Below are positions 1 through 64,000 of a stretch of 64,000 bases of DNA, in pieces. Under the pieces are notes generated by a model. The model worked only from the letters and a program-made list of their open reading frames with translations. It was not told where the DNA came from and made no database searches. A program made the translations under genes and the position numbers. How positions within the stretch are numbered: position 1 is the first letter of the stretch; every line of letters begins with the position of its first letter. The stretch is from Halovivax cerinus (lineage in GTDB: Archaea; Halobacteriota; Halobacteria; Halobacteriales; Natrialbaceae): positions 434,001-498,000 of the forward strand of contig NZ_CP101824.1 of assembly GCF_024498195.1 (NCBI RefSeq), given 5' to 3'.

Positions 1-1281
1 GATCCGGTGTGGCAGGACCCACTCGACGAGGTCCTCGGCTCGCTGCGCCGGACCCGACAGGACCGACCCGCCGCCGTCGACGGCGTCGGTCGTCCGCGAC
101 TCGAGACCGAGGGACGCCGCGCTCCGGCCACCGGTGCTCTCCGCGCCGGTCTCCAGGCGTTCGGCCTCGTAGGGCAGCGTCGAGGGGACCTCCCAGACGA
201 TCTCGCCCGACGGATCCACCTCGATCACCCGCTGGCCGTGTGAGTCCGCGACGATCGTGTTCCCGTTCGGCAGGCGATCGGCGTCCCTGGGCCACTGGAT
301 CGTCTCGTCAGCCCACTGCCAGGTGCGAACCCACTCGCCGTCCTCGCGACCGAACTCCTGGACGCGGCCGTTCTCCGAGTCGGCGACGACGATCGCCGGA
401 CCGCCTCGCGACTCGGGGATGTAGTCCGGGTTGTGCTGTTCGTACTGGACGTCGTAGTCGTCCTCCGCGCCGAGCGTCCACTCGTCGACGAGCCCCGTCT
501 CCGGGTCGAGGAAGACGACCTGGTCCTGGTTGCGCAGACTGGCCACGATGCGCCCGTCGTTCGGATCGCCCGGCGCGTCGACGTACTCGACGTCGTTTAC
601 GTGCGCCCAGTCGTCCGGGTAAGGACCGCCCTCCTCGACGGGGAACTCCGCCTGCGCATCCCAGAGCCACTCGACGAGTTCCGTCTCGGTGTTCACGACG
701 AACACCTGGTCCGCGACGATGTCCGCGATCGCGACGTGGGTCTCGTTTATCCGCACGTGGTCGTGCCACTCGGCCGCGGTCTCCCTGTGATCGTACCGCG
801 CGTAGATCACCTCGGGCTCGGGGTTCTCGGCCGCGAGATCGACGCGCTCGATCACGTTTCGCGTACACGGCGGGCTCCGACAGGTCGGTCCCCGCCGATG
901 GAGCGTATCGGTCGCCGCGTACTCGATCGTCGTCGGATCGCTCGCGACCGGGTCGACGTCGAAGTACTTCGTTCGGGAGTTGTCGTAGTACCGGACGTCG
1001 CCGCCGGGATCGTAGACGGTGATCGTCCCGGCCCGTCCCGACTCGGTGACGACCGTGTGGTTCTCCGTGGGCGGCGCCCGCGGAACGTCCGCTCTCGTCG
1101 CCGTCGAGTGGCTCCCCGCGGCCGCGACGACGAGAACCGCGGCCGCGAGGATGATGACGGCACCGAACGCGATGCGAAGCCGATTTCGCGTGAGTCGCGA
1201 CCGGAGGCCGAGCGGGCCGAACGGCCGACGATCCCGGTCTCGTGTGCGAGACACGACGGCCCACTCCACGACGGGCCCCAT
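1..1281 (-). CDS. Arylsulfotransferase-like membrane-anchored protein (3' end outside window)
   Basis: The reading frame is open from an ATG at 1281 to the window edge (427 codons, no stop), so the gene is truncated here. A basic N-terminus is followed by one hydrophobic segment (about residues 41-57, rich in Ala, Val and Leu), which fits an uncleaved anchor or signal. The rest is acidic and repetitive, as in a beta-propeller. Recurrent blade-like phrases include WHDHVRINETHVAIAD, WAHVNDVEYVD and IVVADSENGRVQEF. These match my memory of the haloarchaeal arylsulfotransferase (ASST) family. ASST enzymes move sulfate between phenolic compounds, but the catalytic residues cannot be confirmed from this part, and many haloarchaeal members are uncharacterised. 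It is divergently transcribed from the epimerase gene, with only 50 bp between the two starts. Confidence 0.7.
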   Translation of the reverse strand, partial: MGPVVEWAVVSRTRDRDRRPFGPLGLRSRLTRNRLRIAFGAVIILAAAVLVVAAAGSHSTATRADVPRAPPTENHTVVTESGRAGTITVYDPGGDVRYYDNSRTKYFDVDPVASDPTTIEYAATDTLHRRGPTCRSPPCTRNVIERVDLAAENPEPEVIYARYDHRETAAEWHDHVRINETHVAIADIVADQVFVVNTETELVEWLWDAQAEFPVEEGGPYPDDWAHVNDVEYVDAPGDPNDGRIVASLRNQDQVVFLDPETGLVDEWTLGAEDDYDVQYEQHNPDYIPESRGGPAIVVADSENGRVQEFGREDGEWVRTWQWADETIQWPRDADRLPNGNTIVADSHGQRVIEVDPSGEIVWEVPSTLPYEAERLETGAESTGGRSAASLGLESRTTDAVDGGGSVLSGPAQRAEDLVEWVLPHRI

Positions 1282-1331
1282 GAATATTGGCCTCGAAACG
1301 CCCTTATGATCCTCCCGCGAAGCCACCGTAC

Positions 1332-2252
1332 ATGCACGACGCTCGCGTTCTGGTCACCGGCGGTGCGGGGTTCATCGGCTCGAACCTCGCGAACGCCCTC
1401 GTGACCGACAACGAGGTCATCGCGCTCGACAACGGCTACCTCGGGACGGCCGACAACCTCGTGGACGACGTCGAGTTCGTCGAGGCCGACGTCCTCGACG
1501 ACCAGCTGCCGACCGACGTCGACGTGGTCGTTCACCTGGCCGCCCTCTCGAGCCGACAGATGTTAGAAGAAAACCCCCGACAGGGTGCCCGCGTCAACGT
1601 CGAGGGGTTCGTCAACGTCGTCGAACAGGCGCTCGCCGACGGCTGCGAGACGTTCGTCTACGCCTCGACATCGTCGATCTACGGCTCCCGACGCGAGCCG
1701 TCGCCCGAAGACCTAGCCATCGAGGCGTCGACGGGCTACGACGCCTCCATGCTCGGTCGCGAACGCTACGCGGAGTACTACAGCAACTTCCACGACGACG
1801 TCACCCTCGCCGGGATGCGCTTCTTCTCGGTCTACCAGGGCTACGGCGGTGCGGAAGCGCACAAAGGCGAGTACGCGAACACCGTCTCGCAGTTCGCCGA
1901 CGACGTCGCGAACGGCCGCTCGCCGGTCCTCTGGGGCGACGGGAGCCAGACGCGCGACTTCACGCACGTCTCCGACATCGTTCGTGGACTCGAACTCGCC
2001 GCCGATCACGACGCGGACGGCGTCTACAACCTCGGCACCGGCGACCCCTACTCGTTCAACGAGATGGTCGAGCTGATCAACGAGGCCCTGGGGACCGACG
2101 TCGAACCCGCGTACGAACCGGTGCCGATCGACAACTACGTCTACCACACCTGCGCCGACAGTTCCCGGTTCCGGGCCGAGACCGGCTGGGAGCCGGAGAT
2201 CGACTTCGAGGACGGCGTCGAACGCGTCTGCGCGCCGTACCGGTCCGACTGA
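1332..2252 (+). CDS. NAD-dependent epimerase/dehydratase (extended SDR)
   Basis: A 306-residue protein starting at ATG 1332; a longer frame from 1287 adds 15 unlikely residues. The N-terminal nucleotide-binding motif GGAGFIGSN (residues 10-18) and an acidic residue at the end of the second strand (D33) mark an extended short-chain dehydrogenase of the sugar-nucleotide epimerase/dehydratase type. DFTHVSDIVRG and LGTGDPYSFNEMVELIN are typical of the C-terminal substrate-binding part. The catalytic YxxxK signature reads Y136-D-A-S-M140 here, so the usual lysine is methionine. The substrate cannot be deduced. Two closely spaced divergent promoters must lie between 1282 and 1331. Confidence 0.85.
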   Translation: MHDARVLVTGGAGFIGSNLANALVTDNEVIALDNGYLGTADNLVDDVEFVEADVLDDQLPTDVDVVVHLAALSSRQMLEENPRQGARVNVEGFVNVVEQALADGCETFVYASTSSIYGSRREPSPEDLAIEASTGYDASMLGRERYAEYYSNFHDDVTLAGMRFFSVYQGYGGAEAHKGEYANTVSQFADDVANGRSPVLWGDGSQTRDFTHVSDIVRGLELAADHDADGVYNLGTGDPYSFNEMVELINEALGTDVEPAYEPVPIDNYVYHTCADSSRFRAETGWEPEIDFEDGVERVCAPYRSD

Positions 2253-2343
2253 CGAGGACCGTGCGGTTCGGTCGACCGGGGAGACACGGTCAGAAGAACG
2301 TTCGACGCGGCGAATCGACGACGGTCGATCGGTGCCGGCGGTC

Positions 2344-2670
2344 TCACCGGCGCGACTCGAGTTCCGCGAGCAGGGCCGACAGGTCGAGGTCGTTCATCGA
2401 GAGCAACACGAGCAGGTGATAGACCAGGTCGGCGGACTCGTAGGTGAGTTCGTCGAGGTCGTCGTCCTTGGCGGCGAGGACGACCTCCGTCGCCTCCTCG
2501 CCGATCTTCTCCAGGACGGCGTTCTCGCCCTTCTCGTGATCGAACAGCGACGCTGTGTAGGAGCCTTCGGGCCGGATCGCCTTCCGATCCTCGATGACGG
2601 CGAAGAGGTCGGCGAGGACCTGCGGGTCCGGCTCCGTCTCGGCCGCCGGACTCGACGCGTCGTCGGTCAC
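2344..2670 (-). CDS. hisE: Phosphoribosyl-ATP pyrophosphohydrolase HisE
   Basis: Converts phosphoribosyl-ATP to phosphoribosyl-AMP, the second step of histidine synthesis. The protein has the all-alpha MazG-like fold of the family. Signature phrases are LFAVIEDRK, EGSYTASLF, KIGEEATEVVLAAK (metal-binding acidic helix) and ESADLVYHLLVLL. I chose GTG 2670 (108 residues, close to the family's usual length) because GGAGGTG lies 7 nt upstream of it. An ATG at 2715 in the same frame would overlap the preceding DUF151 gene. It is last in the minus-strand run secG-pdxT-DUF151-hisE and convergent with the epimerase gene. Confidence 0.9.
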   Translation of the reverse strand: MTDDASSPAAETEPDPQVLADLFAVIEDRKAIRPEGSYTASLFDHEKGENAVLEKIGEEATEVVLAAKDDDLDELTYESADLVYHLLVLLSMNDLDLSALLAELESRR

Positions 2671-2677
2671 GCCGACC

Positions 2678-2684
2678 CACCTCC
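2678..2684 (-). promoter_or_regulatory. Strong Shine-Dalgarno deciding the hisE start
   Basis: On the minus strand GGAGGTG precedes GTG 2670 by a 7-nt spacer. This is a strong archaeal ribosome binding site and favours internal translation in an operon over the upstream ATG at 2715. Confidence 0.6.
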
Positions 2685-2701
2685 GCGTTCGCGGCGACCG
2701 C

Positions 2702-3169
2702 TCACGCCGGCTCACCTCCCATCTCGCGGATGTCCGTGAGGTCCGCGTACGTCTCCGGCTCTTCGGCGCTTCGCTCGAAGACCGATTCGGCGATCTCGAT
2801 CGGGACGGTCGTCCGCGCGGCGAGCGCCAGCGAGTCGCTGGGCCGGGCGTCGACGACGACGGTCTCGCGCGGCGTGGTCACGTGGAGGTCGGCAATGTAG
2901 GTCCCGGCGTCCTCGCCGCGCTCTGCCAGGTCGCTCACGACGACCCGTTCGACGCGCCCGCCGAGTTCCTCCATCACGTCTAGCAGGAGGTCGTGCGTGA
3001 GCGGCCGGCCGACGTCCGTCGCCTCCAGGCCGCGGGCGATGCTGGTCGCCTCCTCCATCCCGACGAAGATCGGGACGACGTCGCGCTCCCCCTCGACGCC
3101 GAGGACCACCACCGGGACCGGCCCCTGGGGCGTGCCCGCGAGGCGCACCCCGTCGATACTCGCGTCCAT
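2702..3169 (-). CDS. DUF151 / bifunctional nuclease family protein
   Basis: A 155-residue acidic protein. The order VPVVVLGVEGERDVVPIFVGMEEA, then VERVVVSDLAERGEDAGTY, then a RPSDSLALA segment matches the DUF151 (bifunctional nuclease, BFN) family, whose hallmark is the A/RPSDAxALA motif. Nuclease activity has been shown for a plant member; the archaeal role is not established. It sits 31 bp upstream of the hisE start and 59 bp downstream of pdxT, all on the minus strand, so co-transcription is likely. Confidence 0.85.
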   Translation of the reverse strand: MDASIDGVRLAGTPQGPVPVVVLGVEGERDVVPIFVGMEEATSIARGLEATDVGRPLTHDLLLDVMEELGGRVERVVVSDLAERGEDAGTYIADLHVTTPRETVVVDARPSDSLALAARTTVPIEIAESVFERSAEEPETYADLTDIREMGGEPA

Positions 3170-3228
3170 ACCGGGGCGACGGGAGCAACGGAGAAAAACC
3201 CCCGCGAATTCCGTCGCGGGTTCGATCG

Positions 3229-3921
3229 TCAGGCGTCGTCCGACGTGGTGGCATCGGTGCGAGCGGCCTCGTCCGGGACAGTCGCATCGGTGGAAACGCC
3301 CTCACCCGACCCGGCGGAGACGGTGGGAGCGGCGTCCGCCTCGGAGCCGAAGAACGCGCGTTCGTGCAGTCGATCGTCGGCGGTGAGTTCCGGGTGGAAG
3401 GCGGTCCCGAGTATCGGCCCCTGTCGAACGGCGACGGGGCGGCCGTCGACGCGTGCGATGACCGCGGCGTCGCCGACGGCGTCGATCGCCGGCGCGCGGA
3501 TGAAGACCGCCGGGAACGGTTCGTCGAGTCCGTCGACGTCGAGCGCCGCCTCGAAACTGTCCCGCTGGCGGCCGAACGCGTTCCGCTCGACGGTCACGTC
3601 GAGGAGTCCGAGTTCGTTCACGCGGTCGTCACCCGCGTCCTGAGAGACGAGTATCAACCCAGCACAGGTCGCGAACAGCGGTTTACCCGCGTCGACGTGG
3701 GCCCGTATCTCGTCGGCGAGGCCCTCCCGGTGGACGAACCGCGAGATGGTCGTCGACTCCCCGCCCGGTACCGCGAGGAGATCGCAGCCCGGGATCACAC
3801 CCGAGTGACGAACCTCGCGAACCGTCACGTCGCGGCCACGGGCGGCGCACGCGCGTTCGATGGCCGCCGCGTGCTCGGCCACGTCGCCCTGGACGGCGAC
3901 GACGCCTGCGGTCAGTGTCAT
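3229..3921 (-). CDS. pdxT: Pyridoxal 5'-phosphate synthase glutaminase subunit PdxT
   Basis: Class I glutamine amidotransferase that supplies ammonia to PdxS for PLP synthesis. The start at ATG 3921 gives 230 residues. Visible hallmarks are VVAVQGDVAEH at the N-terminus, GGESTTI (53-59), the nucleophile C86 in ATCAGL, and the H176/E178 pair in FHPEL. The family is usually about 190-200 residues. This one has an extra acidic, Thr/Ala-rich tail from about residue 195, which looks disordered. pdxS is not in the window. secG lies 155 bp upstream on the same strand, a neighbourhood I recognise from haloarchaea. Confidence 0.93.
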   Translation of the reverse strand: MTLTAGVVAVQGDVAEHAAAIERACAARGRDVTVREVRHSGVIPGCDLLAVPGGESTTISRFVHREGLADEIRAHVDAGKPLFATCAGLILVSQDAGDDRVNELGLLDVTVERNAFGRQRDSFEAALDVDGLDEPFPAVFIRAPAIDAVGDAAVIARVDGRPVAVRQGPILGTAFHPELTADDRLHERAFFGSEADAAPTVSAGSGEGVSTDATVPDEAARTDATTSDDA

Positions 3922-3924
3922 ACC

Positions 3925-4002
3925 CCGCCATTCGAACGGTGACGATAAAAACGACGCGACGGCCGTGCGAGCGGGTCGGCCCCTGCCATTCGAACGGAGG
4001 GG
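3925..4002 (+). repeat. Short direct repeat between secG and pdxT
   Basis: GCCATTCGAACGG occurs twice, about 60 bp apart, in the 155-bp gap between secG and pdxT. One copy abuts the pdxT start. It could be a protein-binding site or a duplication scar; nothing else in the gap is recognisable. Confidence 0.4.
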
Positions 4003-4076
4003 CCGACGTCCGGCTGGCCGACAATTCCACGGCCGGTACCCTGTCCGCGCACCGACCGCACCCCAACGCGAGCGAC

Positions 4077-4238
4077 TCAGGCGATGAACGAGAGCAACTG
4101 GACGACGACGCCAAGCAGCACACCGAAGACGATGATGGTCTTCGGATCGATCCGAATCGCGTTGCTGTCCTCGGAGTCGAAGTAGCGGACGAGTCCGGCG
4201 CTGGACATCAGCCCGCCCGTGTTCTGTCCTTTGTCCAT
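4077..4238 (-). CDS. secG: Preprotein translocase subunit SecG (Sec61-beta)
   Basis: A 53-residue small subunit of the SecYEG translocon. The frame reads [20 protein letters not shown], then acidic DSEDSNAI, then DPKTIIV followed by one transmembrane helix to the C-terminus. This is the classic archaeal Sec61-beta layout (Gly/Ser N-tail, GLVRYFD-like motif, DPK before the membrane helix). It opens the minus-strand group that continues with pdxT. It is probably expressed from the region just upstream of 4238. Confidence 0.92.
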
Positions 4239-4628
4239 ACGCCGGCTTGCGCACGCGGCGAACTAAACCTTTCGACCCGACGTCCCCTCTCGACACGAAG
4301 TTCGATCCCGTTCGACACGAGGGTCGATCGGTGCCGACGACGGACGGTCTGTCCTCGACCGATACCTGGCGCGGTGAGCGAGTCGTCGAACGCGACGAGC
4401 GGTGGGATGTGGCTCCCAGACCGCGAACCGAACAGTAGTGGAGTCTGCCTCGATAGTCGGGTTCGCACAGCCACGGCCCTCACGACCGCCCGGCGAACGA
4501 GTGCGACCGGTGCTGGTACCCCGACACCGGTACATCATCGCCGATAATAAATAAATTTATACACTTGTTCCGTATATCATAGTGAGAATATCGATGTGTT
4601 TTTGACTCGGTGCGTCGTGTATCGTGAC
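4239..4628. other. Intergenic promoter region, secG / zinc-ribbon protein
   Basis: No convincing gene in this 390-bp divergent region. The AT-rich island at about 4543-4590 contains TAAATAAATTTATAC and suits a TATA-type promoter for the rightward gene. The left half must hold the secG promoter. Confidence 0.4.
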
Positions 4629-5471
4629 ATGAGTGCACACCTCGTCAGCATGGTCGATCGCATCAGACAGCCGGAGTACACCGGTGAGAACCGCTGTATC
4701 CCGTGTACCGCTGTCAACGTCGTGCTCGCGGTCGGGCTCGCCGCCCTCGTCGGCGTGGCCGTCGTGGTCGTCGCCGGGCCCGGTGCGGGAGTCGTCTCTG
4801 CCGGGGCCATCCTCGCGCTATCGCTGCTCGCCATCTACGTCAGAGGGTACCTCGTCCCCGGGACGCCGACACTCACCAAGCGGTACTTCCCGGATCGGGT
4901 CCTGGCGTGGTTCGACAAGGGCCCCGAACCGACGACGGCCGACGGGGCCGCCGGCGAGAAGCCGTTCGATCCGGAGCGAATCCTCGTCGAAGGCGGGGTG
5001 ACCGTCCCCTGCGAGGACGGCGACGACCTCTGTCTCGCGGACGGATTGCGCGATCGATGGCGTGGGCACGTCCGGTCGGTCAGAGACGGCGATCGGACGA
5101 CACAGGTGGCCGCGTTCGTCGAGCGAGAACCGGAGTCGATCACGCTCGACGATTCGGACGCGGATCGCATCGTCGTCACCGGAAGCGAGGGCGGCGCCGT
5201 CGCACACTGGGAATCGGAGGCCGCGCTGATCGCCGACCTGGCCGGCGCTCGACTTCTCGACGAGGAGATCGAGACGTGGTCCGATCGACCGCTCCACGAA
5301 CGGGGCAAGGTCGTCGGCGGGCTCCGCGCGTTCCTCGAGACCTGTCCGGCCTGCGACGGTCGAATCTCGCTCGACGAAGAGACCGTCGACTCCTGCTGTC
5401 GATCCTACGAAGTCTACGCCGTCAGCTGCGACGACTGCGAGACGCGACTGCTGGAGGTATCCGCGGCATGA
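4629..5471 (+). CDS. Conserved membrane protein with zinc-ribbon cysteines
   Basis: The start is taken at ATG 4629 (280 residues). A GTG at 4596 is the other in-frame choice. The N-terminus carries CIPC (a CxxC pair) right before two adjacent hydrophobic helices (VVLAVGLAALVGVAVVVVAG and SAGAILALSLLAIYV). A long acidic soluble domain follows, ending in a second cysteine cluster, CPACDGRI...CC...CDDC, which probably binds zinc. I do not recognise a named family. The layout suggests a membrane-tethered domain facing the cytoplasm. It lies alone between secG and sufS on the opposite strand to secG. Confidence 0.75.
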   Translation: MSAHLVSMVDRIRQPEYTGENRCIPCTAVNVVLAVGLAALVGVAVVVVAGPGAGVVSAGAILALSLLAIYVRGYLVPGTPTLTKRYFPDRVLAWFDKGPEPTTADGAAGEKPFDPERILVEGGVTVPCEDGDDLCLADGLRDRWRGHVRSVRDGDRTTQVAAFVEREPESITLDDSDADRIVVTGSEGGAVAHWESEAALIADLAGARLLDEEIETWSDRPLHERGKVVGGLRAFLETCPACDGRISLDEETVDSCCRSYEVYAVSCDDCETRLLEVSAA

Positions 5472-5571
5472 CGGTGAGGTGGCCGTATCCAGGCACGGCC
5501 GGGTGCGCACCTGACGTCGAACCGGGTCGGTACCGAAGGAGTGTTTTCCATCGAACCCCTACGTGGTCTCA

Positions 5572-6819
5572 ATGAGTCACCAGCGCGCCGAGCCACTGGA
5601 CGTCGACGCCATCCGGGAGGCGTACCCGATCCTGGACCAGTCGTTCGACGGCAGTCCGCTCGTCTACCTCGACAGCGCCGCGACGACCCAGACGCCCGAT
5701 CCAGTCGTCGACGCCATGTCCGACTACTACCGCGAGACGAACGCCAACGTCCACCGCGGGATCCACCACCTCAGCCAGAAGGCCTCGATCGCCTACGAGG
5801 AGGCCCACGACCGCGTCGCCGAGTTCGTCGGCGCGAGCGGCGGCCGCGAGGAGCTCGTCTTCACGAAGAACACCACCGAGAGCGAGAATCTCGTCGCCCA
5901 CGCGTGGGGCCTGCGCGAACTCGGGCCGGGCGACGAGGTCGTCCTCACGGAGATGGAACACCACGCCTCGCTGGTCACCTGGCAACAGGTCGCCATGCGC
6001 GCGGGGGCGGACGTGAAGTACATTCGGGTCGACGAGAACGGCCGACTCGACATGGATCACGCCCGCGAGTGCATCACCGACGACACGGCGATGGTCTCGG
6101 CGGTCCACGTCTCGAACACGCTGGGGACGGTCAACCCGGTGAGCGAATTGGTCGACCTCGCGCACGAACACGACGCGCTGGCGCTCCTCGACGGCGCGCA
6201 GGCCGTGCCCACCCGCCCCGTCGACGTCGAGGAGATCGACGCGGACTTCTATGCCTTCTCCGGGCACAAGATGGCCGGCCCGACCGGCATCGGCGCACTC
6301 TACGGCAAGCGGGAACTGCTGGCCGACCTCGATCCGTACCTCTACGGCGGCGGCATGATCCGGTCGGTCACCTACGACGAGTCCACCTGGGGCGACGTCC
6401 CCTGGAAGTTCGAAGCCGGCACACCGCCGATCGCGGAGGGAATCGGCCTCGCCGCGGCCGTCGACTATCTGGAGGAGATCGGGATGGACCGCGTACAGGC
6501 CCACGAGGAGCGCCTGGCCGAGGCAGCCCACGAGAAACTCTCGGCGATCGACGGGCTGACGATCTACGGTCCCGAACCCGGCCCCGAGCGCGCGGGCCTC
6601 GTGAGCTTCACCTTAGAGAACGTCCACGCCCACGACCTCGCGTCGATCTGTAACGACCACGCGGTCGCCATCCGGGCGGGCGACCACTGCACCCAGCCGT
6701 TACACGACAAACTCGGCATCGCCGCGACGGCGCGCGCCTCGTTCTACGTCTACAACTCCGTCGACGAGATCGACCCACTCGTCGACGCCATCGAGGACGC
6801 ACAGGCCCTGTTCGGCTGA
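5572..6819 (+). CDS. sufS: Cysteine desulfurase SufS
   Basis: PLP enzyme that takes sulfur from cysteine for Fe-S cluster assembly. Start ATG 5572, 415 residues, the usual length for group II (SufS/CsdA) desulfurases. Visible landmarks are YLDSAATTQTP near the N-terminus, TTESENLVAH, EHHASLV (PLP-stacking His), SGHKMAGPTG with the PLP lysine K233, and RAGDHCTQPLH with the catalytic cysteine near residue 372. The likely sulfur acceptor SufU lies at 24609, separated by the Fic gene and the whole CRISPR-Cas locus. The family assignment is secure. Confidence 0.94.
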   Translation: MSHQRAEPLDVDAIREAYPILDQSFDGSPLVYLDSAATTQTPDPVVDAMSDYYRETNANVHRGIHHLSQKASIAYEEAHDRVAEFVGASGGREELVFTKNTTESENLVAHAWGLRELGPGDEVVLTEMEHHASLVTWQQVAMRAGADVKYIRVDENGRLDMDHARECITDDTAMVSAVHVSNTLGTVNPVSELVDLAHEHDALALLDGAQAVPTRPVDVEEIDADFYAFSGHKMAGPTGIGALYGKRELLADLDPYLYGGGMIRSVTYDESTWGDVPWKFEAGTPPIAEGIGLAAAVDYLEEIGMDRVQAHEERLAEAAHEKLSAIDGLTIYGPEPGPERAGLVSFTLENVHAHDLASICNDHAVAIRAGDHCTQPLHDKLGIAATARASFYVYNSVDEIDPLVDAIEDAQALFG

Positions 6820-7434
6820 GACGAGGCCGATCGGACCGACCCGTGTCACGCGATCACCGCGGCCACCGGCGTCGCACGGGTTCACCGTCGTCGATTCGGA
6901 GCCGGCCCGACGCCCCCACGTATAATTCACTACACCAATAGTAACCACAAATATTATTTGGGTGGCAGTGGATGGTGAAACGAGGCGGCATCCCACTGCG
7001 ACGCCGGGTATCGACCGGTCGGCTACCCGGCGTCTCTCGGCGGAATACCATCGAGCGGCCGCGTTTCGACAGCGGCGGCGGTACTCGGACCGATGCGGCG
7101 CGGACGGATACGGGGCGGACGGGCGCTGGCGGGGTCCGGGCGACGTTCCGGGACGGTGGCCACCGTGTACGTCGAGTCGGACGAGAAGCGACTCGCTGCG
7201 GAGGATCGATTCGTTCCGGTGGTCACCATCACAGCCATCCCAGTGGACGAGACCAGTCGTTGGAGCCAACCTCTGACGTGGCGGCGGTTCGTTCAACGAT
7301 ACCCCCGAACGGGTGTACGAGCCGGTGGCCGGTTCAACCCGACCGTGAATGGCGGGACGGCTCGTTCAATGTTCTACCCCAAAAGGTTGAATGAGTGGGC
7401 GGTCGAGACCGGGCAGGCCTGAACGCGACCCGCC
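6820..7434. other. Intergenic region with AT-rich promoter-like patch, no clear gene
   Basis: An AT-rich stretch at about 6920-6962 (TATAATTCACTACACC and following) stands out from the GC-rich background and looks like a promoter. The open frames after it, such as 6972-7394, have arginine-rich low-complexity translations unlike neighbouring proteins, so I do not call a gene. The right end carries repeated TCGTTCAA boxes, described with the Fic operator. Confidence 0.4.
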
Positions 7435-7461
7435 CTCGTTCAAGGTTTGGCGCTAAACCTT
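7289..7461. promoter_or_regulatory. Putative operator/promoter of the Fic gene
   Basis: TCGTTCAA occurs at 7289, 7362 and 7436. The second copy forms an imperfect dyad with GTTGAATGAG at 7386. A perfect inverted repeat, AAGGTTT (7442-7448), six bases, then AAACCTT (7455-7461), overlaps the expected TATA position about 26-30 bp before the Fic start at 7487. The arrangement suggests repression by a dimeric regulator, perhaps the winged-helix end of the Fic protein itself. Confidence 0.5.
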
Positions 7462-7486
7462 TACTGGTGGGGCGTCACTGACGACC

Positions 7487-8701
7487 ATGGATCGGGACCA
7501 GTTCACCGAGGCGGCCCCGGGAACGCTGGTGACGACGACGGCGAACGGGTACGAAACGCCGTCGTTCGTTCCCGATTCGCTCGCGGACGTCGACGTGGAC
7601 CAGGGCGAACTCGTCGCCGAGATCGGCCAGGCGATGCGAATGCTGGGTGCGCTCGACTATCTCGGGCCGAAGGCGGGTTCGCACACGATGATCATCGAGG
7701 CGTTCGCCCGGAAAGAAGCCATCTACTCGTCGCGGATCGAAGGGACGCAAGTCACCCTCTCGGACGTGTACCGGTACGAAGCCCAGCGAGCCATCGGCGA
7801 GGCGTCGGGCGATACGGAGGGTGCGCGCCAGGCGACGAACTACCTCGCGGCGCTCGAACTGGGCCTCGAGGCGATCGCCGACGACGAGCGGATCACCGTC
7901 GACACGCTCTGTGAGATGCAGGGCGTCCTCTTAGACGACGTTCGAAGCGAAGATCCCGCGCCCGGGTCGCTCAGACGGCGACAGAACTACCTGGCACCGT
8001 TCGAGAGCGCCGACATCAGACAGGCCACGTTCGTCCCGCCGCCGCCCGACGAGGTCACCGACCTGCTCGAACGGTTGCTCGCGTACACGAACGACCGGGC
8101 AGCGGTCCACTCCCTCGTGACGCTCGGGTTGATCCACTACCAGTTCGAGACGATCCACCCGTTTCGCGACGGCAACGGCCGACTGGGACGCCTGCTCGTC
8201 AGTCTCGAACTCCAGCGGGAGGGACTCCTCTCCGACCCGTACCTCTACCTCAGCGCGTACTTCAACGAGTACCGACGCGACTACACGGACCTCCTCACGC
8301 GCGTTCGAACCGACGGCGCCTGGGACGAGTGGCTCGGGTTCTTCATCCGCGGCATCTGGGAGCAGGCGCGAGAAGGCGTCCGTCGCGGGGAGGCCCTCCT
8401 CGACTTGCGACGCGAGTACGTCGAGCGCTACCAGTCGCACCGATCGGACTACATCCTCCCACTCACCCAGTCTCTCTTTTCGAACCCGTACATCACGCCC
8501 AAAGGCGCCACGCAGGCGTTCGAGTTCTCGCACACGACCGCCTACTCGCTCATCGAGACGCTCGAAGCCGACGGCGTCCTCACCCCAGTCGAGAGCGCCG
8601 GGCAACACCAGCTCTACCAGGCGAGCGAGATCTTCGCCCACCTCGAACGCCCGATCGCCGACCTCCCGACCGTCGACGGCGACGTCTCGAAGCGCCTGTA
8701 G
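7487..8701 (+). CDS. Fic/DOC family protein with C-terminal winged helix
   Basis: A 404-residue Fic protein. The core motif HPFRDGNGR (residues 224-232) is intact, with the catalytic histidine (224) and the Asp/Asn/Gly/Arg nucleotide-binding residues. An N-terminal inhibitory motif of the class II type is present: SSRIEGT, with E85 placed to block the ATP site. Fic proteins usually transfer AMP to target hydroxyls. The C-terminal third (after about 300) includes a helix-turn-helix-like stretch (TPKGATQAFEFSHTTAYSLIETLEADGVL). This is the multi-domain Fic architecture often found as stand-alone regulators or mobile accessory genes. No antitoxin-sized partner is adjacent. Confidence 0.88.
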   Translation: MDRDQFTEAAPGTLVTTTANGYETPSFVPDSLADVDVDQGELVAEIGQAMRMLGALDYLGPKAGSHTMIIEAFARKEAIYSSRIEGTQVTLSDVYRYEAQRAIGEASGDTEGARQATNYLAALELGLEAIADDERITVDTLCEMQGVLLDDVRSEDPAPGSLRRRQNYLAPFESADIRQATFVPPPPDEVTDLLERLLAYTNDRAAVHSLVTLGLIHYQFETIHPFRDGNGRLGRLLVSLELQREGLLSDPYLYLSAYFNEYRRDYTDLLTRVRTDGAWDEWLGFFIRGIWEQAREGVRRGEALLDLRREYVERYQSHRSDYILPLTQSLFSNPYITPKGATQAFEFSHTTAYSLIETLEADGVLTPVESAGQHQLYQASEIFAHLERPIADLPTVDGDVSKRL

Positions 8702-8945
8702 CCGGGCCCGAGCGGGTCTGTGGCCGACCCACTGTGGACGGCAACCCCGAGTCACTCGACGAATCCGGGTTCACGATCGATCACCGCCCACGAAGCGGCG
8801 CCCGAGCGACGCAGGCGTGTAGACAGTCCATCCACTCCCGAACGCCGTCGTGCGAGCGCGTCGCCTCCGAAATATCGTGAATCCGTCTGTACGCGTGTAC
8901 GACGGTCGCGAGCTGTCCGCGAAAACAGATCACTCACGCAGGTGC

Positions 8946-9227
8946 CTACGACGAGCCGGTCAGGTCGTTCACCTCCACGACCGAGAGCCGACAGCCGCAC
9001 GGACCGACCCGCGCGTCCATCGGCCCGCAAATCGTGAGCACCGCGACCGGTCTGTCGCATCGCGGACACCGCGACAGCCCCGACGCCGTTCCGTCCCCGT
9101 CGACGCCCACCGGTCCGTCCCCGTCGACGCTCGACGCACCGTCGTCGCGCGCTTCGTCGCTGCGCGCGCCGTCGCCGGGCGCCTCACCACGACCGCCAGC
9201 GTCGCGACTCGACGATTGATCCGTCAC
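8946..9227 (-). CDS. Small zinc-finger protein
   Basis: A 93-residue frame from GTG 9227. The first half is disordered and acidic (Asp/Gly/Ser). The second half reads CPRCDRPVAVLTICGPMDARVGPCGC, a compact four-cysteine arrangement (CPxC...CGC) typical of small haloarchaeal zinc-binding proteins of unknown role. The cysteine spacing and acidic composition make a real gene likely. It is isolated, with no operon partner. Confidence 0.6.
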   Translation of the reverse strand: MTDQSSSRDAGGRGEAPGDGARSDEARDDGASSVDGDGPVGVDGDGTASGLSRCPRCDRPVAVLTICGPMDARVGPCGCRLSVVEVNDLTGSS

Positions 9228-9353
9228 GCCAGCACCCCACGACCCCCATCGTCGGTGACCGGTAGCGACGGACGAGTCGGACGCGTGGCTGGTGAGAACG
9301 GGCGGTTCGGGCGTCGTGCGAGGGGTTTATGTCTCGCGAGCGGGTACGGAATC

Positions 9354-9476
9354 ATGGCTTCAGGTCTATCGCGATCGGAAGCCATCGTCTCGGGTGATGG
9401 CCCACCCGGGGCATTTCTGTCGCCTGCCCCCTGGCGTGTGGAGACGACGTGGCTTCCAGCCGGAGGTACGGATTAG
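9354..9476 (+). CDS. Possible 40-residue leaderless micro-ORF
   Basis: ATG 9354 to TAG 9476 encodes 40 residues (MASGLSRSEAIVSG...). A GGGTTTATG box at about 9324-9332 lies roughly 26 bp upstream of the ATG, the spacing of a haloarchaeal TATA box for a leaderless message. No homolog is recognised. It may instead mark a small RNA. The stretch from 9477 to 9655 is AT-rich at first (ACTTATATC...TTAATTATTC) and then runs into the CRISPR leader. Confidence 0.25.
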   Translation: MASGLSRSEAIVSGDGPPGAFLSPAPWRVETTWLPAGGTD

Positions 9477-9654
9477 TGTTACTTATATCTACCTAAGAGT
9501 TTGACGATTAATTATTCTGTGTGAGACGGCGATTTCACGACAGAGAGTGACAGTGGAGAGGGTGTGTCGTTGTGGGAAGATGCGTAGAACGGCGGTCTGG
9601 GGCGGATTGAATCGAACTCGTGGTGTGATGCGGGGAGCGCCAGATGGTGCGCGA

Positions 9655-9755
9655 CGTTCGTCGACCCCCTGGGGGTGAGTACACTATTGCAGGTCGACGA
9701 AAACCTTGATGTAAAATCCCCCGAGAGAGGGCCATATGGCCCGAAATCGGCCATG
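9655..9755 (+). promoter_or_regulatory. CRISPR leader of array 1
   Basis: About 100 bp ending directly at the first repeat, and nearly identical to the leader of array 2 (20307-20407). Both contain a perfect inverted repeat, TTCGTCGACC (9657-9666) and GGTCGACGAA (9692-9701), followed by AACCTTGATGT and CCATATGGCCCG. The conservation fixes the transcription direction of the array (left to right) and its active end. Confidence 0.8.
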
Positions 9756-10567
9756 GTTTCAGCAGGACCCTTGTGGGGTTGAAGCCGGGTCGTACTCTTC
9801 CATCCGGCCCGCGCCAACCTGGTTTCAGCAGGACCCTTGTGGGGTTGAAGCTCGGCGACGATCGCGCGCAGGACAGCCGCCCGGTTTCAGCAGGACCCTT
9901 GTGGGGTTGAAGCTCATTCCGCAGTTCCAGCGTGCCGTCGCCGGTGCGAGTTTCAGCAGGACCCTTGTGGGGTTGAAGCATCCCGAACTCGTTGATCAGC
10001 GCCTGGGCCTGGTTGTGTTTCAGCAGGACCCTTGTGGGGTTGAAGCGTGTTGTCCATCCGATCGAGTAGGAGGTGAGTTGTTTCAGCAGGACCTTTGTAG
10101 GGTTGAAGGGCAGCCGGTCAGGCGCGTGAGTTCCTGGCGAACGAGGTTTCAGCAGGACCTTTGTAGGGTTGAAGGGACGTCGACGCCGGGTCGACCGCTG
10201 TCGGGGCCGACGTTTCAGCAGGACCTTTGTAGGGTTGAAGGATCGAGGATTCCGGGGAGCGGACGGCATCGGCGATGTTTCAGCAGGACCTTTGTAGGGT
10301 TGAAGGTTTAATTCCATCTATATAGAAGGTGCGAAAGACTCGTTTCAGCAGGACCTTTGTAGGGTTGAAGCTGAAATCCGATGACGGCGTCGGCAGCGGT
10401 CTGGCGGTTCCAGAAGGACCTTTGTAGGGTTGAAGCTACGAACGTCGGTTGGTTGGGCTTGCATGATACCAGGTTTCAGCAGGACCATTATAGGGTTGAA
10501 GGCGCGAGCACGAGGCCAGCAAGTTCGACGTCGTCCTGGTTCAGCAGGACCCATAGTGGGCCACTCC
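9756..10567 (+). CRISPR. CRISPR array 1: 13 repeats, mosaic, decaying at the distal end
   Basis: Thirty-base repeats start at 9756, 9822, 9884, 9950, 10017, 10080, 10146, 10212, 10277, 10342, 10407, 10473 and 10538, with 12 spacers of mostly 32-37 nt. The first five repeats start GTTTCAGCAGG with core CCCTTGTGGGG. The next four have core CCTTTGTAGGG and end AAGG. The tenth has that core but ends AAGC. The eleventh is the array 2 type (GTTCCAGAAGG). The twelfth has core CCATTATAGGG. The last keeps only the first 14 or so bases and is degenerate. This suits a type I-B array with its oldest end away from the leader. Confidence 0.95.
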
Positions 10568-10600
10568 TATTTATAAATGATGGGTAGATATAATATGTTC
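10568..10600 (+). promoter_or_regulatory. Promoter region of the cas operon
   Basis: Directly after array 1 two AT-rich boxes appear, TATTTATAAATG (10569-10580) and AGATATAATATG (about 10587-10598), 60-90 bp before cas6. They are the only TATA-like sequences before the eight closely packed cas genes. Confidence 0.5.
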
Positions 10601-10659
10601 GAGCATAACCATTGGTGCGTGAGGAGAAGTAGCAATGTAAGTGGGGGCAAAGCCACCCG

Positions 10660-11487
10660 ATGAGAATACTGGCTCGACTTCGTGCGCGTGCGGATTCCGT
10701 GTACGATTCGACGTATCACGACAAACTTCGTGGACGGATGTGGCGCGCGCTCGAAGGAACGACGTACGACGACCGTCACGACGAGCACCGTCCGACCGGG
10801 GTGTGTTTCTCGAACCCGTTTCCACCGGGAGATTTCGAGGAAGGGGACCAGCGGACACTTCTCGTCGCCTCTCCAGAACGCGACCTCCTCGGCGCAATTG
10901 CCAGCGATCTAGACGAACATCCCGAGCTCAATATCGGTGAAATGCCGTTCGAGGTCACGGATATTTCACTGCTCGCCCCGGACGTCGGAGAGCCTGGGAC
11001 ACGCGGCGTCCTGGAAACGGGAACGGGTGTCCTCGTTCGGATCCCCCCGGAGCGTTGCAAGGAGTACGGGATCGAAACCGACGGTGAAAACCCGACGTTC
11101 TGGAAACCCGAACACACGTTCGAACCGTTAAAAACACAACTCGAAAACAACCTCGATCAGAAGCACAGCCAGTTCTGTCCGGAGGGTCTCCCAGGCCCCA
11201 GCGATCGCTCTGGCGACCTCTTCGACAGCTACGAACTCATCAAAACGTTCGCGCTCCCGGTAACAGTGACCCAGGGCGTCGAAATGACGTACATCATGAG
11301 CAAGTGGCGCTTTGGATACGAGGTTCGAGACGACCACCACCGCCGCCACCTCAACCTCGCCCTCGATATCGGCGTCGGAGAGCGGAATATGCTCGGGTTC
11401 GGGTTCCTCAATATCGACGAAGACTCGGTCGTACCCGCCGGGCAAACATCGGGGGAGATGGCAGACCGTCGGAGGCAAGCTCGATGA
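10660..11487 (+). CDS. cas6: CRISPR pre-crRNA endonuclease Cas6
   Basis: A 275-residue protein, first of the cas operon. Cas6 cuts the repeat RNA to release crRNAs. The C-terminal glycine-rich segment GVGERNMLGFGFLN is the family signature (G-rich loop that contacts the repeat). Candidate catalytic histidines exist in the N-terminal RRM fold (for example Y-H in DSTYHDK), but I cannot assign one. The stop overlaps the cas8b start (ATGA), so translation is coupled. Confidence 0.9.
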   Translation: MRILARLRARADSVYDSTYHDKLRGRMWRALEGTTYDDRHDEHRPTGVCFSNPFPPGDFEEGDQRTLLVASPERDLLGAIASDLDEHPELNIGEMPFEVTDISLLAPDVGEPGTRGVLETGTGVLVRIPPERCKEYGIETDGENPTFWKPEHTFEPLKTQLENNLDQKHSQFCPEGLPGPSDRSGDLFDSYELIKTFALPVTVTQGVEMTYIMSKWRFGYEVRDDHHRRHLNLALDIGVGERNMLGFGFLNIDEDSVVPAGQTSGEMADRRRQAR

Positions 11488-13658
11488 CTGGGCTGGACCG
11501 GGAGAAACTCGACCAGTACCTCCTCGACGGACCGATAACGTCGTTGCGACGAATCCAGACGCTCTACGGCGCTCTCGCCGAAGCGTCGAGCGGTGACCTG
11601 ATCGGCGGCGACCCGGAATTTGGACTTTACTATACACCAGGCGAACTCGATGGGTTCACGACGTCAGATCCAAGTGAGGACAAGCGATACCTGATCACAG
11701 TTGAAGTAGACCTCACCGCCGATAATGTGACGACCGAGGACGTTACCATCGACGTGGACTTTCTGGAGCCGGAGACCGTCGGGAAACTCGGATTCGCCCG
11801 CTATCCGTGGGGCCGCGGTATCGACCACAGCATCACCCGCCGAGGGGCCAAGGGTGGCTCAGACGCCGATACTGCAGCCACATATTGTATCGACTGTCTG
11901 GAGCGCTGGACGAACGCTGACGGCCGGGAACCCGCTATCGGCGAGGTAGCAGAAACCCATCCCGACGGCTGGATCATTAAGCTTTTACAGGAACTCGGAG
12001 CGGATGAAGCCGTTCAGGAGACAATCGAGAACCAGCTCCAAGAGCGGTACACCGACGATGAGCGTGTCGTCGCCACGGTCTCACTTCGACTCGGCCCTGA
12101 AGACCTTGAGGAGCGGCCCAATGGCGATGAGCCAGGCTGGTTCTACCCGGGCGAGATCGGCGTTCTCAACGCGGGAATGAAAGCGCGGAAAGATGACAAA
12201 CTGGCCTCCAAACAGGTGAGTACGCCGTCACGAGGTGAAAGCGCCTGTATGGTCACCGGCGATCGTTCAGAGGTGTTCGGCACCGCCGAAGATCCCCTCG
12301 CATTCTTCACACTCCAGCACGCCGAGAAGTTCGAAGGAGTACAACGAGAACAAGCCTGGCGCTCGCATCCGGTATCCTCCGACGCTGCGCTCCTGATCCA
12401 ATCCGGTTCCTCACTCGTCGACGCATGTCGAACAACCCGGAACGGGCTCGGCGTCTACACGCTCCCGTACTTCGTCGACACGGACGAACGGGACGCGGAA
12501 GAACTCTACTACGCACTCGAACGACTCCAGGAGTTCGATGGTGACGACCAGCATCCGATGTTCTTCCTCGAAAAGACCATCGAGGAGGAGGCTGGGCGGG
12601 AAAAAGCCGACACCTTGCGCTTCTACGTCATCTCGTTACGAAACGACAGCGGCGATATCAACGTCATTCACGAGGTACCGGACGTCTCGCCGTACTGGCC
12701 TCGAACGATCGCGAGCGCACACCGAACCGTCCTCCACGAGTCGAGCGCATTCGGCCCAAGCGGGTTCGAGCGCGTCGAAAACTGGCAGCCGATCACGCCC
12801 CTTACCGAGGTTGACGACGTGGTAAATTCGATCGTCAGTGGTCGCTACGCGTGGGGAACCATGCCGAAAATGGCGGGTGACGACGGCGCGATGGCAGACG
12901 ATCTCGCCGAGTGGCTCACCTACGCGCTGCTGACAGGTGCGGACATTCCCGTCGAGCGCTTGCTCGCTGGGTACGTCGAGCGAATCGAACAGGAGTATCG
13001 GGACGACGAGGAGGACCGACTACCGACCAATCACATCAAGACGCAGTTCGCCCAGCTCGAAGCGCTGGCGAGAGCCGGGTTGCTGACCGGTGACTCGGCG
13101 TCCGAAGGTCTGACGACGCCACCAAAAACAATGACCCAAGATGTTCCAACGAAGGCGGAAATCTCGGGTGACGACGATCTCACTCGTATTGCCGTCCGAC
13201 GGTACAGACTCGAACAGTTCATCGAAGACAGGGAGTCGCTGGCCGAGAATGCCCACCGGGAAAGTGCGTTCCTGATCGGCGTCCTCGTCGGCATGGTGAG
13301 CCACCACCAGACGAGTACGAGGCAGATGAACCGGACGGTTGTCGATAAATACCCACCGACGCAGGTGACAATCGACCGCCTCGTCAGGGTCTGGCCGGAA
13401 CTCGCCGAGAAGGACGACGTTTACGCGAAAGACGTAGACTGGGCAGGGGAGTCGCTCTTCCCGGAGGTCCTCGATATGAAGACGGATGACTTCGTACATC
13501 CTGGCGAGTGGGACCTGGCTCTCCAAGACGTCCGGTTCTTCTACGCCCTCGGCGTCACCTTCGGTAAGCGAGCCGATGCTCGGGCGCTCGATCTTCAGCA
13601 ACGGATCGAATCCAAGGAGGCGGAACCGAACGACTCGGAGGCCGCGAATGTCGCATAG
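11484..13658 (+). CDS. cas8b: Type I-B Cascade large subunit Cas8b
   Basis: A 724-residue protein starting at ATG 11484, overlapping the cas6 stop by 4 nt. It is the large Cascade subunit (Csh1 branch of Cas8b, typical of haloarchaea), expected to recognise the PAM and recruit Cas3. Evidence is position in the operon, size, and cysteine-containing segments (TYCIDCLERW and GESACMVTGDRS) that resemble the zinc-binding part of this family. Sequence similarity across Cas8 proteins is weak, so the assignment rests mainly on context with Cas7 and Cas5. Confidence 0.9.
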   Translation: MTGLDREKLDQYLLDGPITSLRRIQTLYGALAEASSGDLIGGDPEFGLYYTPGELDGFTTSDPSEDKRYLITVEVDLTADNVTTEDVTIDVDFLEPETVGKLGFARYPWGRGIDHSITRRGAKGGSDADTAATYCIDCLERWTNADGREPAIGEVAETHPDGWIIKLLQELGADEAVQETIENQLQERYTDDERVVATVSLRLGPEDLEERPNGDEPGWFYPGEIGVLNAGMKARKDDKLASKQVSTPSRGESACMVTGDRSEVFGTAEDPLAFFTLQHAEKFEGVQREQAWRSHPVSSDAALLIQSGSSLVDACRTTRNGLGVYTLPYFVDTDERDAEELYYALERLQEFDGDDQHPMFFLEKTIEEEAGREKADTLRFYVISLRNDSGDINVIHEVPDVSPYWPRTIASAHRTVLHESSAFGPSGFERVENWQPITPLTEVDDVVNSIVSGRYAWGTMPKMAGDDGAMADDLAEWLTYALLTGADIPVERLLAGYVERIEQEYRDDEEDRLPTNHIKTQFAQLEALARAGLLTGDSASEGLTTPPKTMTQDVPTKAEISGDDDLTRIAVRRYRLEQFIEDRESLAENAHRESAFLIGVLVGMVSHHQTSTRQMNRTVVDKYPPTQVTIDRLVRVWPELAEKDDVYAKDVDWAGESLFPEVLDMKTDDFVHPGEWDLALQDVRFFYALGVTFGKRADARALDLQQRIESKEAEPNDSEAANVA

Positions 13659-14769
13659 AACGTTCGACGAGTACAACGAAACCGATACCGAGAAACCAAT
13701 GTCCGCAACCGATACCGACGCCGATGCCGACGTCACGAACCGCTCAGAAATCGTCTTCGTAACTGACGCCCAGGACTGCAATCCCAACGGCGACCCGATG
13801 GGCGAAAATCGCCCGCGTATCGATCCCGTCACCCAGCAGGCGGCGATCACCGACGTCCGACTGAAGCGATACCTCCGTGATCAACTGCGGGCCGACAACC
13901 ATCCGATCTTCGTCAAGCGAACCGACGACGGGGCCGAGATCCGCGCAGCGCTGGCGCTCGACTTGTTCGACGAAGTCGAATCGGTCGAGGACCTCGACGC
14001 GGTTGACGACATCGAAACCGAGTTCCTGGCGCGAGCGACCGACATCCGATATTTCGGCGCGACGCTCTCGTTCAATGCGGACACCAACGACGAACTGTAC
14101 GAGGCCGTCAAGGAACGATTCCCGAGCCAGTTCACCGGTCCGGTCCAGTTCTCGCCGGCCCGCTCGCTCAACGCTGTCGAAACCAACGAGGAGACGAGCA
14201 TGCTTACGAGCGTCATCGCGACGCAGGACGAGAAGGAACAGGGTGGCTTCGGACTCGACGATCACCGGATCAAATACGGAATCTTCCCGTTTCACGGGCT
14301 GGTGGACGAAAACGGTGCGAGCGATACCCACTTGAAAGCGGCAGACGTCGAGCGACTCGATACGCTCTGTTGGCGTGCGATCAAGAATCAGACCATCTCG
14401 CGAAGCAAGATTGGCCAGGAACCGCGGCTGTACGTCCGGGCCGAGTACTCAACCGATGGCTACCACGTCGGGGACCTGCACAACGCCATCACGCTCGACG
14501 AGGCCGAATCGAAACCGGACGGCGAGATGCGCTCGGTTCGGGACGTCTGTCTCGACGTCAGCGATCTCGTCGAAACGCTAGAGTCCGTGGCCGACGACGG
14601 CCACCTCAGTACGGTTCACATCGCCGGAAGCGATCGATTGGCAGTCACGTGTGATGGCGCTGAAATCGAATCCGCTGACGAGATAGCCGACGAACTCGAA
14701 GATCGTGGCGTTTCGGTCGACGGGTTCGACGTCTACGAGAAGTTCAACAAAGCGCCCCCGGCGGAGTGA
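13648..14769 (+). CDS. cas7: Cascade backbone subunit Cas7 (Csh2)
   Basis: Forms the helical backbone that binds crRNA. The strand-helix start SEIVFVTDAQDCNPNGDPMG with the DCNPNG motif is diagnostic for Csh2-type Cas7. ATG 13648 overlaps the end of cas8b by 11 nt and gives 373 residues. A second in-frame ATG at 13699 would remove a 17-residue polar head and is a reasonable alternative. The expected FGATL and RSLNAVETNEETSM segments are intact. Confidence 0.93.
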   Translation: MSHRTFDEYNETDTEKPMSATDTDADADVTNRSEIVFVTDAQDCNPNGDPMGENRPRIDPVTQQAAITDVRLKRYLRDQLRADNHPIFVKRTDDGAEIRAALALDLFDEVESVEDLDAVDDIETEFLARATDIRYFGATLSFNADTNDELYEAVKERFPSQFTGPVQFSPARSLNAVETNEETSMLTSVIATQDEKEQGGFGLDDHRIKYGIFPFHGLVDENGASDTHLKAADVERLDTLCWRAIKNQTISRSKIGQEPRLYVRAEYSTDGYHVGDLHNAITLDEAESKPDGEMRSVRDVCLDVSDLVETLESVADDGHLSTVHIAGSDRLAVTCDGAEIESADEIADELEDRGVSVDGFDVYEKFNKAPPAE

Positions 14770-14773
14770 GACG

Positions 14774-15631
14774 ATGGCGAAACGAGATACTGCGAGCCAG
14801 GCACCTATCGGGGACGAGATCGATGTGGGTTCCGCACCATCGGTCGACGGTGACGGTGTCCCGTCGAAGTGTCTATCGTTCGTGCTCCGTAGCGATTGGG
14901 GTCACTTCCGGCGAATTGACCGGACGGTGACAAAGCAGACCTACCGAATCCCACCCCGAACGACCGTGGCTGGTCTCCTCGCGGCGATTGCCGGCGTCAG
15001 CCGCGACGGCTACTACGATATATTTGCGCCCGAATCGTCCGCCGTCGCCATCACGCCGGTCTCGCCGATTCGGACGGTAACGCAACCAACGCTCGGACTT
15101 GGGACCCATCCCGGCGAGACGATGGACAGCAAAGGTGGTTCGGGCAAAAAGACGATCAGGGTCAAGTACCCGGACAGCACCGATAACCGCCAAATCCATA
15201 GCTACGAGTTGCTCGTCGAACCGGCCTACCGAATCGACGTGGCTGTCGAAGACGATCGATTCTACAGCGTTCTCAAACATCGCCTCGAAACGGACACCTC
15301 GTTTTACCCCCCATCGATGGGCCTCTCGGAGTTCCTCGCGTGGACCGAGCCGATCGACGAGGAGAACCGGTTCGAATACCGACCGGAATCGGTTGAAACC
15401 GGAGAGTCGGTTCGCGTCGATAGCACCGTTCCGGACGGGATCGATGAAATCGTTCCACAGGCGGGCGTCGCCTACGATGTCGAGCGAGTTCCTGGCTACA
15501 TGGAAGCGCACGAAGGAGGTCGCCGCACGACAGGCTTCATCGACTATGCGTTCGCAAGCGGATCGTTGCAAATTCGTTCCGAGACGGTCTCGCCGGTGGA
15601 CGTCAATGGTCACGTCGTCGCGTTCGAGTAG
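14774..15631 (+). CDS. cas5: Cascade subunit Cas5
   Basis: A 285-residue RAMP-superfamily protein that caps the 5' handle of the crRNA. The N-terminal part, after a polar head of about 35 residues, has CLSFVLRSDWGHFRRID, then QTYRIPPRTTVAGLLAAIAGVSRDGYYD, which is the Cas5 signature. It starts 4 nt after the cas7 stop. The leading polar extension is longer than usual but could be removed only by using an internal non-ATG start. Confidence 0.93.
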   Translation: MAKRDTASQAPIGDEIDVGSAPSVDGDGVPSKCLSFVLRSDWGHFRRIDRTVTKQTYRIPPRTTVAGLLAAIAGVSRDGYYDIFAPESSAVAITPVSPIRTVTQPTLGLGTHPGETMDSKGGSGKKTIRVKYPDSTDNRQIHSYELLVEPAYRIDVAVEDDRFYSVLKHRLETDTSFYPPSMGLSEFLAWTEPIDEENRFEYRPESVETGESVRVDSTVPDGIDEIVPQAGVAYDVERVPGYMEAHEGGRRTTGFIDYAFASGSLQIRSETVSPVDVNGHVVAFE

Positions 15632-15645
15632 CCAGTACCGACAAT

Positions 15646-18480
15646 ATGCCCATAGATTCCATTATTTCCCATCCACGGGACGGTCAGCCGGACTACAAAC
15701 TCGAGTGCCATCTCGAAGATACGAAGTCTCGAATGCTTTCCCTCGGCCGATTCGAGGGTTCGGAAGCGTGCAGTGAACAGCGAGTTGCGAGCGTCATCGG
15801 ACTGCTCCACGACTTTGGGAAGGTGACACCGGCGTTCCAGAGGAAGGTCCATCCTACCGTCGAATTCCATGGACCGCCACAGCAAACCTATCACGCTCGA
15901 CTTGGTGCGCTCGCAGCCTTCTGGGTCGTCCAGGAGATCGGCGGTGACGACCGAGACGCACTGGCGGCATTTATAGCCATTTCGCGACATCACGGTTCAC
16001 TTCCGGATGCCGTCCCGCACGTGTTTACGGACATCTATAGGACCGAAACGGACGAGAAGAACAACGTAAAGGGGTGGGCGACGGATCAGGTCGAGTCGAT
16101 CGGCCAGCCGGAAAACGAACTCCACGCCCGGAAAGCCGACGAACTACTCGTCAGGGCCGGGAATGACACGACAACCTGGAACCGATTCGCTCGCGCTATT
16201 GCGGACGAATCCGTATACGAGTCACTGGCCGAACTGGTTTCCGAGCGGCGGGGGTACAGCAAAAAAGAAGACGTCGATTCACTTCCGTCCGAGCTGTACG
16301 ATAGGACACTCAGGTACTGGGGACATCTGACGCTTGCAGACAAGACCAGTGCAGCCGGTATCTCGCGCTCGAAACTCGAACGGGAGCCACTTGCGCTCGA
16401 AGCACTCGATACGTATGTCGAAGGGTTAGAAGCGAACGACGAGTTAGAGCAGACGCTGAATCGGTTCCGGGAGCAGGCCAGGAATGTCGCACCAGAAAAC
16501 GCCGTCGACCGACTGCTCGACGACGAAGCGGACGTCGGTCGGCTAACGCTTCCGACCGGGCTCGGAAAAACGTTCACTGGGATTACGACGGCGCTCACAC
16601 TCCGTGACGAGATTGCTAAACGGCGCAAACTCGTGGAAGAACCTACCGTCGTCTACGCGCTGCCCTTCACTTCGATTATCGAACAGACGCGCGAGATATT
16701 CGAGGACCCGGATATCTGGGACGCTGATCCGGCTGGACACGCATTGACGGTCCACCACTATCTGAGTGAGACAGTCACTCGCGTCGATTCCGAGGTCGGA
16801 ACGGATGGAGAAGCCGAAACCGATCAGCGAACCCGCGCTGATGCGATGCTCGGGGAGAGTTGGCGATCGGGAACGGTACTGACGACATTCGTCCAACTGT
16901 TCGAGAGTCTCGCTGGTCCGAGAAACAGCCAGGGGCTCAAATTCCCGGCGTTACAGGACGCTGTGATTATCCTCGACGAGCCACAGGCCCTACCGAAACG
17001 TTGGTGGGCGGCGATCCCGCGGCTCGTTCGAACGCTACGGACAGAGTTCGATGCCACGGTGATCGCGATGACGGCGACCCAACCGGCGCTGTTCGAGACT
17101 ACCGACGACCTGTCGGCCGTCGAATTGCTCGACGACGTAGACGAGTATTACCACCACGCGCGCCGGGTGCGATACACCATCGACGATTCAGTGTGGACCT
17201 TTGGAGCTTCGGACGCAGAGACGATCCCCCTCGATCACGAAACGGCTGGCGAACGGATCGTCGACGCTGTCTCCCACGGCGCAAACGCGGGGGCAACGGA
17301 ACGCTCTGCATTGACTGTCTGCAACACGATCGCCAGCTCGAGGCGGCTGACTGAAAGCGTAGCACAGGCATCTGAAATGACTGTCGAACACATCGGAAAA
17401 ACGTATAGAGAGGTCCTTGAGAGGGCCGAAGGCACTTCAACAGTGGGGCGAACCGCTACGGACGATGGCCGTTTCGGCGGAACGGAACGAATCGATCAGC
17501 TTGCATCGGCAGTCCTCGATCGTCTGGGGTTCGCCCCAGATGGTGAATGGGACGGATCCGACAGCGGCCCTGTTAACGACGCGTCGTGGTCCTGGTCGAG
17601 AGCGGAACAACCGCCATTCTTCCTCGCGACGTTCAATTCGCGATACCGACCGAAGGACCGACGTGTTCTCATCCGACTTGCCGACGTACTGACGGACTGC
17701 GACGTCCCGTTCGTACTCGTCTCGACGCAGGCGGTTGAAGCCGGAGTCGACCTCAGCTTCGCTCGCGTTTACCGTGATCTTGCTCCACTCGACAGTATCG
17801 TCCAGGCGGCCGGACGCTGTAATCGGTCGTTCGAGTGGGGTGAAGAGAAGGGCCGCGTCACGGTCTGGTTACTCGATGATCCCGACGATCCGAACGGAGG
17901 TGTCGACCGAACGCCCGCCAAGTACGTCTACGGCACCGATCTCGGCAGCCATTTGACGATTATCACCGAAACGCTTCGAGACACCCTCGAAACGCAATCC
18001 GACGTTGACGAGTTTACAGTGACGCGGCGCGCAGTTCCGACGTACTTCGAACGAATCCGCGAGAAGGCACTCGCCAGCCAGGAGCTGCTCGATCACATCG
18101 AACGGTGCGAAGCAAAGCAACTTGGCCGGAAATCACTCATTCAGGAGGATTATCCGACCGTCGATATCATCGTCGCTGTAACTGACCGAGAGAAAACTCT
18201 CCTCGAGGCAATCGGTGACGCGTTCAACGATGGGAACACTCCTCGGGCATACGAGCTCCTTCAACAAGCATCCGATCTGCGCGTGTCGATCCCGGCTCGC
18301 GACGCAGAGGGGACACTTACCCAGGCGACGAGAGTTGACCGAAAAAGGCGCGGAGAGCAAGAAGGTGTACAGATTCTCGCTTATAGACCTGAAACCGCAG
18401 GTGGTTCTTACGATCTCGATAGCGGCGGGTTCGTGGCGAACGACAACGACGTGGTCGCCGGTCGATTCACCGTGCTATGA
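15646..18480 (+). CDS. cas3: CRISPR nuclease-helicase Cas3
   Basis: A 944-residue effector that degrades target DNA. The N-terminal HD nuclease shows LLHDFGK (H55, D56), YHARLG and SRHHGSLPD as metal ligands. The superfamily 2 helicase follows with LPTGLGKT (Walker A, about residue 302), ILDEPQAL (DExx box, about 443), AMTATQP (motif III) and QAAGRCNR (motif VI). The HD domain is fused to the helicase, as usual for I-B. The stop overlaps cas4 by 4 nt. All motifs look intact, so interference should be functional. Confidence 0.95.
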   Translation: MPIDSIISHPRDGQPDYKLECHLEDTKSRMLSLGRFEGSEACSEQRVASVIGLLHDFGKVTPAFQRKVHPTVEFHGPPQQTYHARLGALAAFWVVQEIGGDDRDALAAFIAISRHHGSLPDAVPHVFTDIYRTETDEKNNVKGWATDQVESIGQPENELHARKADELLVRAGNDTTTWNRFARAIADESVYESLAELVSERRGYSKKEDVDSLPSELYDRTLRYWGHLTLADKTSAAGISRSKLEREPLALEALDTYVEGLEANDELEQTLNRFREQARNVAPENAVDRLLDDEADVGRLTLPTGLGKTFTGITTALTLRDEIAKRRKLVEEPTVVYALPFTSIIEQTREIFEDPDIWDADPAGHALTVHHYLSETVTRVDSEVGTDGEAETDQRTRADAMLGESWRSGTVLTTFVQLFESLAGPRNSQGLKFPALQDAVIILDEPQALPKRWWAAIPRLVRTLRTEFDATVIAMTATQPALFETTDDLSAVELLDDVDEYYHHARRVRYTIDDSVWTFGASDAETIPLDHETAGERIVDAVSHGANAGATERSALTVCNTIASSRRLTESVAQASEMTVEHIGKTYREVLERAEGTSTVGRTATDDGRFGGTERIDQLASAVLDRLGFAPDGEWDGSDSGPVNDASWSWSRAEQPPFFLATFNSRYRPKDRRVLIRLADVLTDCDVPFVLVSTQAVEAGVDLSFARVYRDLAPLDSIVQAAGRCNRSFEWGEEKGRVTVWLLDDPDDPNGGVDRTPAKYVYGTDLGSHLTIITETLRDTLETQSDVDEFTVTRRAVPTYFERIREKALASQELLDHIERCEAKQLGRKSLIQEDYPTVDIIVAVTDREKTLLEAIGDAFNDGNTPRAYELLQQASDLRVSIPARDAEGTLTQATRVDRKRRGEQEGVQILAYRPETAGGSYDLDSGGFVANDNDVVAGRFTVL

Positions 18481-19046
18481 GTGAAAGTCCCAGTTATTCG
18501 AAGAAGGACCGGATCGACGATCTCATCGAACGCGAGCGGAATCCCCACCGTGAGCCACCCGTCCGGATCACCGGGTTGATGGTCCAGTACTACCACGTTT
18601 GCCGGCGGGAACTCTGGTTCATGTCCAGAGGCATCGATATCGATCGAAGCACGCCGAATATCCAGCGCGGGACACACACGGACGAGACGAGCTACCGGGA
18701 TAGCCGACGGTCGTTCACGATCGACGGTCGAATCGCCCTGGACGTACTCGATGACGGCGACGTGATGGAGGTGAAGGTCTCCTCGTCGTTGGAAAAACCG
18801 CCACGAATGCAACTGTTGTACTACCTCTGGTATCTGGACCGGATTCACGGCGTCGAGAAGTCCGGTGTATTGGCGTATCCGCGTGAACGATCTCGCGAGC
18901 AGGTAGAGTTGACCGAGGACACCGCCATCAGCGTTGAGGAAACCCTCGACGGAATTATCGATGTCGTCGAGTCCGATAGTCCACCGCCCCTCGAGAAGAA
19001 ACCGTACTGCGACTCGTGTCTCTACCAGGACATCTGCTGGTTGTGA
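18477..19046 (+). CDS. cas4: Adaptation exonuclease Cas4
   Basis: A 189-residue RecB-like nuclease that trims prespacers and helps choose the PAM. Evidence: HVCRRELW near the N-terminus, the MEVKVSSS nuclease motif (EVK), YYLWYLD (QxxxY-like helix), and the C-terminal iron-sulfur cysteines in CDSCLYQDICWL, which together with the N-terminal cysteine make four ligands. It overlaps cas3 by ATGA and ends 3 bp before cas1. Confidence 0.93.
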   Translation: MSESPSYSKKDRIDDLIERERNPHREPPVRITGLMVQYYHVCRRELWFMSRGIDIDRSTPNIQRGTHTDETSYRDSRRSFTIDGRIALDVLDDGDVMEVKVSSSLEKPPRMQLLYYLWYLDRIHGVEKSGVLAYPRERSREQVELTEDTAISVEETLDGIIDVVESDSPPPLEKKPYCDSCLYQDICWL

Positions 19047-19049
19047 CTC

Positions 19050-20045
19050 ATGCCACAGGATAACCACCACATCTTCGCCGACGGCGAACTGTCCCGCAGT
19101 GAAGACACGCTCAGGATCGATACCCTCGAAGGCGAAACGAAGTATCTCCCGGTCGAGAGCGTCGGAACGATCTACCTGCACGGCCAGATCGACTTCAACA
19201 CCCGGGCTCTCGGGTTGCTCAACGAACACGGGACGGCGGTTCACGTCTTCGGCTGGAAGGATTACTACAAAGGGTCCTATCTGCCGAAGCGACAGCACCA
19301 GTCCGGAAACACGATCGTCGAACAGGTCCGTGCATACGATGACCACGAACGTCGTATGCGGATTGCCCGATCGATGATCGAGGCGAGTATCCACAATATG
19401 CGTGCGAATCTCAAGTACTACCATACTCGAGACCACGACTTTGGCAGTGAAATTCAGACGCTCAACCAACAACGAAAGCGGGTAGGCTCCGTCAGCGACA
19501 TCGAGGAACTCCTCGGTGTCGAGGCGACGGCGCGTAAAGCGTACTACGCCTGTTTCGACGATATTCTCAGAGATCCGTTCGAGCTGACGCGAAGGGAGTA
19601 CAATCCACCGTCGAACGAAGCCAATGCCCTCGTTTCGTTTCTCAATGCAATGGTCTACACGACCTGCGTCTCGGCGATTCGAAATACTGCGCTCGATCCC
19701 ACCGTCGGCTACGTTCACCAACCCGGAGATAGACGGTTCACCCTGTCGTTAGATTTGGCAGACATATTCAAACCAATTCTTGCAGACCGAGTGATGTTCA
19801 GAGTGGTCAACCGGCAGCAGTTAGGGATTGACGACTTCGAAAGCGAACTCGAGGGGTGCCTATTGAGCGAGGACGGTCGGTTGACTGTGCTGGAAGTCTA
19901 CGAAGAAATGCTCGATCAAACCGTGGAGCATCCGAGATTGAAACGAAAGGTGAGTTACAAGACGCTAGTCCAGACCGACGTGTATTCGCTAAAGAAACAC
20001 GTCCTCACCGGCGAACCGTACCGGCCCACGGAGCGGTGGTGGTGA
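19050..20045 (+). CDS. cas1: CRISPR integrase Cas1
   Basis: A 331-residue metal-dependent integrase that inserts new spacers with Cas2. The N-terminal beta domain (DTLRIDTLEGETKYLPVESVGTIYLHGQIDFNTRAL) and the C-terminal helical domain with NEANALVSFLNAMVY, YVHQPGDRRFTLSLDLADIFKP (active-site His and Asp region) are standard for Cas1b. The length is usual and no active-site break is seen. Confidence 0.95.
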   Translation: MPQDNHHIFADGELSRSEDTLRIDTLEGETKYLPVESVGTIYLHGQIDFNTRALGLLNEHGTAVHVFGWKDYYKGSYLPKRQHQSGNTIVEQVRAYDDHERRMRIARSMIEASIHNMRANLKYYHTRDHDFGSEIQTLNQQRKRVGSVSDIEELLGVEATARKAYYACFDDILRDPFELTRREYNPPSNEANALVSFLNAMVYTTCVSAIRNTALDPTVGYVHQPGDRRFTLSLDLADIFKPILADRVMFRVVNRQQLGIDDFESELEGCLLSEDGRLTVLEVYEEMLDQTVEHPRLKRKVSYKTLVQTDVYSLKKHVLTGEPYRPTERWW

Positions 20046-20046
20046 C

Positions 20047-20307
20047 GTGTTCGTCCTCGTCACATACGACGTGCCAGCCGAACGGACGCGTATTTACCGA
20101 AAGCTTCTGCGAAAACATCTGGAACACATCCAGTACTCCGTATTCTATGGCGACATCACGGAGGGACAACTCGTCACGATCCAAAATGAGATACACAACG
20201 TCCTCGACACAGACGATTCAGTCTACATCTTCGAGTCTAACGTATCTGCCTCAGTTGAGTGCACTGTCCTCGGTGACGCAGACGAACCAGGAAGTAAGTT
20301 CACATAG
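20047..20307 (+). CDS. cas2: CRISPR adaptation protein Cas2
   Basis: An 86-residue ferredoxin-fold protein, partner of Cas1. It starts at GTG 20047, one base after the cas1 stop. FVLVTYDVPAERTRIYRKLLRKHLEHIQYSVFYGDI is the family pattern. It is the last gene of the operon, and its stop abuts the leader of array 2. Confidence 0.93.
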   Translation: MFVLVTYDVPAERTRIYRKLLRKHLEHIQYSVFYGDITEGQLVTIQNEIHNVLDTDDSVYIFESNVSASVECTVLGDADEPGSKFT

Positions 20308-20407
20308 TTTCGTCGACCCCCCGGGGGTTGACACACCATTGCGGGTCGACGAAAACCTTGATGTGAAATCCGCATAGAGAGGGCTATATGGCCCGATATC
20401 GGCCATG
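20307..20407 (+). promoter_or_regulatory. CRISPR leader of array 2
   Basis: Near-identical to the array 1 leader: TTCGTCGACC (20309-20318) and GGTCGACGAA (20344-20353) form a perfect inverted repeat, then AACCTTGATGT and CTATATGGCCCG lead into the first repeat. It begins right at the cas2 stop. Confidence 0.8.
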
Positions 20408-23400
20408 GTTCCAGAAGGACCTTTGTAGGGTTGAAGCAATATCCGTGAGCCACGGGTGCGGATTGCCTGGTATGTGTTCCAGAAGGACCTTTGTAGGGTT
20501 GAAGCAGAACCGGAGTCTGTGTCCATCACCGGAGTCCCCCAGTTCCAGAAGGACCTTTGTAGGGTTGAAGCGTTTCCGAAACCGAGGGGTTTCGGCTTGC
20601 GTATGCAAGTTCCAGAAGGACCTTTGTAGGGTTGAAGCACTGTCGGGGTATGCGGGGCCGCCGAGCCGACCGTGTTCCAGAAGGACCTTTGTAGGGTTGA
20701 AGCTCACGGCGGACCAGCCGCCACACGGACTGCAGTATCGTTCCAGAAGGACCTTTGTAGGGTTGAAGCGAACCGATTGCGGACGATGAGCCAGAGCTCG
20801 TCACCGTTCCAGAAGGACCTTTGTAGGGTTGAAGCACCAGATCCCGATCTTGTAGCCGTGACGCTCAAGGTGTTCCAGAAGGACCTTTGTAGGGTTGAAG
20901 CACGTTCCAGAGCAAGCAGATGGTGGGCAACTTCGTGTTCCAGAAGGACCTTTGTAGGGTTGAAGCGACACCGGCGACCAGCGGCGGCTCGCGGCCTGGA
21001 TGAGTTCCAGAAGGACCTTTGTAGGGTTGAAGCGCCGCCATCAGTTCGAGGTCGTGATAGGGCATCTGTTCCAGAAGGACCTTTGTAGGGTTGAAGCGCC
21101 GCTCGTCCAGGAGGCATCGGAGACGTCAGCCTCGTTCCAGAAGGACCTTTGTAGGGTTGAAGCTGTCGGCAAACTCGTTGTAGATGTCCGACGCCGTCGT
21201 TCCAGAAGGACCTTTGTAGGGTTGAAGCCTCGGTAAAATCATCAACTCGGATGCAACTCCCACTAGTTCCAGAAGGACCTTTGTAGGGTTGAAGCGAACG
21301 CTACTGCAATAGCGATGACGTGGAACGCCTGAGTTCCAGAAGGACCTTTGTAGGGTTGAAGCGAACGCTACTGCAATAGCGATGACGTGGAACGCCTGAG
21401 TTCCAGAAGGACCTTTGTAGGGTTGAAGCGCTCCCCGTCTCTTTGGTTCTCCAATCGCTAAATTGGGTTCCAGAAGGACCTTTGTAGGGTTGAAGCAACT
21501 CTTTCCGACTCACTTCGTCGTATGACTCTAGGTTCCAGAAGGACCTTTGTAGGGTTGAAGCCATGAATGAAACCACTGACGACGAACTAGAGAACGGTTC
21601 CAGAAGGACCTTTGTAGGGTTGAAGCTTGCGGATATGGTTCCTTACTCCATCCTCACAGGAAGTTCCAGAAGGACCTTTGTAGGGTTGAAGCGGGGTTGT
21701 TGGCTCGATCGCGTACGACGGGACTGCTGTTCCAGAAGGACCTTTGTAGGGTTGAAGCAACTCTTTCCGACTCACTTCGTCGTATGACTCTAGGTTCCAG
21801 AAGGACCTTTGTAGGGTTGAAGCCATGAATGAAACCACTGACGACGAACTAGAGAACGGTTCCAGAAGGACCTTTGTAGGGTTGAAGCTTGCGGATATGG
21901 TTCCTTACTCCATCCTCACAGGAAGTTCCAGAAGGACCTTTGTAGGGTTGAAGCGGGGTTGTTGGCTCGATCGCGTACGACGGGACTGCTGTTCCAGAAG
22001 GACCTTTGTAGGGTTGAAGCACTCCCGCATCCGGGGGATGGACGAAGAAGGGTCTGAGTTCCAGAAGGACCTTTGTAGGGTTGAAGCATCAAGCGGGCCC
22101 TGCTCAACGACTCGGTCACCGAGTTCCAGAAGGACCTTTGTAGGGTTGAAGCACAGAGTGATCCACCCATAACCATTATGGCATTTGTTCCAGAAGGACC
22201 TTTGTAGGGTTGAAGCTGGTAGTCCTATAGGCGTCAGTTGGTGATTCGAGACTGTTCCAGAAGGACCTTTGTAGGGTTGAAGCCCGCTATAATCCGGCGG
22301 GTCTGGGAGACCGAATTCCGTTCCAGAAGGACCTTTGTAGGGTTGAAGCACAGACCAGACAGTGACCGAGGAATTGGCAACGCGAGTTCCAGAAGGACCT
22401 TTGTAGGGTTGAAGCAACACGGCGGCCACCTACCTGGACTGATTCTCATGGTTCCAGAAGGACCTTTGTAGGGTTGAAGCTGTCTGTACTCGCGAGATCG
22501 GCGCCACACTCTGAGCGTTCCAGAAGGACCTTTGTAGGGTTGAAGCGACGACCACACGGCGGTCCGAGCGGCCCACGAATACTGTTCCAGAAGGACCTTT
22601 GTAGGGTTGAAGCAGATGACAATCGACCTGATCCCGATCGTCCTCGCTGTTCCAGAAGGACCTTTGTAGGGTTGAAGCACGGATTCAGAGTATTTCCAGT
22701 GAGACGTATTTGGTGTTCCAGAAGGACCTTTGTAGGGTTGAAGCGCAACGACACCCGCGGCGTCGCAGTCGTCGGCGTGTTCCAGAAGGACCTTTGTAGG
22801 GTTGAAGCAACTTCGAGCACGGCCACTGACCGTGACGGAGGTGGGTTCCAGAAGGACCTTTGTAGGGTTGAAGCAGGGTGACAGTCCCGCCGTCGTGGAT
22901 CGGGCCACGGTTCCAGAAGGACCTTTGTAGGGTTGAAGCAATAAAATTGATGCCATTCTCGATCTGGAGGGGAAAGTTCCAGAAGGACCTTTGTAGGGTT
23001 GAAGCAACGACTCTAGTTTCCGGTGGCACGTAGGGCAGAGTGGTTCCAGAAGGACCTTTGTAGGGTTGAAGCACATCTTAACGGAAATGTCGAAACTCAA
23101 AGAGCCAGTTCCAGAAGGACCTTTGTAGGGTTGAAGCAACGCGAACGCCGATACGCAGCCCAAAGACATCGTCGTTCCAGAAGGACCTTTGTAGGGTTGA
23201 AGCGGGACTTCCGAACCGGTCCACGTCTGTCCGGGTTGTTCCAGAAGGACCTTTGTAGGGTTGAAGCACTCCGCGCACGCGGGTTCTCCGTTGACTAACT
23301 CATGTTCCAGAAGGACCTTTGTAGGGTTGAAGCACTTCTCACCGTAGGGGCGGTAAATATCGCTCATGGTTCCAGAAGGACCTTTGTAGGGTTGAAGCGA

Positions 23401-23529
23401 GATAAGGGGGCCACCCCCTCCTGGACCGTCCTGGTTCCAGAAGGACCTTTGTAGGGTTGAAGCCTCGGTGAGTTCTCTCACGAGCAGTTCGTCGAGACGG
23501 TTCCAGAAGGACCTTCGTAGGGTTGAAGC
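20408..23529 (+). CRISPR. CRISPR array 2: 48 repeats, 47 spacers
   Basis: The 30-base repeat begins GTTCCAGAAGG and ends GGGTTGAAGC, with mean period about 66 bp (first starts 20408, 20476, 20542; last 23500). All copies look identical except the last, which has a T-to-C change in its core. Spacers are mostly 34-38 nt. The spacer after 21266 is the same as the one after 21333. The four spacers after 21467, 21532, 21597 and 21663 recur in the same order after 21729, 21794, 21859 and 21925. A possible decayed 49th repeat lies at 23565. The repeat matches copy 11 of array 1. Confidence 0.97.
21467..21990 (+). repeat. Tandem duplication of four spacer-repeat units inside array 2
   Basis: The segments 21467-21728 and 21729-21990 (262 bp each) carry the same four spacers in the same order and look identical. 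This is best explained by recombination between repeats rather than by independent acquisition. Confidence 0.9.
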
Positions 23530-23764
23530 TCCGTCCAGATCACGGGCTTCACGCTCGTCTCCCAGTGTCAGCGGGATCAACGTCGGATCGGAGCTGGTTG
23601 CTATCGACGAGTGATCCAGCATCACCGTCTTCAACCCGCATCCCCGAAGCAAGTATTATAACGACGTGCGACTGTTGCCACCGCATGGTGCAGTGTTACT
23701 ATAGAAAACAAGATCTGGCAGGGTGCGTCGGTGCGAACCATCGCCAATATACCGGGGTGGTCCG
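23530..23764. other. Array 2 trailer and intergenic region
   Basis: This contains a degenerate repeat candidate at 23565-23594 (20 of 30 positions match the GTTTCAGCAGG type; 35 nt after the last clear repeat). CTTCAACCC at 23629-23637 is the inverse of the repeat's 3' end. AT-rich bits (AGTATTATAACG, ACTATAGAAAAC) at about 23651-23711 may be the promoter of the next gene. Confidence 0.4.
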
Positions 23765-24361
23765 ATGACCGAGCGGGATACCGACGCGAACGCGTCGGGG
23801 CCGGACGATCGAGCCGGTCAGGACCGATCACGGGAGGGGAGTCGCGACTGCGTGGATCCGCAGTGGGCCGTGCCGTCGATCGACGCGCCCGCCGGACTCG
23901 GCGACTCGCTGGTCGACGTGTCAGTCGAGACGACCTCGTGGGAGCGGTCCGAACTGCTCGCCGATGTCGGCCCAGCGATCGGCCCGGACAGGCTGACGGT
24001 CGGCCGGATCGAGGTCGACTCGGACTGGTCGGCCCTGGCGATCATCGAACACCTGGACGAGATCTTCGAACGGACGAACCCGCACACCGCGGCCGCCCAC
24101 GAACCGCCGGCGCTCGAGTGTACGGTCGTCGGCGACGAGACCGTCTTCGTCGAGTTCCGCTCGCGAACCGACTCCTGCTCGCTGTTCGCCGGCATCGTCG
24201 AGGCCATCGGCGAGCGATACGACGACCCGCTCGCCGTCACTCACCGCAGCTGCGACGGCCGTTCGGACGACTCGGCGGGGACGCTGCTCGTCTCCACCGC
24301 CCGCCATCGAACCGACGCGACGGCCGGCGCCGGGAACGAGGTGGGCCAGACGAGTCACTGA
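23765..24361 (+). CDS. Hypothetical acidic protein
   Basis: Starts at ATG 23765 (198 residues); a GTG at 23723 is a less likely longer start. The first 35 or so residues are polar and probably disordered. The rest alternates hydrophobic and acidic segments (LVDVSVETTSWERSELLADVGPAIG, LTVGRIEVDSDWSALAIIEHLDEIF) and suggests an alpha/beta fold. I recognise no family, cysteine cluster or membrane segment. It is the first gene after the CRISPR locus and is followed by a 28-bp tandem repeat. Confidence 0.6.
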   Translation: MTERDTDANASGPDDRAGQDRSREGSRDCVDPQWAVPSIDAPAGLGDSLVDVSVETTSWERSELLADVGPAIGPDRLTVGRIEVDSDWSALAIIEHLDEIFERTNPHTAAAHEPPALECTVVGDETVFVEFRSRTDSCSLFAGIVEAIGERYDDPLAVTHRSCDGRSDDSAGTLLVSTARHRTDATAGAGNEVGQTSH

Positions 24362-24377
24362 GCACCCCGTCCACCCC

Positions 24378-24433
24378 GGAGGCGGGCCCTCGACAACCCC
24401 TGGACGGAGGCGGGCCCTCGACAACCCCTGGAC
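24378..24433. repeat. Two perfect 28-bp tandem copies
   Basis: A unit starting GGAGGCGGGCCCTCGACAAC is present at 24378-24405 and again at 24406-24433, just after the stop of the hypothetical gene. It is probably a recent slippage event. It contains GGGCCC but no obvious terminator hairpin. Confidence 0.75.
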
Positions 24434-24608
24434 GCCCCGATCCCCCGTGACCCCTCGGTCGTCTCCTGGACGGTCTCGTTCACCCGGTGCAATCCTCGTT
24501 CACCCGTACCCCCTCGATCGCCGTCACGAAACGGCCGGTCGCCTGCCGTCGAACCGAAACGCACCTGCAGCGCAACCCTTTTTACCGGACACGACGAAAT
24601 GCTATCAA

Positions 24609-25052
24609 ATGGGAACCGGCTCGGACATGTACCGACAGCAGATCCTCGACCACTACAAGAACCCGCGTAACTACGGGGAACTCGAGGATCCCACGTTCAG
24701 CCACGTCGGCGAGAATCCGATGTGCGGCGACGAGATCCGGATGGACGTCGCCCTCACCGAAGACGACGGCGAGACGGTCGTCGAACGGGTCGCGTTCAGC
24801 GGCGACGGGTGTGCGATCAGCCAGGCCTCGGCGAGCCTCCTCTCCGAAGCACTCCCGGGCACCACCGTCGACGACCTCCTGGAGATGGACCGCGACGACG
24901 TCACCGACCTGCTCGGCGTCGACATCTCGCCGATGCGCATCAAGTGCGCCGTCCTCGCCGAGAAGGTCGCCCAGGACGGCGTCGAGATCTACCGCGGCGA
25001 ACTCGACGCCGAGACCACGACGATCGAAGACCAGGACGACGGCGACGACTAA
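24609..25052 (+). CDS. sufU: Iron-sulfur assembly scaffold / sulfur acceptor SufU
   Basis: A 147-residue IscU/SufU-family protein. ATG 24609 follows a CCCTTTTTACC element by about 24-28 nt, the spacing for a leaderless transcript. The three conserved cysteines are C39 (NPMCGDE), C68 (SGDGCAIS) and C113 (RIKCAVLA). YRQQILDHYKNPRNYGEL at the N-terminus is typical. It would receive sulfur from SufS (5572-6819). The C-terminal 20 residues are an acidic tail. Confidence 0.92.
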   Translation: MGTGSDMYRQQILDHYKNPRNYGELEDPTFSHVGENPMCGDEIRMDVALTEDDGETVVERVAFSGDGCAISQASASLLSEALPGTTVDDLLEMDRDDVTDLLGVDISPMRIKCAVLAEKVAQDGVEIYRGELDAETTTIEDQDDGDD

Positions 25053-25492
25053 CCACCGACCCGTTTCTTCGTCGGGTTCGCGCTTCGCCCGACCCGCGTG
25101 ACGGCGACGCCGCCACGGCAGTCAGTCGCGGGCCGCAGGCCCGCAACTCGTTCTCTGCTCACGGGCGCGTAGCACCCGTTCGCGTGGTCAGTGGGACCTC
25201 CGGTCCCGGTCGACTCGAAACCCGTCGATGAAAACGGCCGGCAGCTTCGCCGCCGGAAAACCGCGCTCACTCCGTTCGCGCGGATGCTACTCGGTGACGT
25301 ACCAGGCGTCCGTTTGTCGCCCGACGAGATGGTCGGGCAGTCGTGTACACGATCTGCGTCCAACGGCAGCCCCAGCCGACGGTCGACGGCCCACCGAGAC
25401 CAGAACCGACGCGAGAGGGTGCGGTCGGCCCTGCGCGCCAGGGCCGCCGAGAACGTCCGCGGTCGACGACGAACCAACCGCCCGTCTGCCAC
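25053..25492. other. Intergenic region rich in short inverted repeats
   Basis: No gene is called in this 440-bp convergent region. It holds several short palindromes, for example GCGGGCCGCAGGCCCGC (about 25127-25143) and GGACCTCCGGTCC (about 25194-25206), which could act as terminators of the two converging genes. Confidence 0.4.
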
Positions 25493-27472
25493 CTACTCGT
25501 TCGCGGCGGGTTCACCCGCTGAGTCGCCCAGCCGGCCCGCGTTGCGGGCGTACGCGAAGGCCGCGACGAGGAGGACGGCGCCGAGGGTGAGAAACGACAG
25601 CGTCCGGGTGAGCGGGTCGAGCCCGCTCGTGTCCACGAGGAACACCTTGACCGTCGTCAGGCCGAGGAGGGCGATCCCCTGATAGCGCAGCGACCGACGT
25701 CCGGCGACGAAGCCGACGGCCAGGAGGGCGAGCGCGAACGCGGCCCAGGCGACCGAGAGGGGGTACGACGATAGCTCCAGCCAGAGGAGTTCCGTCACCA
25801 GCGCGGTCCCGACCCAGGCGTACGTCCGCCCGGGGATAGCCAGCAGTCGGGAGTCCGGCGCGTCGGACTCAGCGGCCGGGCCGGTGGGAGAGCCGCGATC
25901 CGGCGGGTCGGATTCGGCGACCGGGTCGCGCCCCTGCGCGTCGGGGTTCGCCGACGGCCTGGCGTCCGAGCGGCGCTCGATGAGGACCGCGACGCCGTAA
26001 CACGCGGCGATGGCGGCCAGGAACGCGACGAGACGCGTGGGGACGACCCAGGGGTCGAACCCGACCGGCGCCAATCCCATCGCGTCCGGCAGGGCCACCT
26101 TCGCCACGAGAACCAGGGCGAGCCCGTGGGTGGCCAGGCGAGCGCGTGAGTCCTCCAGCCGGATCGAAGCGAGGAGCGCGGCCGGGAGGCTCGCCGCGAG
26201 GACGATCGTGACCCAGACCGGCGCCAGCGCGAGGTCGACGGCGAGGGCGTAGAAACCGACGGCGAGGTACGGCGCGGCCGGCGTCTCGCGGACCAGCCGT
26301 CGGTCGGCCGCGATGACGATCCCAGCGAAGGTGACCGCGAGCGAGAGGAAGGTGAGCGAACGGGGCACCGCGGCTCCGGCGGCGAACAGTCGTGCGAAGA
26401 GGGTCGCGAACGCGAGTGCGTTCGTCACCACGAGGAGGTGGTCGAGCCAGGAACGCCAGCCGGTCCGATCGCGCCGGCCCGGATGGATCGCCGTCGCGAG
26501 AAAGGTGCCGAACGCCACGGCGAGAAAGGCCCCGGCGGCGAGCGCCTGCCCGCCGTCGAGCGCTCCCCGCCAGGCGACGTAGACGCCGTAGCTCCCGATG
26601 ACGCCGCCGAGTGGGAGGGCCGGCCGGTCCCGATCGATCGAGACGGCGGCGACGGCGATCGTCAGGACGAGCGCGTACGCGAGCGTGAGCGCGCCCCACT
26701 CCGGGATCGTGACGCCGGCCGTGAGGTAGCCGATCAGGAGCGACTCGGCGCCGACGAGCGGCCGGTCGTCCCGGTGTGAGATCCACAGGCCGACGGCGAC
26801 GACCGCCGTGAGGCCGGCGACCGCCGCACCGAGCGTCGTCCCGATGGCCGCCCGGTAGCTCTCGAAGCCGTAGGCGGCGTACAGGCTGAGCGCCGCGATG
26901 GCGAGCCCGCCCCCGACGACGATCCCGCCCAGGCGGTGGTACCGATCGTCCCGCGCGGCGTAGCGGCCGACAGCGACCATCGCCGCGCCCGCCCCCACGC
27001 CGAGGGCGATCCGGGCCGCGTACCCGAGGAGGTCCTGCTGGATGGCGTAGCGGACGAACAGGCCGACGCCGACGAGCAGGGCGAGGACGCCGACGACGCC
27101 GAGCCACCGGATGCCGACGTCGAGCTCCCAGTCCCGTCCGCCCGAGTCGGTGTCGGTCGGTGCGTCCGCTGGTGGCCCTCGTCCCTCATCCGCAACGGGC
27201 CCTCCTTCCCCATCCGCCGGGCGGTCCGCTGGCGACGGCCGGCCGGGTTCCTGAGCCCACGAACCGCCCGCCGACGGCGCATCGGCCGCACCCGCTGCGG
27301 CCGCGTCCGCCTCTGATCGCGCATCCGCCGGGTCGCCACTCGCGCCCGTCCGATTCTCCTCGGCCGGTCGCTCGATCGCCGATTCGAGCGACGACAGCCG
27401 CGAGTCGATGTCGTCGACCGCGGCGCGCAGCTCCCGCACCTCGTCCCGGAGGTCCGGGTCGTCGTCGGTCAT
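25493..27472 (-). CDS. DUF2339-type polytopic membrane protein
   Basis: A 659-residue protein from ATG 27472. The N-terminal 30 residues (DLRDEVRELRAAVDDIDSRLSSLESAIE) form a short coiled coil. Next comes an acidic Pro/Gly/Asp-rich linker to about residue 120, then the motif LDVGIRWLGVVGVLALLVGVGLFVRYAIQ, which is the hallmark of DUF2339 membrane proteins. About 18-20 hydrophobic helices follow. The function of the family is unknown. The gene is convergent with sufU. Alternative in-frame starts upstream of 27472 give an arginine-rich head that is unlikely. Confidence 0.8.
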   Translation of the reverse strand: MTDDDPDLRDEVRELRAAVDDIDSRLSSLESAIERPAEENRTGASGDPADARSEADAAAAGAADAPSAGGSWAQEPGRPSPADRPADGEGGPVADEGRGPPADAPTDTDSGGRDWELDVGIRWLGVVGVLALLVGVGLFVRYAIQQDLLGYAARIALGVGAGAAMVAVGRYAARDDRYHRLGGIVVGGGLAIAALSLYAAYGFESYRAAIGTTLGAAVAGLTAVVAVGLWISHRDDRPLVGAESLLIGYLTAGVTIPEWGALTLAYALVLTIAVAAVSIDRDRPALPLGGVIGSYGVYVAWRGALDGGQALAAGAFLAVAFGTFLATAIHPGRRDRTGWRSWLDHLLVVTNALAFATLFARLFAAGAAVPRSLTFLSLAVTFAGIVIAADRRLVRETPAAPYLAVGFYALAVDLALAPVWVTIVLAASLPAALLASIRLEDSRARLATHGLALVLVAKVALPDAMGLAPVGFDPWVVPTRLVAFLAAIAACYGVAVLIERRSDARPSANPDAQGRDPVAESDPPDRGSPTGPAAESDAPDSRLLAIPGRTYAWVGTALVTELLWLELSSYPLSVAWAAFALALLAVGFVAGRRSLRYQGIALLGLTTVKVFLVDTSGLDPLTRTLSFLTLGAVLLVAAFAYARNAGRLGDSAGEPAANE

Positions 27473-27600
27473 GTCACTCCGTTCAGAACTCGGCGGTATA
27501 TGTCTTCTCCTGCGACGGTCAGAAATCAACGACGGTCGTCCAGACCACCCACAGGTCTGCAAGGGACGGGGATTCCCCGTGTCACGCGGTCCGTACGACC

Positions 27601-27996
27601 GTGCTCGGGACCGCGACCGGCTTCGTCCTCGGGGCGCTCATCGGGTCGATCACGACCGCCGTCGCCTCCGGACTCCTCTACTGGAAGCGCGAGCGCGACC
27701 GGACTGAACGACTGCGTGGAGCCCTCGCCGCCGAACTACGCTCGTACGACTATCTCGACGCGATGATCGAGGACGGACGGTACGAGGACGTCACGGAACG
27801 CGTCGAGGCGCCGACGGTCTACGCCTCGGTCGGCGGCAACCTCGGTCGACTCTCCGACGACGAGATCACCGCCCTCGTCGCGTTCTACGCTGACTGCCGG
27901 TGGCTCGACGGACTCCAGGACCCGGAGGACAAGAAGGAGGGGATCGAACAGGTCGTCGAGCACCGACAGGAGGCGCTCGCCGCGGTAGAACGCTAG
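27601..27996 (+). CDS. Small membrane-anchored hypothetical protein
   Basis: From GTG 27601 the frame encodes 131 residues: one N-terminal transmembrane helix (GTATGFVLGALIGSITTAVASGLLYW), then a charged helical domain (RERDRTERLRGALAAELRS...) and a C-terminal coiled-coil-like end (KKEGIEQVVEHRQEALAAVER). The codon pattern and acidic composition suggest a real gene, but the start is uncertain. It is divergent from the DUF2339 gene and followed by a GC-rich hairpin plus T-run. Confidence 0.6.
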   Translation: MLGTATGFVLGALIGSITTAVASGLLYWKRERDRTERLRGALAAELRSYDYLDAMIEDGRYEDVTERVEAPTVYASVGGNLGRLSDDEITALVAFYADCRWLDGLQDPEDKKEGIEQVVEHRQEALAAVER

Positions 27997-28022
27997 CATC
28001 CGCGAGCGTAGCGAGCGGTTCC

Positions 28023-28047
28023 CCGGCGGCGAAGCCGCCGGTCTTTT
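28023..28047 (+). terminator. Hairpin terminator after the small membrane protein
   Basis: CCGGCGGC-GAA-GCCGCCGG followed directly by TCTTTTT forms a perfect 8-bp stem with a T-run. A second palindrome (GGTTCGCGC...GCGCGAACC) at about 28069-28090 lies between the two converging genes. Confidence 0.65.
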
Positions 28048-28111
28048 TCATCGAAGTTTTTCGAGGAGTGGTTCGCGCCGCGCGCGAACCCGACGAAGAA
28101 AAAGTTCGATG

Positions 28112-29146
28112 TTACTCCGGCACGAGACCTTCGTCCTCGACGCGCATGACGGCCTCGCCGTCGGCGAGGTTGGGGGCGTCGACGAGGCGGACGATCCGCT
28201 TCGTCCCCTTGGACTTGCGGAGGTACATGCGGAAGGTGGACTTGTGACCGAGGATGTTGCCGCCGATGGGCTGGGTCGGGTCGCCGAAGAACGAGTCGGG
28301 GTTCGAGGCGACCTGGTTCGTCACGATGACGGCGCAGTTGTAGAGGTTGCCGACCTTGTCGATGTCGTGGAGGTGTTTGTTGAGTTTCTGCTGGCGGCCG
28401 GCGAGTTCGCCGCGGCCGACGTACTCGGCGCGGAAGTGGGCGGTCAGCGAGTCGACACAGAGCAGGCGGACGGGGTAGTCGGAGTCCTCGTGTTCGCTGG
28501 CGAGTTCCTTCGCCTTCTCGGCCAGCAGCATCTGGTGGTTGGAGTTGAACGCCTTCGCGACGTGGATCTTCTCCAGGACGGCCTCGACGAGTTCGTCGAG
28601 GGCGTCCTCGTCGTCGGCCGAGCCCTCGATCTCGCGATCGTCGAGGGCGGCCTCGATGGCCTCGTCGGGGAGCCCGCGGACCATGTCGTCGATCCGCTCG
28701 GGACGGAAGGTGTCCTCGGAGTCGACGAAGATGCACGAGCCGTGGAGGCCGCCGACCTCCTGGGGAAGCTGGACGTTGACGGCCATCTGGTGGGTGACCT
28801 GGGACTTGCCGGAGCCGAACTCGCCGTAGACTTCGGTGATCGACTGGGTTTCGATCCCGCCGCCCAGCAACTCGTCGACCTCGTCGATGTGCCAGGTGAG
28901 CTTGCCGATCTTGTTGCGCCGTTCGAGCACCGTCGAACCGGTCTCGAAGCCACCGACGTCGGCCGCGTCCCGGGCGGCCGTGACGATGTCCGCGGCCGTC
29001 GACTCGCCGACGTCCGCCGTGTTCGACAGCTCCGAGGGTGAGGCGACCGCCAGGCTCTGGAAGGAGTCGAAGCCCGCGTCTGAGAGTTTGTCCGCCGTGG
29101 CCGGGCCGACGCCCGGCAGCGTCTCTAGGTCTGCGTCTGCTGGCAT
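28112..29146 (-). CDS. radA: DNA recombinase RadA
   Basis: Archaeal RecA/Rad51 homolog that forms filaments on single-stranded DNA for homologous recombination. It has 344 residues and no intein. The N-terminal helix-hairpin-helix domain reads [20 protein letters not shown]. The ATPase core has GEFGSGKS (Walker A, 108-115) and [17 protein letters not shown] (Walker B region), and the FNSNHQ and VTNQV segments of the DNA-binding loops. It ends with the usual [12 protein letters not shown]-like tail. Confidence 0.96.
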
Positions 29147-29167
29147 ACTCGTCGCTTGCGCTGGATC

Positions 29168-29178
29168 AGGTATAAACC
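29168..29178 (-). promoter_or_regulatory. TATA box of radA
   Basis: On the minus strand GGGTTTATACC is centred about 27 bp before the radA ATG at 29146. This is the spacing for a leaderless haloarchaeal transcript. Confidence 0.6.
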
Positions 29179-29307
29179 CTCGTTAACAGGGAAGTGAAAG
29201 TGAAAGTGCCGCCCGGCAAGCCGGTCGAGAAGGAATCGGGACCCCCGGTCCCACACACCGAGCGACTGGCCAGGTGCCGGTCTGGCGTCACGAGGGCGTT
29301 CGGGCGC

Positions 29308-29937
29308 TCACTCCCAGGGATGCCGCCCGTCTTCGCTCGGCCAGAGCGGGTACCAGTACTCCTTGTCGGCCTCGACGTCGAGTTCGCCGTCGAGGACGGA
29401 CTCGAGTTTGAACTCCGCGCTGTTGTTTCGGTCGCGACCGCCCGCGGGCGCGAACGGGTAGAACGACCCGCGGCGGAAGGAGTAGATCCAGTAGGCTCGC
29501 TGGGGCCGGCCGTCGTCGGCACGCCGGTCCGGCCGCTCGTAGCCGAAGACGGCGGCGAGCAGCCGTGAGCCGTATCCCTGTTCGACGAACGTGTCCGCGG
29601 CGAAGTGCATACTCGTCACCAGGTCCTCCGTATCGTCGTCGGCCAGGACGACCCACTCGTAGCCGTGGCCGTCGGCGGTGACGTCGAACGCGGTGCCGGT
29701 CTCCTCCTGGCCGGCCGCGAGGATGGCCTCGACCTCGTCGACGGCGTCGTGAAAGCTGCTCGCGTCCACACCGGAGAAACAGAGGGCCGCTTCGCCGACC
29801 GACTCGTACCCGAGGTCGGCGTGCATCGTCATGTAGGCGGTGCTCATGCCGAACAGGTCCTCCGGGTCGGCCTCGCGGCGAGCGTCCGCCTCGGCCTTGA
29901 GGCCGAGCGCCGCCCGCAATCCGTCGAGTACTCCCAT
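29308..29937 (-). CDS. pspAB: PspA-associated protein PspAB
   Basis: A 209-residue acidic protein starting MGVLDGLRAALGLK. Its neighbourhood beside htpX, and segments such as DLFGMSTAYMTMHADLGYE, AALCFSGVD and YWIYSFRRGSFYPFAPAG, match my memory of the haloarchaeal PspAB family, linked to envelope stress. The biochemical role is not established. It follows htpX on the same strand with a 188-bp gap that contains a 21-bp imperfect tandem repeat. Confidence 0.75.
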   Translation of the reverse strand: MGVLDGLRAALGLKAEADARREADPEDLFGMSTAYMTMHADLGYESVGEAALCFSGVDASSFHDAVDEVEAILAAGQEETGTAFDVTADGHGYEWVVLADDDTEDLVTSMHFAADTFVEQGYGSRLLAAVFGYERPDRRADDGRPQRAYWIYSFRRGSFYPFAPAGGRDRNNSAEFKLESVLDGELDVEADKEYWYPLWPSEDGRHPWE

Positions 29938-29975
29938 ATCTCACCTCAGGGCCGCGCGACCAAAAGCACCCACGA

Positions 29976-30059
29976 ATCCGCGTTCGACGTCCACGGATCC
30001 GCACTCGACGTCCACGGACCCGCACTCGACGCCGGCAAATCCGCACTCGACGCCGTCCC
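29976..30059. repeat. Four imperfect 21-bp tandem copies between htpX and pspAB
   Basis: Units start ATCCGCGTTCGACGTCCACGG (21 bp; here given only as a pattern: A-T/C-CCGC, then TTCGACGTC or CTCGACGCC) at 29976, 29997, 30018 and 30039. They are not in frame with a convincing protein. They may bind a regulator or may have arisen by slippage. Confidence 0.65.
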
Positions 30060-30125
30060 CACCCGACGGCGCCGCCGGGACTCCCAGCGGGCGACTCCCA
30101 GACACGGGGTCCCGTGCGACGGTCC

Positions 30126-31013
30126 TCAGAACCCTTCCATCTCGCGTTCGAGCGTGCGGAGCTGTTCGATCCGTTTCTCCGTCGGCGGGTGCGTAGAGAA
30201 CAGGCGACCGACGACGCCCGACTTGAGCGGGATGATGAAGAAGGCGTTCATCTCGGCCTCGTCGCGGAGGTCCTTGTCTGGGATCTTCTCGACGCCACTC
30301 GAGATGGAGACGAGCGCGGAGGCGAGCGCCGACGGCTTGCCGGTGATCGCCGCCGCGCCGCGGTCGGCGGCGTACTCGCGGTAGCGCGAGAGCGCGCGCA
30401 TGAGGATGTAGCTGATGATCCAGACGACGAGCGAGATCAGGATGGCGACGAGGATGCCGCCGCCCCCGCGGTTGCCGCCCCGGCCACGACCGCCGCCGAA
30501 GAACGCGCCCCAGCGGACGAACATGAACGCGATCGTCCCCAGGAGGGAGGCGAACGTCATCACCATCATGTCGCGGTTCTTCACGTGCGCGAGTTCGTGT
30601 GCGAGAACGCCCTCGAGTTCGTCCTGGTCGAGCGTACGAAGCAGGCCCGTCGTGACGGCGACGGCGGCGTTCTTCTGGTTGCGGCCCGTCGCGAACGCGT
30701 TCGGCACTCGCTCGTCGACGACGGCCACCTTCGGCTTCGGTAGATCGGCCTGCTGGGAGAGACGCTCGATCGTCCGGTGGAGGTCCGGGTACTCCTCGGC
30801 CGAGACCGTCTTCGCGCCCATGCTCTTCAGCGTGAGCGTGTCGCTGAAGTAGTACTGGGCGACCGTGAAGCCGCCGAAGATGAGCAGGAAGACGAACATA
30901 CCGCCGCCCGTGTAGAGCATGATCCCCGCCGCGAACACGATGTACAGGGCGAACAGCAGGAACATCGTCAGTCCCATCCGGGCTCTGAGCCCCCAGTCCG
31001 GTTTCCAATCCAT
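30126..31013 (-). CDS. htpX: Zinc metalloprotease HtpX
   Basis: A 295-residue membrane protease of family M48, involved in membrane protein quality control. The zinc site HELAH (H139, E140, H143) is intact. Two N-terminal transmembrane segments (about 14-32 and 38-50) and two further helices (about 150-166 and 178-205, the second pair separated by a Gly/Arg-rich loop) frame the catalytic domain. FSTHPPTEKRIEQLR is the typical C-terminal motif. It probably forms a unit with pspAB. Confidence 0.93.
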   Translation of the reverse strand: MDWKPDWGLRARMGLTMFLLFALYIVFAAGIMLYTGGGMFVFLLIFGGFTVAQYYFSDTLTLKSMGAKTVSAEEYPDLHRTIERLSQQADLPKPKVAVVDERVPNAFATGRNQKNAAVAVTTGLLRTLDQDELEGVLAHELAHVKNRDMMVMTFASLLGTIAFMFVRWGAFFGGGRGRGGNRGGGGILVAILISLVVWIISYILMRALSRYREYAADRGAAAITGKPSALASALVSISSGVEKIPDKDLRDEAEMNAFFIIPLKSGVVGRLFSTHPPTEKRIEQLRTLEREMEGF

Positions 31014-31387
31014 ACGTTTACGTACGTATCGTGACGGGATAAGCGCCGTGTTAGAGGACGGCTCTGCTCCGGTTTCGGAACCCGTCGGCTCCGTCCGGGT
31101 GTGCGCGCCGCCACGGATATGGCCGTCGGCTGGGACCGGTGGTGAACCCCTTCGCTTCAGGTGGAAATCGCTCGACTCGATGACGTCTGACGCGCGTTCG
31201 CAACGGAGGGTGTCGGTTTCATTTTCCCGGTTCGAACACCGTTTCGGAGCAGTGCGCGTGGAGACGGTTCGCAGGCGTGGCCGGGGTTACGGGAGAGGAC
31301 CGACAGCGAACTGGTTCGGATTCCGAGACGCGGACACGGAACCGCCCGAACGCGCCGCTTATCCGAATCCGGGCCCAATCACGGGCC
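31014..31387. other. Divergent intergenic region, htpX / nmd3
   Basis: No gene is supported in this 374-bp stretch. CATACGTTTACGTACG at 31013-31028 may include the htpX promoter. GCTTATCCG at about 31358-31366 lies about 26 bp before the nmd3 start and fits its TATA element. Confidence 0.4.
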
Positions 31388-32509
31388 ATGAGTGAGTCAC
31401 GCGCGTTCTGTCCCCGCTGTGGGGATCCGGTTCCGGAACGGCCGCCCGATTCGGAGGCGACCGATCCGCTCCGGCCGTCGGCGGCCGTCGACCTCTGTGA
31501 GGCGTGTTACTTCGAGGACTTCGAGTTCGTCGACGCGCCGGACGAGGTCACCGTATCCGTCTGCTCGCGCTGTGGGGCGGTCCGGAAGGGCGAGCGCTGG
31601 GTCGACGTCGACGCCGCGGACTACACCGACGTGGCCATCGACGCGGTGAGCGAGGCGCTGGGCGTCCACGTCGACGTCGACGACGTGGCCTGGCAAGTCG
31701 AGCCGGAACACGTCGACCAGAACACGATCCGGATGCACTGTCACTTCACGGGCGTCGTCCGCGACGAACCCGTCGCCGAATCGGTCGTCGTCCCCGTGAC
31801 GATCGCCCGCGGCACCTGCAGGCGCTGCGGGCGCATCGCCGGCGACTACTACGCCAGCGTCGTCCAGCTGCGCGCCGAGGATCGCACGCCGACGGCCGAG
31901 GAGATCGAGCGCACGAAGGAGATTTCGAACGAAGTCGTCGCCGAGATGGAGGCGACGGGCGATCGGAACGCCTTCGTCACCGAGATGGGCGCGGTCGACG
32001 CCGGGCTGAACGTGAAGGTCTCGACGACGAAGATCGGCACGAAGATCGCGAACAAGGTCAGAGAGGAGTTCGGCGGGACCGTCACGGACTCGGAGACGCT
32101 GGTCACCGAGGACGAAGACGGCAACGAAGTCTACCGCGTCACGTTCGCCGTGCGCCTGCCGCCCTACACGCCGGGCGACGTGATCGACCTCGACGGCGAC
32201 GACGACGGGCCGGTCCTCGTCCGTAGCGCCCGCGGGAATCTCAAAGGCGTTCGCCTTCGGACCGGCGAGCGGTACGAGGCCTCTCACGAGGACGGGGTCT
32301 CCCCCGACGCGCGCAGGCTCGGCACCCGCGAGGACGGGGTGGAGACCACGGTCGTCACGGTCGAAGACGAGCGTGCGATCCAGGTGCTCGATCCAGAGAC
32401 GTACGAGGCGAAGACCATCGCGCGGCCCAACTACGTCGACCCCGAGGCGGAGACGGTCCCCGTCCTGAAGAGCCGCGCCGGCCTGCACGTGCTCCCGACG
32501 GATGAGTGA
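31388..32509 (+). CDS. NMD3 family protein
   Basis: A 373-residue archaeal homolog of NMD3, which in eukaryotes is the adaptor for 60S ribosomal subunit export; in archaea a role in large-subunit maturation is assumed. The N-terminus has zinc-ribbon cysteine pairs (FCPRCG, LCEACY, SVCSRCG and TCRRCGR), the pattern of the family. ATG 31388 is chosen over an arginine-rich longer frame. The stop overlaps the next gene by 8 nt, which indicates an operon. Confidence 0.9.
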   Translation: MSESRAFCPRCGDPVPERPPDSEATDPLRPSAAVDLCEACYFEDFEFVDAPDEVTVSVCSRCGAVRKGERWVDVDAADYTDVAIDAVSEALGVHVDVDDVAWQVEPEHVDQNTIRMHCHFTGVVRDEPVAESVVVPVTIARGTCRRCGRIAGDYYASVVQLRAEDRTPTAEEIERTKEISNEVVAEMEATGDRNAFVTEMGAVDAGLNVKVSTTKIGTKIANKVREEFGGTVTDSETLVTEDEDGNEVYRVTFAVRLPPYTPGDVIDLDGDDDGPVLVRSARGNLKGVRLRTGERYEASHEDGVSPDARRLGTREDGVETTVVTVEDERAIQVLDPETYEAKTIARPNYVDPEAETVPVLKSRAGLHVLPTDE

Positions 32510-33716
32510 CGAGTGCGCGCCCGGCGAGGACGAGAGCGAAACCGGGATCGACGAGTCCACCGGCGACGAGCTCCTCGACAGGGCGAGCGAGGGCGGGCCG
32601 CTCGCGGTCGTCGTCGACGAGGCGCGGACCGAGATCGCCATCGAATCGCTCCGCACCGAGGGCGTCTACGACGACGAGCGCGCCGTCAGACCGTACGGCG
32701 ACGGACGCATCGCGGTGCCGGTCGATCGACCGCCCGAAGATACGCGCGTGCACGCGATCGTTAGACAGGTGGATCCCGACTACCGGGCGACCGACCTGGA
32801 CGCCCTGCTCACCGAGCGGGGCTGGAGCGACGCCGAGCGTTCGCGGGCGCCGGGGTCGTGGGCCGTCGTCGGTGACGTCGTCCTCGTGACGCTTCCCCCC
32901 GACTGCCCGAACGAGACCGACGTGGCCGAGGCGCTGCTGGAGCTCCACGGCGGGGCCGAGACGGTTCTCGCAGACGAAGGCGTCCGCGGTACCTACCGGG
33001 AACCCCGAACGCGTCACCTCGCCGGCGAGCGCGACACCGAGACGGTCCACGTCGAACACGGGACGGCGTACGGCCTCGATCCGGCCGCGGTCATGTTCTC
33101 GCCCGGTAACCAGGCCGAGCGCGTGCGAATGGGCGACGTCGTCGACTCCGGCGAGCGAGTCTGGGACATGTTCGCCGGGATCGGCTACTTCACGCTGCCG
33201 ATGGCGCGCGCCGGTGCGGCCGTCACGGCGACCGAACCCAATCCGACGGCGTTTCGCTACCTCGTCGAGAACGCCGTCAGAAACGACGTGACCGACCGGG
33301 TGGCGGCGTACAACGCGGACTGTCGCGACCTCGCGGAGACGCTGTCTGTCGACCGCGTCGTCATGGGATACTACGGCGTCTCGGCGGACGCCGACTCCGA
33401 GCCGACGCTATCGCCGGAGAGCGACGGGGCGCCGAGCCCGGACGGGGCGGCCGATGCAACAAGATCGACGCACGGCGACGCACGGCGACTGACCGCCGTG
33501 GAGTATCTCCCCTCGGCGCTCGACGCGCTCGATCACGGCGGGACCGTCCACTATCACGAAGCCGTTCACGAATCCGAACGGCGGGACGGGCCGCGACGGC
33601 GGTTGATCGAGGGAGCCGCAGAGTACGGACGGACCGTCCGCGTTCTCGACCAGCGTCGGGTCAAGACGCACAGTGCGGGGGTCGTCCACGTCGTGATCGA
33701 CGCAACCGTGTCCTGA
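32502..33716 (+). CDS. taw2: tRNA wybutosine-type aminocarboxypropyl transferase Taw2-like
   Basis: A 404-residue protein of the Trm5/Taw2 superfamily, which uses S-adenosylmethionine to modify G37 of tRNA-Phe. The SAM site DMFAGIGYF starts near residue 223, followed by TATEPNP. The motif after strand 4 reads VVMGYYG (about residue 286) rather than the NLP/NPP type of Trm5 methyltransferases. This is why I favour Taw2, the 3-amino-3-carboxypropyl transferase. About 35 acidic, Pro/Ser-rich residues are inserted between MGYYG and EYLPSALDAL, probably a surface loop. It overlaps nmd3 by 8 nt. Confidence 0.75.
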   Translation: MSDECAPGEDESETGIDESTGDELLDRASEGGPLAVVVDEARTEIAIESLRTEGVYDDERAVRPYGDGRIAVPVDRPPEDTRVHAIVRQVDPDYRATDLDALLTERGWSDAERSRAPGSWAVVGDVVLVTLPPDCPNETDVAEALLELHGGAETVLADEGVRGTYREPRTRHLAGERDTETVHVEHGTAYGLDPAAVMFSPGNQAERVRMGDVVDSGERVWDMFAGIGYFTLPMARAGAAVTATEPNPTAFRYLVENAVRNDVTDRVAAYNADCRDLAETLSVDRVVMGYYGVSADADSEPTLSPESDGAPSPDGAADATRSTHGDARRLTAVEYLPSALDALDHGGTVHYHEAVHESERRDGPRRRLIEGAAEYGRTVRVLDQRRVKTHSAGVVHVVIDATVS

Positions 33717-33999
33717 CGAACCCGTCCGACGGTCTCGAACGCCGGGTGCGTCACGAGCGGCGCCCGAGGCAGACCGGGGCGGGCGTCGTTCCACCGTGTA
33801 CGGGGCGTCGTTCCACCGTGCACGGGGTGTCGTTCCCACGTCTCCTCGACGGGTGCCGCGAACGCGAGAACAGACAGGGTGCCGGTGACGCCGCGTGTCG
33901 GCCGTTCAGAGGAGACAGGTGGCGATCGACTGTGAGAAAATTCTCTCAAACTGTGATTAAATTACAACTTTAGTACTGCCATAGAAAGTATTATTATTC
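33717..33999. other. Intergenic region before the cohesin-dockerin cluster
   Basis: It contains a short tandem repeat, GCGTCGTTCCACCGTG (about 33784 and 33807, with a third partial copy), and a dyad GAGAA-AA-TTCTC (about 33934-33945). An AT-rich island (TTAAATTACAACTTTAG, AGTATTATTATTC) at about 33956-33999 is the promoter of the first protease gene. Confidence 0.5.
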
Positions 34000-34021
34000 G
34001 TGCGTTTCGTAGATACAATGA

Positions 34022-34040
34022 GTCACCATCCTATGGTGAC
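34022..34040 (+). promoter_or_regulatory. Leader dyad of protease 1
   Basis: GTCACCAT-CCT-ATGGTGAC is a perfect 8-bp stem ending 10 nt before ATG 34051. It shares CAATGAGTCACC with the leader of the eight-cohesin gene. Confidence 0.6.
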
Positions 34041-34050
34041 ACAGATACAG

Positions 34051-36942
34051 ATGAAACCGAATAGAACTCAGCTGGTCGCGGTACTGTTCGCGGTGCTGAT
34101 GGCGGGCGCGGTGTTCGCTCCGCTCGGAGCGGCGACCGGAGGCACGGTCGCATCGACACCGGACGCCTCGTCCATCGGGGCTGCCGACGCCGGACCGGCA
34201 CAGATCCACGAATCGCTCGAGAACGCAGACGGCGAGACCGAACTCATGCTGTTCACGTCCGACCTGCCGGCGACGGCACGGCAGGCGAGCGAAGAACAGG
34301 TGCGCTCGGCGTTGAAGTCACACGCCGACGCCGCACAGGAACCGGTCCTCGACGCACTCGCCGACGAAGACGCGGTGACCGTCGAAGACACCTTCTGGAT
34401 CCGCAGCGGGGTCCTCGTGACGGCCGACCTCGATCAGGTCGACCTCGAGACGCTGGCCGAGATCGACGGCGTCGAGAGCATCGAGCCCCACATCATGTTC
34501 GATCCGCCGGAGCCTGTCGAGGTGACCACGGACGTCGAACCGTCGGGCACCGCCCCGACGTACGGGTTAGAGCAGATCAACGCGCCCCAGACGTGGGAAG
34601 ACTTCGGCGCGACCGGTGAGGGCGTGCGCGTCGTCGTCGCCGACACCGGCGTCGACGCCGATCACCCCGACATCGACCTCGCGGACTGGTACGACCCGAT
34701 GAGCGGTTCCGACACGCCGTCGGACAGTCACGGTCACGGCACACACACCAGCGGAACGTCCACTGGTGGTGACTCCTCGGGTACGGCGATCGGCGTCGCG
34801 CCCGACGCGGAACTCGCACACGTGAAAGTGTGTGGATCGTCGGGCTGTGGAGGCTCTGCGATCATGGAGTCCTTCCAGATCGCGGTCGACACCGACTCGG
34901 ACGTCATCAACCTGAGTCTGGGCGGCCCGAGCCCGTCCAGCTCGTACAACGACGTCGTCAAGAACGCGATGGACTCCGGCGTGCTCGTCGTCTCCTCGAT
35001 CGGCAACGACGGCGAGGGGTCGGCCGGGTCGCCCGGCGCGCAGTGGGACTCGATCGCCAGCGGGGCGACCGACGAGAACGAGCAGGTCACCAGCTTCTCC
35101 GGTGGCATGCTCGTCACTGCGTCCGACTACAACGGTAACTGGATGGACCACTGGCCGGACAGCCAGGAGTACGTCACGCCGGACATCGCGGCGCCCGGTT
35201 CGCAGATTACGAGCGCCCAGCCCGGCGGCGGCTACCAGGAGATGTCCGGTACGTCGATGTCCTCGCCGCACAAGGCCGGCGCGGCCGCGGTCATCATGTC
35301 GGCCAACCAGAACCTCGGACCCTACGAGGTCCAGGATCTCATGATGGAGACGGCCTGGAAGCCCGACTCCTGGGATCCCAACAGCGCACAGTGGTACAAC
35401 GAAGAGACCGGCCGTGACTCGCGGTACGGTACCGGTATCATCGACGTGTACGCGGCGGTCGAGCAGGCCGGCGGCGGCGAACCGCCGGTGCAGGGCACCA
35501 TCGAGGGAACGGTCGCCGACGAGAGCGGCAACATGATGGAGGGTGCGACCGTCTCGATGGACGGCCACTCGACGGACACCGACGCCAGCGGCACTTACTC
35601 GATGGAGGTTCCCACTGGCGAACACACCGTGACGGCCGAGTATCCCGGCTACACGTCCGAGAGTCAGACCGTCACGGTCGAAGAGGATCAGACGACGACG
35701 GTCGACTTCTCGCTCGCCGAGTCCGACGGCTTCACCGTGGGCGTCGTCAGCGACGGCTCCTACGGCGACGACGTCGCCGGCATGATCGAGAGCCAGGTCG
35801 GCTCGGACGTCATGGTCGAGTCGATCTCCTCCGCCGAGGCGATCGACGGCGGCCACGACGTCTACGTCGTCCAGAACATCCAGGACGGCAACGTTCAGGA
35901 CTTCGTCGACGCCACCAGCGGTGGTGACACCGGCGTCGTCTACCTCGATCAGTGGGGCGACGCACCCAACGGCGTCACGCAGCTCGCCTCGGTCACCAGC
36001 GACGTCGACGGCGTCGACACCGGCTACGACAGCGGCGCCGACGGACCGTACTACTCGGTCCAGAACTCGCACCCGATCGTCGACGGACTCGGTGACTCCA
36101 TCGAGATCCACACCGGCAGCGACTCCGACCACGCCTGGATCACCGGCACGAGCTACGACACGATCGCCGACGTCTCCGTCGGCGGTTCGTCCGTCGGCAC
36201 CGGCCTGGCGGTCGACGAGGACAGTGCGACCGTCCTCGCCGCCTCCTCCGGTCTGAACGAGTACGTTGGAGCCGGCGACCACACCGACGACTCCGCCGCG
36301 CTCCTCGCCAACGCCGTGACCTACCTCGCCGGCGACGACGAAGAACCGCCGGAACCAGAGGGAACCATCTCCCTCGGTGAGGCGGCCGGCGACGCCGGCG
36401 ACCAGGTGACGGTCGACCTCGACACCGACGTCGCCGACGTCTCTGGCTACCAGGCCGAGATCTCGTACGACTCCAGCGTCGTCAACTTCGTCGGCGCCAG
36501 CGGCGTCGATCTCGACGATCCGCAGGTCAACGACGAGGACGGCTCGCTCGGACTCGCCGTCAGCGGCTCCAGCGGCGTCGACTCGCCGACGCTCGCCGAA
36601 CTGACGTTCGAGCTCACCGGCTCGGCCGGCGATTCGACCGACCTCACCTTCGGCGAGGACAACACGCAACTCGCCGCGGGCGGCAGCATCGTCGAGCCCG
36701 CCGAGTACACCGCCGGCTCCATCACCGTCGAGGACGGCGGTGGCGGCGAGTGCTCACTGCCGGGCGACGTCGACGGTGACGGCAGCGTCACCTCGCTCGA
36801 CGCGACGAAGACCCAGCAGTACATCGCCGGTCTCGACCCCGGCAACTTCAACGAGGCCTGTGGCGACCTGACCGGTGACGGTCAGATCTCGCCCGCCGAC
36901 GTCACCGCGATCCACCAGGAGATCGTCGGCGCCACGGCCTGA
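34051..36942 (+). CDS. Secreted subtilisin-type protease with cohesin and dockerin (protease 1)
   Basis: 963 residues from ATG 34051, chosen because the same signal-peptide start is forced in the next paralog by an upstream stop. In-frame starts at 34000 and 34018 also exist. Order: signal peptide (1-29), I9-like propeptide (about 45-150), S8 peptidase with D198, H229 (HGTH) and S402 (GTSMSSPH), a carboxypeptidase-regulatory-like beta domain (481-558), a Rossmann/glutamine-amidotransferase-like domain without a catalytic cysteine (561-760), a cohesin-like domain (771-895), and a type I dockerin (901-963) with two calcium loops (DVDGDGSVTSLD and DLTGDGQISPAD). It should be exported, mature by self-cleavage, and dock onto a cohesin. 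There is no membrane anchor. Confidence 0.92.
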   Translation: MKPNRTQLVAVLFAVLMAGAVFAPLGAATGGTVASTPDASSIGAADAGPAQIHESLENADGETELMLFTSDLPATARQASEEQVRSALKSHADAAQEPVLDALADEDAVTVEDTFWIRSGVLVTADLDQVDLETLAEIDGVESIEPHIMFDPPEPVEVTTDVEPSGTAPTYGLEQINAPQTWEDFGATGEGVRVVVADTGVDADHPDIDLADWYDPMSGSDTPSDSHGHGTHTSGTSTGGDSSGTAIGVAPDAELAHVKVCGSSGCGGSAIMESFQIAVDTDSDVINLSLGGPSPSSSYNDVVKNAMDSGVLVVSSIGNDGEGSAGSPGAQWDSIASGATDENEQVTSFSGGMLVTASDYNGNWMDHWPDSQEYVTPDIAAPGSQITSAQPGGGYQEMSGTSMSSPHKAGAAAVIMSANQNLGPYEVQDLMMETAWKPDSWDPNSAQWYNEETGRDSRYGTGIIDVYAAVEQAGGGEPPVQGTIEGTVADESGNMMEGATVSMDGHSTDTDASGTYSMEVPTGEHTVTAEYPGYTSESQTVTVEEDQTTTVDFSLAESDGFTVGVVSDGSYGDDVAGMIESQVGSDVMVESISSAEAIDGGHDVYVVQNIQDGNVQDFVDATSGGDTGVVYLDQWGDAPNGVTQLASVTSDVDGVDTGYDSGADGPYYSVQNSHPIVDGLGDSIEIHTGSDSDHAWITGTSYDTIADVSVGGSSVGTGLAVDEDSATVLAASSGLNEYVGAGDHTDDSAALLANAVTYLAGDDEEPPEPEGTISLGEAAGDAGDQVTVDLDTDVADVSGYQAEISYDSSVVNFVGASGVDLDDPQVNDEDGSLGLAVSGSSGVDSPTLAELTFELTGSAGDSTDLTFGEDNTQLAAGGSIVEPAEYTAGSITVEDGGGGECSLPGDVDGDGSVTSLDATKTQQYIAGLDPGNFNEACGDLTGDGQISPADVTAIHQEIVGATA

Positions 36943-36967
36943 GCACGAGCGCGGATACCCGGTTCGA

Positions 36968-36974
36968 TTTTTTT
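36968..36974 (+). terminator. T-run after protease 1
   Basis: A run of seven T lies about 25 bp after the stop, typical of archaeal U-tract termination. It suggests that the gene is its own transcription unit. Confidence 0.5.
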
Positions 36975-37115
36975 CGTTTCACGTCCGCGAGCGGCGGCGC
37001 CGGCCGCCGTGTTCGACGGTCGCGTCCACAGACAGTCCTCGACACGCCGTATAGATTAATTGGTGTAACAAAATACATAATAAAGTATTCTTTTCTCGGA
37101 ACGGAAGGTCGGGTA

Positions 37116-37131
37116 CTATCCACACAGATAG
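37116..37131 (+). promoter_or_regulatory. Leader dyad of protease 2
   Basis: CTATC-CACACA-GATAG ends 9 nt before ATG 37141. GGTA and TACC flank it and could lengthen the stem with a bulge. An AT-rich promoter (ACAAAATACATAATAAAG) lies at about 37068-37086. Confidence 0.55.
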
Positions 37132-37140
37132 CGAGCTACC

Positions 37141-40038
37141 ATGAAGGCGAACACGAACCGGCTGTTGGCGATCCTGCTGGCCGTACTGATGGCGGGCGCG
37201 ATCTTCGCCCCGCTCGGTGCGGCGACGGACGATCCGGTCGCGACGTCGACCGACGACGCGATCGCGAACTCGTCACCAGCCACGATCCACGAATCGCTCG
37301 AAGACGAAACCGGAGAGACGGAACTCCTCCTCCTGTTGCCCGACATCGCGGAGACGGCGCGACAGGGCTCGGAGGACGAGGTGATCGCGGCGTTACGGTC
37401 GACGGCCGACACCACGCAGGGGCCGGTCCTCGACGACCTCGCCGACGTCGACGGGGTGACCGTCGAGAACACGTTCTGGATCAGGAACATGGTCCACGTG
37501 ACGGCGGACCTCGACGAGGTCGACCTCGAGACGCTGGCCGCGGTCGACGGCGTCGAGGCCATCGAGCCGAACGGCGAGATGGCACCGCCCGAACCCGTCT
37601 CCGTGAACCCGGACGTCGAACGACCCGAGGAGGCACCGACGTACGGGCTCGAACAGATCCGCGCGCCCGAGACGTGGCAGGACTTCGGCGCCACCGGCGA
37701 GGGCGTCCGCGTCGTCGTCGCCGACAGCGGCGTCTACGCCGACCACCCGGACATCGATCTGGCCGACCAGGATCCGTGGTTCGATCCGGAGCAGAATGCC
37801 AGTTCACCATCGGACGGACACGGTCACGGCACGCACGTCAGCGGGACGATCGCCGGCGGCGACGCGTCGGGAACGGCGATCGGCGTCGCGCCCGACGTCG
37901 AACTCGCGGTCGCGCGCGTCTGCGGGGAGGGCTGTGGGGTCGACCAGATCATCGCCGGCATCGAGTGGGCCGTCGACACCGACTCGGACGTCGTCAACCT
38001 GAGTCTCGGCGGCGCGACCACCGGGACCTGGGTCGAGCCCGTCTACAACGCGATGGACGCGGGCACGCTCGTCGTCGCCTCGATCGGGAACGAGGGCGAA
38101 GGGAATGTCGGCTCGCCCGGCGCGCCCTGGGATTCGCTCGCGAGCGGCGCGACGGACGAGAACGAGGACATCACCGACTTCTCCGGCGGCAAACGGATCG
38201 TGGAGGGCGAGTACTACGGTGCCTGGAAGGATCACTGGCCGGCGTCGTACATCGCCCCGGACGCCGCCGCCCCGGGCAACGATATTTACAGCGCCGCGTC
38301 ACCCGAGGGATCCATGTGCGAGGGCCAGGAGTACTGCGAGGTCAGCGGCACGTCGATGTCCTCACCGCACAAGGCCGGTGCAGCCGCGCTCGTCCTCTCG
38401 GCCAACCCGACTCTCGGTCCCTACGAGGTCAAAGAGATCCTGATGGAGACGGCCTGGAAACCGGACGACTGGGATCCCACCAGTGCGCAGTGGTACAACG
38501 AGGAGACCGGCCGTGACTCGCGCTACGGGACCGGCATCATCGACGTCTACGCGGCGGTCGAGCAGGCCGGTGGCGGCGAGCCGCCCGTCCAGGGGACGAT
38601 CGAGGGCACCGTGACCGACGAGAGCGGCGCGGCCATCGGGGGCGCGACCGTCTCCGTCGGCTCGTCGAGCACGCAGACTGACGCGAACGGTGACTACGAA
38701 CTCACCGTCCCGGCCGACTCGTACACGGTGACGGCCGACGCCTCGGGCTACGCGTCTGACAGCCAGCCCGTCACCGTCGGCGAGAACGAGACGGTGACCG
38801 CCGACTTCACGCTCGCCGAGTCCGACGGCGTCACCGTCGGCGTCGTCAGCGACGGCTCCTACGGCGACGACCTCGCCGGCCTGATCGAGGGGCAACTCGG
38901 CTCCGAGTCAGTGGTCGAGTCGATCTCCTCCGCCGAGGCGATCGACGGCGGCCACGACGTCTACGTCGTCCAGAACATCGACAGCGCCAACACCCAGGAC
39001 TTCGTCGACGCCACCAGCGGAAGCGACACCGGCGTCGTCTACCTCGACCAGTGGGGCGACGGCGCTAACGGCGTCACGCAGTTCGCCTCGGTCAGCAGCG
39101 ACGTCGACGGCGTCGACGAAGGCTACGATTCCGGCGCGGACGGCCCCAACTACGCCGTCTCCGGGGACCACCCGATCGTCGACGGGTTCGGTGACTCCAT
39201 CGAGATCCACACCGGCAGCGACTCCGACCACGCCTGGGTGACGGACACGAGCTACGACGTGATCGCGGACGTTTCGGTCGGTGGCTCCGCCGTCGGCACC
39301 GGCCTGGCGGTCGACGAGGATAGCGCGACCGTCCTCGCCGCCTCCTCCGGGATGAACGAGTACGTCGGCGCCGGCGACCACACCGACGACTCCGCCGCGC
39401 TCCTGGCCAACGCCGTGACCTACCTCGCCGGCGACGACGAGCCGCCGGAGCCCGAGGGCACCATCTCCCTCGGCGAGGCCGCCGGCGACGCCGGCGACCA
39501 GGTGACGGTCGACCTCGACACCGACGTCGCCGACGTCTCGGGGTATCAGGCGCAGATCGACTACGATGCGAGCGTAGTCGACTTCGTCGGCGCCACCGGC
39601 GTCGACATAGACGATCCGCAGGTCGACGACGGGGACGGCTCGCTCGGACTCGCCGTCAGCGGCTCCAGCGGCGTCGACTCGCCGACGCTCGCGGAACTGA
39701 CGTTCGAACTCACCGGCTCGGCCGGTGAGACGACGGACCTCACCTTCGGCGAGGCGAACACGCAGCTACACACCGAAGACGGAATCGTCGAACCCGCTAC
39801 GTACACCGCCGGCTCGATCACCGTCGAGGACGGCGGTGGCGGCGACTGTGCCCTGCCGGGCGACGTCGACGGCGACGGACAGGTAACGTCGCTCGACGCG
39901 ACGAAGACCCAGCAGTACATCGCCGGCCTCGATCCGGGGAACTTCGACGAGACCTGTGGCGACCCGACCGGCGACGGGCAGATCACGCCGGCCGACGTCA
40001 CCGCGATCCACCAGGAGATCGTCGGCGTCACCGCCTGA
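37141..40038 (+). CDS. Secreted subtilisin-type protease with cohesin and dockerin (protease 2)
   Basis: 965 residues. An in-frame TAG 12 nt upstream fixes the start at ATG 37141 and so defines the family N-terminus (M-K-A-N-T-N-R-L). Same layout as protease 1: signal peptide, propeptide, S8 domain with D195, H229 and S405, regulatory-like beta domain (about 482-558), amidotransferase-like domain (about 563-765), cohesin (about 774-895), dockerin (about 903-965). The propeptide is almost identical to that of protease 3, while the S8 surface loops differ (a cysteine-bearing loop SMCEGQEYCEVSG near the active serine). That loop is shared with the proteases at 47653 and 54699. Confidence 0.92.
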   Translation: MKANTNRLLAILLAVLMAGAIFAPLGAATDDPVATSTDDAIANSSPATIHESLEDETGETELLLLLPDIAETARQGSEDEVIAALRSTADTTQGPVLDDLADVDGVTVENTFWIRNMVHVTADLDEVDLETLAAVDGVEAIEPNGEMAPPEPVSVNPDVERPEEAPTYGLEQIRAPETWQDFGATGEGVRVVVADSGVYADHPDIDLADQDPWFDPEQNASSPSDGHGHGTHVSGTIAGGDASGTAIGVAPDVELAVARVCGEGCGVDQIIAGIEWAVDTDSDVVNLSLGGATTGTWVEPVYNAMDAGTLVVASIGNEGEGNVGSPGAPWDSLASGATDENEDITDFSGGKRIVEGEYYGAWKDHWPASYIAPDAAAPGNDIYSAASPEGSMCEGQEYCEVSGTSMSSPHKAGAAALVLSANPTLGPYEVKEILMETAWKPDDWDPTSAQWYNEETGRDSRYGTGIIDVYAAVEQAGGGEPPVQGTIEGTVTDESGAAIGGATVSVGSSSTQTDANGDYELTVPADSYTVTADASGYASDSQPVTVGENETVTADFTLAESDGVTVGVVSDGSYGDDLAGLIEGQLGSESVVESISSAEAIDGGHDVYVVQNIDSANTQDFVDATSGSDTGVVYLDQWGDGANGVTQFASVSSDVDGVDEGYDSGADGPNYAVSGDHPIVDGFGDSIEIHTGSDSDHAWVTDTSYDVIADVSVGGSAVGTGLAVDEDSATVLAASSGMNEYVGAGDHTDDSAALLANAVTYLAGDDEPPEPEGTISLGEAAGDAGDQVTVDLDTDVADVSGYQAQIDYDASVVDFVGATGVDIDDPQVDDGDGSLGLAVSGSSGVDSPTLAELTFELTGSAGETTDLTFGEANTQLHTEDGIVEPATYTAGSITVEDGGGGDCALPGDVDGDGQVTSLDATKTQQYIAGLDPGNFDETCGDPTGDGQITPADVTAIHQEIVGVTA

Positions 40039-40067
40039 ACGCGAGCTGAATTCCGGTTCGGAGTCGG

Positions 40068-40078
40068 TTTTTATTTTT
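40068..40078 (+). terminator. T-run after protease 2
   Basis: TTTTTATTTTT about 30 bp downstream of the stop is a probable U-tract terminator. Confidence 0.5.
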
Positions 40079-40239
40079 ACCGCCGCGAGCGGCCCCGCTG
40101 TCGGCCGCGGTCGACCGGAAGATCGACAGTTGTCCCAAAATCGACATTTGGGAAACTAAATAATAAATACTATACTAGAACAATTAGTATAACTAAGTTA
40201 ATAATAAGGTATTATACGCTCGGAATGAAACGTCCGGTG

Positions 40240-40256
40240 GCTATCGACAAGATAGC
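40240..40256 (+). promoter_or_regulatory. Leader dyad of protease 3
   Basis: GCTATC-GACAA-GATAGC is a perfect 6-bp stem ending 10 nt before ATG 40267. The stretch before it (40155-40215) is strongly AT-rich (AATAATAAATACTATAC and similar) and holds the promoter. Confidence 0.6.
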
Positions 40257-40266
40257 GATGCTACCT

Positions 40267-43200
40267 ATGAATCAGAATACGACCCGGCTGCTGGCACTCC
40301 TGCTGGCCGTACTGATGGCGGGCGCGGTCTTCGCCCCGCTCGGTGCGGCGGCAGGCGATCCGGTCGCGACGTCGACAGACGACGCGATCGCGAACTCGTC
40401 GCCAGCCACGATACACGAATCGCTCGAAGACGAAACTGGGGAGACCGAACTCCTCCTCCTGTTGCCCGACATCGCGGAGACGGCGCGACAGGGATCGGAG
40501 GACGAGGTGATCGCGGCGTTACGGTCGACGGCCGACACCACGCAGGGGCCGGTCCTCGACGACCTCGCCGACGTCGACGGGGTGACCGTCGAGAACACGT
40601 TCTGGATCAGGAACATGGTCCACGTGACGGCGGACCTCGATCAGGTCGACCTCGAGACGCTGGCCGCGATCGACGGCGTCGAGGCCATCGAGCCGAACGC
40701 CGAGACCTCGCTGCCCGAGCCAGTCGAGGTGACCGAGGACGTCGAGCCATCGGGCACCGCCCCGACGTACGGTCTCGAACAGATCAAAGCACCCCAGACG
40801 TGGGAGGACTTCGGCGCGACCGGTGAGGGCGTACGCGTCGTCGTGGCCGACAGCGGGGTCGCCGGCGACCACCCCGACATCGACATGGACGACGAGGATC
40901 CGTGGTTCGATCCGGAACAAGGTACCTCCGAACCCGTCGACAATCACGGTCACGGCACGCACGTCAGCGGGACGGTCGCTGGCGGCGACTCCTCGGGGAC
41001 GGCGATCGGCGTCGCTCCCGGCGCGGAGATCGCCGGGGCGCGAGCCTGCGGTCAGAGTTGCACCGTCAGCAACGTTATCGACTCCATCCAGTGGGCCGTC
41101 GACACCGACTCGGACGTCGTCAACCTGAGCCTGGGCTTCGGCCTCGGCTCCTACGCCGACACGGTCAACAACGCGATGGACGCGGGGACGCTCATCGTCG
41201 CCTCGATCGGTAACAGCGGCGAGGGCACCGCGGGTTCGCCCGGCGCACCCTGGGACTCGATCGCGAGCGGTGCGACGGACGAGAACGAAGACGTCACCGA
41301 CTTCTCCGGCGGACAGTTCCTCGAACAGGGCGACTTCAACGGTAACTACCTGAGCCACTGGCCGTCGGACGGCTACATCACGCCGGACATCGCGGCGCCC
41401 GGCTCCCAGGTGCTGAGCGCCCAGCCGGGCGGCGGTTACCAGGAAATGTCCGGTACCTCGATGTCCTCGCCGCACAAGGCCGGCGCGGCCGCAGTGATCC
41501 TCTCTGCCAACCCGGACCTCGGTCCGCGAGAGGTCAAAGAGCTGATGATGGAGACGGCCACGAAACCCGACTCCTGGGACCCGAACAGCGCCCAGTGGTA
41601 CAACGAGGACACCGGCCGTGACTCGCGTTACGGGACCGGTATCATCGACGTCTACGCGGCAGTCGAGCAGGCCGGCGGCGGTGCCCAGGGCACCATCGAG
41701 GGAACGGTCGCCGACGAGAGCGGCAACATGATGGAGGGTGCGACCGTCTCGATGGACGGCCACTCGACGGACACCGACGCAAGCGGTAGCTTCTCGATGG
41801 AAGTCCCCACGGGCGAACACACCGTGACGGCCGAGTATCCCGGCTACACGTCCGAGAGTCAGACCGTCACGGTCGAAGAGGATCAGACGACGACGGTCGA
41901 CTTCTCGCTCGCCGAGTCCGACGGAATCACCGTCGGCGTCGTCAGCGACGGCTCCTACGGCGACGACGTCGCCGGCATGATCGAGGGGCAACTCGGCTCC
42001 GAGTCAGTGGTCGAGTCGATCTCCTCCGCCGAGGCGATCGACGGCGGCCACGACGTCTACGTCGTCCAGAACATCCAGGACGGCAACACGCAGGACTTCG
42101 TCGACGCGACGAGCGGTAGTGACACGGGTGTCGTCTACCTCGACCAGTGGGGCGACGCACCCAACGGCGTCTCCCAGCTGGCCTCGGTCAGCAGTGACGT
42201 CGACGGCGTCGACGACGGCTACGACACGGGCGCGAACGGCCCCAACTACGCCGTCCAGCAGAGTCACCCGATCGTCGAGGGGCTCGGTGATTCCATCGAG
42301 ATCCACACCGGTAGTGACTCCGACCACGCCTGGGTCACCGGTACGACCTACGACACGATCGCCGACGTCTCCGTCGGCGGTTCGTCCGTCGGCACCGGCC
42401 TGGCGGTCGACGAGGACAGTGCGACCGTCCTCGCCACCTCCTCCGGTCTCAACGAGTACGTCGGCGCCGGCGACCACACCGACGACTCCGCGATGCTCCT
42501 GGCCAACGCCGTGACCTACCTCGCCGGCGACGACGAAGAACCGCCGGAACCCGAGGGAACCATCTCCCTCGGTGAGGCGGCCGGCGACGCCGGCGACCAG
42601 GTGACCGTCGAACTCGACACCGACGTCGCGGACGTCTCTGGCTACCAGGCCGAGATCACCTACGATTCCAGCGTCGTCGACTTCGTCGGCGCCAGCGGCG
42701 TCGATCTCGACGATCCGCAGGTCAACGACGAGGACGGCTCGCTCGGACTCGCCGTCAGCGGCTCCAGCGGCGTCGACTCGCCGACGCTCGCCGAGTTGAC
42801 GTTCGAACTCACCGGATCCGCCGGTGACGCGACCGACCTCGCCTTCGGCGAGGCCAACACGCAACTCGTCGCGGGCGGCAGCATCGTCGAACCCGCCGAG
42901 TACACCGCCGGCTCGATCACCGTCGAGGACGGCGGCGAGGACCCGCCGGAGGAGGGCTTCATCCGTCTGGGTGAGGCGACGGCCGGCGAAGGCGAGACCG
43001 CGACCGTCTCGCTGGATACGGACCTCACCGGAATCGCGGGCTACCAGGTCCGGCTGGACTACGATCCCTCGACCGTCGAGTTCGTCGAGGCGTCGGGCGT
43101 CGACATCACCGATCCGACCGTCAACGACGAGGACGGTACCCTGACGCTCTCGGCGAGTCAGACGAGCGGCGTCGACGCGCCGACGCTGGCCGACCTCACC

Positions 43201-43527
43201 TTCGAGGTGGTCGGCTCAGCGGGCGAATCGAGCGACCTCACTTTCGATCAGGCGTTCACGCAACTGAACACCGAAGACGAGATCGTCCAACCCGCCGAGT
43301 ACATCGACGGATCGGTCACCGTCGGTGACAGCGGCTGCGCCCTGCCGGGCGACGTCGACGGTGACGGCAGCGTCACTTCACTCGACGCGACGAAGACCCA
43401 GCAGTACATCGCCGGTCTCGATCCGGGCAACTTCGACGAGGCCTGTGGCGACCTGACCGGTGACGGTCAGATCTCGCCCGCCGACGTCACCGCCATCCAC
43501 CAGGAGATCGTCGGCGTCACCGCCTGA
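40267..43527 (+). CDS. Secreted subtilisin-type protease with two cohesins and a dockerin (protease 3)
   Basis: 1086 residues from ATG 40267 (in-frame ATGs at 40225 and 40258 are less consistent with the paralogs). Order: signal peptide, propeptide, S8 domain with D195, H229 and S398, regulatory-like beta domain (about 472-548), amidotransferase-like domain (about 553-755), cohesin 1 (about 764-885), cohesin 2 (about 896-1018), dockerin (about 1023-1086). Cohesin 2 belongs to the sequence type NDEDGTLTLSASQTSGVDAP found also in the proteins at 46048 and 47653. The gene is a mosaic: its propeptide matches protease 2, and the rest is closer to protease 1. Confidence 0.92.
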   Translation: MNQNTTRLLALLLAVLMAGAVFAPLGAAAGDPVATSTDDAIANSSPATIHESLEDETGETELLLLLPDIAETARQGSEDEVIAALRSTADTTQGPVLDDLADVDGVTVENTFWIRNMVHVTADLDQVDLETLAAIDGVEAIEPNAETSLPEPVEVTEDVEPSGTAPTYGLEQIKAPQTWEDFGATGEGVRVVVADSGVAGDHPDIDMDDEDPWFDPEQGTSEPVDNHGHGTHVSGTVAGGDSSGTAIGVAPGAEIAGARACGQSCTVSNVIDSIQWAVDTDSDVVNLSLGFGLGSYADTVNNAMDAGTLIVASIGNSGEGTAGSPGAPWDSIASGATDENEDVTDFSGGQFLEQGDFNGNYLSHWPSDGYITPDIAAPGSQVLSAQPGGGYQEMSGTSMSSPHKAGAAAVILSANPDLGPREVKELMMETATKPDSWDPNSAQWYNEDTGRDSRYGTGIIDVYAAVEQAGGGAQGTIEGTVADESGNMMEGATVSMDGHSTDTDASGSFSMEVPTGEHTVTAEYPGYTSESQTVTVEEDQTTTVDFSLAESDGITVGVVSDGSYGDDVAGMIEGQLGSESVVESISSAEAIDGGHDVYVVQNIQDGNTQDFVDATSGSDTGVVYLDQWGDAPNGVSQLASVSSDVDGVDDGYDTGANGPNYAVQQSHPIVEGLGDSIEIHTGSDSDHAWVTGTTYDTIADVSVGGSSVGTGLAVDEDSATVLATSSGLNEYVGAGDHTDDSAMLLANAVTYLAGDDEEPPEPEGTISLGEAAGDAGDQVTVELDTDVADVSGYQAEITYDSSVVDFVGASGVDLDDPQVNDEDGSLGLAVSGSSGVDSPTLAELTFELTGSAGDATDLAFGEANTQLVAGGSIVEPAEYTAGSITVEDGGEDPPEEGFIRLGEATAGEGETATVSLDTDLTGIAGYQVRLDYDPSTVEFVEASGVDITDPTVNDEDGTLTLSASQTSGVDAPTLADLTFEVVGSAGESSDLTFDQAFTQLNTEDEIVQPAEYIDGSVTVGDSGCALPGDVDGDGSVTSLDATKTQQYIAGLDPGNFDEACGDLTGDGQISPADVTAIHQEIVGVTA

Positions 43528-43575
43528 GAAGGGTCCGAAGCCGATCGAATCGAGACGCGACCGCACGCGATTTCG

Positions 43576-43581
43576 TTTTTT
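43576..43581 (+). terminator. T-run after protease 3
   Basis: TTTTTT about 50 bp after the stop, before the 222-bp gap that leads to the next gene. Confidence 0.4.
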
Positions 43582-43749
43582 GCCGACGGCCCTTCGAGTC
43601 GTGGCACAGACGCTGTCGATGATGGTGTACTGGCGAGCTGTGAGCCGATTTCGAGAACTCGAACGCTCGAACGGCCGTCAGTACCGCCCCGTTCATTCAC
43701 ACGCCTGGTAGAAAGACGTAATACGATTCGGGATAAAATTTAGTGTTGT

Positions 43750-44640
43750 GTGCCAATCGTGACTCGACGGCCCTCCAACAGTCGATCGATAGCGGTACTC
43801 GCGATCGCCCTGACAATGCTACTCCTCGGAAGCGTGCTCGTCCCCGCCGGCGGCGCCGTGGTCGGCACGACGGAACCGACAGACGAACCCGGTGGTCTGA
43901 CGACCGCCGACACCGCCCGGTCCAACGTGACGCTCTCGCTCGTGGTCGACGAATCCACCGACGAGAGCGTGACGGTCACGCTGGAGACCGACGCCAGCGA
44001 CGTCGCGGGCTACGGTGCGAACGTGACGTTCGACCCGGCGGTCGTAACGGTCGACACCGTCTCCGGCGTCGACATGAGCGACCCGACAACGAACGTCGAC
44101 AACGAACGAGGCTGGGTGTTCGTTACCCAGAGCCAGGCGAACGGGATCGACGAGCCGGTGCTGGCCGAGTTCACGTTCGCCGTCGAGGCGACGGGCGAGA
44201 CGACCCTCTCGTTCGAAGACGATACGACGGTGAACGACGGCGGGACGCCACCCGAAGAGCTCCCCGTCGATCTCGACGGAACGACGATCGCCGTCGAGGA
44301 CGACGGATCGGGTGGAGTCGGATCCGGCGGGACCGGTAGTGGCGGTTCGGGTGGGGACGGACCCAGTGGTTCGGGTGGGGACGAGTCCGACGATGCCGAC
44401 GGCGGCGGAACGGACGATACCGATGGAGCGGATACAGGCGAAGACGGCGGCGGGGCCTCCGACGGTACCGACGACGCAGGCGGTACGGACGGTGACGGCG
44501 ACACCGACGAGACCGATGATGCCGACAGCGACGGGGACTCAGACGGCACCGACGCGATCGACAGCCTCCCCGGGTTCGGGATCGTCCCCGCACTGGTCGC
44601 CGTCTGTGCCGCGCTCGCTGCGGGGACCGAGCGCAACTGA
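43750..44640 (+). CDS. Surface-anchored single-cohesin protein with PGF-CTERM tail (anchor 1)
   Basis: 296 residues from GTG 43750; GTG 43759 is equally plausible. A signal peptide (about 13-37) is followed by one cohesin-like domain (about 55-180) of the type GYGANVTFDP...DNERGWVFVTQSQ, the subtype of the eight-cohesin scaffold. An 80-residue Gly/Asp/Ser/Thr-rich linker, probably glycosylated, follows, and then PGFGIVPALVAVC plus a short charged end. PGF-CTERM tails are recognised by archaeosortase and replaced by a lipid. There is no dockerin and no enzyme domain, so it should present one cohesin on the cell surface. Confidence 0.85.
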   Translation: MPIVTRRPSNSRSIAVLAIALTMLLLGSVLVPAGGAVVGTTEPTDEPGGLTTADTARSNVTLSLVVDESTDESVTVTLETDASDVAGYGANVTFDPAVVTVDTVSGVDMSDPTTNVDNERGWVFVTQSQANGIDEPVLAEFTFAVEATGETTLSFEDDTTVNDGGTPPEELPVDLDGTTIAVEDDGSGGVGSGGTGSGGSGGDGPSGSGGDESDDADGGGTDDTDGADTGEDGGGASDGTDDAGGTDGDGDTDETDDADSDGDSDGTDAIDSLPGFGIVPALVAVCAALAAGTERN

Positions 44641-44888
44641 CGGTCGGTCATAGACGCCGGACGACAAGCCACTGTTTTCACCCGCAGACGCCTGGGTGCA
44701 GTCGAGGACCGGTTGCGTCCTTCCGCCGACAGTGAACGAGCGAGCGTGTCGTCAGGAGAGCCTGGACCGTCGACGAACGCGGCCGCCCCCACGCGACACG
44801 AACCGGAGACGACACCAGACCAATATATTTCTTCCGGATGGAAAATTATATTACTATCTAATTCACTATAATAGAGCTGGAGAATACG
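44641..44888. other. Intergenic promoter region before anchor 2
   Basis: No gene here. The AT-rich tract at about 44820-44880 (CAATATATTTC, AAAATTATATTACTATC, CACTATAATAG) is the probable promoter. It includes a small dyad, TTCC-GGAT-GGAA, near 44831. Confidence 0.4.
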
Positions 44889-45833
44889 ATGGTCGAATCT
44901 ACACGCCTCGAAGTCCCGAGTCGATACGCCCGCTGTGCAGTACTCCTCTGTGCAGTACTCCTCGTTGTGTGCGGGGCTGTGCTCGTTCCCGCTGCCAGCG
45001 CACACGGAGGCGGGTCGCAGGCCGCCATCGAGAGAGCGGCGAGTACTGACAGTGCGACCGAGATTCCGACGCTCTCGCTGGCTGCCAGTGAGGGGACCGA
45101 CGGCGGCGTCTCGGTCTCGCTCGAAACGGACGCCGCCGTCGCTGGCTATCAGGCGAACGTGACGTTCGATCCGTCGGTCCTCGTCGTCGACGACGTTAGT
45201 GGTGTCGACATGGCCGATCCAGTCGTCAACGTCGACAACGAGAATGGCTGGGTCTTCTTCACCCAGAGCCAGGCGACGGCCGTCGAGAGCCCCACGCTCG
45301 CGCGAATCGACTTCGAGAGCCGGAGTGCCGGCGAGACCGACGTTTCGTTCGTCACCAGTGATACGCGTCTGAACGACGAGAGCGAGCGTGTCCGAGTCGA
45401 TCTCGCCGGGACGTCCGTCGACGTCGACACCGATTCGACCGAGGACGTGACCGCCGAACCAGCCGCCTTCGAATACGAACCGACCGAACTACCGACCGAG
45501 TCCGTCGAAGCGGGGACGAGTGTCGAGATTCCGGTCGAGGTCAGCAACGTCGGCGGTACGACCGACAACTACGAAGTGACGCTGTGGAACGGCGACGACT
45601 CGCTCGCGACCGAGACGGAGCTGCTGAGCGGCGGCGAATCGGCGACGGTCCAGCTGACCCACACGTTCACCACGCCCGGCACCTACGACCTGTCGGTCAA
45701 CGACGAGAACGTCGGTCAACTCGAGGTGACCGGTTCGGAGTCGAACGCCTCCATTCCCGGGTTCGGGGTGATCGGGTCGCTACTCGGTCTCTCTAGTCTG
45801 CTGATCGCAGCCCGCGCCCGTCGAGTGCGCTGA
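44889..45833 (+). CDS. Surface-anchored cohesin plus CARDB-like protein with PGF-CTERM tail (anchor 2)
   Basis: 314 residues. The signal peptide core contains a doubled CAVLL (15-bp tandem duplication in the DNA). One cohesin-like domain follows (about 58-180; GYQANVTFDPSVLVVDDVSGVDM, DNENGWVFFTQSQ), then a CARDB-like immunoglobulin-fold domain (about 200-285; VEIPVEVSNVGGTTDNYEV) and the tail IPGFGVIGSLLGLSSLL with a basic end (RARRVR). No dockerin. Domain order cohesin-CARDB-PGF repeats the C-terminal end of the eight-cohesin protein, so this looks like a one-module version of it. Confidence 0.87.
   Translation: MVESTRLEVPSRYARCAVLLCAVLLVVCGAVLVPAASAHGGGSQAAIERAASTDSATEIPTLSLAASEGTDGGVSVSLETDAAVAGYQANVTFDPSVLVVDDVSGVDMADPVVNVDNENGWVFFTQSQATAVESPTLARIDFESRSAGETDVSFVTSDTRLNDESERVRVDLAGTSVDVDTDSTEDVTAEPAAFEYEPTELPTESVEAGTSVEIPVEVSNVGGTTDNYEVTLWNGDDSLATETELLSGGESATVQLTHTFTTPGTYDLSVNDENVGQLEVTGSESNASIPGFGVIGSLLGLSSLLIAARARRVR
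44934..44963 (+). repeat. 15-bp tandem duplication in the signal peptide of anchor 2
   Basis: TGTGCAGTACTCCTC is present twice in a row and encodes CAVLL twice. It lengthens the hydrophobic core in frame. Confidence 0.8.
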
Positions 45834-46021
45834 TCTGCTACCGGACGGTAGCTGGGAGACGAACCGATGGGAGACCGGACCACGCCCCGCTCGCAATCAC
45901 GCCTTCGAAGATCCGTACTCACGACCGATCGATCGACGGCAGAACCGAGATTCTATAGCAAGTGCAACTAATTTTAATACTTGGAAAACATCTATAATGG
46001 TCGGGTCCGAACGACAATTGA

Positions 46022-46037
46022 CCATCCACACCGATGG
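46022..46037 (+). promoter_or_regulatory. Leader dyad of the non-proteolytic dockerin protein
   Basis: CCATC-CACACC-GATGG ends 10 nt before ATG 46048. Its loop resembles the one in the protease 2 leader, and both stem positions have changed together. Confidence 0.55.
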
Positions 46038-46047
46038 CGATCCATCC

Positions 46048-47481
46048 ATGAACCCGAACACGACGCGAGTGCTCGCCGTCTCACTGGCCCTGCTCCTCGC
46101 GGGCGTGCTGATTGCGCCGCTCGGCGCCGTCGCCGAGCGACCACACGCCTCGCACACGGACGTCGACGAGACGGTAACCACACTGACGACCGACGAATCG
46201 TTCCTGAACCGATACGACAGTGCTGCCGGCGACCCCGAGACGGGAGCCCCCATCAGCGTCGGCGTGGTGGGTGACGGCGCCTACGCGGGCGACGTCGCGG
46301 ACCTGCTCGCCGACGCGTCCGGAGGCGATATCGAAGCCGAACCGGTCACCGGCGACGAGGCGATCGGGAGCGACCACGACGTCTACGTCGTCCAGCGTAT
46401 CGACGACGATGCTGTCGAGCCCTTTGTCGACGCCACCAGCGGCGGCGACGTCGGGGTCGTCTACCTCGACCAGTTCGACGAGGCGAGCGGGGACGCAAAC
46501 GGCGTCACGCAGTTCGCCTCGGTCAGCGATGCCGTCGGCGGCGTTCAGGGAGACTACGACCCGAACGAGAGCGTCGACGGTCCCAGCTACGTCGTGACGT
46601 CGTCACATCCGATCGTGGCTGCGTACGGGGTCGGCGACTCGATCCCGATCCACACCGAGACGTTCTCTGATCACGCCTGGATCACCGACACGTCGTTCGA
46701 ATCGATCGCCGACGTCTCGGTCGACGGCGAGACGAGAGGCATCGGACTGGCCGTCGACGAGGGCAGTTCGACCGTCCTCGCCGCCTCCTCGGGACTCAAC
46801 CAGTACGCGAACGCGACCGCCCAGACAGACGAGGCCGCGTCGGTGCTGGCGAACGCGGTGGCGCACGTCGGTAACGCGGACCCGGAGCCACCGGAAGAGG
46901 ACGTTATTCGCCTGGCTAACGCGACCGCTCCTGCGGGCGAATCCGCGACGGTCTCGCTCGACACCGACATCGACGGGATCGCGGGCTACCAGGCGCGAAT
47001 CGAGTACGATCCGGCCGTCGTCGACTTCGTCGCGGCCGAGGGGGTCGATATCGCCGACCCGACGGTCAACGACGAGGACGGTACCCTGACGCTCTCGGCG
47101 AGTCAGACGAGCGGCGTCGACGCGCCCACACTCGCAAACCTGACGTTCGAGACCGTTGGAACCGCCGGTGAGTCGACCACGCTCGCGTTCGACACTGGAT
47201 TCACGCAACTCAACACCGAGAACGAGATCGTCCAGCCGTCGGCGTACCTCGATGGGTCCATCGGCGTCGCCGACGACGGTGGCAGCGACTGCGACCGTCC
47301 GGGTGACGTCGACGGCGACGGCCAGGTCATCTCGATCGACGCGACCCTGACCCAGCGCTACATCGCAGGTTACGATCCGTCCGGGTTCGACGCCGACTGT
47401 GCGGACCTGACCGACGACGGCGAGATCACCGCCGCCGACGTCACTGCCATCCACCAGGAGATCGTCGGCGTTTCCGTTTGA
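46048..47481 (+). CDS. Secreted cohesin-dockerin protein without protease domain
   Basis: 477 residues from ATG 46048 (MNPNTTRVLAVSLALLLAG, matching the paralogs). An in-frame ATG at 45997 adds 17 polar residues. After the signal peptide it has the amidotransferase-like domain (about 70-285; ISVGVVGDGAYAGDVADLL, VYVVQRIDDD, GVVYLDQFDE) that the proteases carry in the middle. A cohesin (about 290-410) and a dockerin (about 415-477; DVDGDGQVISID, DLTDDGEITAAD) follow. No catalytic triad is present. It could be an adaptor, a spacer subunit, or an enzyme or binding protein of unknown type. Confidence 0.88.
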   Translation: MNPNTTRVLAVSLALLLAGVLIAPLGAVAERPHASHTDVDETVTTLTTDESFLNRYDSAAGDPETGAPISVGVVGDGAYAGDVADLLADASGGDIEAEPVTGDEAIGSDHDVYVVQRIDDDAVEPFVDATSGGDVGVVYLDQFDEASGDANGVTQFASVSDAVGGVQGDYDPNESVDGPSYVVTSSHPIVAAYGVGDSIPIHTETFSDHAWITDTSFESIADVSVDGETRGIGLAVDEGSSTVLAASSGLNQYANATAQTDEAASVLANAVAHVGNADPEPPEEDVIRLANATAPAGESATVSLDTDIDGIAGYQARIEYDPAVVDFVAAEGVDIADPTVNDEDGTLTLSASQTSGVDAPTLANLTFETVGTAGESTTLAFDTGFTQLNTENEIVQPSAYLDGSIGVADDGGSDCDRPGDVDGDGQVISIDATLTQRYIAGYDPSGFDADCADLTDDGEITAADVTAIHQEIVGVSV

Positions 47482-47626
47482 GATCGGCTCCCACCGTCGG
47501 TACGCGAGCCGCTCACCCCCGATCTTCGACCGCCATAGACGGGCGATGCGGAGGATGATATATTATATACAATATGTTGTTCAAAGATAGAAATGGATAT
47601 ATTCCTTCGTAGATTTGTCTCAATTA

Positions 47627-47642
47627 GCCATCCAAGGATGGC
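47627..47642 (+). promoter_or_regulatory. Leader dyad of protease 4
   Basis: GCCATCC-AA-GGATGGC is a perfect 7-bp inverted repeat ending 10 nt before ATG 47653. An AT-rich promoter (ATATATTATATACAATATG) lies at about 47556-47576. Confidence 0.65.
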
Positions 47643-47652
47643 GACTAAATTC

Positions 47653-50379
47653 ATGAGACAGCATACGACGCGACTCGTCGCCGTCGTGTTCGCCGCGTTG
47701 CTGGTGGGGGCGGTCTTCGTTCCGCTCGGAGCGGCCACCACCGTCCCTGTCGAGCGCCAGGCGCTCGACACCACGAACGCGGTCGACGCGACGCCGACAC
47801 AGATCGACGAATCGCTCGCGGACGAATCAGGTGACACACGGCTCTTCCTGTACCTGCCGGACATCGACGCCTCGACGCGCCAGGCCGGTCCGGACGCGGT
47901 CGTCTCGGCGCTGAAGTCGACCGCCGAGGAGACGCAGGGGCCCGCACTCGACGAACTCGGCGAGTACGACGCCGTGACGGTCGAAGACACGTTCTGGATT
48001 CGAAACAGCGTGCTCGTGACGGCCGACTTAGACGAGATCGACCTGGAGACGCTCGCCGGAGTAAAGGGCGTCGAACGCATCCTGCCGGCCGAGACGCTCG
48101 AGATTCCGGATCCCGTCGAATCGTCCGAGAACGATCCGGAACCGCTCCACGATATCACGTACGGTATCGACATGCTCAACGTTCACGACGTGTGGGACGA
48201 GTTCGACGTCGACGGAGAGGGCGTTCGCGTCGCGGTCGCCGACACCGGCGTCTACGCCGACCACCCGGACATCGAACTCGCCGCGGAAGACGGCTGGTAC
48301 GACGCGACCGGGGGCTCGTCGACGCCTGTCGACTCCTTCGGTCACGGCACGCACGTGAGCGGCACGATCGCCGGCGGCAACGCCTCGGACGTTCAGATCG
48401 GGGTCGCGCCGGGGGTCGAACTCGCGAACGTCCGCGTCTGCCCCGGCAGTACCTGCGATCCGGCTGCCATCATGGAATCGTTCGAGTGGGCGGTCGAGAC
48501 CGACTCGAACATCCTCAACTTCAGCCTCGGCGGACCGCCTTCGGGCAGTTACGTCGAACCGGTCTACAACACCATGGACGCGGGGACGCTCGTCGTCGCC
48601 GGTGCCGGAAACAGCGGCGAGGGGACCGTCATCTCGCCGGCCGCACCGTACGACTCGATCGCGGCGGGCGCCGTCGACGAGAACCACACCGTCGCGGACT
48701 TCTCCGCCGGGACGCTGATCGAGGAGGGGACCTTCCAGGGCAACTGGATGGACCACTGGCCGGATCAGTACATCGCGCCCGACGCGACCACGCCCGGTGT
48801 GGACGTCTACAGCGCCGACTCGCCCGACGGCGACATGTGCGACGAAGGCGAGTACTGCGAGGTCAGCGGGACGTCGATGGCGACGCCGCACATGTCGGGC
48901 GTCGCCGCGCTGGTCATGTCGGCGAACCCCGATCTCGATCCGTGGGAGGTCAAGGACGTTCTCGTCGAATCGACCTGGAAGCCGGACGACTGGGACCCGA
49001 ACGACGCCCAGCACTACAACCCCGATACCGATCGCGACTCCCGCTACGGTACGGGCATCGTCGACGCCTACGAGGCAGTGAGCCAGGTCGCCGATCCCCC
49101 GGGACAGGCCGAGTTCGACGTCACGATCGACGGGACGAACTCGCCCGTGGCGGCCGGCGATGAACTGGTCGTCGACGTGACCGTCGAGAACCTGGGTGAC
49201 GAGAGCGGGACGCAGACGATCGAACTCGCCGACTTCGACGGGACGGTCGTCGACAGCGAGTCCGTCTCGCTCGCCGCCGGCGACTCGACGCAGCTCGAAC
49301 TGGGCTGGAGTACCACCGCCGACGACGCCGGCTCCGGAGACGTGACTGTCAGCAGTGCCGATCACGACGATTCGGCACCCGTCACGATCGAGGCGGACGA
49401 GCCGCCGGAAGAGGGCTTCATCCGTGTGGGTGAGGCGACGGTCGGCGAAGGCGAGACGGCAACGGTCTCGCTCGACACCGACCTCGACGCCATCGCCGGC
49501 TACCAGGCGCGGATCAACTACGATCCGTCCGTCGTCGACTTCGTCGAGGCAGACGGCGTCGACATCGCCGATCCGACGGTCAACGACGAGGATGGAACGG
49601 TGACGCTGTCCGCAAGCCAGGCCTCCGGCGTCGACGCGCCGACGCTCGCGGACCTGACGTTCGAGACCGTCGGGAGCGAGGGCGACGCGACCGACCTCAC
49701 CTTCGATCAGGCGTTCACGCAACTCAACACCGAAGACGAGATCGTCCAGCCAGCGGAGTACCTCGCTGGCTCGATCGAGGTCGGAGCGGACGAACCGCCG
49801 GCCGAGGGCGTCATCCGTCTCGGTAACGCGAGTGCGAGCGCCGGTGAGACCGCGACGGTCGCGCTCGACACCGACCTCGACGGAACGGCGGGCTACCAGG
49901 CTCGCATCACCTACGACGCGTCGGTCTTCGACTTCGTCGAGGCCGAGGGCGTCGACCTGAACGATCCGGTCGTCAACGACGAGGACGGGACGCTCACCCT
50001 CACGCAGAGTCAGGCGAACGGCGTCGACGCCCCGACGCTCGCCGAGTTGACCTTCGAAGCGGTCGGCGACGAGGGCGACGCGACCGACCTCACGTTCGAC
50101 CAGGCGTTCACGCAGCTCAACACCGAAGACAGCACGGTCGAACCGAGTGAGTACGTCGACGGAGCGCTCACGATCGGCGACGGTGGCTGTGCGCTTCCGG
50201 GCGACGTCGACGGGAGCGGCGACGTCACGTCGATCGACGTGACGAAAACCCAGCAGCACATCGCCGGCCTCGACCCTGGCGAGTTCAACGCCGACTGTGG
50301 GGATCTGACCGGGGACGGCGAGATCACGCCTGCCGACGTCACCGCCATCCAACAGATCATCGTCGGCGTCGCGGCGTAA
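47653..50379 (+). CDS. Secreted subtilisin-type protease with CARDB-like domain, two cohesins and a dockerin (protease 4)
   Basis: 908 residues from ATG 47653; ATGs at 47593 and 47638 are in frame but extend beyond the conserved start. Order: signal peptide, propeptide, S8 domain with D197, H231 and S408 (GTSMATPH), a CARDB-like domain (about 485-580; DELVVDVTVENLGDESG), cohesin 1 (about 587-710), cohesin 2 (about 717-835), dockerin (about 846-908). It lacks both the regulatory-like and the amidotransferase-like domains of the other proteases, so it is a separate architecture. The dockerin remains close to theirs. Confidence 0.92.
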   Translation: MRQHTTRLVAVVFAALLVGAVFVPLGAATTVPVERQALDTTNAVDATPTQIDESLADESGDTRLFLYLPDIDASTRQAGPDAVVSALKSTAEETQGPALDELGEYDAVTVEDTFWIRNSVLVTADLDEIDLETLAGVKGVERILPAETLEIPDPVESSENDPEPLHDITYGIDMLNVHDVWDEFDVDGEGVRVAVADTGVYADHPDIELAAEDGWYDATGGSSTPVDSFGHGTHVSGTIAGGNASDVQIGVAPGVELANVRVCPGSTCDPAAIMESFEWAVETDSNILNFSLGGPPSGSYVEPVYNTMDAGTLVVAGAGNSGEGTVISPAAPYDSIAAGAVDENHTVADFSAGTLIEEGTFQGNWMDHWPDQYIAPDATTPGVDVYSADSPDGDMCDEGEYCEVSGTSMATPHMSGVAALVMSANPDLDPWEVKDVLVESTWKPDDWDPNDAQHYNPDTDRDSRYGTGIVDAYEAVSQVADPPGQAEFDVTIDGTNSPVAAGDELVVDVTVENLGDESGTQTIELADFDGTVVDSESVSLAAGDSTQLELGWSTTADDAGSGDVTVSSADHDDSAPVTIEADEPPEEGFIRVGEATVGEGETATVSLDTDLDAIAGYQARINYDPSVVDFVEADGVDIADPTVNDEDGTVTLSASQASGVDAPTLADLTFETVGSEGDATDLTFDQAFTQLNTEDEIVQPAEYLAGSIEVGADEPPAEGVIRLGNASASAGETATVALDTDLDGTAGYQARITYDASVFDFVEAEGVDLNDPVVNDEDGTLTLTQSQANGVDAPTLAELTFEAVGDEGDATDLTFDQAFTQLNTEDSTVEPSEYVDGALTIGDGGCALPGDVDGSGDVTSIDVTKTQQHIAGLDPGEFNADCGDLTGDGEITPADVTAIQQIIVGVAA

Positions 50380-50408
50380 CGTCCGACGATCACCGAGAGT
50401 CGCTTTAC

Positions 50409-50414
50409 TTTTTT
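50409..50414 (+). terminator. T-run after protease 4
   Basis: TTTTTT 30 bp after the stop. An AT-rich island (AATATATAATTCC, ATAGATATACG) follows at about 50470-50500, as promoter of the next gene. Confidence 0.45.
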
Positions 50415-50532
50415 CGCGACATTGGGCCCGTCGTTAGCATTCTCAATCCTAGAGGAAATGTACGTCGTAGAATATATAATTCCAATAGATATACGATGGA
50501 AAAGACTATTATGCTAACGGAAAGAAAATGCA

Positions 50533-50568
50533 ATGAGTCACCGTTACCGGTGGCATAAAAAGCCATGA
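50533..50568 (+). promoter_or_regulatory. Upstream mini-ORF with leader dyad before the eight-cohesin gene
   Basis: ATG 50533 opens an 11-codon frame (MSHRYRWHKKP) whose TGA overlaps the ATG of the main gene at 50565, the classic ATGA coupling layout. Inside it GTCACCG-TTAC-CGGTGGC (50537-50554) forms a stem, with five Watson-Crick pairs in the core. The main start would be reached by termination-reinitiation or directly. Confidence 0.5.
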
Positions 50569-53500
50569 TACTGAACAGAAGTCAACTGATCGCGGTCGTG
50601 CTGACCGTCTTCATGCTGGGATCGGTATGTGCACCGCTCGCCGCCGCGGCGGGTCCGAGCGTACCGAACTCGGCGACGTCGGTCACGACCGACCAACCGA
50701 CTCTCACACTCGAACCGGAATCGATCGGAAGCGAAACAGCGACGGTCCGCGTCGAAACGAACGCGACGTCAGTCGCGGGCTACGGCGCCAACGTCACCTT
50801 CGATCCGGACGTCGTCTCGGTCGAGGCCGTCTCCGGCGTCGACATGAACGACCCGATCGTCAACATCGACAACGAGAACGGCTGGGTCTTCTTCACCCAG
50901 AGCCAGGCGAGCGGGATCGACCAACCCGAGCTCGCCGAGATCGAGTTCACCGTTCGCGAGGCCACCGACACGGACCTCGGATTCAACGCCGACGATACGA
51001 CGCTCAACGACGATTCGAGTCCGCCCGAGGGGATTCCAGTTACGCCTGTCGGGACCACGCTCGAACTGGGCGATGATGAGGAGCCGCCGGCTGACACCCT
51101 CTCGCTCGTCGCCGGCGAACAGTCCGGCGACCAGATCGGCGTCACGCTCCAGGCGGACGCCAGTGACGTCGCGGGCTACGGCGCCAACGTCACCTTCGAT
51201 CCGGACGTCGTCTCGGTCGATTCCGTCTCCGGCGTCGACATGAACGACCCGATCGTCAACGTCGACAACGAGAACGGCTGGGTCTTCTTCACGCAGTCCC
51301 AGGCCAGCGGCGTCGACGAACCCGAACTCGCCGAGATCACCTTCACCGTCCAGGCGACTGGACAGACCGACCTCGACTTCGTCGCCGAGGACACCTCGGT
51401 CAACGACGCGACGCCCGAGGAGATTCCCGTCGACCTCGTCGGCACCACTATCGACGTCGAGGACGACGGCGGCGAAGAACCGCCGGCCGACACGCTCTCG
51501 CTGGTTGCCGGTGAGCAATCCGGTGACCAGATCGACGTCGCCGTCGAGACGACCGTCGAGAACGCCGCCGGTTACCAGGCCACCGTCACCTTCGACTCTG
51601 ACGTCGTCGAGGTCGACTCCGTCTCCGGCGTCGACTTCAACGACCCGGTCACGAATATCGACAACGAGAACGGTACGGTAACGTTCACCCAGAGTCAGGC
51701 CTCTGGCGTCGACGCGCCGACGTTCGCCGAAATCACGTTCGACGTGGTCGCAACCGGCCAGACCGATCTCGACTTCGTCGCCGAAGATACGCTCGTCAAC
51801 GACGAGTCCGAGGAGGTCCCAGTCGACCTCGTCGGCACGACGATCGACGTCGAGGACGATGGCGGTGAAGAGCCGCCGGCCGACACGCTCTCGCTGGTTG
51901 CCGGTGAGCAATCCGGTGACCAGATCGACGTCGCCGTCGAGACGACCGTCGAGAACGCCGCCGGCTACCAGGCCACCGTCACCTTCGACTCTGACGTCGT
52001 CGAGGTCGACAGCGTCTCCGGCGTCGACTTCAACGATCCGGTCACGAACGTCGACAACGACGCCGGCGAAGTGACCTTCACGCAGAGCCAGGCGCAGGGT
52101 GTCGATGCGCCGACGTTCGCCGAAATCACGTTCGACGTGGTCGCAACCGGCCAGACGGATCTCGACTTCGTCGCCGAAGACACGCTCGTCAACGACGAGA
52201 CCGAAGAGGTCCCGGTCGACCTCGTCGGAACCACCATCGACGTCGAGGACGACGGCGGTGAAGAGCCGCCGACCAAAACGCTGTCACTCACCGCGAGCGA
52301 GCAGTCGGGTGACCAGATCGGCGTCACGCTCGAAACCAACGCCAGTGACGTCGCGGGCTACGGCGCCAACGTCACCTTCGATCCGGACGTCGTCTCGGTC
52401 GACGCCGTCTCCGGCCTCGACATGAACGACCCGATCGTCAATATCGACAACGAGAACGGCTGGGTCTTCTTCACGCAGTCCCAGGCCAGCGGCGTCGACG
52501 AACCCGAACTCGCCGAGATCACCTTCACCGTCCAGGCGACCGGCCAGACCGACCTGGAATTCGTTGCCGAAGATACGAGCGTCAACGACGCCACGCCCGA
52601 GGAGATTCCCGTCGACCTCGTCGGCACCACTATCGAGGTCGAGGACGACGGCGGCGAAGAACCGCCGGCGGACACCCTCTCGCTCGTCGCGGGAGAACAG
52701 TCCGGTGACCAGATCGACGTCGCCGTCGAGACGACCGTCGAGAACGCCGCCGGTTACCAGGCCGCCGTCACCTTCGACCAGGACGTCGTCGAAGTCGACA
52801 GCGTCTCCGGCGTCGACTTCAACGACCCGGTCGTCAATATCGACAACGAGAACGGTACGGTGACCTTCACCCAGAGCCAGGCCTCCGGCGTCGACGCGCC
52901 GACCGTCGCCGAAATCACGTTCGACGTGGTCGCGACCGGCCAGACGGATCTCGACTTCGTCGCCGAAGATACGCTCGTCAACGACGAGTCCGAGGAAGTG
53001 CCAGTCGATCTCGTCGGCACCACTATCGAGGTCGAGGACGACGGCGGCGAGGAGCCGCCGGCCGACACGCTCTCGCTGGTTGCCGGTGAGCAATCCGGCG
53101 ACCAGATCGACGTCGCCGTCGAGACGACCGTCGAGAACGCCGCCGGCTACCAGGCCAACGTCACCTTCGATCCCGGGATCGTCGAAGTCGAGTCCGTCTC
53201 TGGCGTCGACTTCAACGATCCGACGGTCAACGTCGACAACGAGAACGGCTGGGTCTTCTTCACGCAGTCCCAGGCCTCCGGCGTCGACGCGCCGACCGTC
53301 GCCGAGATTACCTTCACCGTCATCGCGACCGGCCAGACGGATCTCGACCTCGTCCCCGGTGATTCCCGCGTCAACAACGAAAGCGAAGACGTCCCCGTCG
53401 ACCTCGAGGGCACGACGATCGACGTCGAAGACGACGGCGGCGAGGAGCCACCGGCGGATACGCTCTCGCTCGTCGCCGGTGAACAGTCCGGCGATCAGAT

Positions 53501-54341
53501 CGGCGTCACGCTCGAAACCAACGCCGCCGACGTCGCGGGCTACGGGGCCAACGTCACCTTCGATCCTGACGTCGTCTCGGTCGACGCCGTCTCCGGCCTC
53601 GACATGAACGACCCGATCGTCAACATCGACAACGAGAACGGGTCCGTCTTCTTCACTCAGAGTCAAGCGAGTGGCATCGACGAGCCCGAGCTCGCCGAGA
53701 TTACGTTCGACGTCCAGGCGACCGGCCAGACCGACCTGGAGTTCGTCGCCGAGGACACGAGTGTCAACAACGCGACGCCCGAAGAGATTCCCGTCGACCT
53801 GCGAGGGACGACGATCGACGTCGAAGCGAACGCCGGTGGCGGAGGCGGTGGCTTCCCGGCGCCGGCACCGTCCCCGAACGCGGAACCCGCGTCCTTCCAG
53901 ATCGACGCGGTCGACGTCTCCCCCGAAGCGGTCACCGTCGGCGAATCGGTCACCCTCGCCATCACCGTCTCGAACGTCGGCGATAGCGGTGGCGCCTACG
54001 AGGTCCCGATCGAGACCGACGACGCAACGCTCGGCTCAGAGCGGGTCGTCCTCGCGGGTGACGAAACGAAGACGATCGAGTTCACGCACACGTTCACCGA
54101 GCCGGGAACTGTGTCCCTCTTCGTCGACGGCACCGAAGCCGGCGAGATCGACGTGACCGAACCGTCCGACTCGACGGGCGACGACCCGGCCGAGGGGTCC
54201 GCTGACGAATCCACGAACAGTAGCAACACGTCCACCTCGATGACCGACCGCGTCGTCGAGATGCCAGGGTTCACACCGGTGAGTGCGCTCGTCGCCGTGC
54301 TCTCGATCGTCCTGTTCGCTGGCCTGCGCGCCCGGCCGTGA
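50565..54341 (+). CDS. Eight-cohesin surface scaffold with CARDB-like domain and PGF-CTERM tail
   Basis: 1258 residues and the largest protein of the cluster. After a signal peptide (1-28), eight cohesin-like modules begin near residues 45, 177, 308, 439, 571, 702, 833 and 965. Each is about 131 residues and they are joined by short acidic linkers (DDGGEEPPADTLSL). Modules 1, 2, 5 and 8 have GYGANVTFDP...MNDPIV; modules 3, 4, 6 and 7 have GYQAxVTFD...FNDP. A Gly/Pro linker, a CARDB-like domain (about 1110-1200), a Ser/Thr/Asp-rich stalk and PGFTPVSALVAVLS with a basic end follow. No enzyme domain and no dockerin. By analogy with bacterial scaffoldins, it should hold up to eight dockerin proteins at the cell surface. 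Confidence 0.92.
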   Translation: MILNRSQLIAVVLTVFMLGSVCAPLAAAAGPSVPNSATSVTTDQPTLTLEPESIGSETATVRVETNATSVAGYGANVTFDPDVVSVEAVSGVDMNDPIVNIDNENGWVFFTQSQASGIDQPELAEIEFTVREATDTDLGFNADDTTLNDDSSPPEGIPVTPVGTTLELGDDEEPPADTLSLVAGEQSGDQIGVTLQADASDVAGYGANVTFDPDVVSVDSVSGVDMNDPIVNVDNENGWVFFTQSQASGVDEPELAEITFTVQATGQTDLDFVAEDTSVNDATPEEIPVDLVGTTIDVEDDGGEEPPADTLSLVAGEQSGDQIDVAVETTVENAAGYQATVTFDSDVVEVDSVSGVDFNDPVTNIDNENGTVTFTQSQASGVDAPTFAEITFDVVATGQTDLDFVAEDTLVNDESEEVPVDLVGTTIDVEDDGGEEPPADTLSLVAGEQSGDQIDVAVETTVENAAGYQATVTFDSDVVEVDSVSGVDFNDPVTNVDNDAGEVTFTQSQAQGVDAPTFAEITFDVVATGQTDLDFVAEDTLVNDETEEVPVDLVGTTIDVEDDGGEEPPTKTLSLTASEQSGDQIGVTLETNASDVAGYGANVTFDPDVVSVDAVSGLDMNDPIVNIDNENGWVFFTQSQASGVDEPELAEITFTVQATGQTDLEFVAEDTSVNDATPEEIPVDLVGTTIEVEDDGGEEPPADTLSLVAGEQSGDQIDVAVETTVENAAGYQAAVTFDQDVVEVDSVSGVDFNDPVVNIDNENGTVTFTQSQASGVDAPTVAEITFDVVATGQTDLDFVAEDTLVNDESEEVPVDLVGTTIEVEDDGGEEPPADTLSLVAGEQSGDQIDVAVETTVENAAGYQANVTFDPGIVEVESVSGVDFNDPTVNVDNENGWVFFTQSQASGVDAPTVAEITFTVIATGQTDLDLVPGDSRVNNESEDVPVDLEGTTIDVEDDGGEEPPADTLSLVAGEQSGDQIGVTLETNAADVAGYGANVTFDPDVVSVDAVSGLDMNDPIVNIDNENGSVFFTQSQASGIDEPELAEITFDVQATGQTDLEFVAEDTSVNNATPEEIPVDLRGTTIDVEANAGGGGGGFPAPAPSPNAEPASFQIDAVDVSPEAVTVGESVTLAITVSNVGDSGGAYEVPIETDDATLGSERVVLAGDETKTIEFTHTFTEPGTVSLFVDGTEAGEIDVTEPSDSTGDDPAEGSADESTNSSNTSTSMTDRVVEMPGFTPVSALVAVLSIVLFAGLRARP
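51088..53832 (+). repeat. Tandem repeats of about 394 bp encoding cohesins 2-8
   Basis: Seven highly similar units, starting near 51094, 51488, 51881, 52276, 52670, 53063 and 53457. Long identical stretches occur, especially within each of the two subtypes. Such DNA should be prone to unequal recombination, so the number of cohesins may vary between strains. Confidence 0.85.
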
Positions 54342-54698
54342 CCGATTTCAGCAGCTGAATCGGACGGTCGTTACCGTTTTCTCGTCGATTTTTCGGGAGC
54401 TCGCGTGTTCGAGCCTCGCGACAGAGTCACCGCACACGGTCGAGTGCGGCCGCCCGGTCGCAGTCTCGAGCGAGTCAGCCAATCGTTTGTCAACGATCGT
54501 CGTTTTCACCCCACACCAACTATTTCCAAACCAGAAGGCGACAGCGTTCTATCTATCAAAAATCCATATCCGAAACTAATCACTATATTAAATCTCATTT
54601 CGTGATATCCATCAGTACAACTATATTCCGTCTCGGAATTCTCACGATCGCATGATAGTCAGACGATCGAGACTGTCAGGTGGGAGGGACAGATACCG
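54342..54698. other. Intergenic region before protease 5
   Basis: T-rich runs at 54376-54379 and 54389-54393 may terminate the scaffold gene. AT-rich DNA at about 54545-54640 (TCTATCAAAAATCC, CACTATATTAAATC, ACTATATTCC) holds the promoter of the next gene. No coding region seen. Confidence 0.45.
54673..54692 (+). promoter_or_regulatory. Leader dyad of protease 5
   Basis: CTGTC, a 10-nt loop, GACAG ends 6 nt before ATG 54699. It is the weakest of the leader dyads because the loop is long. Confidence 0.4.
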
Positions 54699-57600
54699 AT
54701 GACCAATCGACGGACACAGCTGATAGCGGTGGTGGTCGCGTGCGTTCTGGCGGTATCCGTCGCGGCCCCGGTCGTCGCGACGGCCACGACTCCCCAGCAA
54801 CCGGCGGGCACGCTGGACGTGAGTTCGGCCGCCTCGACCGACGCGTCGACGGCGACGATCGATACCGCCCTGCAGCGTGAGACGGGCACGACGAACGTCG
54901 TCGTCCGATTGCCGACGGCCGACGAGTCGGCACTCGACGGGGATCGGGCGTCGGTGATCGAGACACTGCGATCGCACGCGAGCCGGACGCAGGCACCGGT
55001 CCTCGACGAACTCGAACGGACAGACGGCGTCACCGTCGAGCGAACCTGGTGGATCGCCAACGCGATCGCGGTGACGGCCGATCTGGACCGGGTCGAACTC
55101 ACCGATCTCGCGACGATCGACGGCGTCGAACGACTGCACGCGAATCGACAGTTCGAGGCGCCAGCGCCGATCGAAGCGAGCCCGACGACGGCGGCCGTCC
55201 AGAACACCACGTACGGACTGGACCAGATCGACGCGCCGGACGCCTGGGACGAGTTCGACGCGACTGGCGATGGCGTTCGCGTCGCCGTGGCTGACACTGG
55301 CGTCGACGCGAGCCACCCGGACATCGAACTCGCCGAGGAGGACGGCTGGACCGACCTGGCCGGCAACTCCTCCGAGCCGGTGGACAACCACGGACACGGC
55401 ACGCACGTCAGCGGGACGATCTCGGGCGGCAACGCCTCTGGCACGGCGATCGGCGTCGCCCCCGACGTCGAACTCGGCGTCGCGCGCGTCTGTCTCACCG
55501 GTTCCTGTGACGGCCAGGCGATCCTCGATTCCTTCGAGTGGGCCGTCCAGACCGATTCGGACGTCCTGAGCATGAGTCTCGGCGGGCCGCTCACGGGCGA
55601 GTACGTCGAACCGGTCCGGAACGCGATGGCGGCGGATACGCTCGTCGTCGCCTCGATCGGTAACTCCGGCGAAGGCACCGCGGGCTCGCCCGGTGCCGTC
55701 TACGACTCGATCGCCAGCGGCGCGACGAACGAATCCGCGAACGTGACGGACTTCTCGGGCGGCATGCTGATCGACACCGACGAAACCTGGGGCGACGCCG
55801 CACCCGAGGCGTGGCCGGACGAGTACATCACGCCCGACATCGCCGCACCGGGCGACCAGGTCTTCAGTTCGAACGCGAACGGCGGGTCGATGTGCGGCGA
55901 CGTCGAGTACTGCGAGGTGAGCGGGACCTCGATGTCCGCGCCGCACAAGAGCGGTGCCGCGGCGGCGATCATGTCCGCTGCCAGCGACGAGCTCGGGCCG
56001 TACGAGGTCAAAGACCTCATGATGGAGACGGCCTGGAAACCCGACTACTGGGACGAATCGATGGCCCAGGACGCCATCGGTGATCGCGACACCCGCTACG
56101 GGGACGGCATCATCGACGTCTACACGGCGTCTGCGTTCGCCAACACGTCGGCGGGGATCGCCGGCACCGTTACCGACGACGGAGCGTCCGTCGCTGGCGC
56201 GACCGTGACGATCGACGACGAACTGTCCACCGAGACGGACGCGAACGGGTCGTACGAGGTCACACAACTACCCGGTACCCACACCGTCGGTGTCGAAGCG
56301 TTCGGCTACGCCGACGCGGAGCGGACGGTGACGATCGAGAACCACAGTCACGTCGCACAGAGGGACGTCGAACTGACCCCCGTCGTCGACGCGGAGGTTA
56401 CCGAGGATCAGCCCGATCGCATCGAGAGCGGCGACGAACTCTCGACCTCACTGTCCGTGGCCAACCTCGAATCCATCGTCGTCGATCCGACGGGCGACTA
56501 CGACCCCGCAGACGCCACGCTCTCCGTAAACGGCGACGAGACGGCGTTCGGCGAGCCCGTCACGTTCGACGAACCCTACACGGGCGACCTCGACGTGACG
56601 GTCGAGACGACGGAGGACACCGCAGGCGAACTCGGCCTCGAACACACGCTCTCCGGCCTCGACGACAGCCTGACGATCGAGACCGGGCCGACGAGCGTCT
56701 TCGAGGAGCTCGTCCCCGTCGCAGTACTCGACGACGGCGAGACGTACGGGCCGGACGTCGCCGAGACGCTCTCGGAGACGCTTCCGATGCGGTACGACGT
56801 CTCCGTCGTCACCTCGGACGACCTGCTCGCTTCGAACGCGAGCGACTACGAGGCGATCGTCGTCCAGCAAATCGACCCCGCCGCGGCCGCGGACTTCGTC
56901 GACGAGACGGAGACGACCGACGTCGGCGTGGTCTACCTCGACCAGTGGGGCTCGGCCAGTAACGGTGTGCCCGCCCACTCGGACGTGACGGGGAACCCCG
57001 AATCGACGTTCCAGGACGACTTCGGGCCCGCTCCGGTCGTCTACGAACTCGAAGCCGACCACCCGATCTTCGACGGTGTCGGCAACGCGAGCGACGTCGT
57101 CGACGTCCATCACGGGGCCTTTACCGACATGTCCTGGTTCGAGAACACGTCGTTCGACGTCATCGCGTCGACCGGCGATCAGGACGGTATCGTCGGCGAG
57201 GCCGTCGCCGTCGACGACGAGAGCGCGACGGTCTTCGCCTCCGGGCTCGGATACACGCCGTTCGTCGGTGCGGGCGACTACACCGAGACCGCCGACACCA
57301 TCCTGGCGAACAGCGTCCTGTACCTGACCGGGACCGACGAGGCCGAGGCGACGATCTCGGCAGAAGACGTCACCACCAGTCCGGGTGAGCGGGTCGACGT
57401 CGATCTCTCGGTCGACACGGCCATCGCTGGCTACGAGACCGCCGTCGAGTTCGACCCGGACGTCGTCCAGGTGACGGACGTCGACGGCGTCGACATGGCC
57501 GATCCGGTCACGAACGTAGACAACGAGGCGGGCGTCGTCTCGCTCGCCCAGGGACAGGCCACCGACGTCCCAGCGCCGACGGTCGCGACGATCGAGTTCG

Positions 57601-57932
57601 AACACGTCGGCGACGCCGGCGACGAAACCGATCTCGCCTTCGACGAGGACGAGACGGCTGTCAACGATCAGAACGGCCACCTGACCGTCGCGACGGACGA
57701 CGGCTCGATCGGCGTCGCGCCGTGTACCCCCGGCGACGTCAACGCCGACGGCGAGGTCACGAGCTACGACGTGACGCTCACCCAGCAGTACATCGTGGGC
57801 CAGGAACCGACGGACGAGTTCCACGAGGCCTGTGCGGACGTCAACGACGACGGCGTCGTCACCCCGGCTGACGTGAGCCTCATCCTCGAGGACATCGTCG
57901 CCACCCACGGCCCGGAGGCCATCGCCGGCTAA
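54699..57932 (+). CDS. Secreted subtilisin-type protease with cohesin and dockerin (protease 5)
   Basis: 1077 residues, more diverged than proteases 1-3. The signal peptide has an Arg pair (TNRRTQLIAVVV), so Tat export is conceivable. S8 catalytic residues are D199, H233 and S411 (GTSMSAPH). A regulatory-like beta domain (about 486-560), an extra domain of about 105 residues rich in Asp/Thr (560-668), the amidotransferase-like domain (673-880), a cohesin (about 881-1005) and a dockerin (about 1008-1070; DVNADGEVTSYD, DVNDDGVVTPAD) follow. The dockerin helix residues differ from those of the others (LTQQYIVGQEP and LILEDIVATHG), so it may have another partner specificity. Confidence 0.9.
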   Translation: MTNRRTQLIAVVVACVLAVSVAAPVVATATTPQQPAGTLDVSSAASTDASTATIDTALQRETGTTNVVVRLPTADESALDGDRASVIETLRSHASRTQAPVLDELERTDGVTVERTWWIANAIAVTADLDRVELTDLATIDGVERLHANRQFEAPAPIEASPTTAAVQNTTYGLDQIDAPDAWDEFDATGDGVRVAVADTGVDASHPDIELAEEDGWTDLAGNSSEPVDNHGHGTHVSGTISGGNASGTAIGVAPDVELGVARVCLTGSCDGQAILDSFEWAVQTDSDVLSMSLGGPLTGEYVEPVRNAMAADTLVVASIGNSGEGTAGSPGAVYDSIASGATNESANVTDFSGGMLIDTDETWGDAAPEAWPDEYITPDIAAPGDQVFSSNANGGSMCGDVEYCEVSGTSMSAPHKSGAAAAIMSAASDELGPYEVKDLMMETAWKPDYWDESMAQDAIGDRDTRYGDGIIDVYTASAFANTSAGIAGTVTDDGASVAGATVTIDDELSTETDANGSYEVTQLPGTHTVGVEAFGYADAERTVTIENHSHVAQRDVELTPVVDAEVTEDQPDRIESGDELSTSLSVANLESIVVDPTGDYDPADATLSVNGDETAFGEPVTFDEPYTGDLDVTVETTEDTAGELGLEHTLSGLDDSLTIETGPTSVFEELVPVAVLDDGETYGPDVAETLSETLPMRYDVSVVTSDDLLASNASDYEAIVVQQIDPAAAADFVDETETTDVGVVYLDQWGSASNGVPAHSDVTGNPESTFQDDFGPAPVVYELEADHPIFDGVGNASDVVDVHHGAFTDMSWFENTSFDVIASTGDQDGIVGEAVAVDDESATVFASGLGYTPFVGAGDYTETADTILANSVLYLTGTDEAEATISAEDVTTSPGERVDVDLSVDTAIAGYETAVEFDPDVVQVTDVDGVDMADPVTNVDNEAGVVSLAQGQATDVPAPTVATIEFEHVGDAGDETDLAFDEDETAVNDQNGHLTVATDDGSIGVAPCTPGDVNADGEVTSYDVTLTQQYIVGQEPTDEFHEACADVNDDGVVTPADVSLILEDIVATHGPEAIAG

Positions 57933-58058
57933 CGTCCGCGATACGGTCGACGGGTGAGTCCCGTCGATTCGACGGCACTCACCGTCCGACGGATTGTCGA
58001 ACGGGACGAACGACACCCGATCGACCCGCGTCACGCTGTGCCATCGCCGGCTAACGTC
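57918..58058. repeat. 19-bp direct repeat spanning the protease 5 stop codon
   Basis: GCCATCGCCGGCTAACGTC occurs at 57918-57936 (end of protease 5, including its TAA) and again at 58040-58058. The 103 bp between holds no gene. It may be a duplication or the footprint of a lost insertion. Confidence 0.7.
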
Positions 58059-58230
58059 GAACGCGACCGCGACGGTCGATCGCGACGCAGCGGTCTGCGG
58101 GTCGAACGCGGTCCCCACGGCTCGCCGGTCGAGTGCTCGTACCGCTCGGCCGGTCTCGCACGTCGCATCGATCGCTGGCCGCGTCCGCCGGCGAATCACA
58201 CCGTTTCGATACACAACCCACAGCTACCCG

Positions 58231-59109
58231 ATGACACCGCAGAACTCGACACCGTTCCGACTGCTACTCGTCGCGCTCGCCGTCACCGTCGCCGTCGGTG
58301 GCGTCCTCGCCGTCCCGGCCGCGGCGACGAACCACGCGACCGCCATCCAGCCCACGCCCGGTCCGACCGCCGGAGACGGACCGGACGTGACGACGGCCGC
58401 ATCGGCCGTCGATCGACCGGCCACGGCCGAGGATCAGGCCACCCCCGCCCCGGCAGCGACCGCCGCCGACCTTCGGCTCGAAGTAGTCGAACGTACGGAG
58501 TCGACGGTGACGGTGTCGCTCTCGACGACGGCCGAGGACACGATGGCCTACGCTGCCGGGCTGGCGTTCAATCCGGCCATCGTGACCGTCGAGTCGGTAG
58601 ACGGCGCCGACTTCTCGGCGCCGTACGCCAACGTCGAGGACGGGACGGTAACGTTCACGCAGTCGACGGTCCCCGACGACGCCGTCGACGCGCCGGAACT
58701 GGCCCGGATCACGTTCTCCGTCGTCGACGACGGCGAGACGACGCTCGCGTTCGTCGACGACGACACGGTGGTCGAGAACGTCGACGCCGAATCGATTCCC
58801 CTGTCCACGCAGGGCGTCACGATCGACGTCGACGGCGGTTCGGGCGGTCTCCCCGGCCCGGGAGAGACGGGAACGGACGACGAGCGCGACTCGGCGGACG
58901 TGACGGTTCCGGAGACGAACGGATCGGCAGGTGACGACGCCACCGACGACCCGGCAGGAGACGGGAGCGACGGTGGGTCGGCCGGCGCCGGTTCACCCGA
59001 TAGTGAATCGGTCGGAGGCGGTGACAACGGCGTCCCCGGATTCACGCCCGGCGTGGCCGCGGTCGCCATCGTGTCGTGTATCGGACTTCTGAGGAGCCGG
59101 TCCGGCTGA
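58231..59109 (+). CDS. Surface-anchored single-cohesin protein with PGF-CTERM tail (anchor 3)
   Basis: 292 residues from ATG 58231 (longer in-frame starts give an arginine-rich head). Signal peptide (about 10-32), a Thr/Ala/Pro-rich stretch, one diverged cohesin-like domain (about 80-200; LRLEVVERTESTVTVSLS, AYAAGLAFNPAIVTVESVDGADF, TVTFTQSTV), an acidic Ser/Gly/Asp linker, and PGFTPGVAAVAIVSC with a basic end (RSRSG). It lacks a dockerin and an enzyme domain. It closes the cluster and is the most diverged of the four anchored cohesin proteins. Confidence 0.82.
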   Translation: MTPQNSTPFRLLLVALAVTVAVGGVLAVPAAATNHATAIQPTPGPTAGDGPDVTTAASAVDRPATAEDQATPAPAATAADLRLEVVERTESTVTVSLSTTAEDTMAYAAGLAFNPAIVTVESVDGADFSAPYANVEDGTVTFTQSTVPDDAVDAPELARITFSVVDDGETTLAFVDDDTVVENVDAESIPLSTQGVTIDVDGGSGGLPGPGETGTDDERDSADVTVPETNGSAGDDATDDPAGDGSDGGSAGAGSPDSESVGGGDNGVPGFTPGVAAVAIVSCIGLLRSRSG

Positions 59110-59170
59110 CGAACTGGGACCGGCTCGACTGATGGATGAACGTAAAGATGTTCCAGCGTGAAGCCGACCC

Positions 59171-59257
59171 ATGGACAAGAATCAGGTCATCGCGATCCTC
59201 TTTGCGTTCCTGATGGTGTCGTCGGTCGTCGCCTACGGCGCCACGGCGCTCTTCTGA
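59171..59257 (+). CDS. 28-residue membrane micro-protein
   Basis: ATG 59171 to TGA 59257 encodes a short polar head (MDKNQ) and one hydrophobic helix (VIAILFAFLMVSSVVAYGATALF). This head-plus-helix form is one I have seen in haloarchaeal genomes as a tiny conserved hypothetical. It resembles an uncleaved signal anchor, with no known role. Confidence 0.6.
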   Translation: MDKNQVIAILFAFLMVSSVVAYGATALF

Positions 59258-59294
59258 GCGGCGGGGCGACACCGGCCGGGGCCATCCGATCGGT

Positions 59295-61154
59295 TCAGCC
59301 GTCGGTGTCCCAGACGTCTGCGAGCGGGCTCGATCGTGTCCGACCGGACCGCCTCGACGACGCGTCGGTCGAGTCGTGATCGGTGCCACCCGCGGAGCGG
59401 TCGACCGGCGACGCTCGTCGTGCGGACGCGGTCGACTCGCCGACCGCGGCTGCCGGATCGAACGGCGGCAGGTCGGGCGTCGACATGCGATCGACCTGCT
59501 CGGCGAACCAGTCGGGCGTGTCGGAGCGGGCCCGGTCGAAGCAGTCGAGCAGGCTCTCGTCTGCGAGGTAGGTCGCGCCGTAGTCGTCGGGCGCGCGGAC
59601 CACGCGACCGCAGGCCTGCATGACTGTCCGGAGCGTCGCCCGGTAGTACCAGGCCCACTGTCCCTCGGACAGTCGATGGGCGACGCGGGAGTCGCTCGTG
59701 TTCTGGAACGGCGCCTTACAGAGGACCTGCCAGCGCGCGAGATCGCCCTTCAGGTCGAGGGCCTCCTCCATCTTCACCGAGAGGAAGACGTCGGGATCGT
59801 CAGACGCTTTCCAGGCGTTCAGGGCGGCGTCCCGGCCGTCGCGGTCGTGCGTGCGAACCCGGGCACCGACGCCGAAGTCGTCGAGGAGAGCGGCGAGTCG
59901 CTCCTGGATGTCGTAGGAGTGGGCGTGGACGATGCCCTTCTCGTCGGGGTGGTTCGCCATGATGCGGACGATCGTGCGGGCGATCTTCGGAAGGGTCTCC
60001 TCGCGGTGCTCGTAGGTCATCTTCCCCTGCGTGACGTCGTACAGCGGCCGATTCTCGACGGGGAAGGTGTGGCCGACGTCGACGAGCGTGACGTCGTCGG
60101 GGTCGAGGCCGACCTGTCGGCAGAACGCGTCCTTGTTGAGGATCGTCGCCGAGAGGAGGGCGAACTTGTTTCCTCGGTCCCAGACGGTGTGCTGGAGGTA
60201 CTTTTCGGGGTTCATCGGCTTGATCGTCACGGGGCCGCCGGGCGGGTCGTCGGACGGCCCGCTGGCGTCGTCCGCTGTCTCGGCGGCAGTCGATGCGTCC
60301 TCCGGCGGCGCGGTCTGGTCGACCAGCCACGTCGTCGGGCTCTGCGGATCGCGATAGTCGGAGACGAACCAGTCGAGTTCGCCGATGAGTTCCTGGAGAC
60401 GGTCGCGCTCGCGAACCTCGGCGGGTGTGAGGCGTTCCTGGGCGAGCAGTTCGTCCTTTCGGCGGGTGCAGACGCCTGCGAGGTTCTCGGCGTATCTCGC
60501 CGCGCGTTCGATCGGGTCGTCGTCGGCCGCCTCGAGGTCTGGCACGCGCAGATCGTCCCAGAACGGAACGGTTCGGGGCCCGAGGTGGATCGTCGCGTAC
60601 ATCTCCGCCCACTCCGCGAGGCCGTGGGCCTCGTCGATGACGACGACGTCGCGCGTGCGAAAGACCTCGCTGCCCGCGGTCTGCATGAAGTACGCGAGCG
60701 TCATCGCCGCGATCTCGCGGTTCGAGGCGATGGCGCGATCGGAGAAGTACGGACAGCGGTGTTTGACGTCGCAGTCGTAGCCGCGCTCGCGCACGCAGGG
60801 GGCCTGGTTCACCGGCGTTCCCTCTTCACCGGGGAGGATGCAGCTGTAGTTGCCTTTCCCGCGGATGATGTTCAGGTCAGAGAGCAGATCGTCCTCCGCG
60901 ACGTCGTCTAGCTGAGAGACCTGCGGCGTGGTGTAGTAGGCGCCGCTGGCCTCGCTCGGGTCGGCCTCCTCGACGGTTCGGGCACAGCCCGCGATGGCGC
61001 GTGCGAGCAGCGACTTGCCGCTGCCCGTCGGCGCCCGCACGAAGACCACGTCGTTGCCGGCCGCGAACGCGTCGCGAATGTCCTGGAGGGCTCGTTCCTG
61101 GTTCCCGCGGTAACTCGGGGCGGGGAAGGCGTCGAAGATCCGCGCTGGTTGCAC
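59295..61154 (-). CDS. XPD/DinG-family iron-sulfur DNA helicase
   Basis: A 619-residue superfamily 2 helicase. Walker A is APTGSGKS (41-48). The DEAH box is at residues 174-177. Between them sit four cysteines (C105, C120, C128, C134), the spacing of the 4Fe-4S domain of XPD and DinG 5'-3' helicases. VMQACGRVVRAPDDYG near residue 510 is motif VI. The last 60 or so residues are Ser/Thr/Asp-rich and disordered. It likely serves DNA repair. It is not the canonical long XPD of other archaea, so I give no gene symbol. Confidence 0.88.
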   Translation of the reverse strand: MQPARIFDAFPAPSYRGNQERALQDIRDAFAAGNDVVFVRAPTGSGKSLLARAIAGCARTVEEADPSEASGAYYTTPQVSQLDDVAEDDLLSDLNIIRGKGNYSCILPGEEGTPVNQAPCVRERGYDCDVKHRCPYFSDRAIASNREIAAMTLAYFMQTAGSEVFRTRDVVVIDEAHGLAEWAEMYATIHLGPRTVPFWDDLRVPDLEAADDDPIERAARYAENLAGVCTRRKDELLAQERLTPAEVRERDRLQELIGELDWFVSDYRDPQSPTTWLVDQTAPPEDASTAAETADDASGPSDDPPGGPVTIKPMNPEKYLQHTVWDRGNKFALLSATILNKDAFCRQVGLDPDDVTLVDVGHTFPVENRPLYDVTQGKMTYEHREETLPKIARTIVRIMANHPDEKGIVHAHSYDIQERLAALLDDFGVGARVRTHDRDGRDAALNAWKASDDPDVFLSVKMEEALDLKGDLARWQVLCKAPFQNTSDSRVAHRLSEGQWAWYYRATLRTVMQACGRVVRAPDDYGATYLADESLLDCFDRARSDTPDWFAEQVDRMSTPDLPPFDPAAAVGESTASARRASPVDRSAGGTDHDSTDASSRRSGRTRSSPLADVWDTDG

Positions 61155-61336
61155 TGTCAGAGTGGGCGGCCGGGGTCGTCCTAAAGGTGACGACTGTCCA
61201 CGAGCGGTGACGGTCGCGATCGATTTTCCCCCGACGGTTCCACACGGTCGGTCGCGCCGACGGCCGAGGTACGCGCCGCTTACGAGGCAGTAGCTGGCCG
61301 ATTACGAATACCGTATCGGCCATCGGACCCGAGTGC
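61155..61336. other. Intergenic region upstream of the helicase
   Basis: No gene seen. It must contain the helicase promoter on the minus strand, and ends at the tRNA-like element. Confidence 0.3.
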
Positions 61337-61426
61337 GGAAGGGTCGCTCAGCGGAAAGAGCACCACGGTGCCACCCCGGCCCGTGGCGGCCGAGAGGCCG
61401 AGTGGCGTTCAAATCCCACCCCTTCC
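61337..61426 (+). pseudogene. Degenerate tRNA-like element
   Basis: GGAAGGG (61337-61343) pairs perfectly with CCCTTCC (61420-61426) as an acceptor stem. GCTC-AGCGGAAA-GAGC makes a D-arm, CCACG/CGTGG an anticodon stem, GGCC-GAGA-GGCC a long variable arm, and a TTCAAAT T-loop follows. But the anticodon loop has 14 nt and the T-stem has one extra C (GTGGCG against CCCAC). I therefore read it as a decayed type II tRNA (Leu/Ser-like) or a tRNA-derived attachment site, not as a working tRNA. Confidence 0.4.
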
Positions 61427-61803
61427 GTCGCGCGGTTCGGAGCGCCGGAGGCGCGAGAACCGCGATAGTGCGAACGGCGAAGCCGTGAGCCGCTTTTCCG
61501 AACGTCAGTGAGGAAAGCGGAGACTGTGGGATTTGAGCAGACGAGTCGCACGCACCCGAGCGAAGCGCGGTTCGGAACGAGTGCGAGGCCGAGCATACGC
61601 GAGGCATCGTGTCCGTGAACGGGGAGGAACGACCCGTGAACGAAGTGAGAACCGCGATGCGAACGGTGTAACCGTGAGCGAAGCGAGGGTGACCGTCTCG
61701 ACGCGTTCGAATCCCACCCCGTCCGTCGGCGCGGTTCGGAGCGCCGGAGGCGCGAGAACCGCGATAGTGCGAACGGCGAAGCCGTGAGCCGCGTTTCCGA
61801 ACG
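61407..61803. repeat. Direct repeat of about 98 bp starting in the tRNA-like T-arm
   Basis: Copy 1 is 61407-61504 and copy 2 is 61705-61803. Both run from GTTCRAATCCCACCCC through CGCGGTTCGGAGCGCC to GCCGTGAGCCGC and TTTCCGAACG, with only a few differences. They flank 200 bp without a convincing gene. A duplicated tRNA 3' end is the usual mark of site-specific integration, but no integrase is present. Confidence 0.75.
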
Positions 61804-61998
61804 ATGCGAGATTCGGAGCACCGACGGCGAGGCGGGAACGGAGTGACCGCCTCGAAAACGCGAACGGTGTAACCGTGAGCGAGCGATGGCGCGAGATCCT
61901 CGGTGCTGCGACCGGGGAGCGAGTGCGAGGACGAGCGTCGAAGTCGGTCCCGTCTGACCCGGGGTGAACGTTTTCGTCGCGGCGGCCGACGTGGGAGT
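61804..61998. other. Intergenic region after the direct repeat
   Basis: Repetitive GC-rich DNA with phrases such as GAACGGTGTAACCGTGAGCGA, also present near 61661-61683. No gene is supported. Confidence 0.3.
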
Positions 61999-62961
61999 AT
62001 GGACGTTCGATGTCGCGATTGTGCGGGCTGTTGTCTCGACTGGCGAGCGCTGGCCGAGACGCTCGCCGTCGACGACGAGGGTGGGTCGTCCGAATCGGGG
62101 GAGACGAGTGACGGCCGGCGCGGCCCGTTTCCGTCACTCGACGGCGTCTACAACCTCGTTCCGCTGGAGCGCGACGAGGTCAGCGCGTTCGTCGACGCCG
62201 GGCTGGGCGACGTCCTGACGCCGCGGTTGTGGGAGGCCGAGGAGGACGACCCGAACGTCGTGATCGGGACACACCGCGTCGCCGCCGTCCGGGGACGTCC
62301 CGCGTTCTTCGTGGGGCTGCGAAAGCCACCGAAACCGGTCGCACCGTTCGGCCGGACGGACGCCGCCTGGCTACCGACCTGCGCCTTCCTCGATCCGACG
62401 ACGCTGCAGTGTCGCATCCACGACGACGGCCTGTACCCGTCCGAGTGCGACGCGTACCCCGCACACAACGTGGCCCTCGGCCAGGAGACGGAGTGCGAAC
62501 GAGTCGAGGCCGCGACCGGTGAACAGCGGCTCCGGGACGCCGAGGGCGCGGGGGACGCGACCGGGGACGACGGCCTCCTCTTCGGACCGCAGGCGATCGG
62601 CGGGAAAGTGTTCTGTCACCCCGAGCCGGCCGAGATCGAGGGAGCCGTCGACCGGATCGCCCGGGGAGCGACGACGGCCGAGGACCGGGCGGAGTTCGTC
62701 GCGGTCGCCGCCGCGTCGAGCCCCGGGACGCTGGGACAGTCCCGACCCCACTACGAACGGGCACGCGAGGCGACGCTAGAGACGGACTCCTGGGCCGGCG
62801 AGGCGATCGCGGAGTGGACGCGACTCGCGAGAGACGGTCGGAGTGAAGCGGCCGGTGCGGTCGAAGTCGACGACCACCCGACCCCCCATCCCGCGCTGGC
62901 AGAACAGGTCGAAGGTGCACGCGGTGCGCCGGAGACGCCCGGGTGGGACACGACCGAGTGA
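61999..62961 (+). CDS. YkgJ-type cysteine-cluster protein
   Basis: 320 residues from ATG 61999. The N-terminal MDVRCRDCAGCCLDW and the later CAFLDPTTLQCRIHDDGLYPSECDAYP match the Cys-rich zinc or iron-chelating YkgJ family pattern (CxxCxxCC ... CxFL...CxIH...P..C). Haloarchaeal members are longer than bacterial ones, as here. The C-terminal 150 residues are acidic with no recognised motif. The function is not established. Confidence 0.8.
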   Translation: MDVRCRDCAGCCLDWRALAETLAVDDEGGSSESGETSDGRRGPFPSLDGVYNLVPLERDEVSAFVDAGLGDVLTPRLWEAEEDDPNVVIGTHRVAAVRGRPAFFVGLRKPPKPVAPFGRTDAAWLPTCAFLDPTTLQCRIHDDGLYPSECDAYPAHNVALGQETECERVEAATGEQRLRDAEGAGDATGDDGLLFGPQAIGGKVFCHPEPAEIEGAVDRIARGATTAEDRAEFVAVAAASSPGTLGQSRPHYERAREATLETDSWAGEAIAEWTRLARDGRSEAAGAVEVDDHPTPHPALAEQVEGARGAPETPGWDTTE

Positions 62962-63129
62962 AGCGGTCTGGACGATGAGCCGCTGTGGCCGGACGAGACT
63001 GTCTGTTCGAGTGAGACGGACTGGCCTGGTGAGACGGTCTGACCGGACGAGACTGTCTGATCGGGTGAGAAGCGGTGCGGAGACCGGTCGCGTCGCTACG
63101 GGGCGCTGGAGCGGTGAGAACGCGGACGT

Positions 63130-63303
63130 TCAGTTGGATTTTATCTCCTGGAACTGGTTCAACAGTGCCTCCGCAGAGTCACCGGAGTCGTACTCGACCT
63201 GTCCGTGGTAGATCGTGCGTTCGTCGTCGAAGTCGGCGTCGACCGTCGAGACCTGTTGTTCACGACGCTCGTGCTCGTCGTCGTCATAGGCACCCATTGA
63301 CAT
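63130..63303 (-). CDS. DUF5786 family small protein
   Basis: 57 residues from ATG 63303 (MSMGAYDDDEHERREQQVS...). The phrases DFDDERTIYHGQVEYDSGDSAEALLNQFQEIK match the conserved haloarchaeal DUF5786 proteins as I remember them. Very acidic and of unknown function. An in-frame ATG at 63297 (MGAY) is an alternative start. Confidence 0.82.
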   Translation of the reverse strand: MSMGAYDDDEHERREQQVSTVDADFDDERTIYHGQVEYDSGDSAEALLNQFQEIKSN

Positions 63304-63509
63304 GGTAGGTACACACAGTGTAGGGAGGAAGCCGATATCAATGTAACGGTCGTTCACGACAGTTCGGTCCCTGTATGAAACCCTAACGCACCCCGTACAG
63401 GGACGAGAACCGATCTCGATACGGTTTCCGACGGTGTCCGAACGGTCGGCCGCTCGCCGTCTCCGACCGAAGGCGAAGACGTATCAACTCGACCGGCCTA
63501 CACTATGGC

Positions 63510-64000
63510 GTGGCACGGCCGCTACGCTTTCGATATTCGCCGGAGTCGTGGAGTCACGGACGCGTCGAGCGACAGGTGCTCCACCCGCTGCAAGCGAACA
63601 TCGGCGCCCGTGCCGTCTCACCGCGGTACGATATCGGTGGCGGGTGGGAGACGCACCGCTTCGAGATGGACAACGGCGACGTCGCCCTCTTCGTCAGAGG
63701 GGACGACGAGGCCTACTGGATGGGTAACACGGAGACGCCGCAGCCGCTCTGGCGCACGAACAAGATAGGCTGGGACGACGCCCCCTATCGGGTCGCTCGC
63801 TGGGCGCGACGCGAGTTGATCGACACGCTGTACGACGAAGACCCCTGGCTCGAACCGTATCCGCACCTCTCGTGGTTCTTCCTCCCCGTTTTCATGTCGA
63901 AGGACGGACGAGAGTCCACGCGGGCGTTCTTCCGCGACCACGCCGGAGGCTTCCCCGACGCCGACCGCGACGACGTCCTCGCGTACTTCGAGGAGCTCCT
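63510..64000 (+). CDS. DUF5784 family protein (3' end outside window)
   Basis: GTG 63510 opens a frame that runs off the window (163 codons seen). MARPLRFRYSPESWSHGRVE at the start, RFEMDNGDVALF, YWMGNTETPQPLW and PHLSWFFLPVFMSKDGREST match the haloarchaeal DUF5784 family as I recall it. Function unknown. The coding frame is not the one giving the longest ATG-started frames here, which are arginine-rich shadows. Confidence 0.78.
   Translation, partial: MARPLRFRYSPESWSHGRVERQVLHPLQANIGARAVSPRYDIGGGWETHRFEMDNGDVALFVRGDDEAYWMGNTETPQPLWRTNKIGWDDAPYRVARWARRELIDTLYDEDPWLEPYPHLSWFFLPVFMSKDGRESTRAFFRDHAGGFPDADRDDVLAYFEEL

Follow-up and report, generated by a model that had tools for sequence, protein, structure and literature searches.

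Cohesins and dockerins have been found together with S8 peptidases in bacteria. ScaO/ScaP-type scaffoldins of A. cellulolyticus, C. alkalicellulosi (ScaO2) and A. mesophilus (WP_128706311.1) contain an S8 peptidase-like domain, FN3 and a C-terminal Coh1-Doc1 unit (PMC11557425, PMC6780208, PMC4217186). An S8 protease of C. thermocellum with a double dockerin (dDoc_0689) has been proposed to be tethered to the cell surface via a scaffoldin bound to the cell (PMC12484212); PDB entries 8x39 and 8x3a are serine-protease dockerins of this kind. For archaea, multi-cohesin proteins with up to five cohesins plus a dockerin were reported from ANME lineages (PMC9012536), and according to a 2009 survey cited there, Archaea possess cohesins and dockerins but lack large scaffoldins. 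No description of a haloarchaeal cohesin/dockerin/protease system was found in the openly accessible literature that was searched.

The protein analyzed here is encoded in a window of 64,000 nt (the whole stretch of DNA that was analyzed). A first-pass annotation had called it a scaffoldin candidate with eight cohesin modules of about 131 residues, no catalytic domain and a lipid-anchor-type tail. Profile searches, a predicted fold and comparative genomics backed this reading. The protein is probably an archaeosortase-anchored cell-surface scaffoldin that displays dockerin-bearing proteases, with an island that would have grown by duplication from a two-gene unit.

Architecture and fold of the eight-cohesin protein

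The ORF was recovered with exactly the coordinates and length first annotated, and was divided as follows (evidence in parentheses).

50565..54341, +: eight-cohesin scaffoldin, 1258 aa (PF00963 E=3.2e-49; period 131-132 aa; 14 and 4 cohesins in the orthologues of congeners)
50565..50651, +: Sec-type signal peptide, residues 1-29 (read from the sequence; weak match to TIGR04207 halo_sig_pep, E=0.14)
50691..51062, +: cohesin module 1, orthologous across three congeners (period alignment; tree support 100/99)
51087..51452, +: cohesin module 2 (A type)
51483..51845, +: cohesin module 3 (B type)
51876..52238, +: cohesin module 4 (B type), the one modelled (AlphaFold2 model, PDB matches)
52269..52634, +: cohesin module 5 (A type)
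52665..53027, +: cohesin module 6 (B type)
53058..53420, +: cohesin module 7 (B type)
53451..53816, +: cohesin module 8 (A type)
53838..54122, +: CARDB-like domain, residues ~1092-1186 (by eye)
54261..54329, +: putative PGF-CTERM sorting tail with PGF motif, hydrophobic stretch and basic end (TIGR04126 and by eye)

The modules start at residues 46, 178, 310, 441, 572, 704, 835 and 966. PF00963 (Cohesin) matched the protein with 167 bits (curated cut-off 24.1), and when the whole genome was searched most modules exceeded the cut-off singly; the eighth, at 17.2 bits, is plainly homologous to the other seven. Pfam profile searches of the protein detected no catalytic domain, CBM or dockerin. The first-pass annotation had taken the lack of sugar-binding modules as a departure from bacterial scaffoldins; the modules are indeed missing. 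Bacterial cell-surface anchoring scaffoldins normally lack them, so their absence is not odd in itself. The accompanying proposal, that the proteases and not the scaffold would hold the substrate, is a conjecture.

The signal peptide, read by eye, has neither a twin arginine nor a lipobox. No Pfam profile matched the CARDB-like region of the scaffoldin itself; Pfam CARDB matched the equivalent region of the 44889-45833 protein and of a congener protein with three cohesins. The first-pass annotation did not mention this domain or the gene island described below. The tail that it had likened to a lipid anchor resembles the PGF-CTERM type (TIGR04126, E=2.9e-4, 20.4 bits, under the curated cut-off of 24.5), and the genome contains an archaeosortase A gene (TIGR04125, E=5e-85).

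Module 4 was modelled with AlphaFold2 (pLDDT 97.3, pTM 0.89) and used to search the PDB. The best 50 matches listed were all cohesins or cohesin modules, which ruled out an unrelated beta-sandwich family. TMq values against PDB cohesins were mostly 0.7-0.82 (0.74 for archaeal 2xdh from Archaeoglobus fulgidus), and identity to the bacterial cohesins among the matches was low (13-22%).

The cohesin/dockerin island

The gene lies in a 25.6 kb island of ten genes, all of which encode cohesins and/or dockerins. Beside the scaffoldin it encodes five subtilases and a non-protease, each with a C-terminal dockerin and cohesins of its own, and three single-cohesin surface proteins; the cohesins of the island number 19.

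33717..59294: island in full, flanked by genes for a TRM5/TYW2 methyltransferase and a DEAD_2-type helicase
34000..36942, +: subtilase with cohesin (36364-36729) and C-terminal dockerin (36760-36924) (PF00082 2.7e-46, PF00404 1.2e-9; cohesin by genome search)
37141..40038, +: subtilase with cohesin (39460-39825) and dockerin (39856-40020) (profile searches)
40225..43527, +: subtilase with two cohesins (42559-42921, 42979-43323) and dockerin (43345-43509) (profile searches)
43750..44640, +: single-cohesin surface protein with PGF-CTERM-type tail (local cohesin alignment; groups with surface cohesins)
44889..45833, +: single-cohesin and CARDB surface protein with PGF-CTERM-type tail (PF00963 5.3e-7, CARDB 2.4e-4)
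45997..47481, +: non-protease with N-terminal domain, cohesin (46915-47265) and dockerin (47299-47463) (PF00963 8.7e-10, PF00404 4.2e-10)
47593..50379, +: subtilase with CARDB, two cohesins (49435-49782, 49816-50175) and dockerin (50197-50355) (PF00082 2.1e-44, PF00963, PF00404)
54699..57932, +: subtilase with cohesin (57354-57710) and dockerin (57729-57884), orthologues across haloarchaea (PF00082 1.2e-45, PF00404 1.5e-10)
57994..59109, +: single-cohesin anchor, 61 bp 3' of the protease gene at 54699-57932 (local profile and tree)

PF00963 did not match the proteins at 43750-44640 and 57994-59109. No tRNA gene marking the island was found in the window. The proteases that had been proposed as partners are encoded beside the scaffoldin and carry type I dockerins: PF00404 matched six island proteins, all above the 22.9 bits cut-off. 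The six dockerins differ little from one another, and their Ca2+-type loops are intact (DxDxDG...D in the first repeat; DxTxDG...D, or a sequence close to it, in the second). Elsewhere in the genome one clear and one weak dockerin were found, the former in a protein that matched DUF7382 weakly, the latter in a PhoX-type protein. The island dockerin proteins comprise S8 peptidases and the one non-protease, with no glycoside hydrolase among them; a cellulosome proper was ruled out, the island having neither glycoside hydrolases nor CBMs. The CBM and X-dockerin of primary cellulosomal scaffoldins (CipA/ScaA type) are likewise missing from the scaffoldin.

In a tree of the cohesins, one branch (99/94; 100% of bootstrap trees) separates surface cohesins from enzyme-borne cohesins, and the two classes are distinguished by position 34 and strand 6. 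Strand 6 of the surface cohesins carries a near-invariant T-Q/E-S (T in 54/55, Q or E in 54/55, S in 53/55). In bacterial cohesins this strand is part of the dockerin-binding sheet, and the motif bears on high-affinity dockerin binding only indirectly. Conservation of the 8-3-6-5 sheet above that of the other sheet was only weakly significant (p=0.046). When contacts of 1ohz were transferred by MAFFT, Cth D39 fell on module position 32 (Q/G) and E86 on position 70 (Q); hhalign shifted strand 6 by one (probability 5%), and the mapping was not relied on.

Because every island dockerin protein has a cohesin of its own directly before the dockerin, a unit retained in protease orthologues across ten genera, the enzyme-borne cohesin might bind the dockerin of its own or a sister enzyme, so that the proteases polymerize or self-cap independently of a scaffoldin serving other partners. 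We regard this as unlikely, though the best placed of the alternatives: congener proteases of 663, 676 and 656 aa have a dockerin but no cohesin, the enzyme cohesins differ from the surface cohesins at strand 6 and position 34, and a linker of only a few residues would make docking in cis hard. The model of the Coh-Doc fragment of the 54699-57932 protein (pLDDT 91.7) has a pTM of 0.72, which does not fix the orientation of the two domains.

Congeners, other haloarchaea and the proposed assembly

At the same chromosomal site, two congeners have islands of 11.7 kb (4 cohesins) and 36.8 kb (14 cohesins), that share the architecture, with 4+2 and 14+3 cohesins respectively. In two others (G101 and G070) the same flanking genes lie ~0.3 kb apart and the site is empty. 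In nine other haloarchaeal genera, a subtilase-cohesin-dockerin gene was followed by a gene for a single-cohesin membrane anchor at 17 of 18 loci, whose selection had used dockerin and ORF size without regard to the anchor. Both genes of the 17 pairs are on the same strand, and the anchor ORF starts between 64 bp before and 155 bp after the protease stop. The pair is also present on a plasmid of Halomicrococcus gelatinilyticus. Of the haloarchaeal genomes sampled, roughly two fifths contain dockerin and cohesin genes, and the protease/anchor scheme likely explains many of these genes; the island looks like an expansion of this older pair within one genus.

The array could instead be an adhesion or S-layer-associated surface protein that does not receive these dockerins, sharing the island only through co-duplication of related domains. 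Adhesion-type proteins also have cohesin-fold and CARDB domains (a link suggested for ANME, PMC5244752), and here a CARDB-like domain and a PGF-CTERM tail follow the last cohesin. This is a little less likely still, as the pairing of dockerin enzyme and cohesin anchor is retained across haloarchaeal families, six near-uniform dockerins with intact loops are expected for a shared receptor, and archaeal cohesin-dockerin binding has been verified in other archaea (per PMC9012536).

The scaffoldin orthologue of congener G364 has an in-frame stop ahead of its membrane tail, which may mean that not all species anchor the protein or that the G364 copy is decaying. A mainly released, cell-free complex, with the tail as a transient membrane stop, would fit that stop and the cell-free scaffoldins of bacteria (PMC4217186) but is very improbable, given the PGF-CTERM tails in this genome and in G209, the archaeosortase A gene, and the terminal TM or PGF tail of nearly all single-cohesin partners in other genera.

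According to the favored scheme of a surface scaffoldin displaying proteases, the protein would be exported by the Sec route and archaeosortase A would remove its PGF-CTERM tail; a lipid anchor taking the tail's place would put the eight-cohesin array on the cell exterior. With Ca2+, dockerins of the five subtilases and the non-catalytic protein would plug into its cohesins, so that extracellular proteases would be densely arrayed on the cell, and the three single-cohesin proteins would offer further docking sites. The enzyme-borne cohesins, a separate clade, may chain enzymes together or partner the adjacent dockerin. The island would have arisen by duplication from the widespread pair of dockerin subtilase and single-cohesin anchor, with the pair ending at 57994-59109 ancestral, and each species would then have altered its array length on its own (4, 8, 14).

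Relation to known scaffold systems

We lean, by a narrow balance, toward an archaeal counterpart of the cellulosome that is dedicated to proteolysis: a self-contained island with an archaeosortase-tethered scaffoldin whose valency varied by array duplication, five dockerin subtilases, a second cohesin class possibly building branched protease chains, and an origin in the protease/anchor pair. One genus with 8 and 14 cohesins beside likely enzyme partners, plus sister species with an empty site, makes a compact test system for the role of archaeal cohesin-dockerin pairs, the use of the cellulosome plan for non-polysaccharide substrates and the evolution of scaffoldin valency. It would also be a source of salt-tolerant cohesin-dockerin pairs.

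The scaffold logic is already known; a version in Archaea that is devoted to proteases and has 8-14 cohesins appears to be undescribed. Bacterial cellulosome scaffoldins, especially those anchoring at the cell surface, likewise have tandem cohesins, no catalytic domain, a surface tether and dockerin-bearing enzymes, whereas the present protein is archaeal, has a putative archaeosortase tail instead of an SLH or sortase tether, and is accompanied by enzymes that are all proteases, in an island without CBM, GH or X-dockerin. ScaO/ScaP-type proteins are almost equal in architecture to the island enzymes (S8 protease, then C-terminal cohesin-dockerin), and profile searches reported no FN3 or galactose oxidase domain in the five island proteins; the ScaO/ScaP-type proteins are single accessory parts of cellulosomes acting on plant fibre and carry galactose oxidase and other modules, whereas here five such proteases form the system. 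The dDoc_0689 protease is also a dockerin-bearing subtilase, but a lone accessory enzyme with a double dockerin and no dedicated scaffoldin. The noncellulosomal cohesin/dockerin of Archaeoglobus fulgidus (2xdh) has the archaeal cohesin fold in common, and no multi-cohesin scaffoldin is known from that species. Archaeal chains with several cohesins also exist in ANME and in other genomes of the phylum (3-4 cohesins in the latter), but they have fewer than here and often a dockerin; for ANME, the reported partners are ABC binding proteins and S-layer proteins, with no protease cluster, in contrast to the five subtilases of this island.

Modules and predicted fold of the scaffoldin

The protein was read from the following open reading frame:

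50565-54341, + strand: scaffoldin, 1258 amino acids

The first-pass annotation had claimed eight cohesin modules and no catalytic domain for this protein, and both claims held: Pfam gave Cohesin PF00963 (E = 3.2e-49) and no enzyme domain, and the eight modules start at residues 46, 178, 310, 441, 572, 704, 835 and 966, a period of 131–132 residues. By eye, each module is of type A or type B, and the array reads A A B B A B B A. The N-terminus is a Sec-type signal peptide. At the C-terminal end, a PGF-hydrophobic-basic tail comes after an acidic stretch rich in Ser/Thr and a domain that by eye is CARDB-like; the tail matched TIGR04126 PGF_CTERM at E = 2.9e-4, below the curated cut-off. The genome has an archaeosortase A gene (E = 5e-85).

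Module 4 was modeled from an alignment of 50 surface-type cohesins (those on scaffoldins and single-cohesin anchors) from the window and related loci, giving pLDDT 97.3 and pTM 0.89. The best 50 PDB matches of the model were all cohesins, cellulosomal or not, A. fulgidus 2xdh among them, which supports the cohesin reading against an unrelated beta-sandwich family; query TM-scores of the listed matches were mostly 0.7–0.82, with 13–22% identity.

The island and its variation within the genus

The scaffoldin gene belongs to a set of ten, all on the + strand, in a 25.6-kb interval that is bounded by a TRM5/TYW2 methyltransferase gene and a gene for a helicase; the ten occupy 91% of this interval. 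Five encode subtilases that carry a C-terminal dockerin as well as one or two cohesins, one a non-protease carrying cohesin and dockerin, and three single-cohesin surface proteins, two of which had no PF00963 match and were aligned and placed using local profiles and a tree. Recognition helices are closely alike across the six island dockerins, and the repeats are asymmetric (S-x-D versus A/P-A-D).

Dockerins at 36760, 39856, 43345, 47299, 50197 and 57729: Cys immediately ahead of both Ca2+ loops

These cysteines, possibly a disulfide clasp, occur in all dockerins of the genus and one other (g19), and are missing from most other aligned haloarchaeal dockerins. An extracellular domain of ~200 residues (VGVVSDGSYGDDVAG...), for which there was no Pfam match, is common to 45997-47481 (N-terminal ~300 amino acids), where it stands without a protease, and the subtilases at 34000, 37141 and 40225, where it lies between protease and cohesin; it is a candidate substrate-binding domain. 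Outside the island, the genome has one further pair of a dockerin and a cohesin, as well as a weak dockerin match at the C-terminus of a PhoX-type alkaline phosphatase distant from the island (L067:525-3152, C1:3259990).

Five Halovivax genomes were compared, three of which have cohesins. Homologous multi-cohesin proteins are present in two congeners, G209 (a 2087-residue scaffoldin with 14 cohesins, a 3-cohesin scaffoldin and more dockerin subtilases) and G364 (4 plus 2 cohesins). The same flanking gene pair is present in all five genomes, spaced 36.8 kb in G209, 11.7 kb in G364 and ~0.3 kb in the congeners G101 and G070, in which no cohesin or dockerin was found genome-wide at the thresholds used. 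The island is therefore a discrete, variable unit consisting solely of the cohesin/dockerin system. Module 1 is orthologous in three species (100/99) and inner modules group mostly by species; array length has thus changed independently.

The 4-cohesin scaffoldin of G364 (L063:3729-5774) has an in-frame stop within its CARDB-like region, beyond which the remaining domain and TM tail continue in frame. In G209, a 195-residue Coh-Doc remnant without protease domain (L062:9585-10172) adjoins an intact protease, which suggests duplication and decay within the island.

Cohesin–dockerin pairs in other haloarchaea

Among 394 sampled Halobacteria genomes, cohesins were present in 153 and dockerins in 158, and only H. 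cerinus and G209 had at least 10 cohesin matches; the most cohesin-rich proteins examined from the rest of the phylum have 3 or 4. Eighteen loci, from nine genera besides Halovivax, were selected by dockerin match and ORF size (~1000–1190 amino acids), ignoring neighbors. All 18 have a subtilase-cohesin-dockerin gene, and at 17 the next same-strand gene encodes a single-cohesin protein; nearly all these partners have a C-terminal membrane helix, in many cases with PGF. One such pair is on a plasmid of Halomicrococcus gelatinilyticus, and the window has its own copy:

54699-57932 / 57994-59109: subtilase / single-cohesin pair

A second widespread pair, a ~450-residue dockerin protein and a ~440-residue single-cohesin membrane protein, has genes that nearly always overlap by 4 nt (L032, L033, L036, with CBM96 on the dockerin protein, L041, L042, L044-L046, L051, L053, L055 and L056); the H. 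cerinus genome has a similar pair at C1:809647-810329. In G002 (2.7 Mb), a possibly cellulolytic haloarchaeon of another family, the class survey gave 64 dockerin matches (E ≤ 0.01) versus two clear cohesins; at one pair (L064), a beta-helix-Coh-Doc protein is followed by a single-cohesin membrane protein.

Cohesin classes, proposed mechanism and known systems

In a tree of 91 modules, one branch (99/94; 200/200 bootstrap trees) splits 55 surface cohesins from 36 borne on enzymes. In strand 6, surface cohesins have T (54/55), Q or E (54/55) and S (53/55), and enzyme cohesins mostly A/S, Q/A/V and A/S at the same positions. Because all dockerins here resemble one type, we think that the surface class is the dockerin receptor. 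The enzyme cohesins could serve as an additional acceptor, or as structural partners of the adjoining dockerin in the way of bacterial X-modules.

By analogy with known families, the scaffoldin would be processed by archaeosortase and then lipid-anchored, dockerins would plug into cohesins in a Ca2+-dependent manner, and proteolysis would occur at the cell surface, remaining cell-bound. The proteases themselves could possibly hold the substrate, as the first-pass annotation proposed. Anchoring scaffoldins usually lack a CBM.

We found no description of a protease-dedicated archaeal system with 8–14-cohesin scaffoldins in the open-access literature searched. A 2009 survey is cited in PMC9012536 as stating that archaea lack large scaffoldins; the same paper gives a maximum of five cohesins for ANME and states that archaeal cohesin-dockerin binding has been verified in other species. 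In bacteria, ScaO-type proteins join an S8 peptidase to a C-terminal Coh-Doc (PMC11557425, PMC6780208, PMC4217186), and a C. thermocellum S8 protease with double dockerins is thought to be placed on a cell-bound scaffoldin (PMC12484212). Both combine an S8 protease with a dockerin, as do the island subtilases, and parts of the system are therefore already known.
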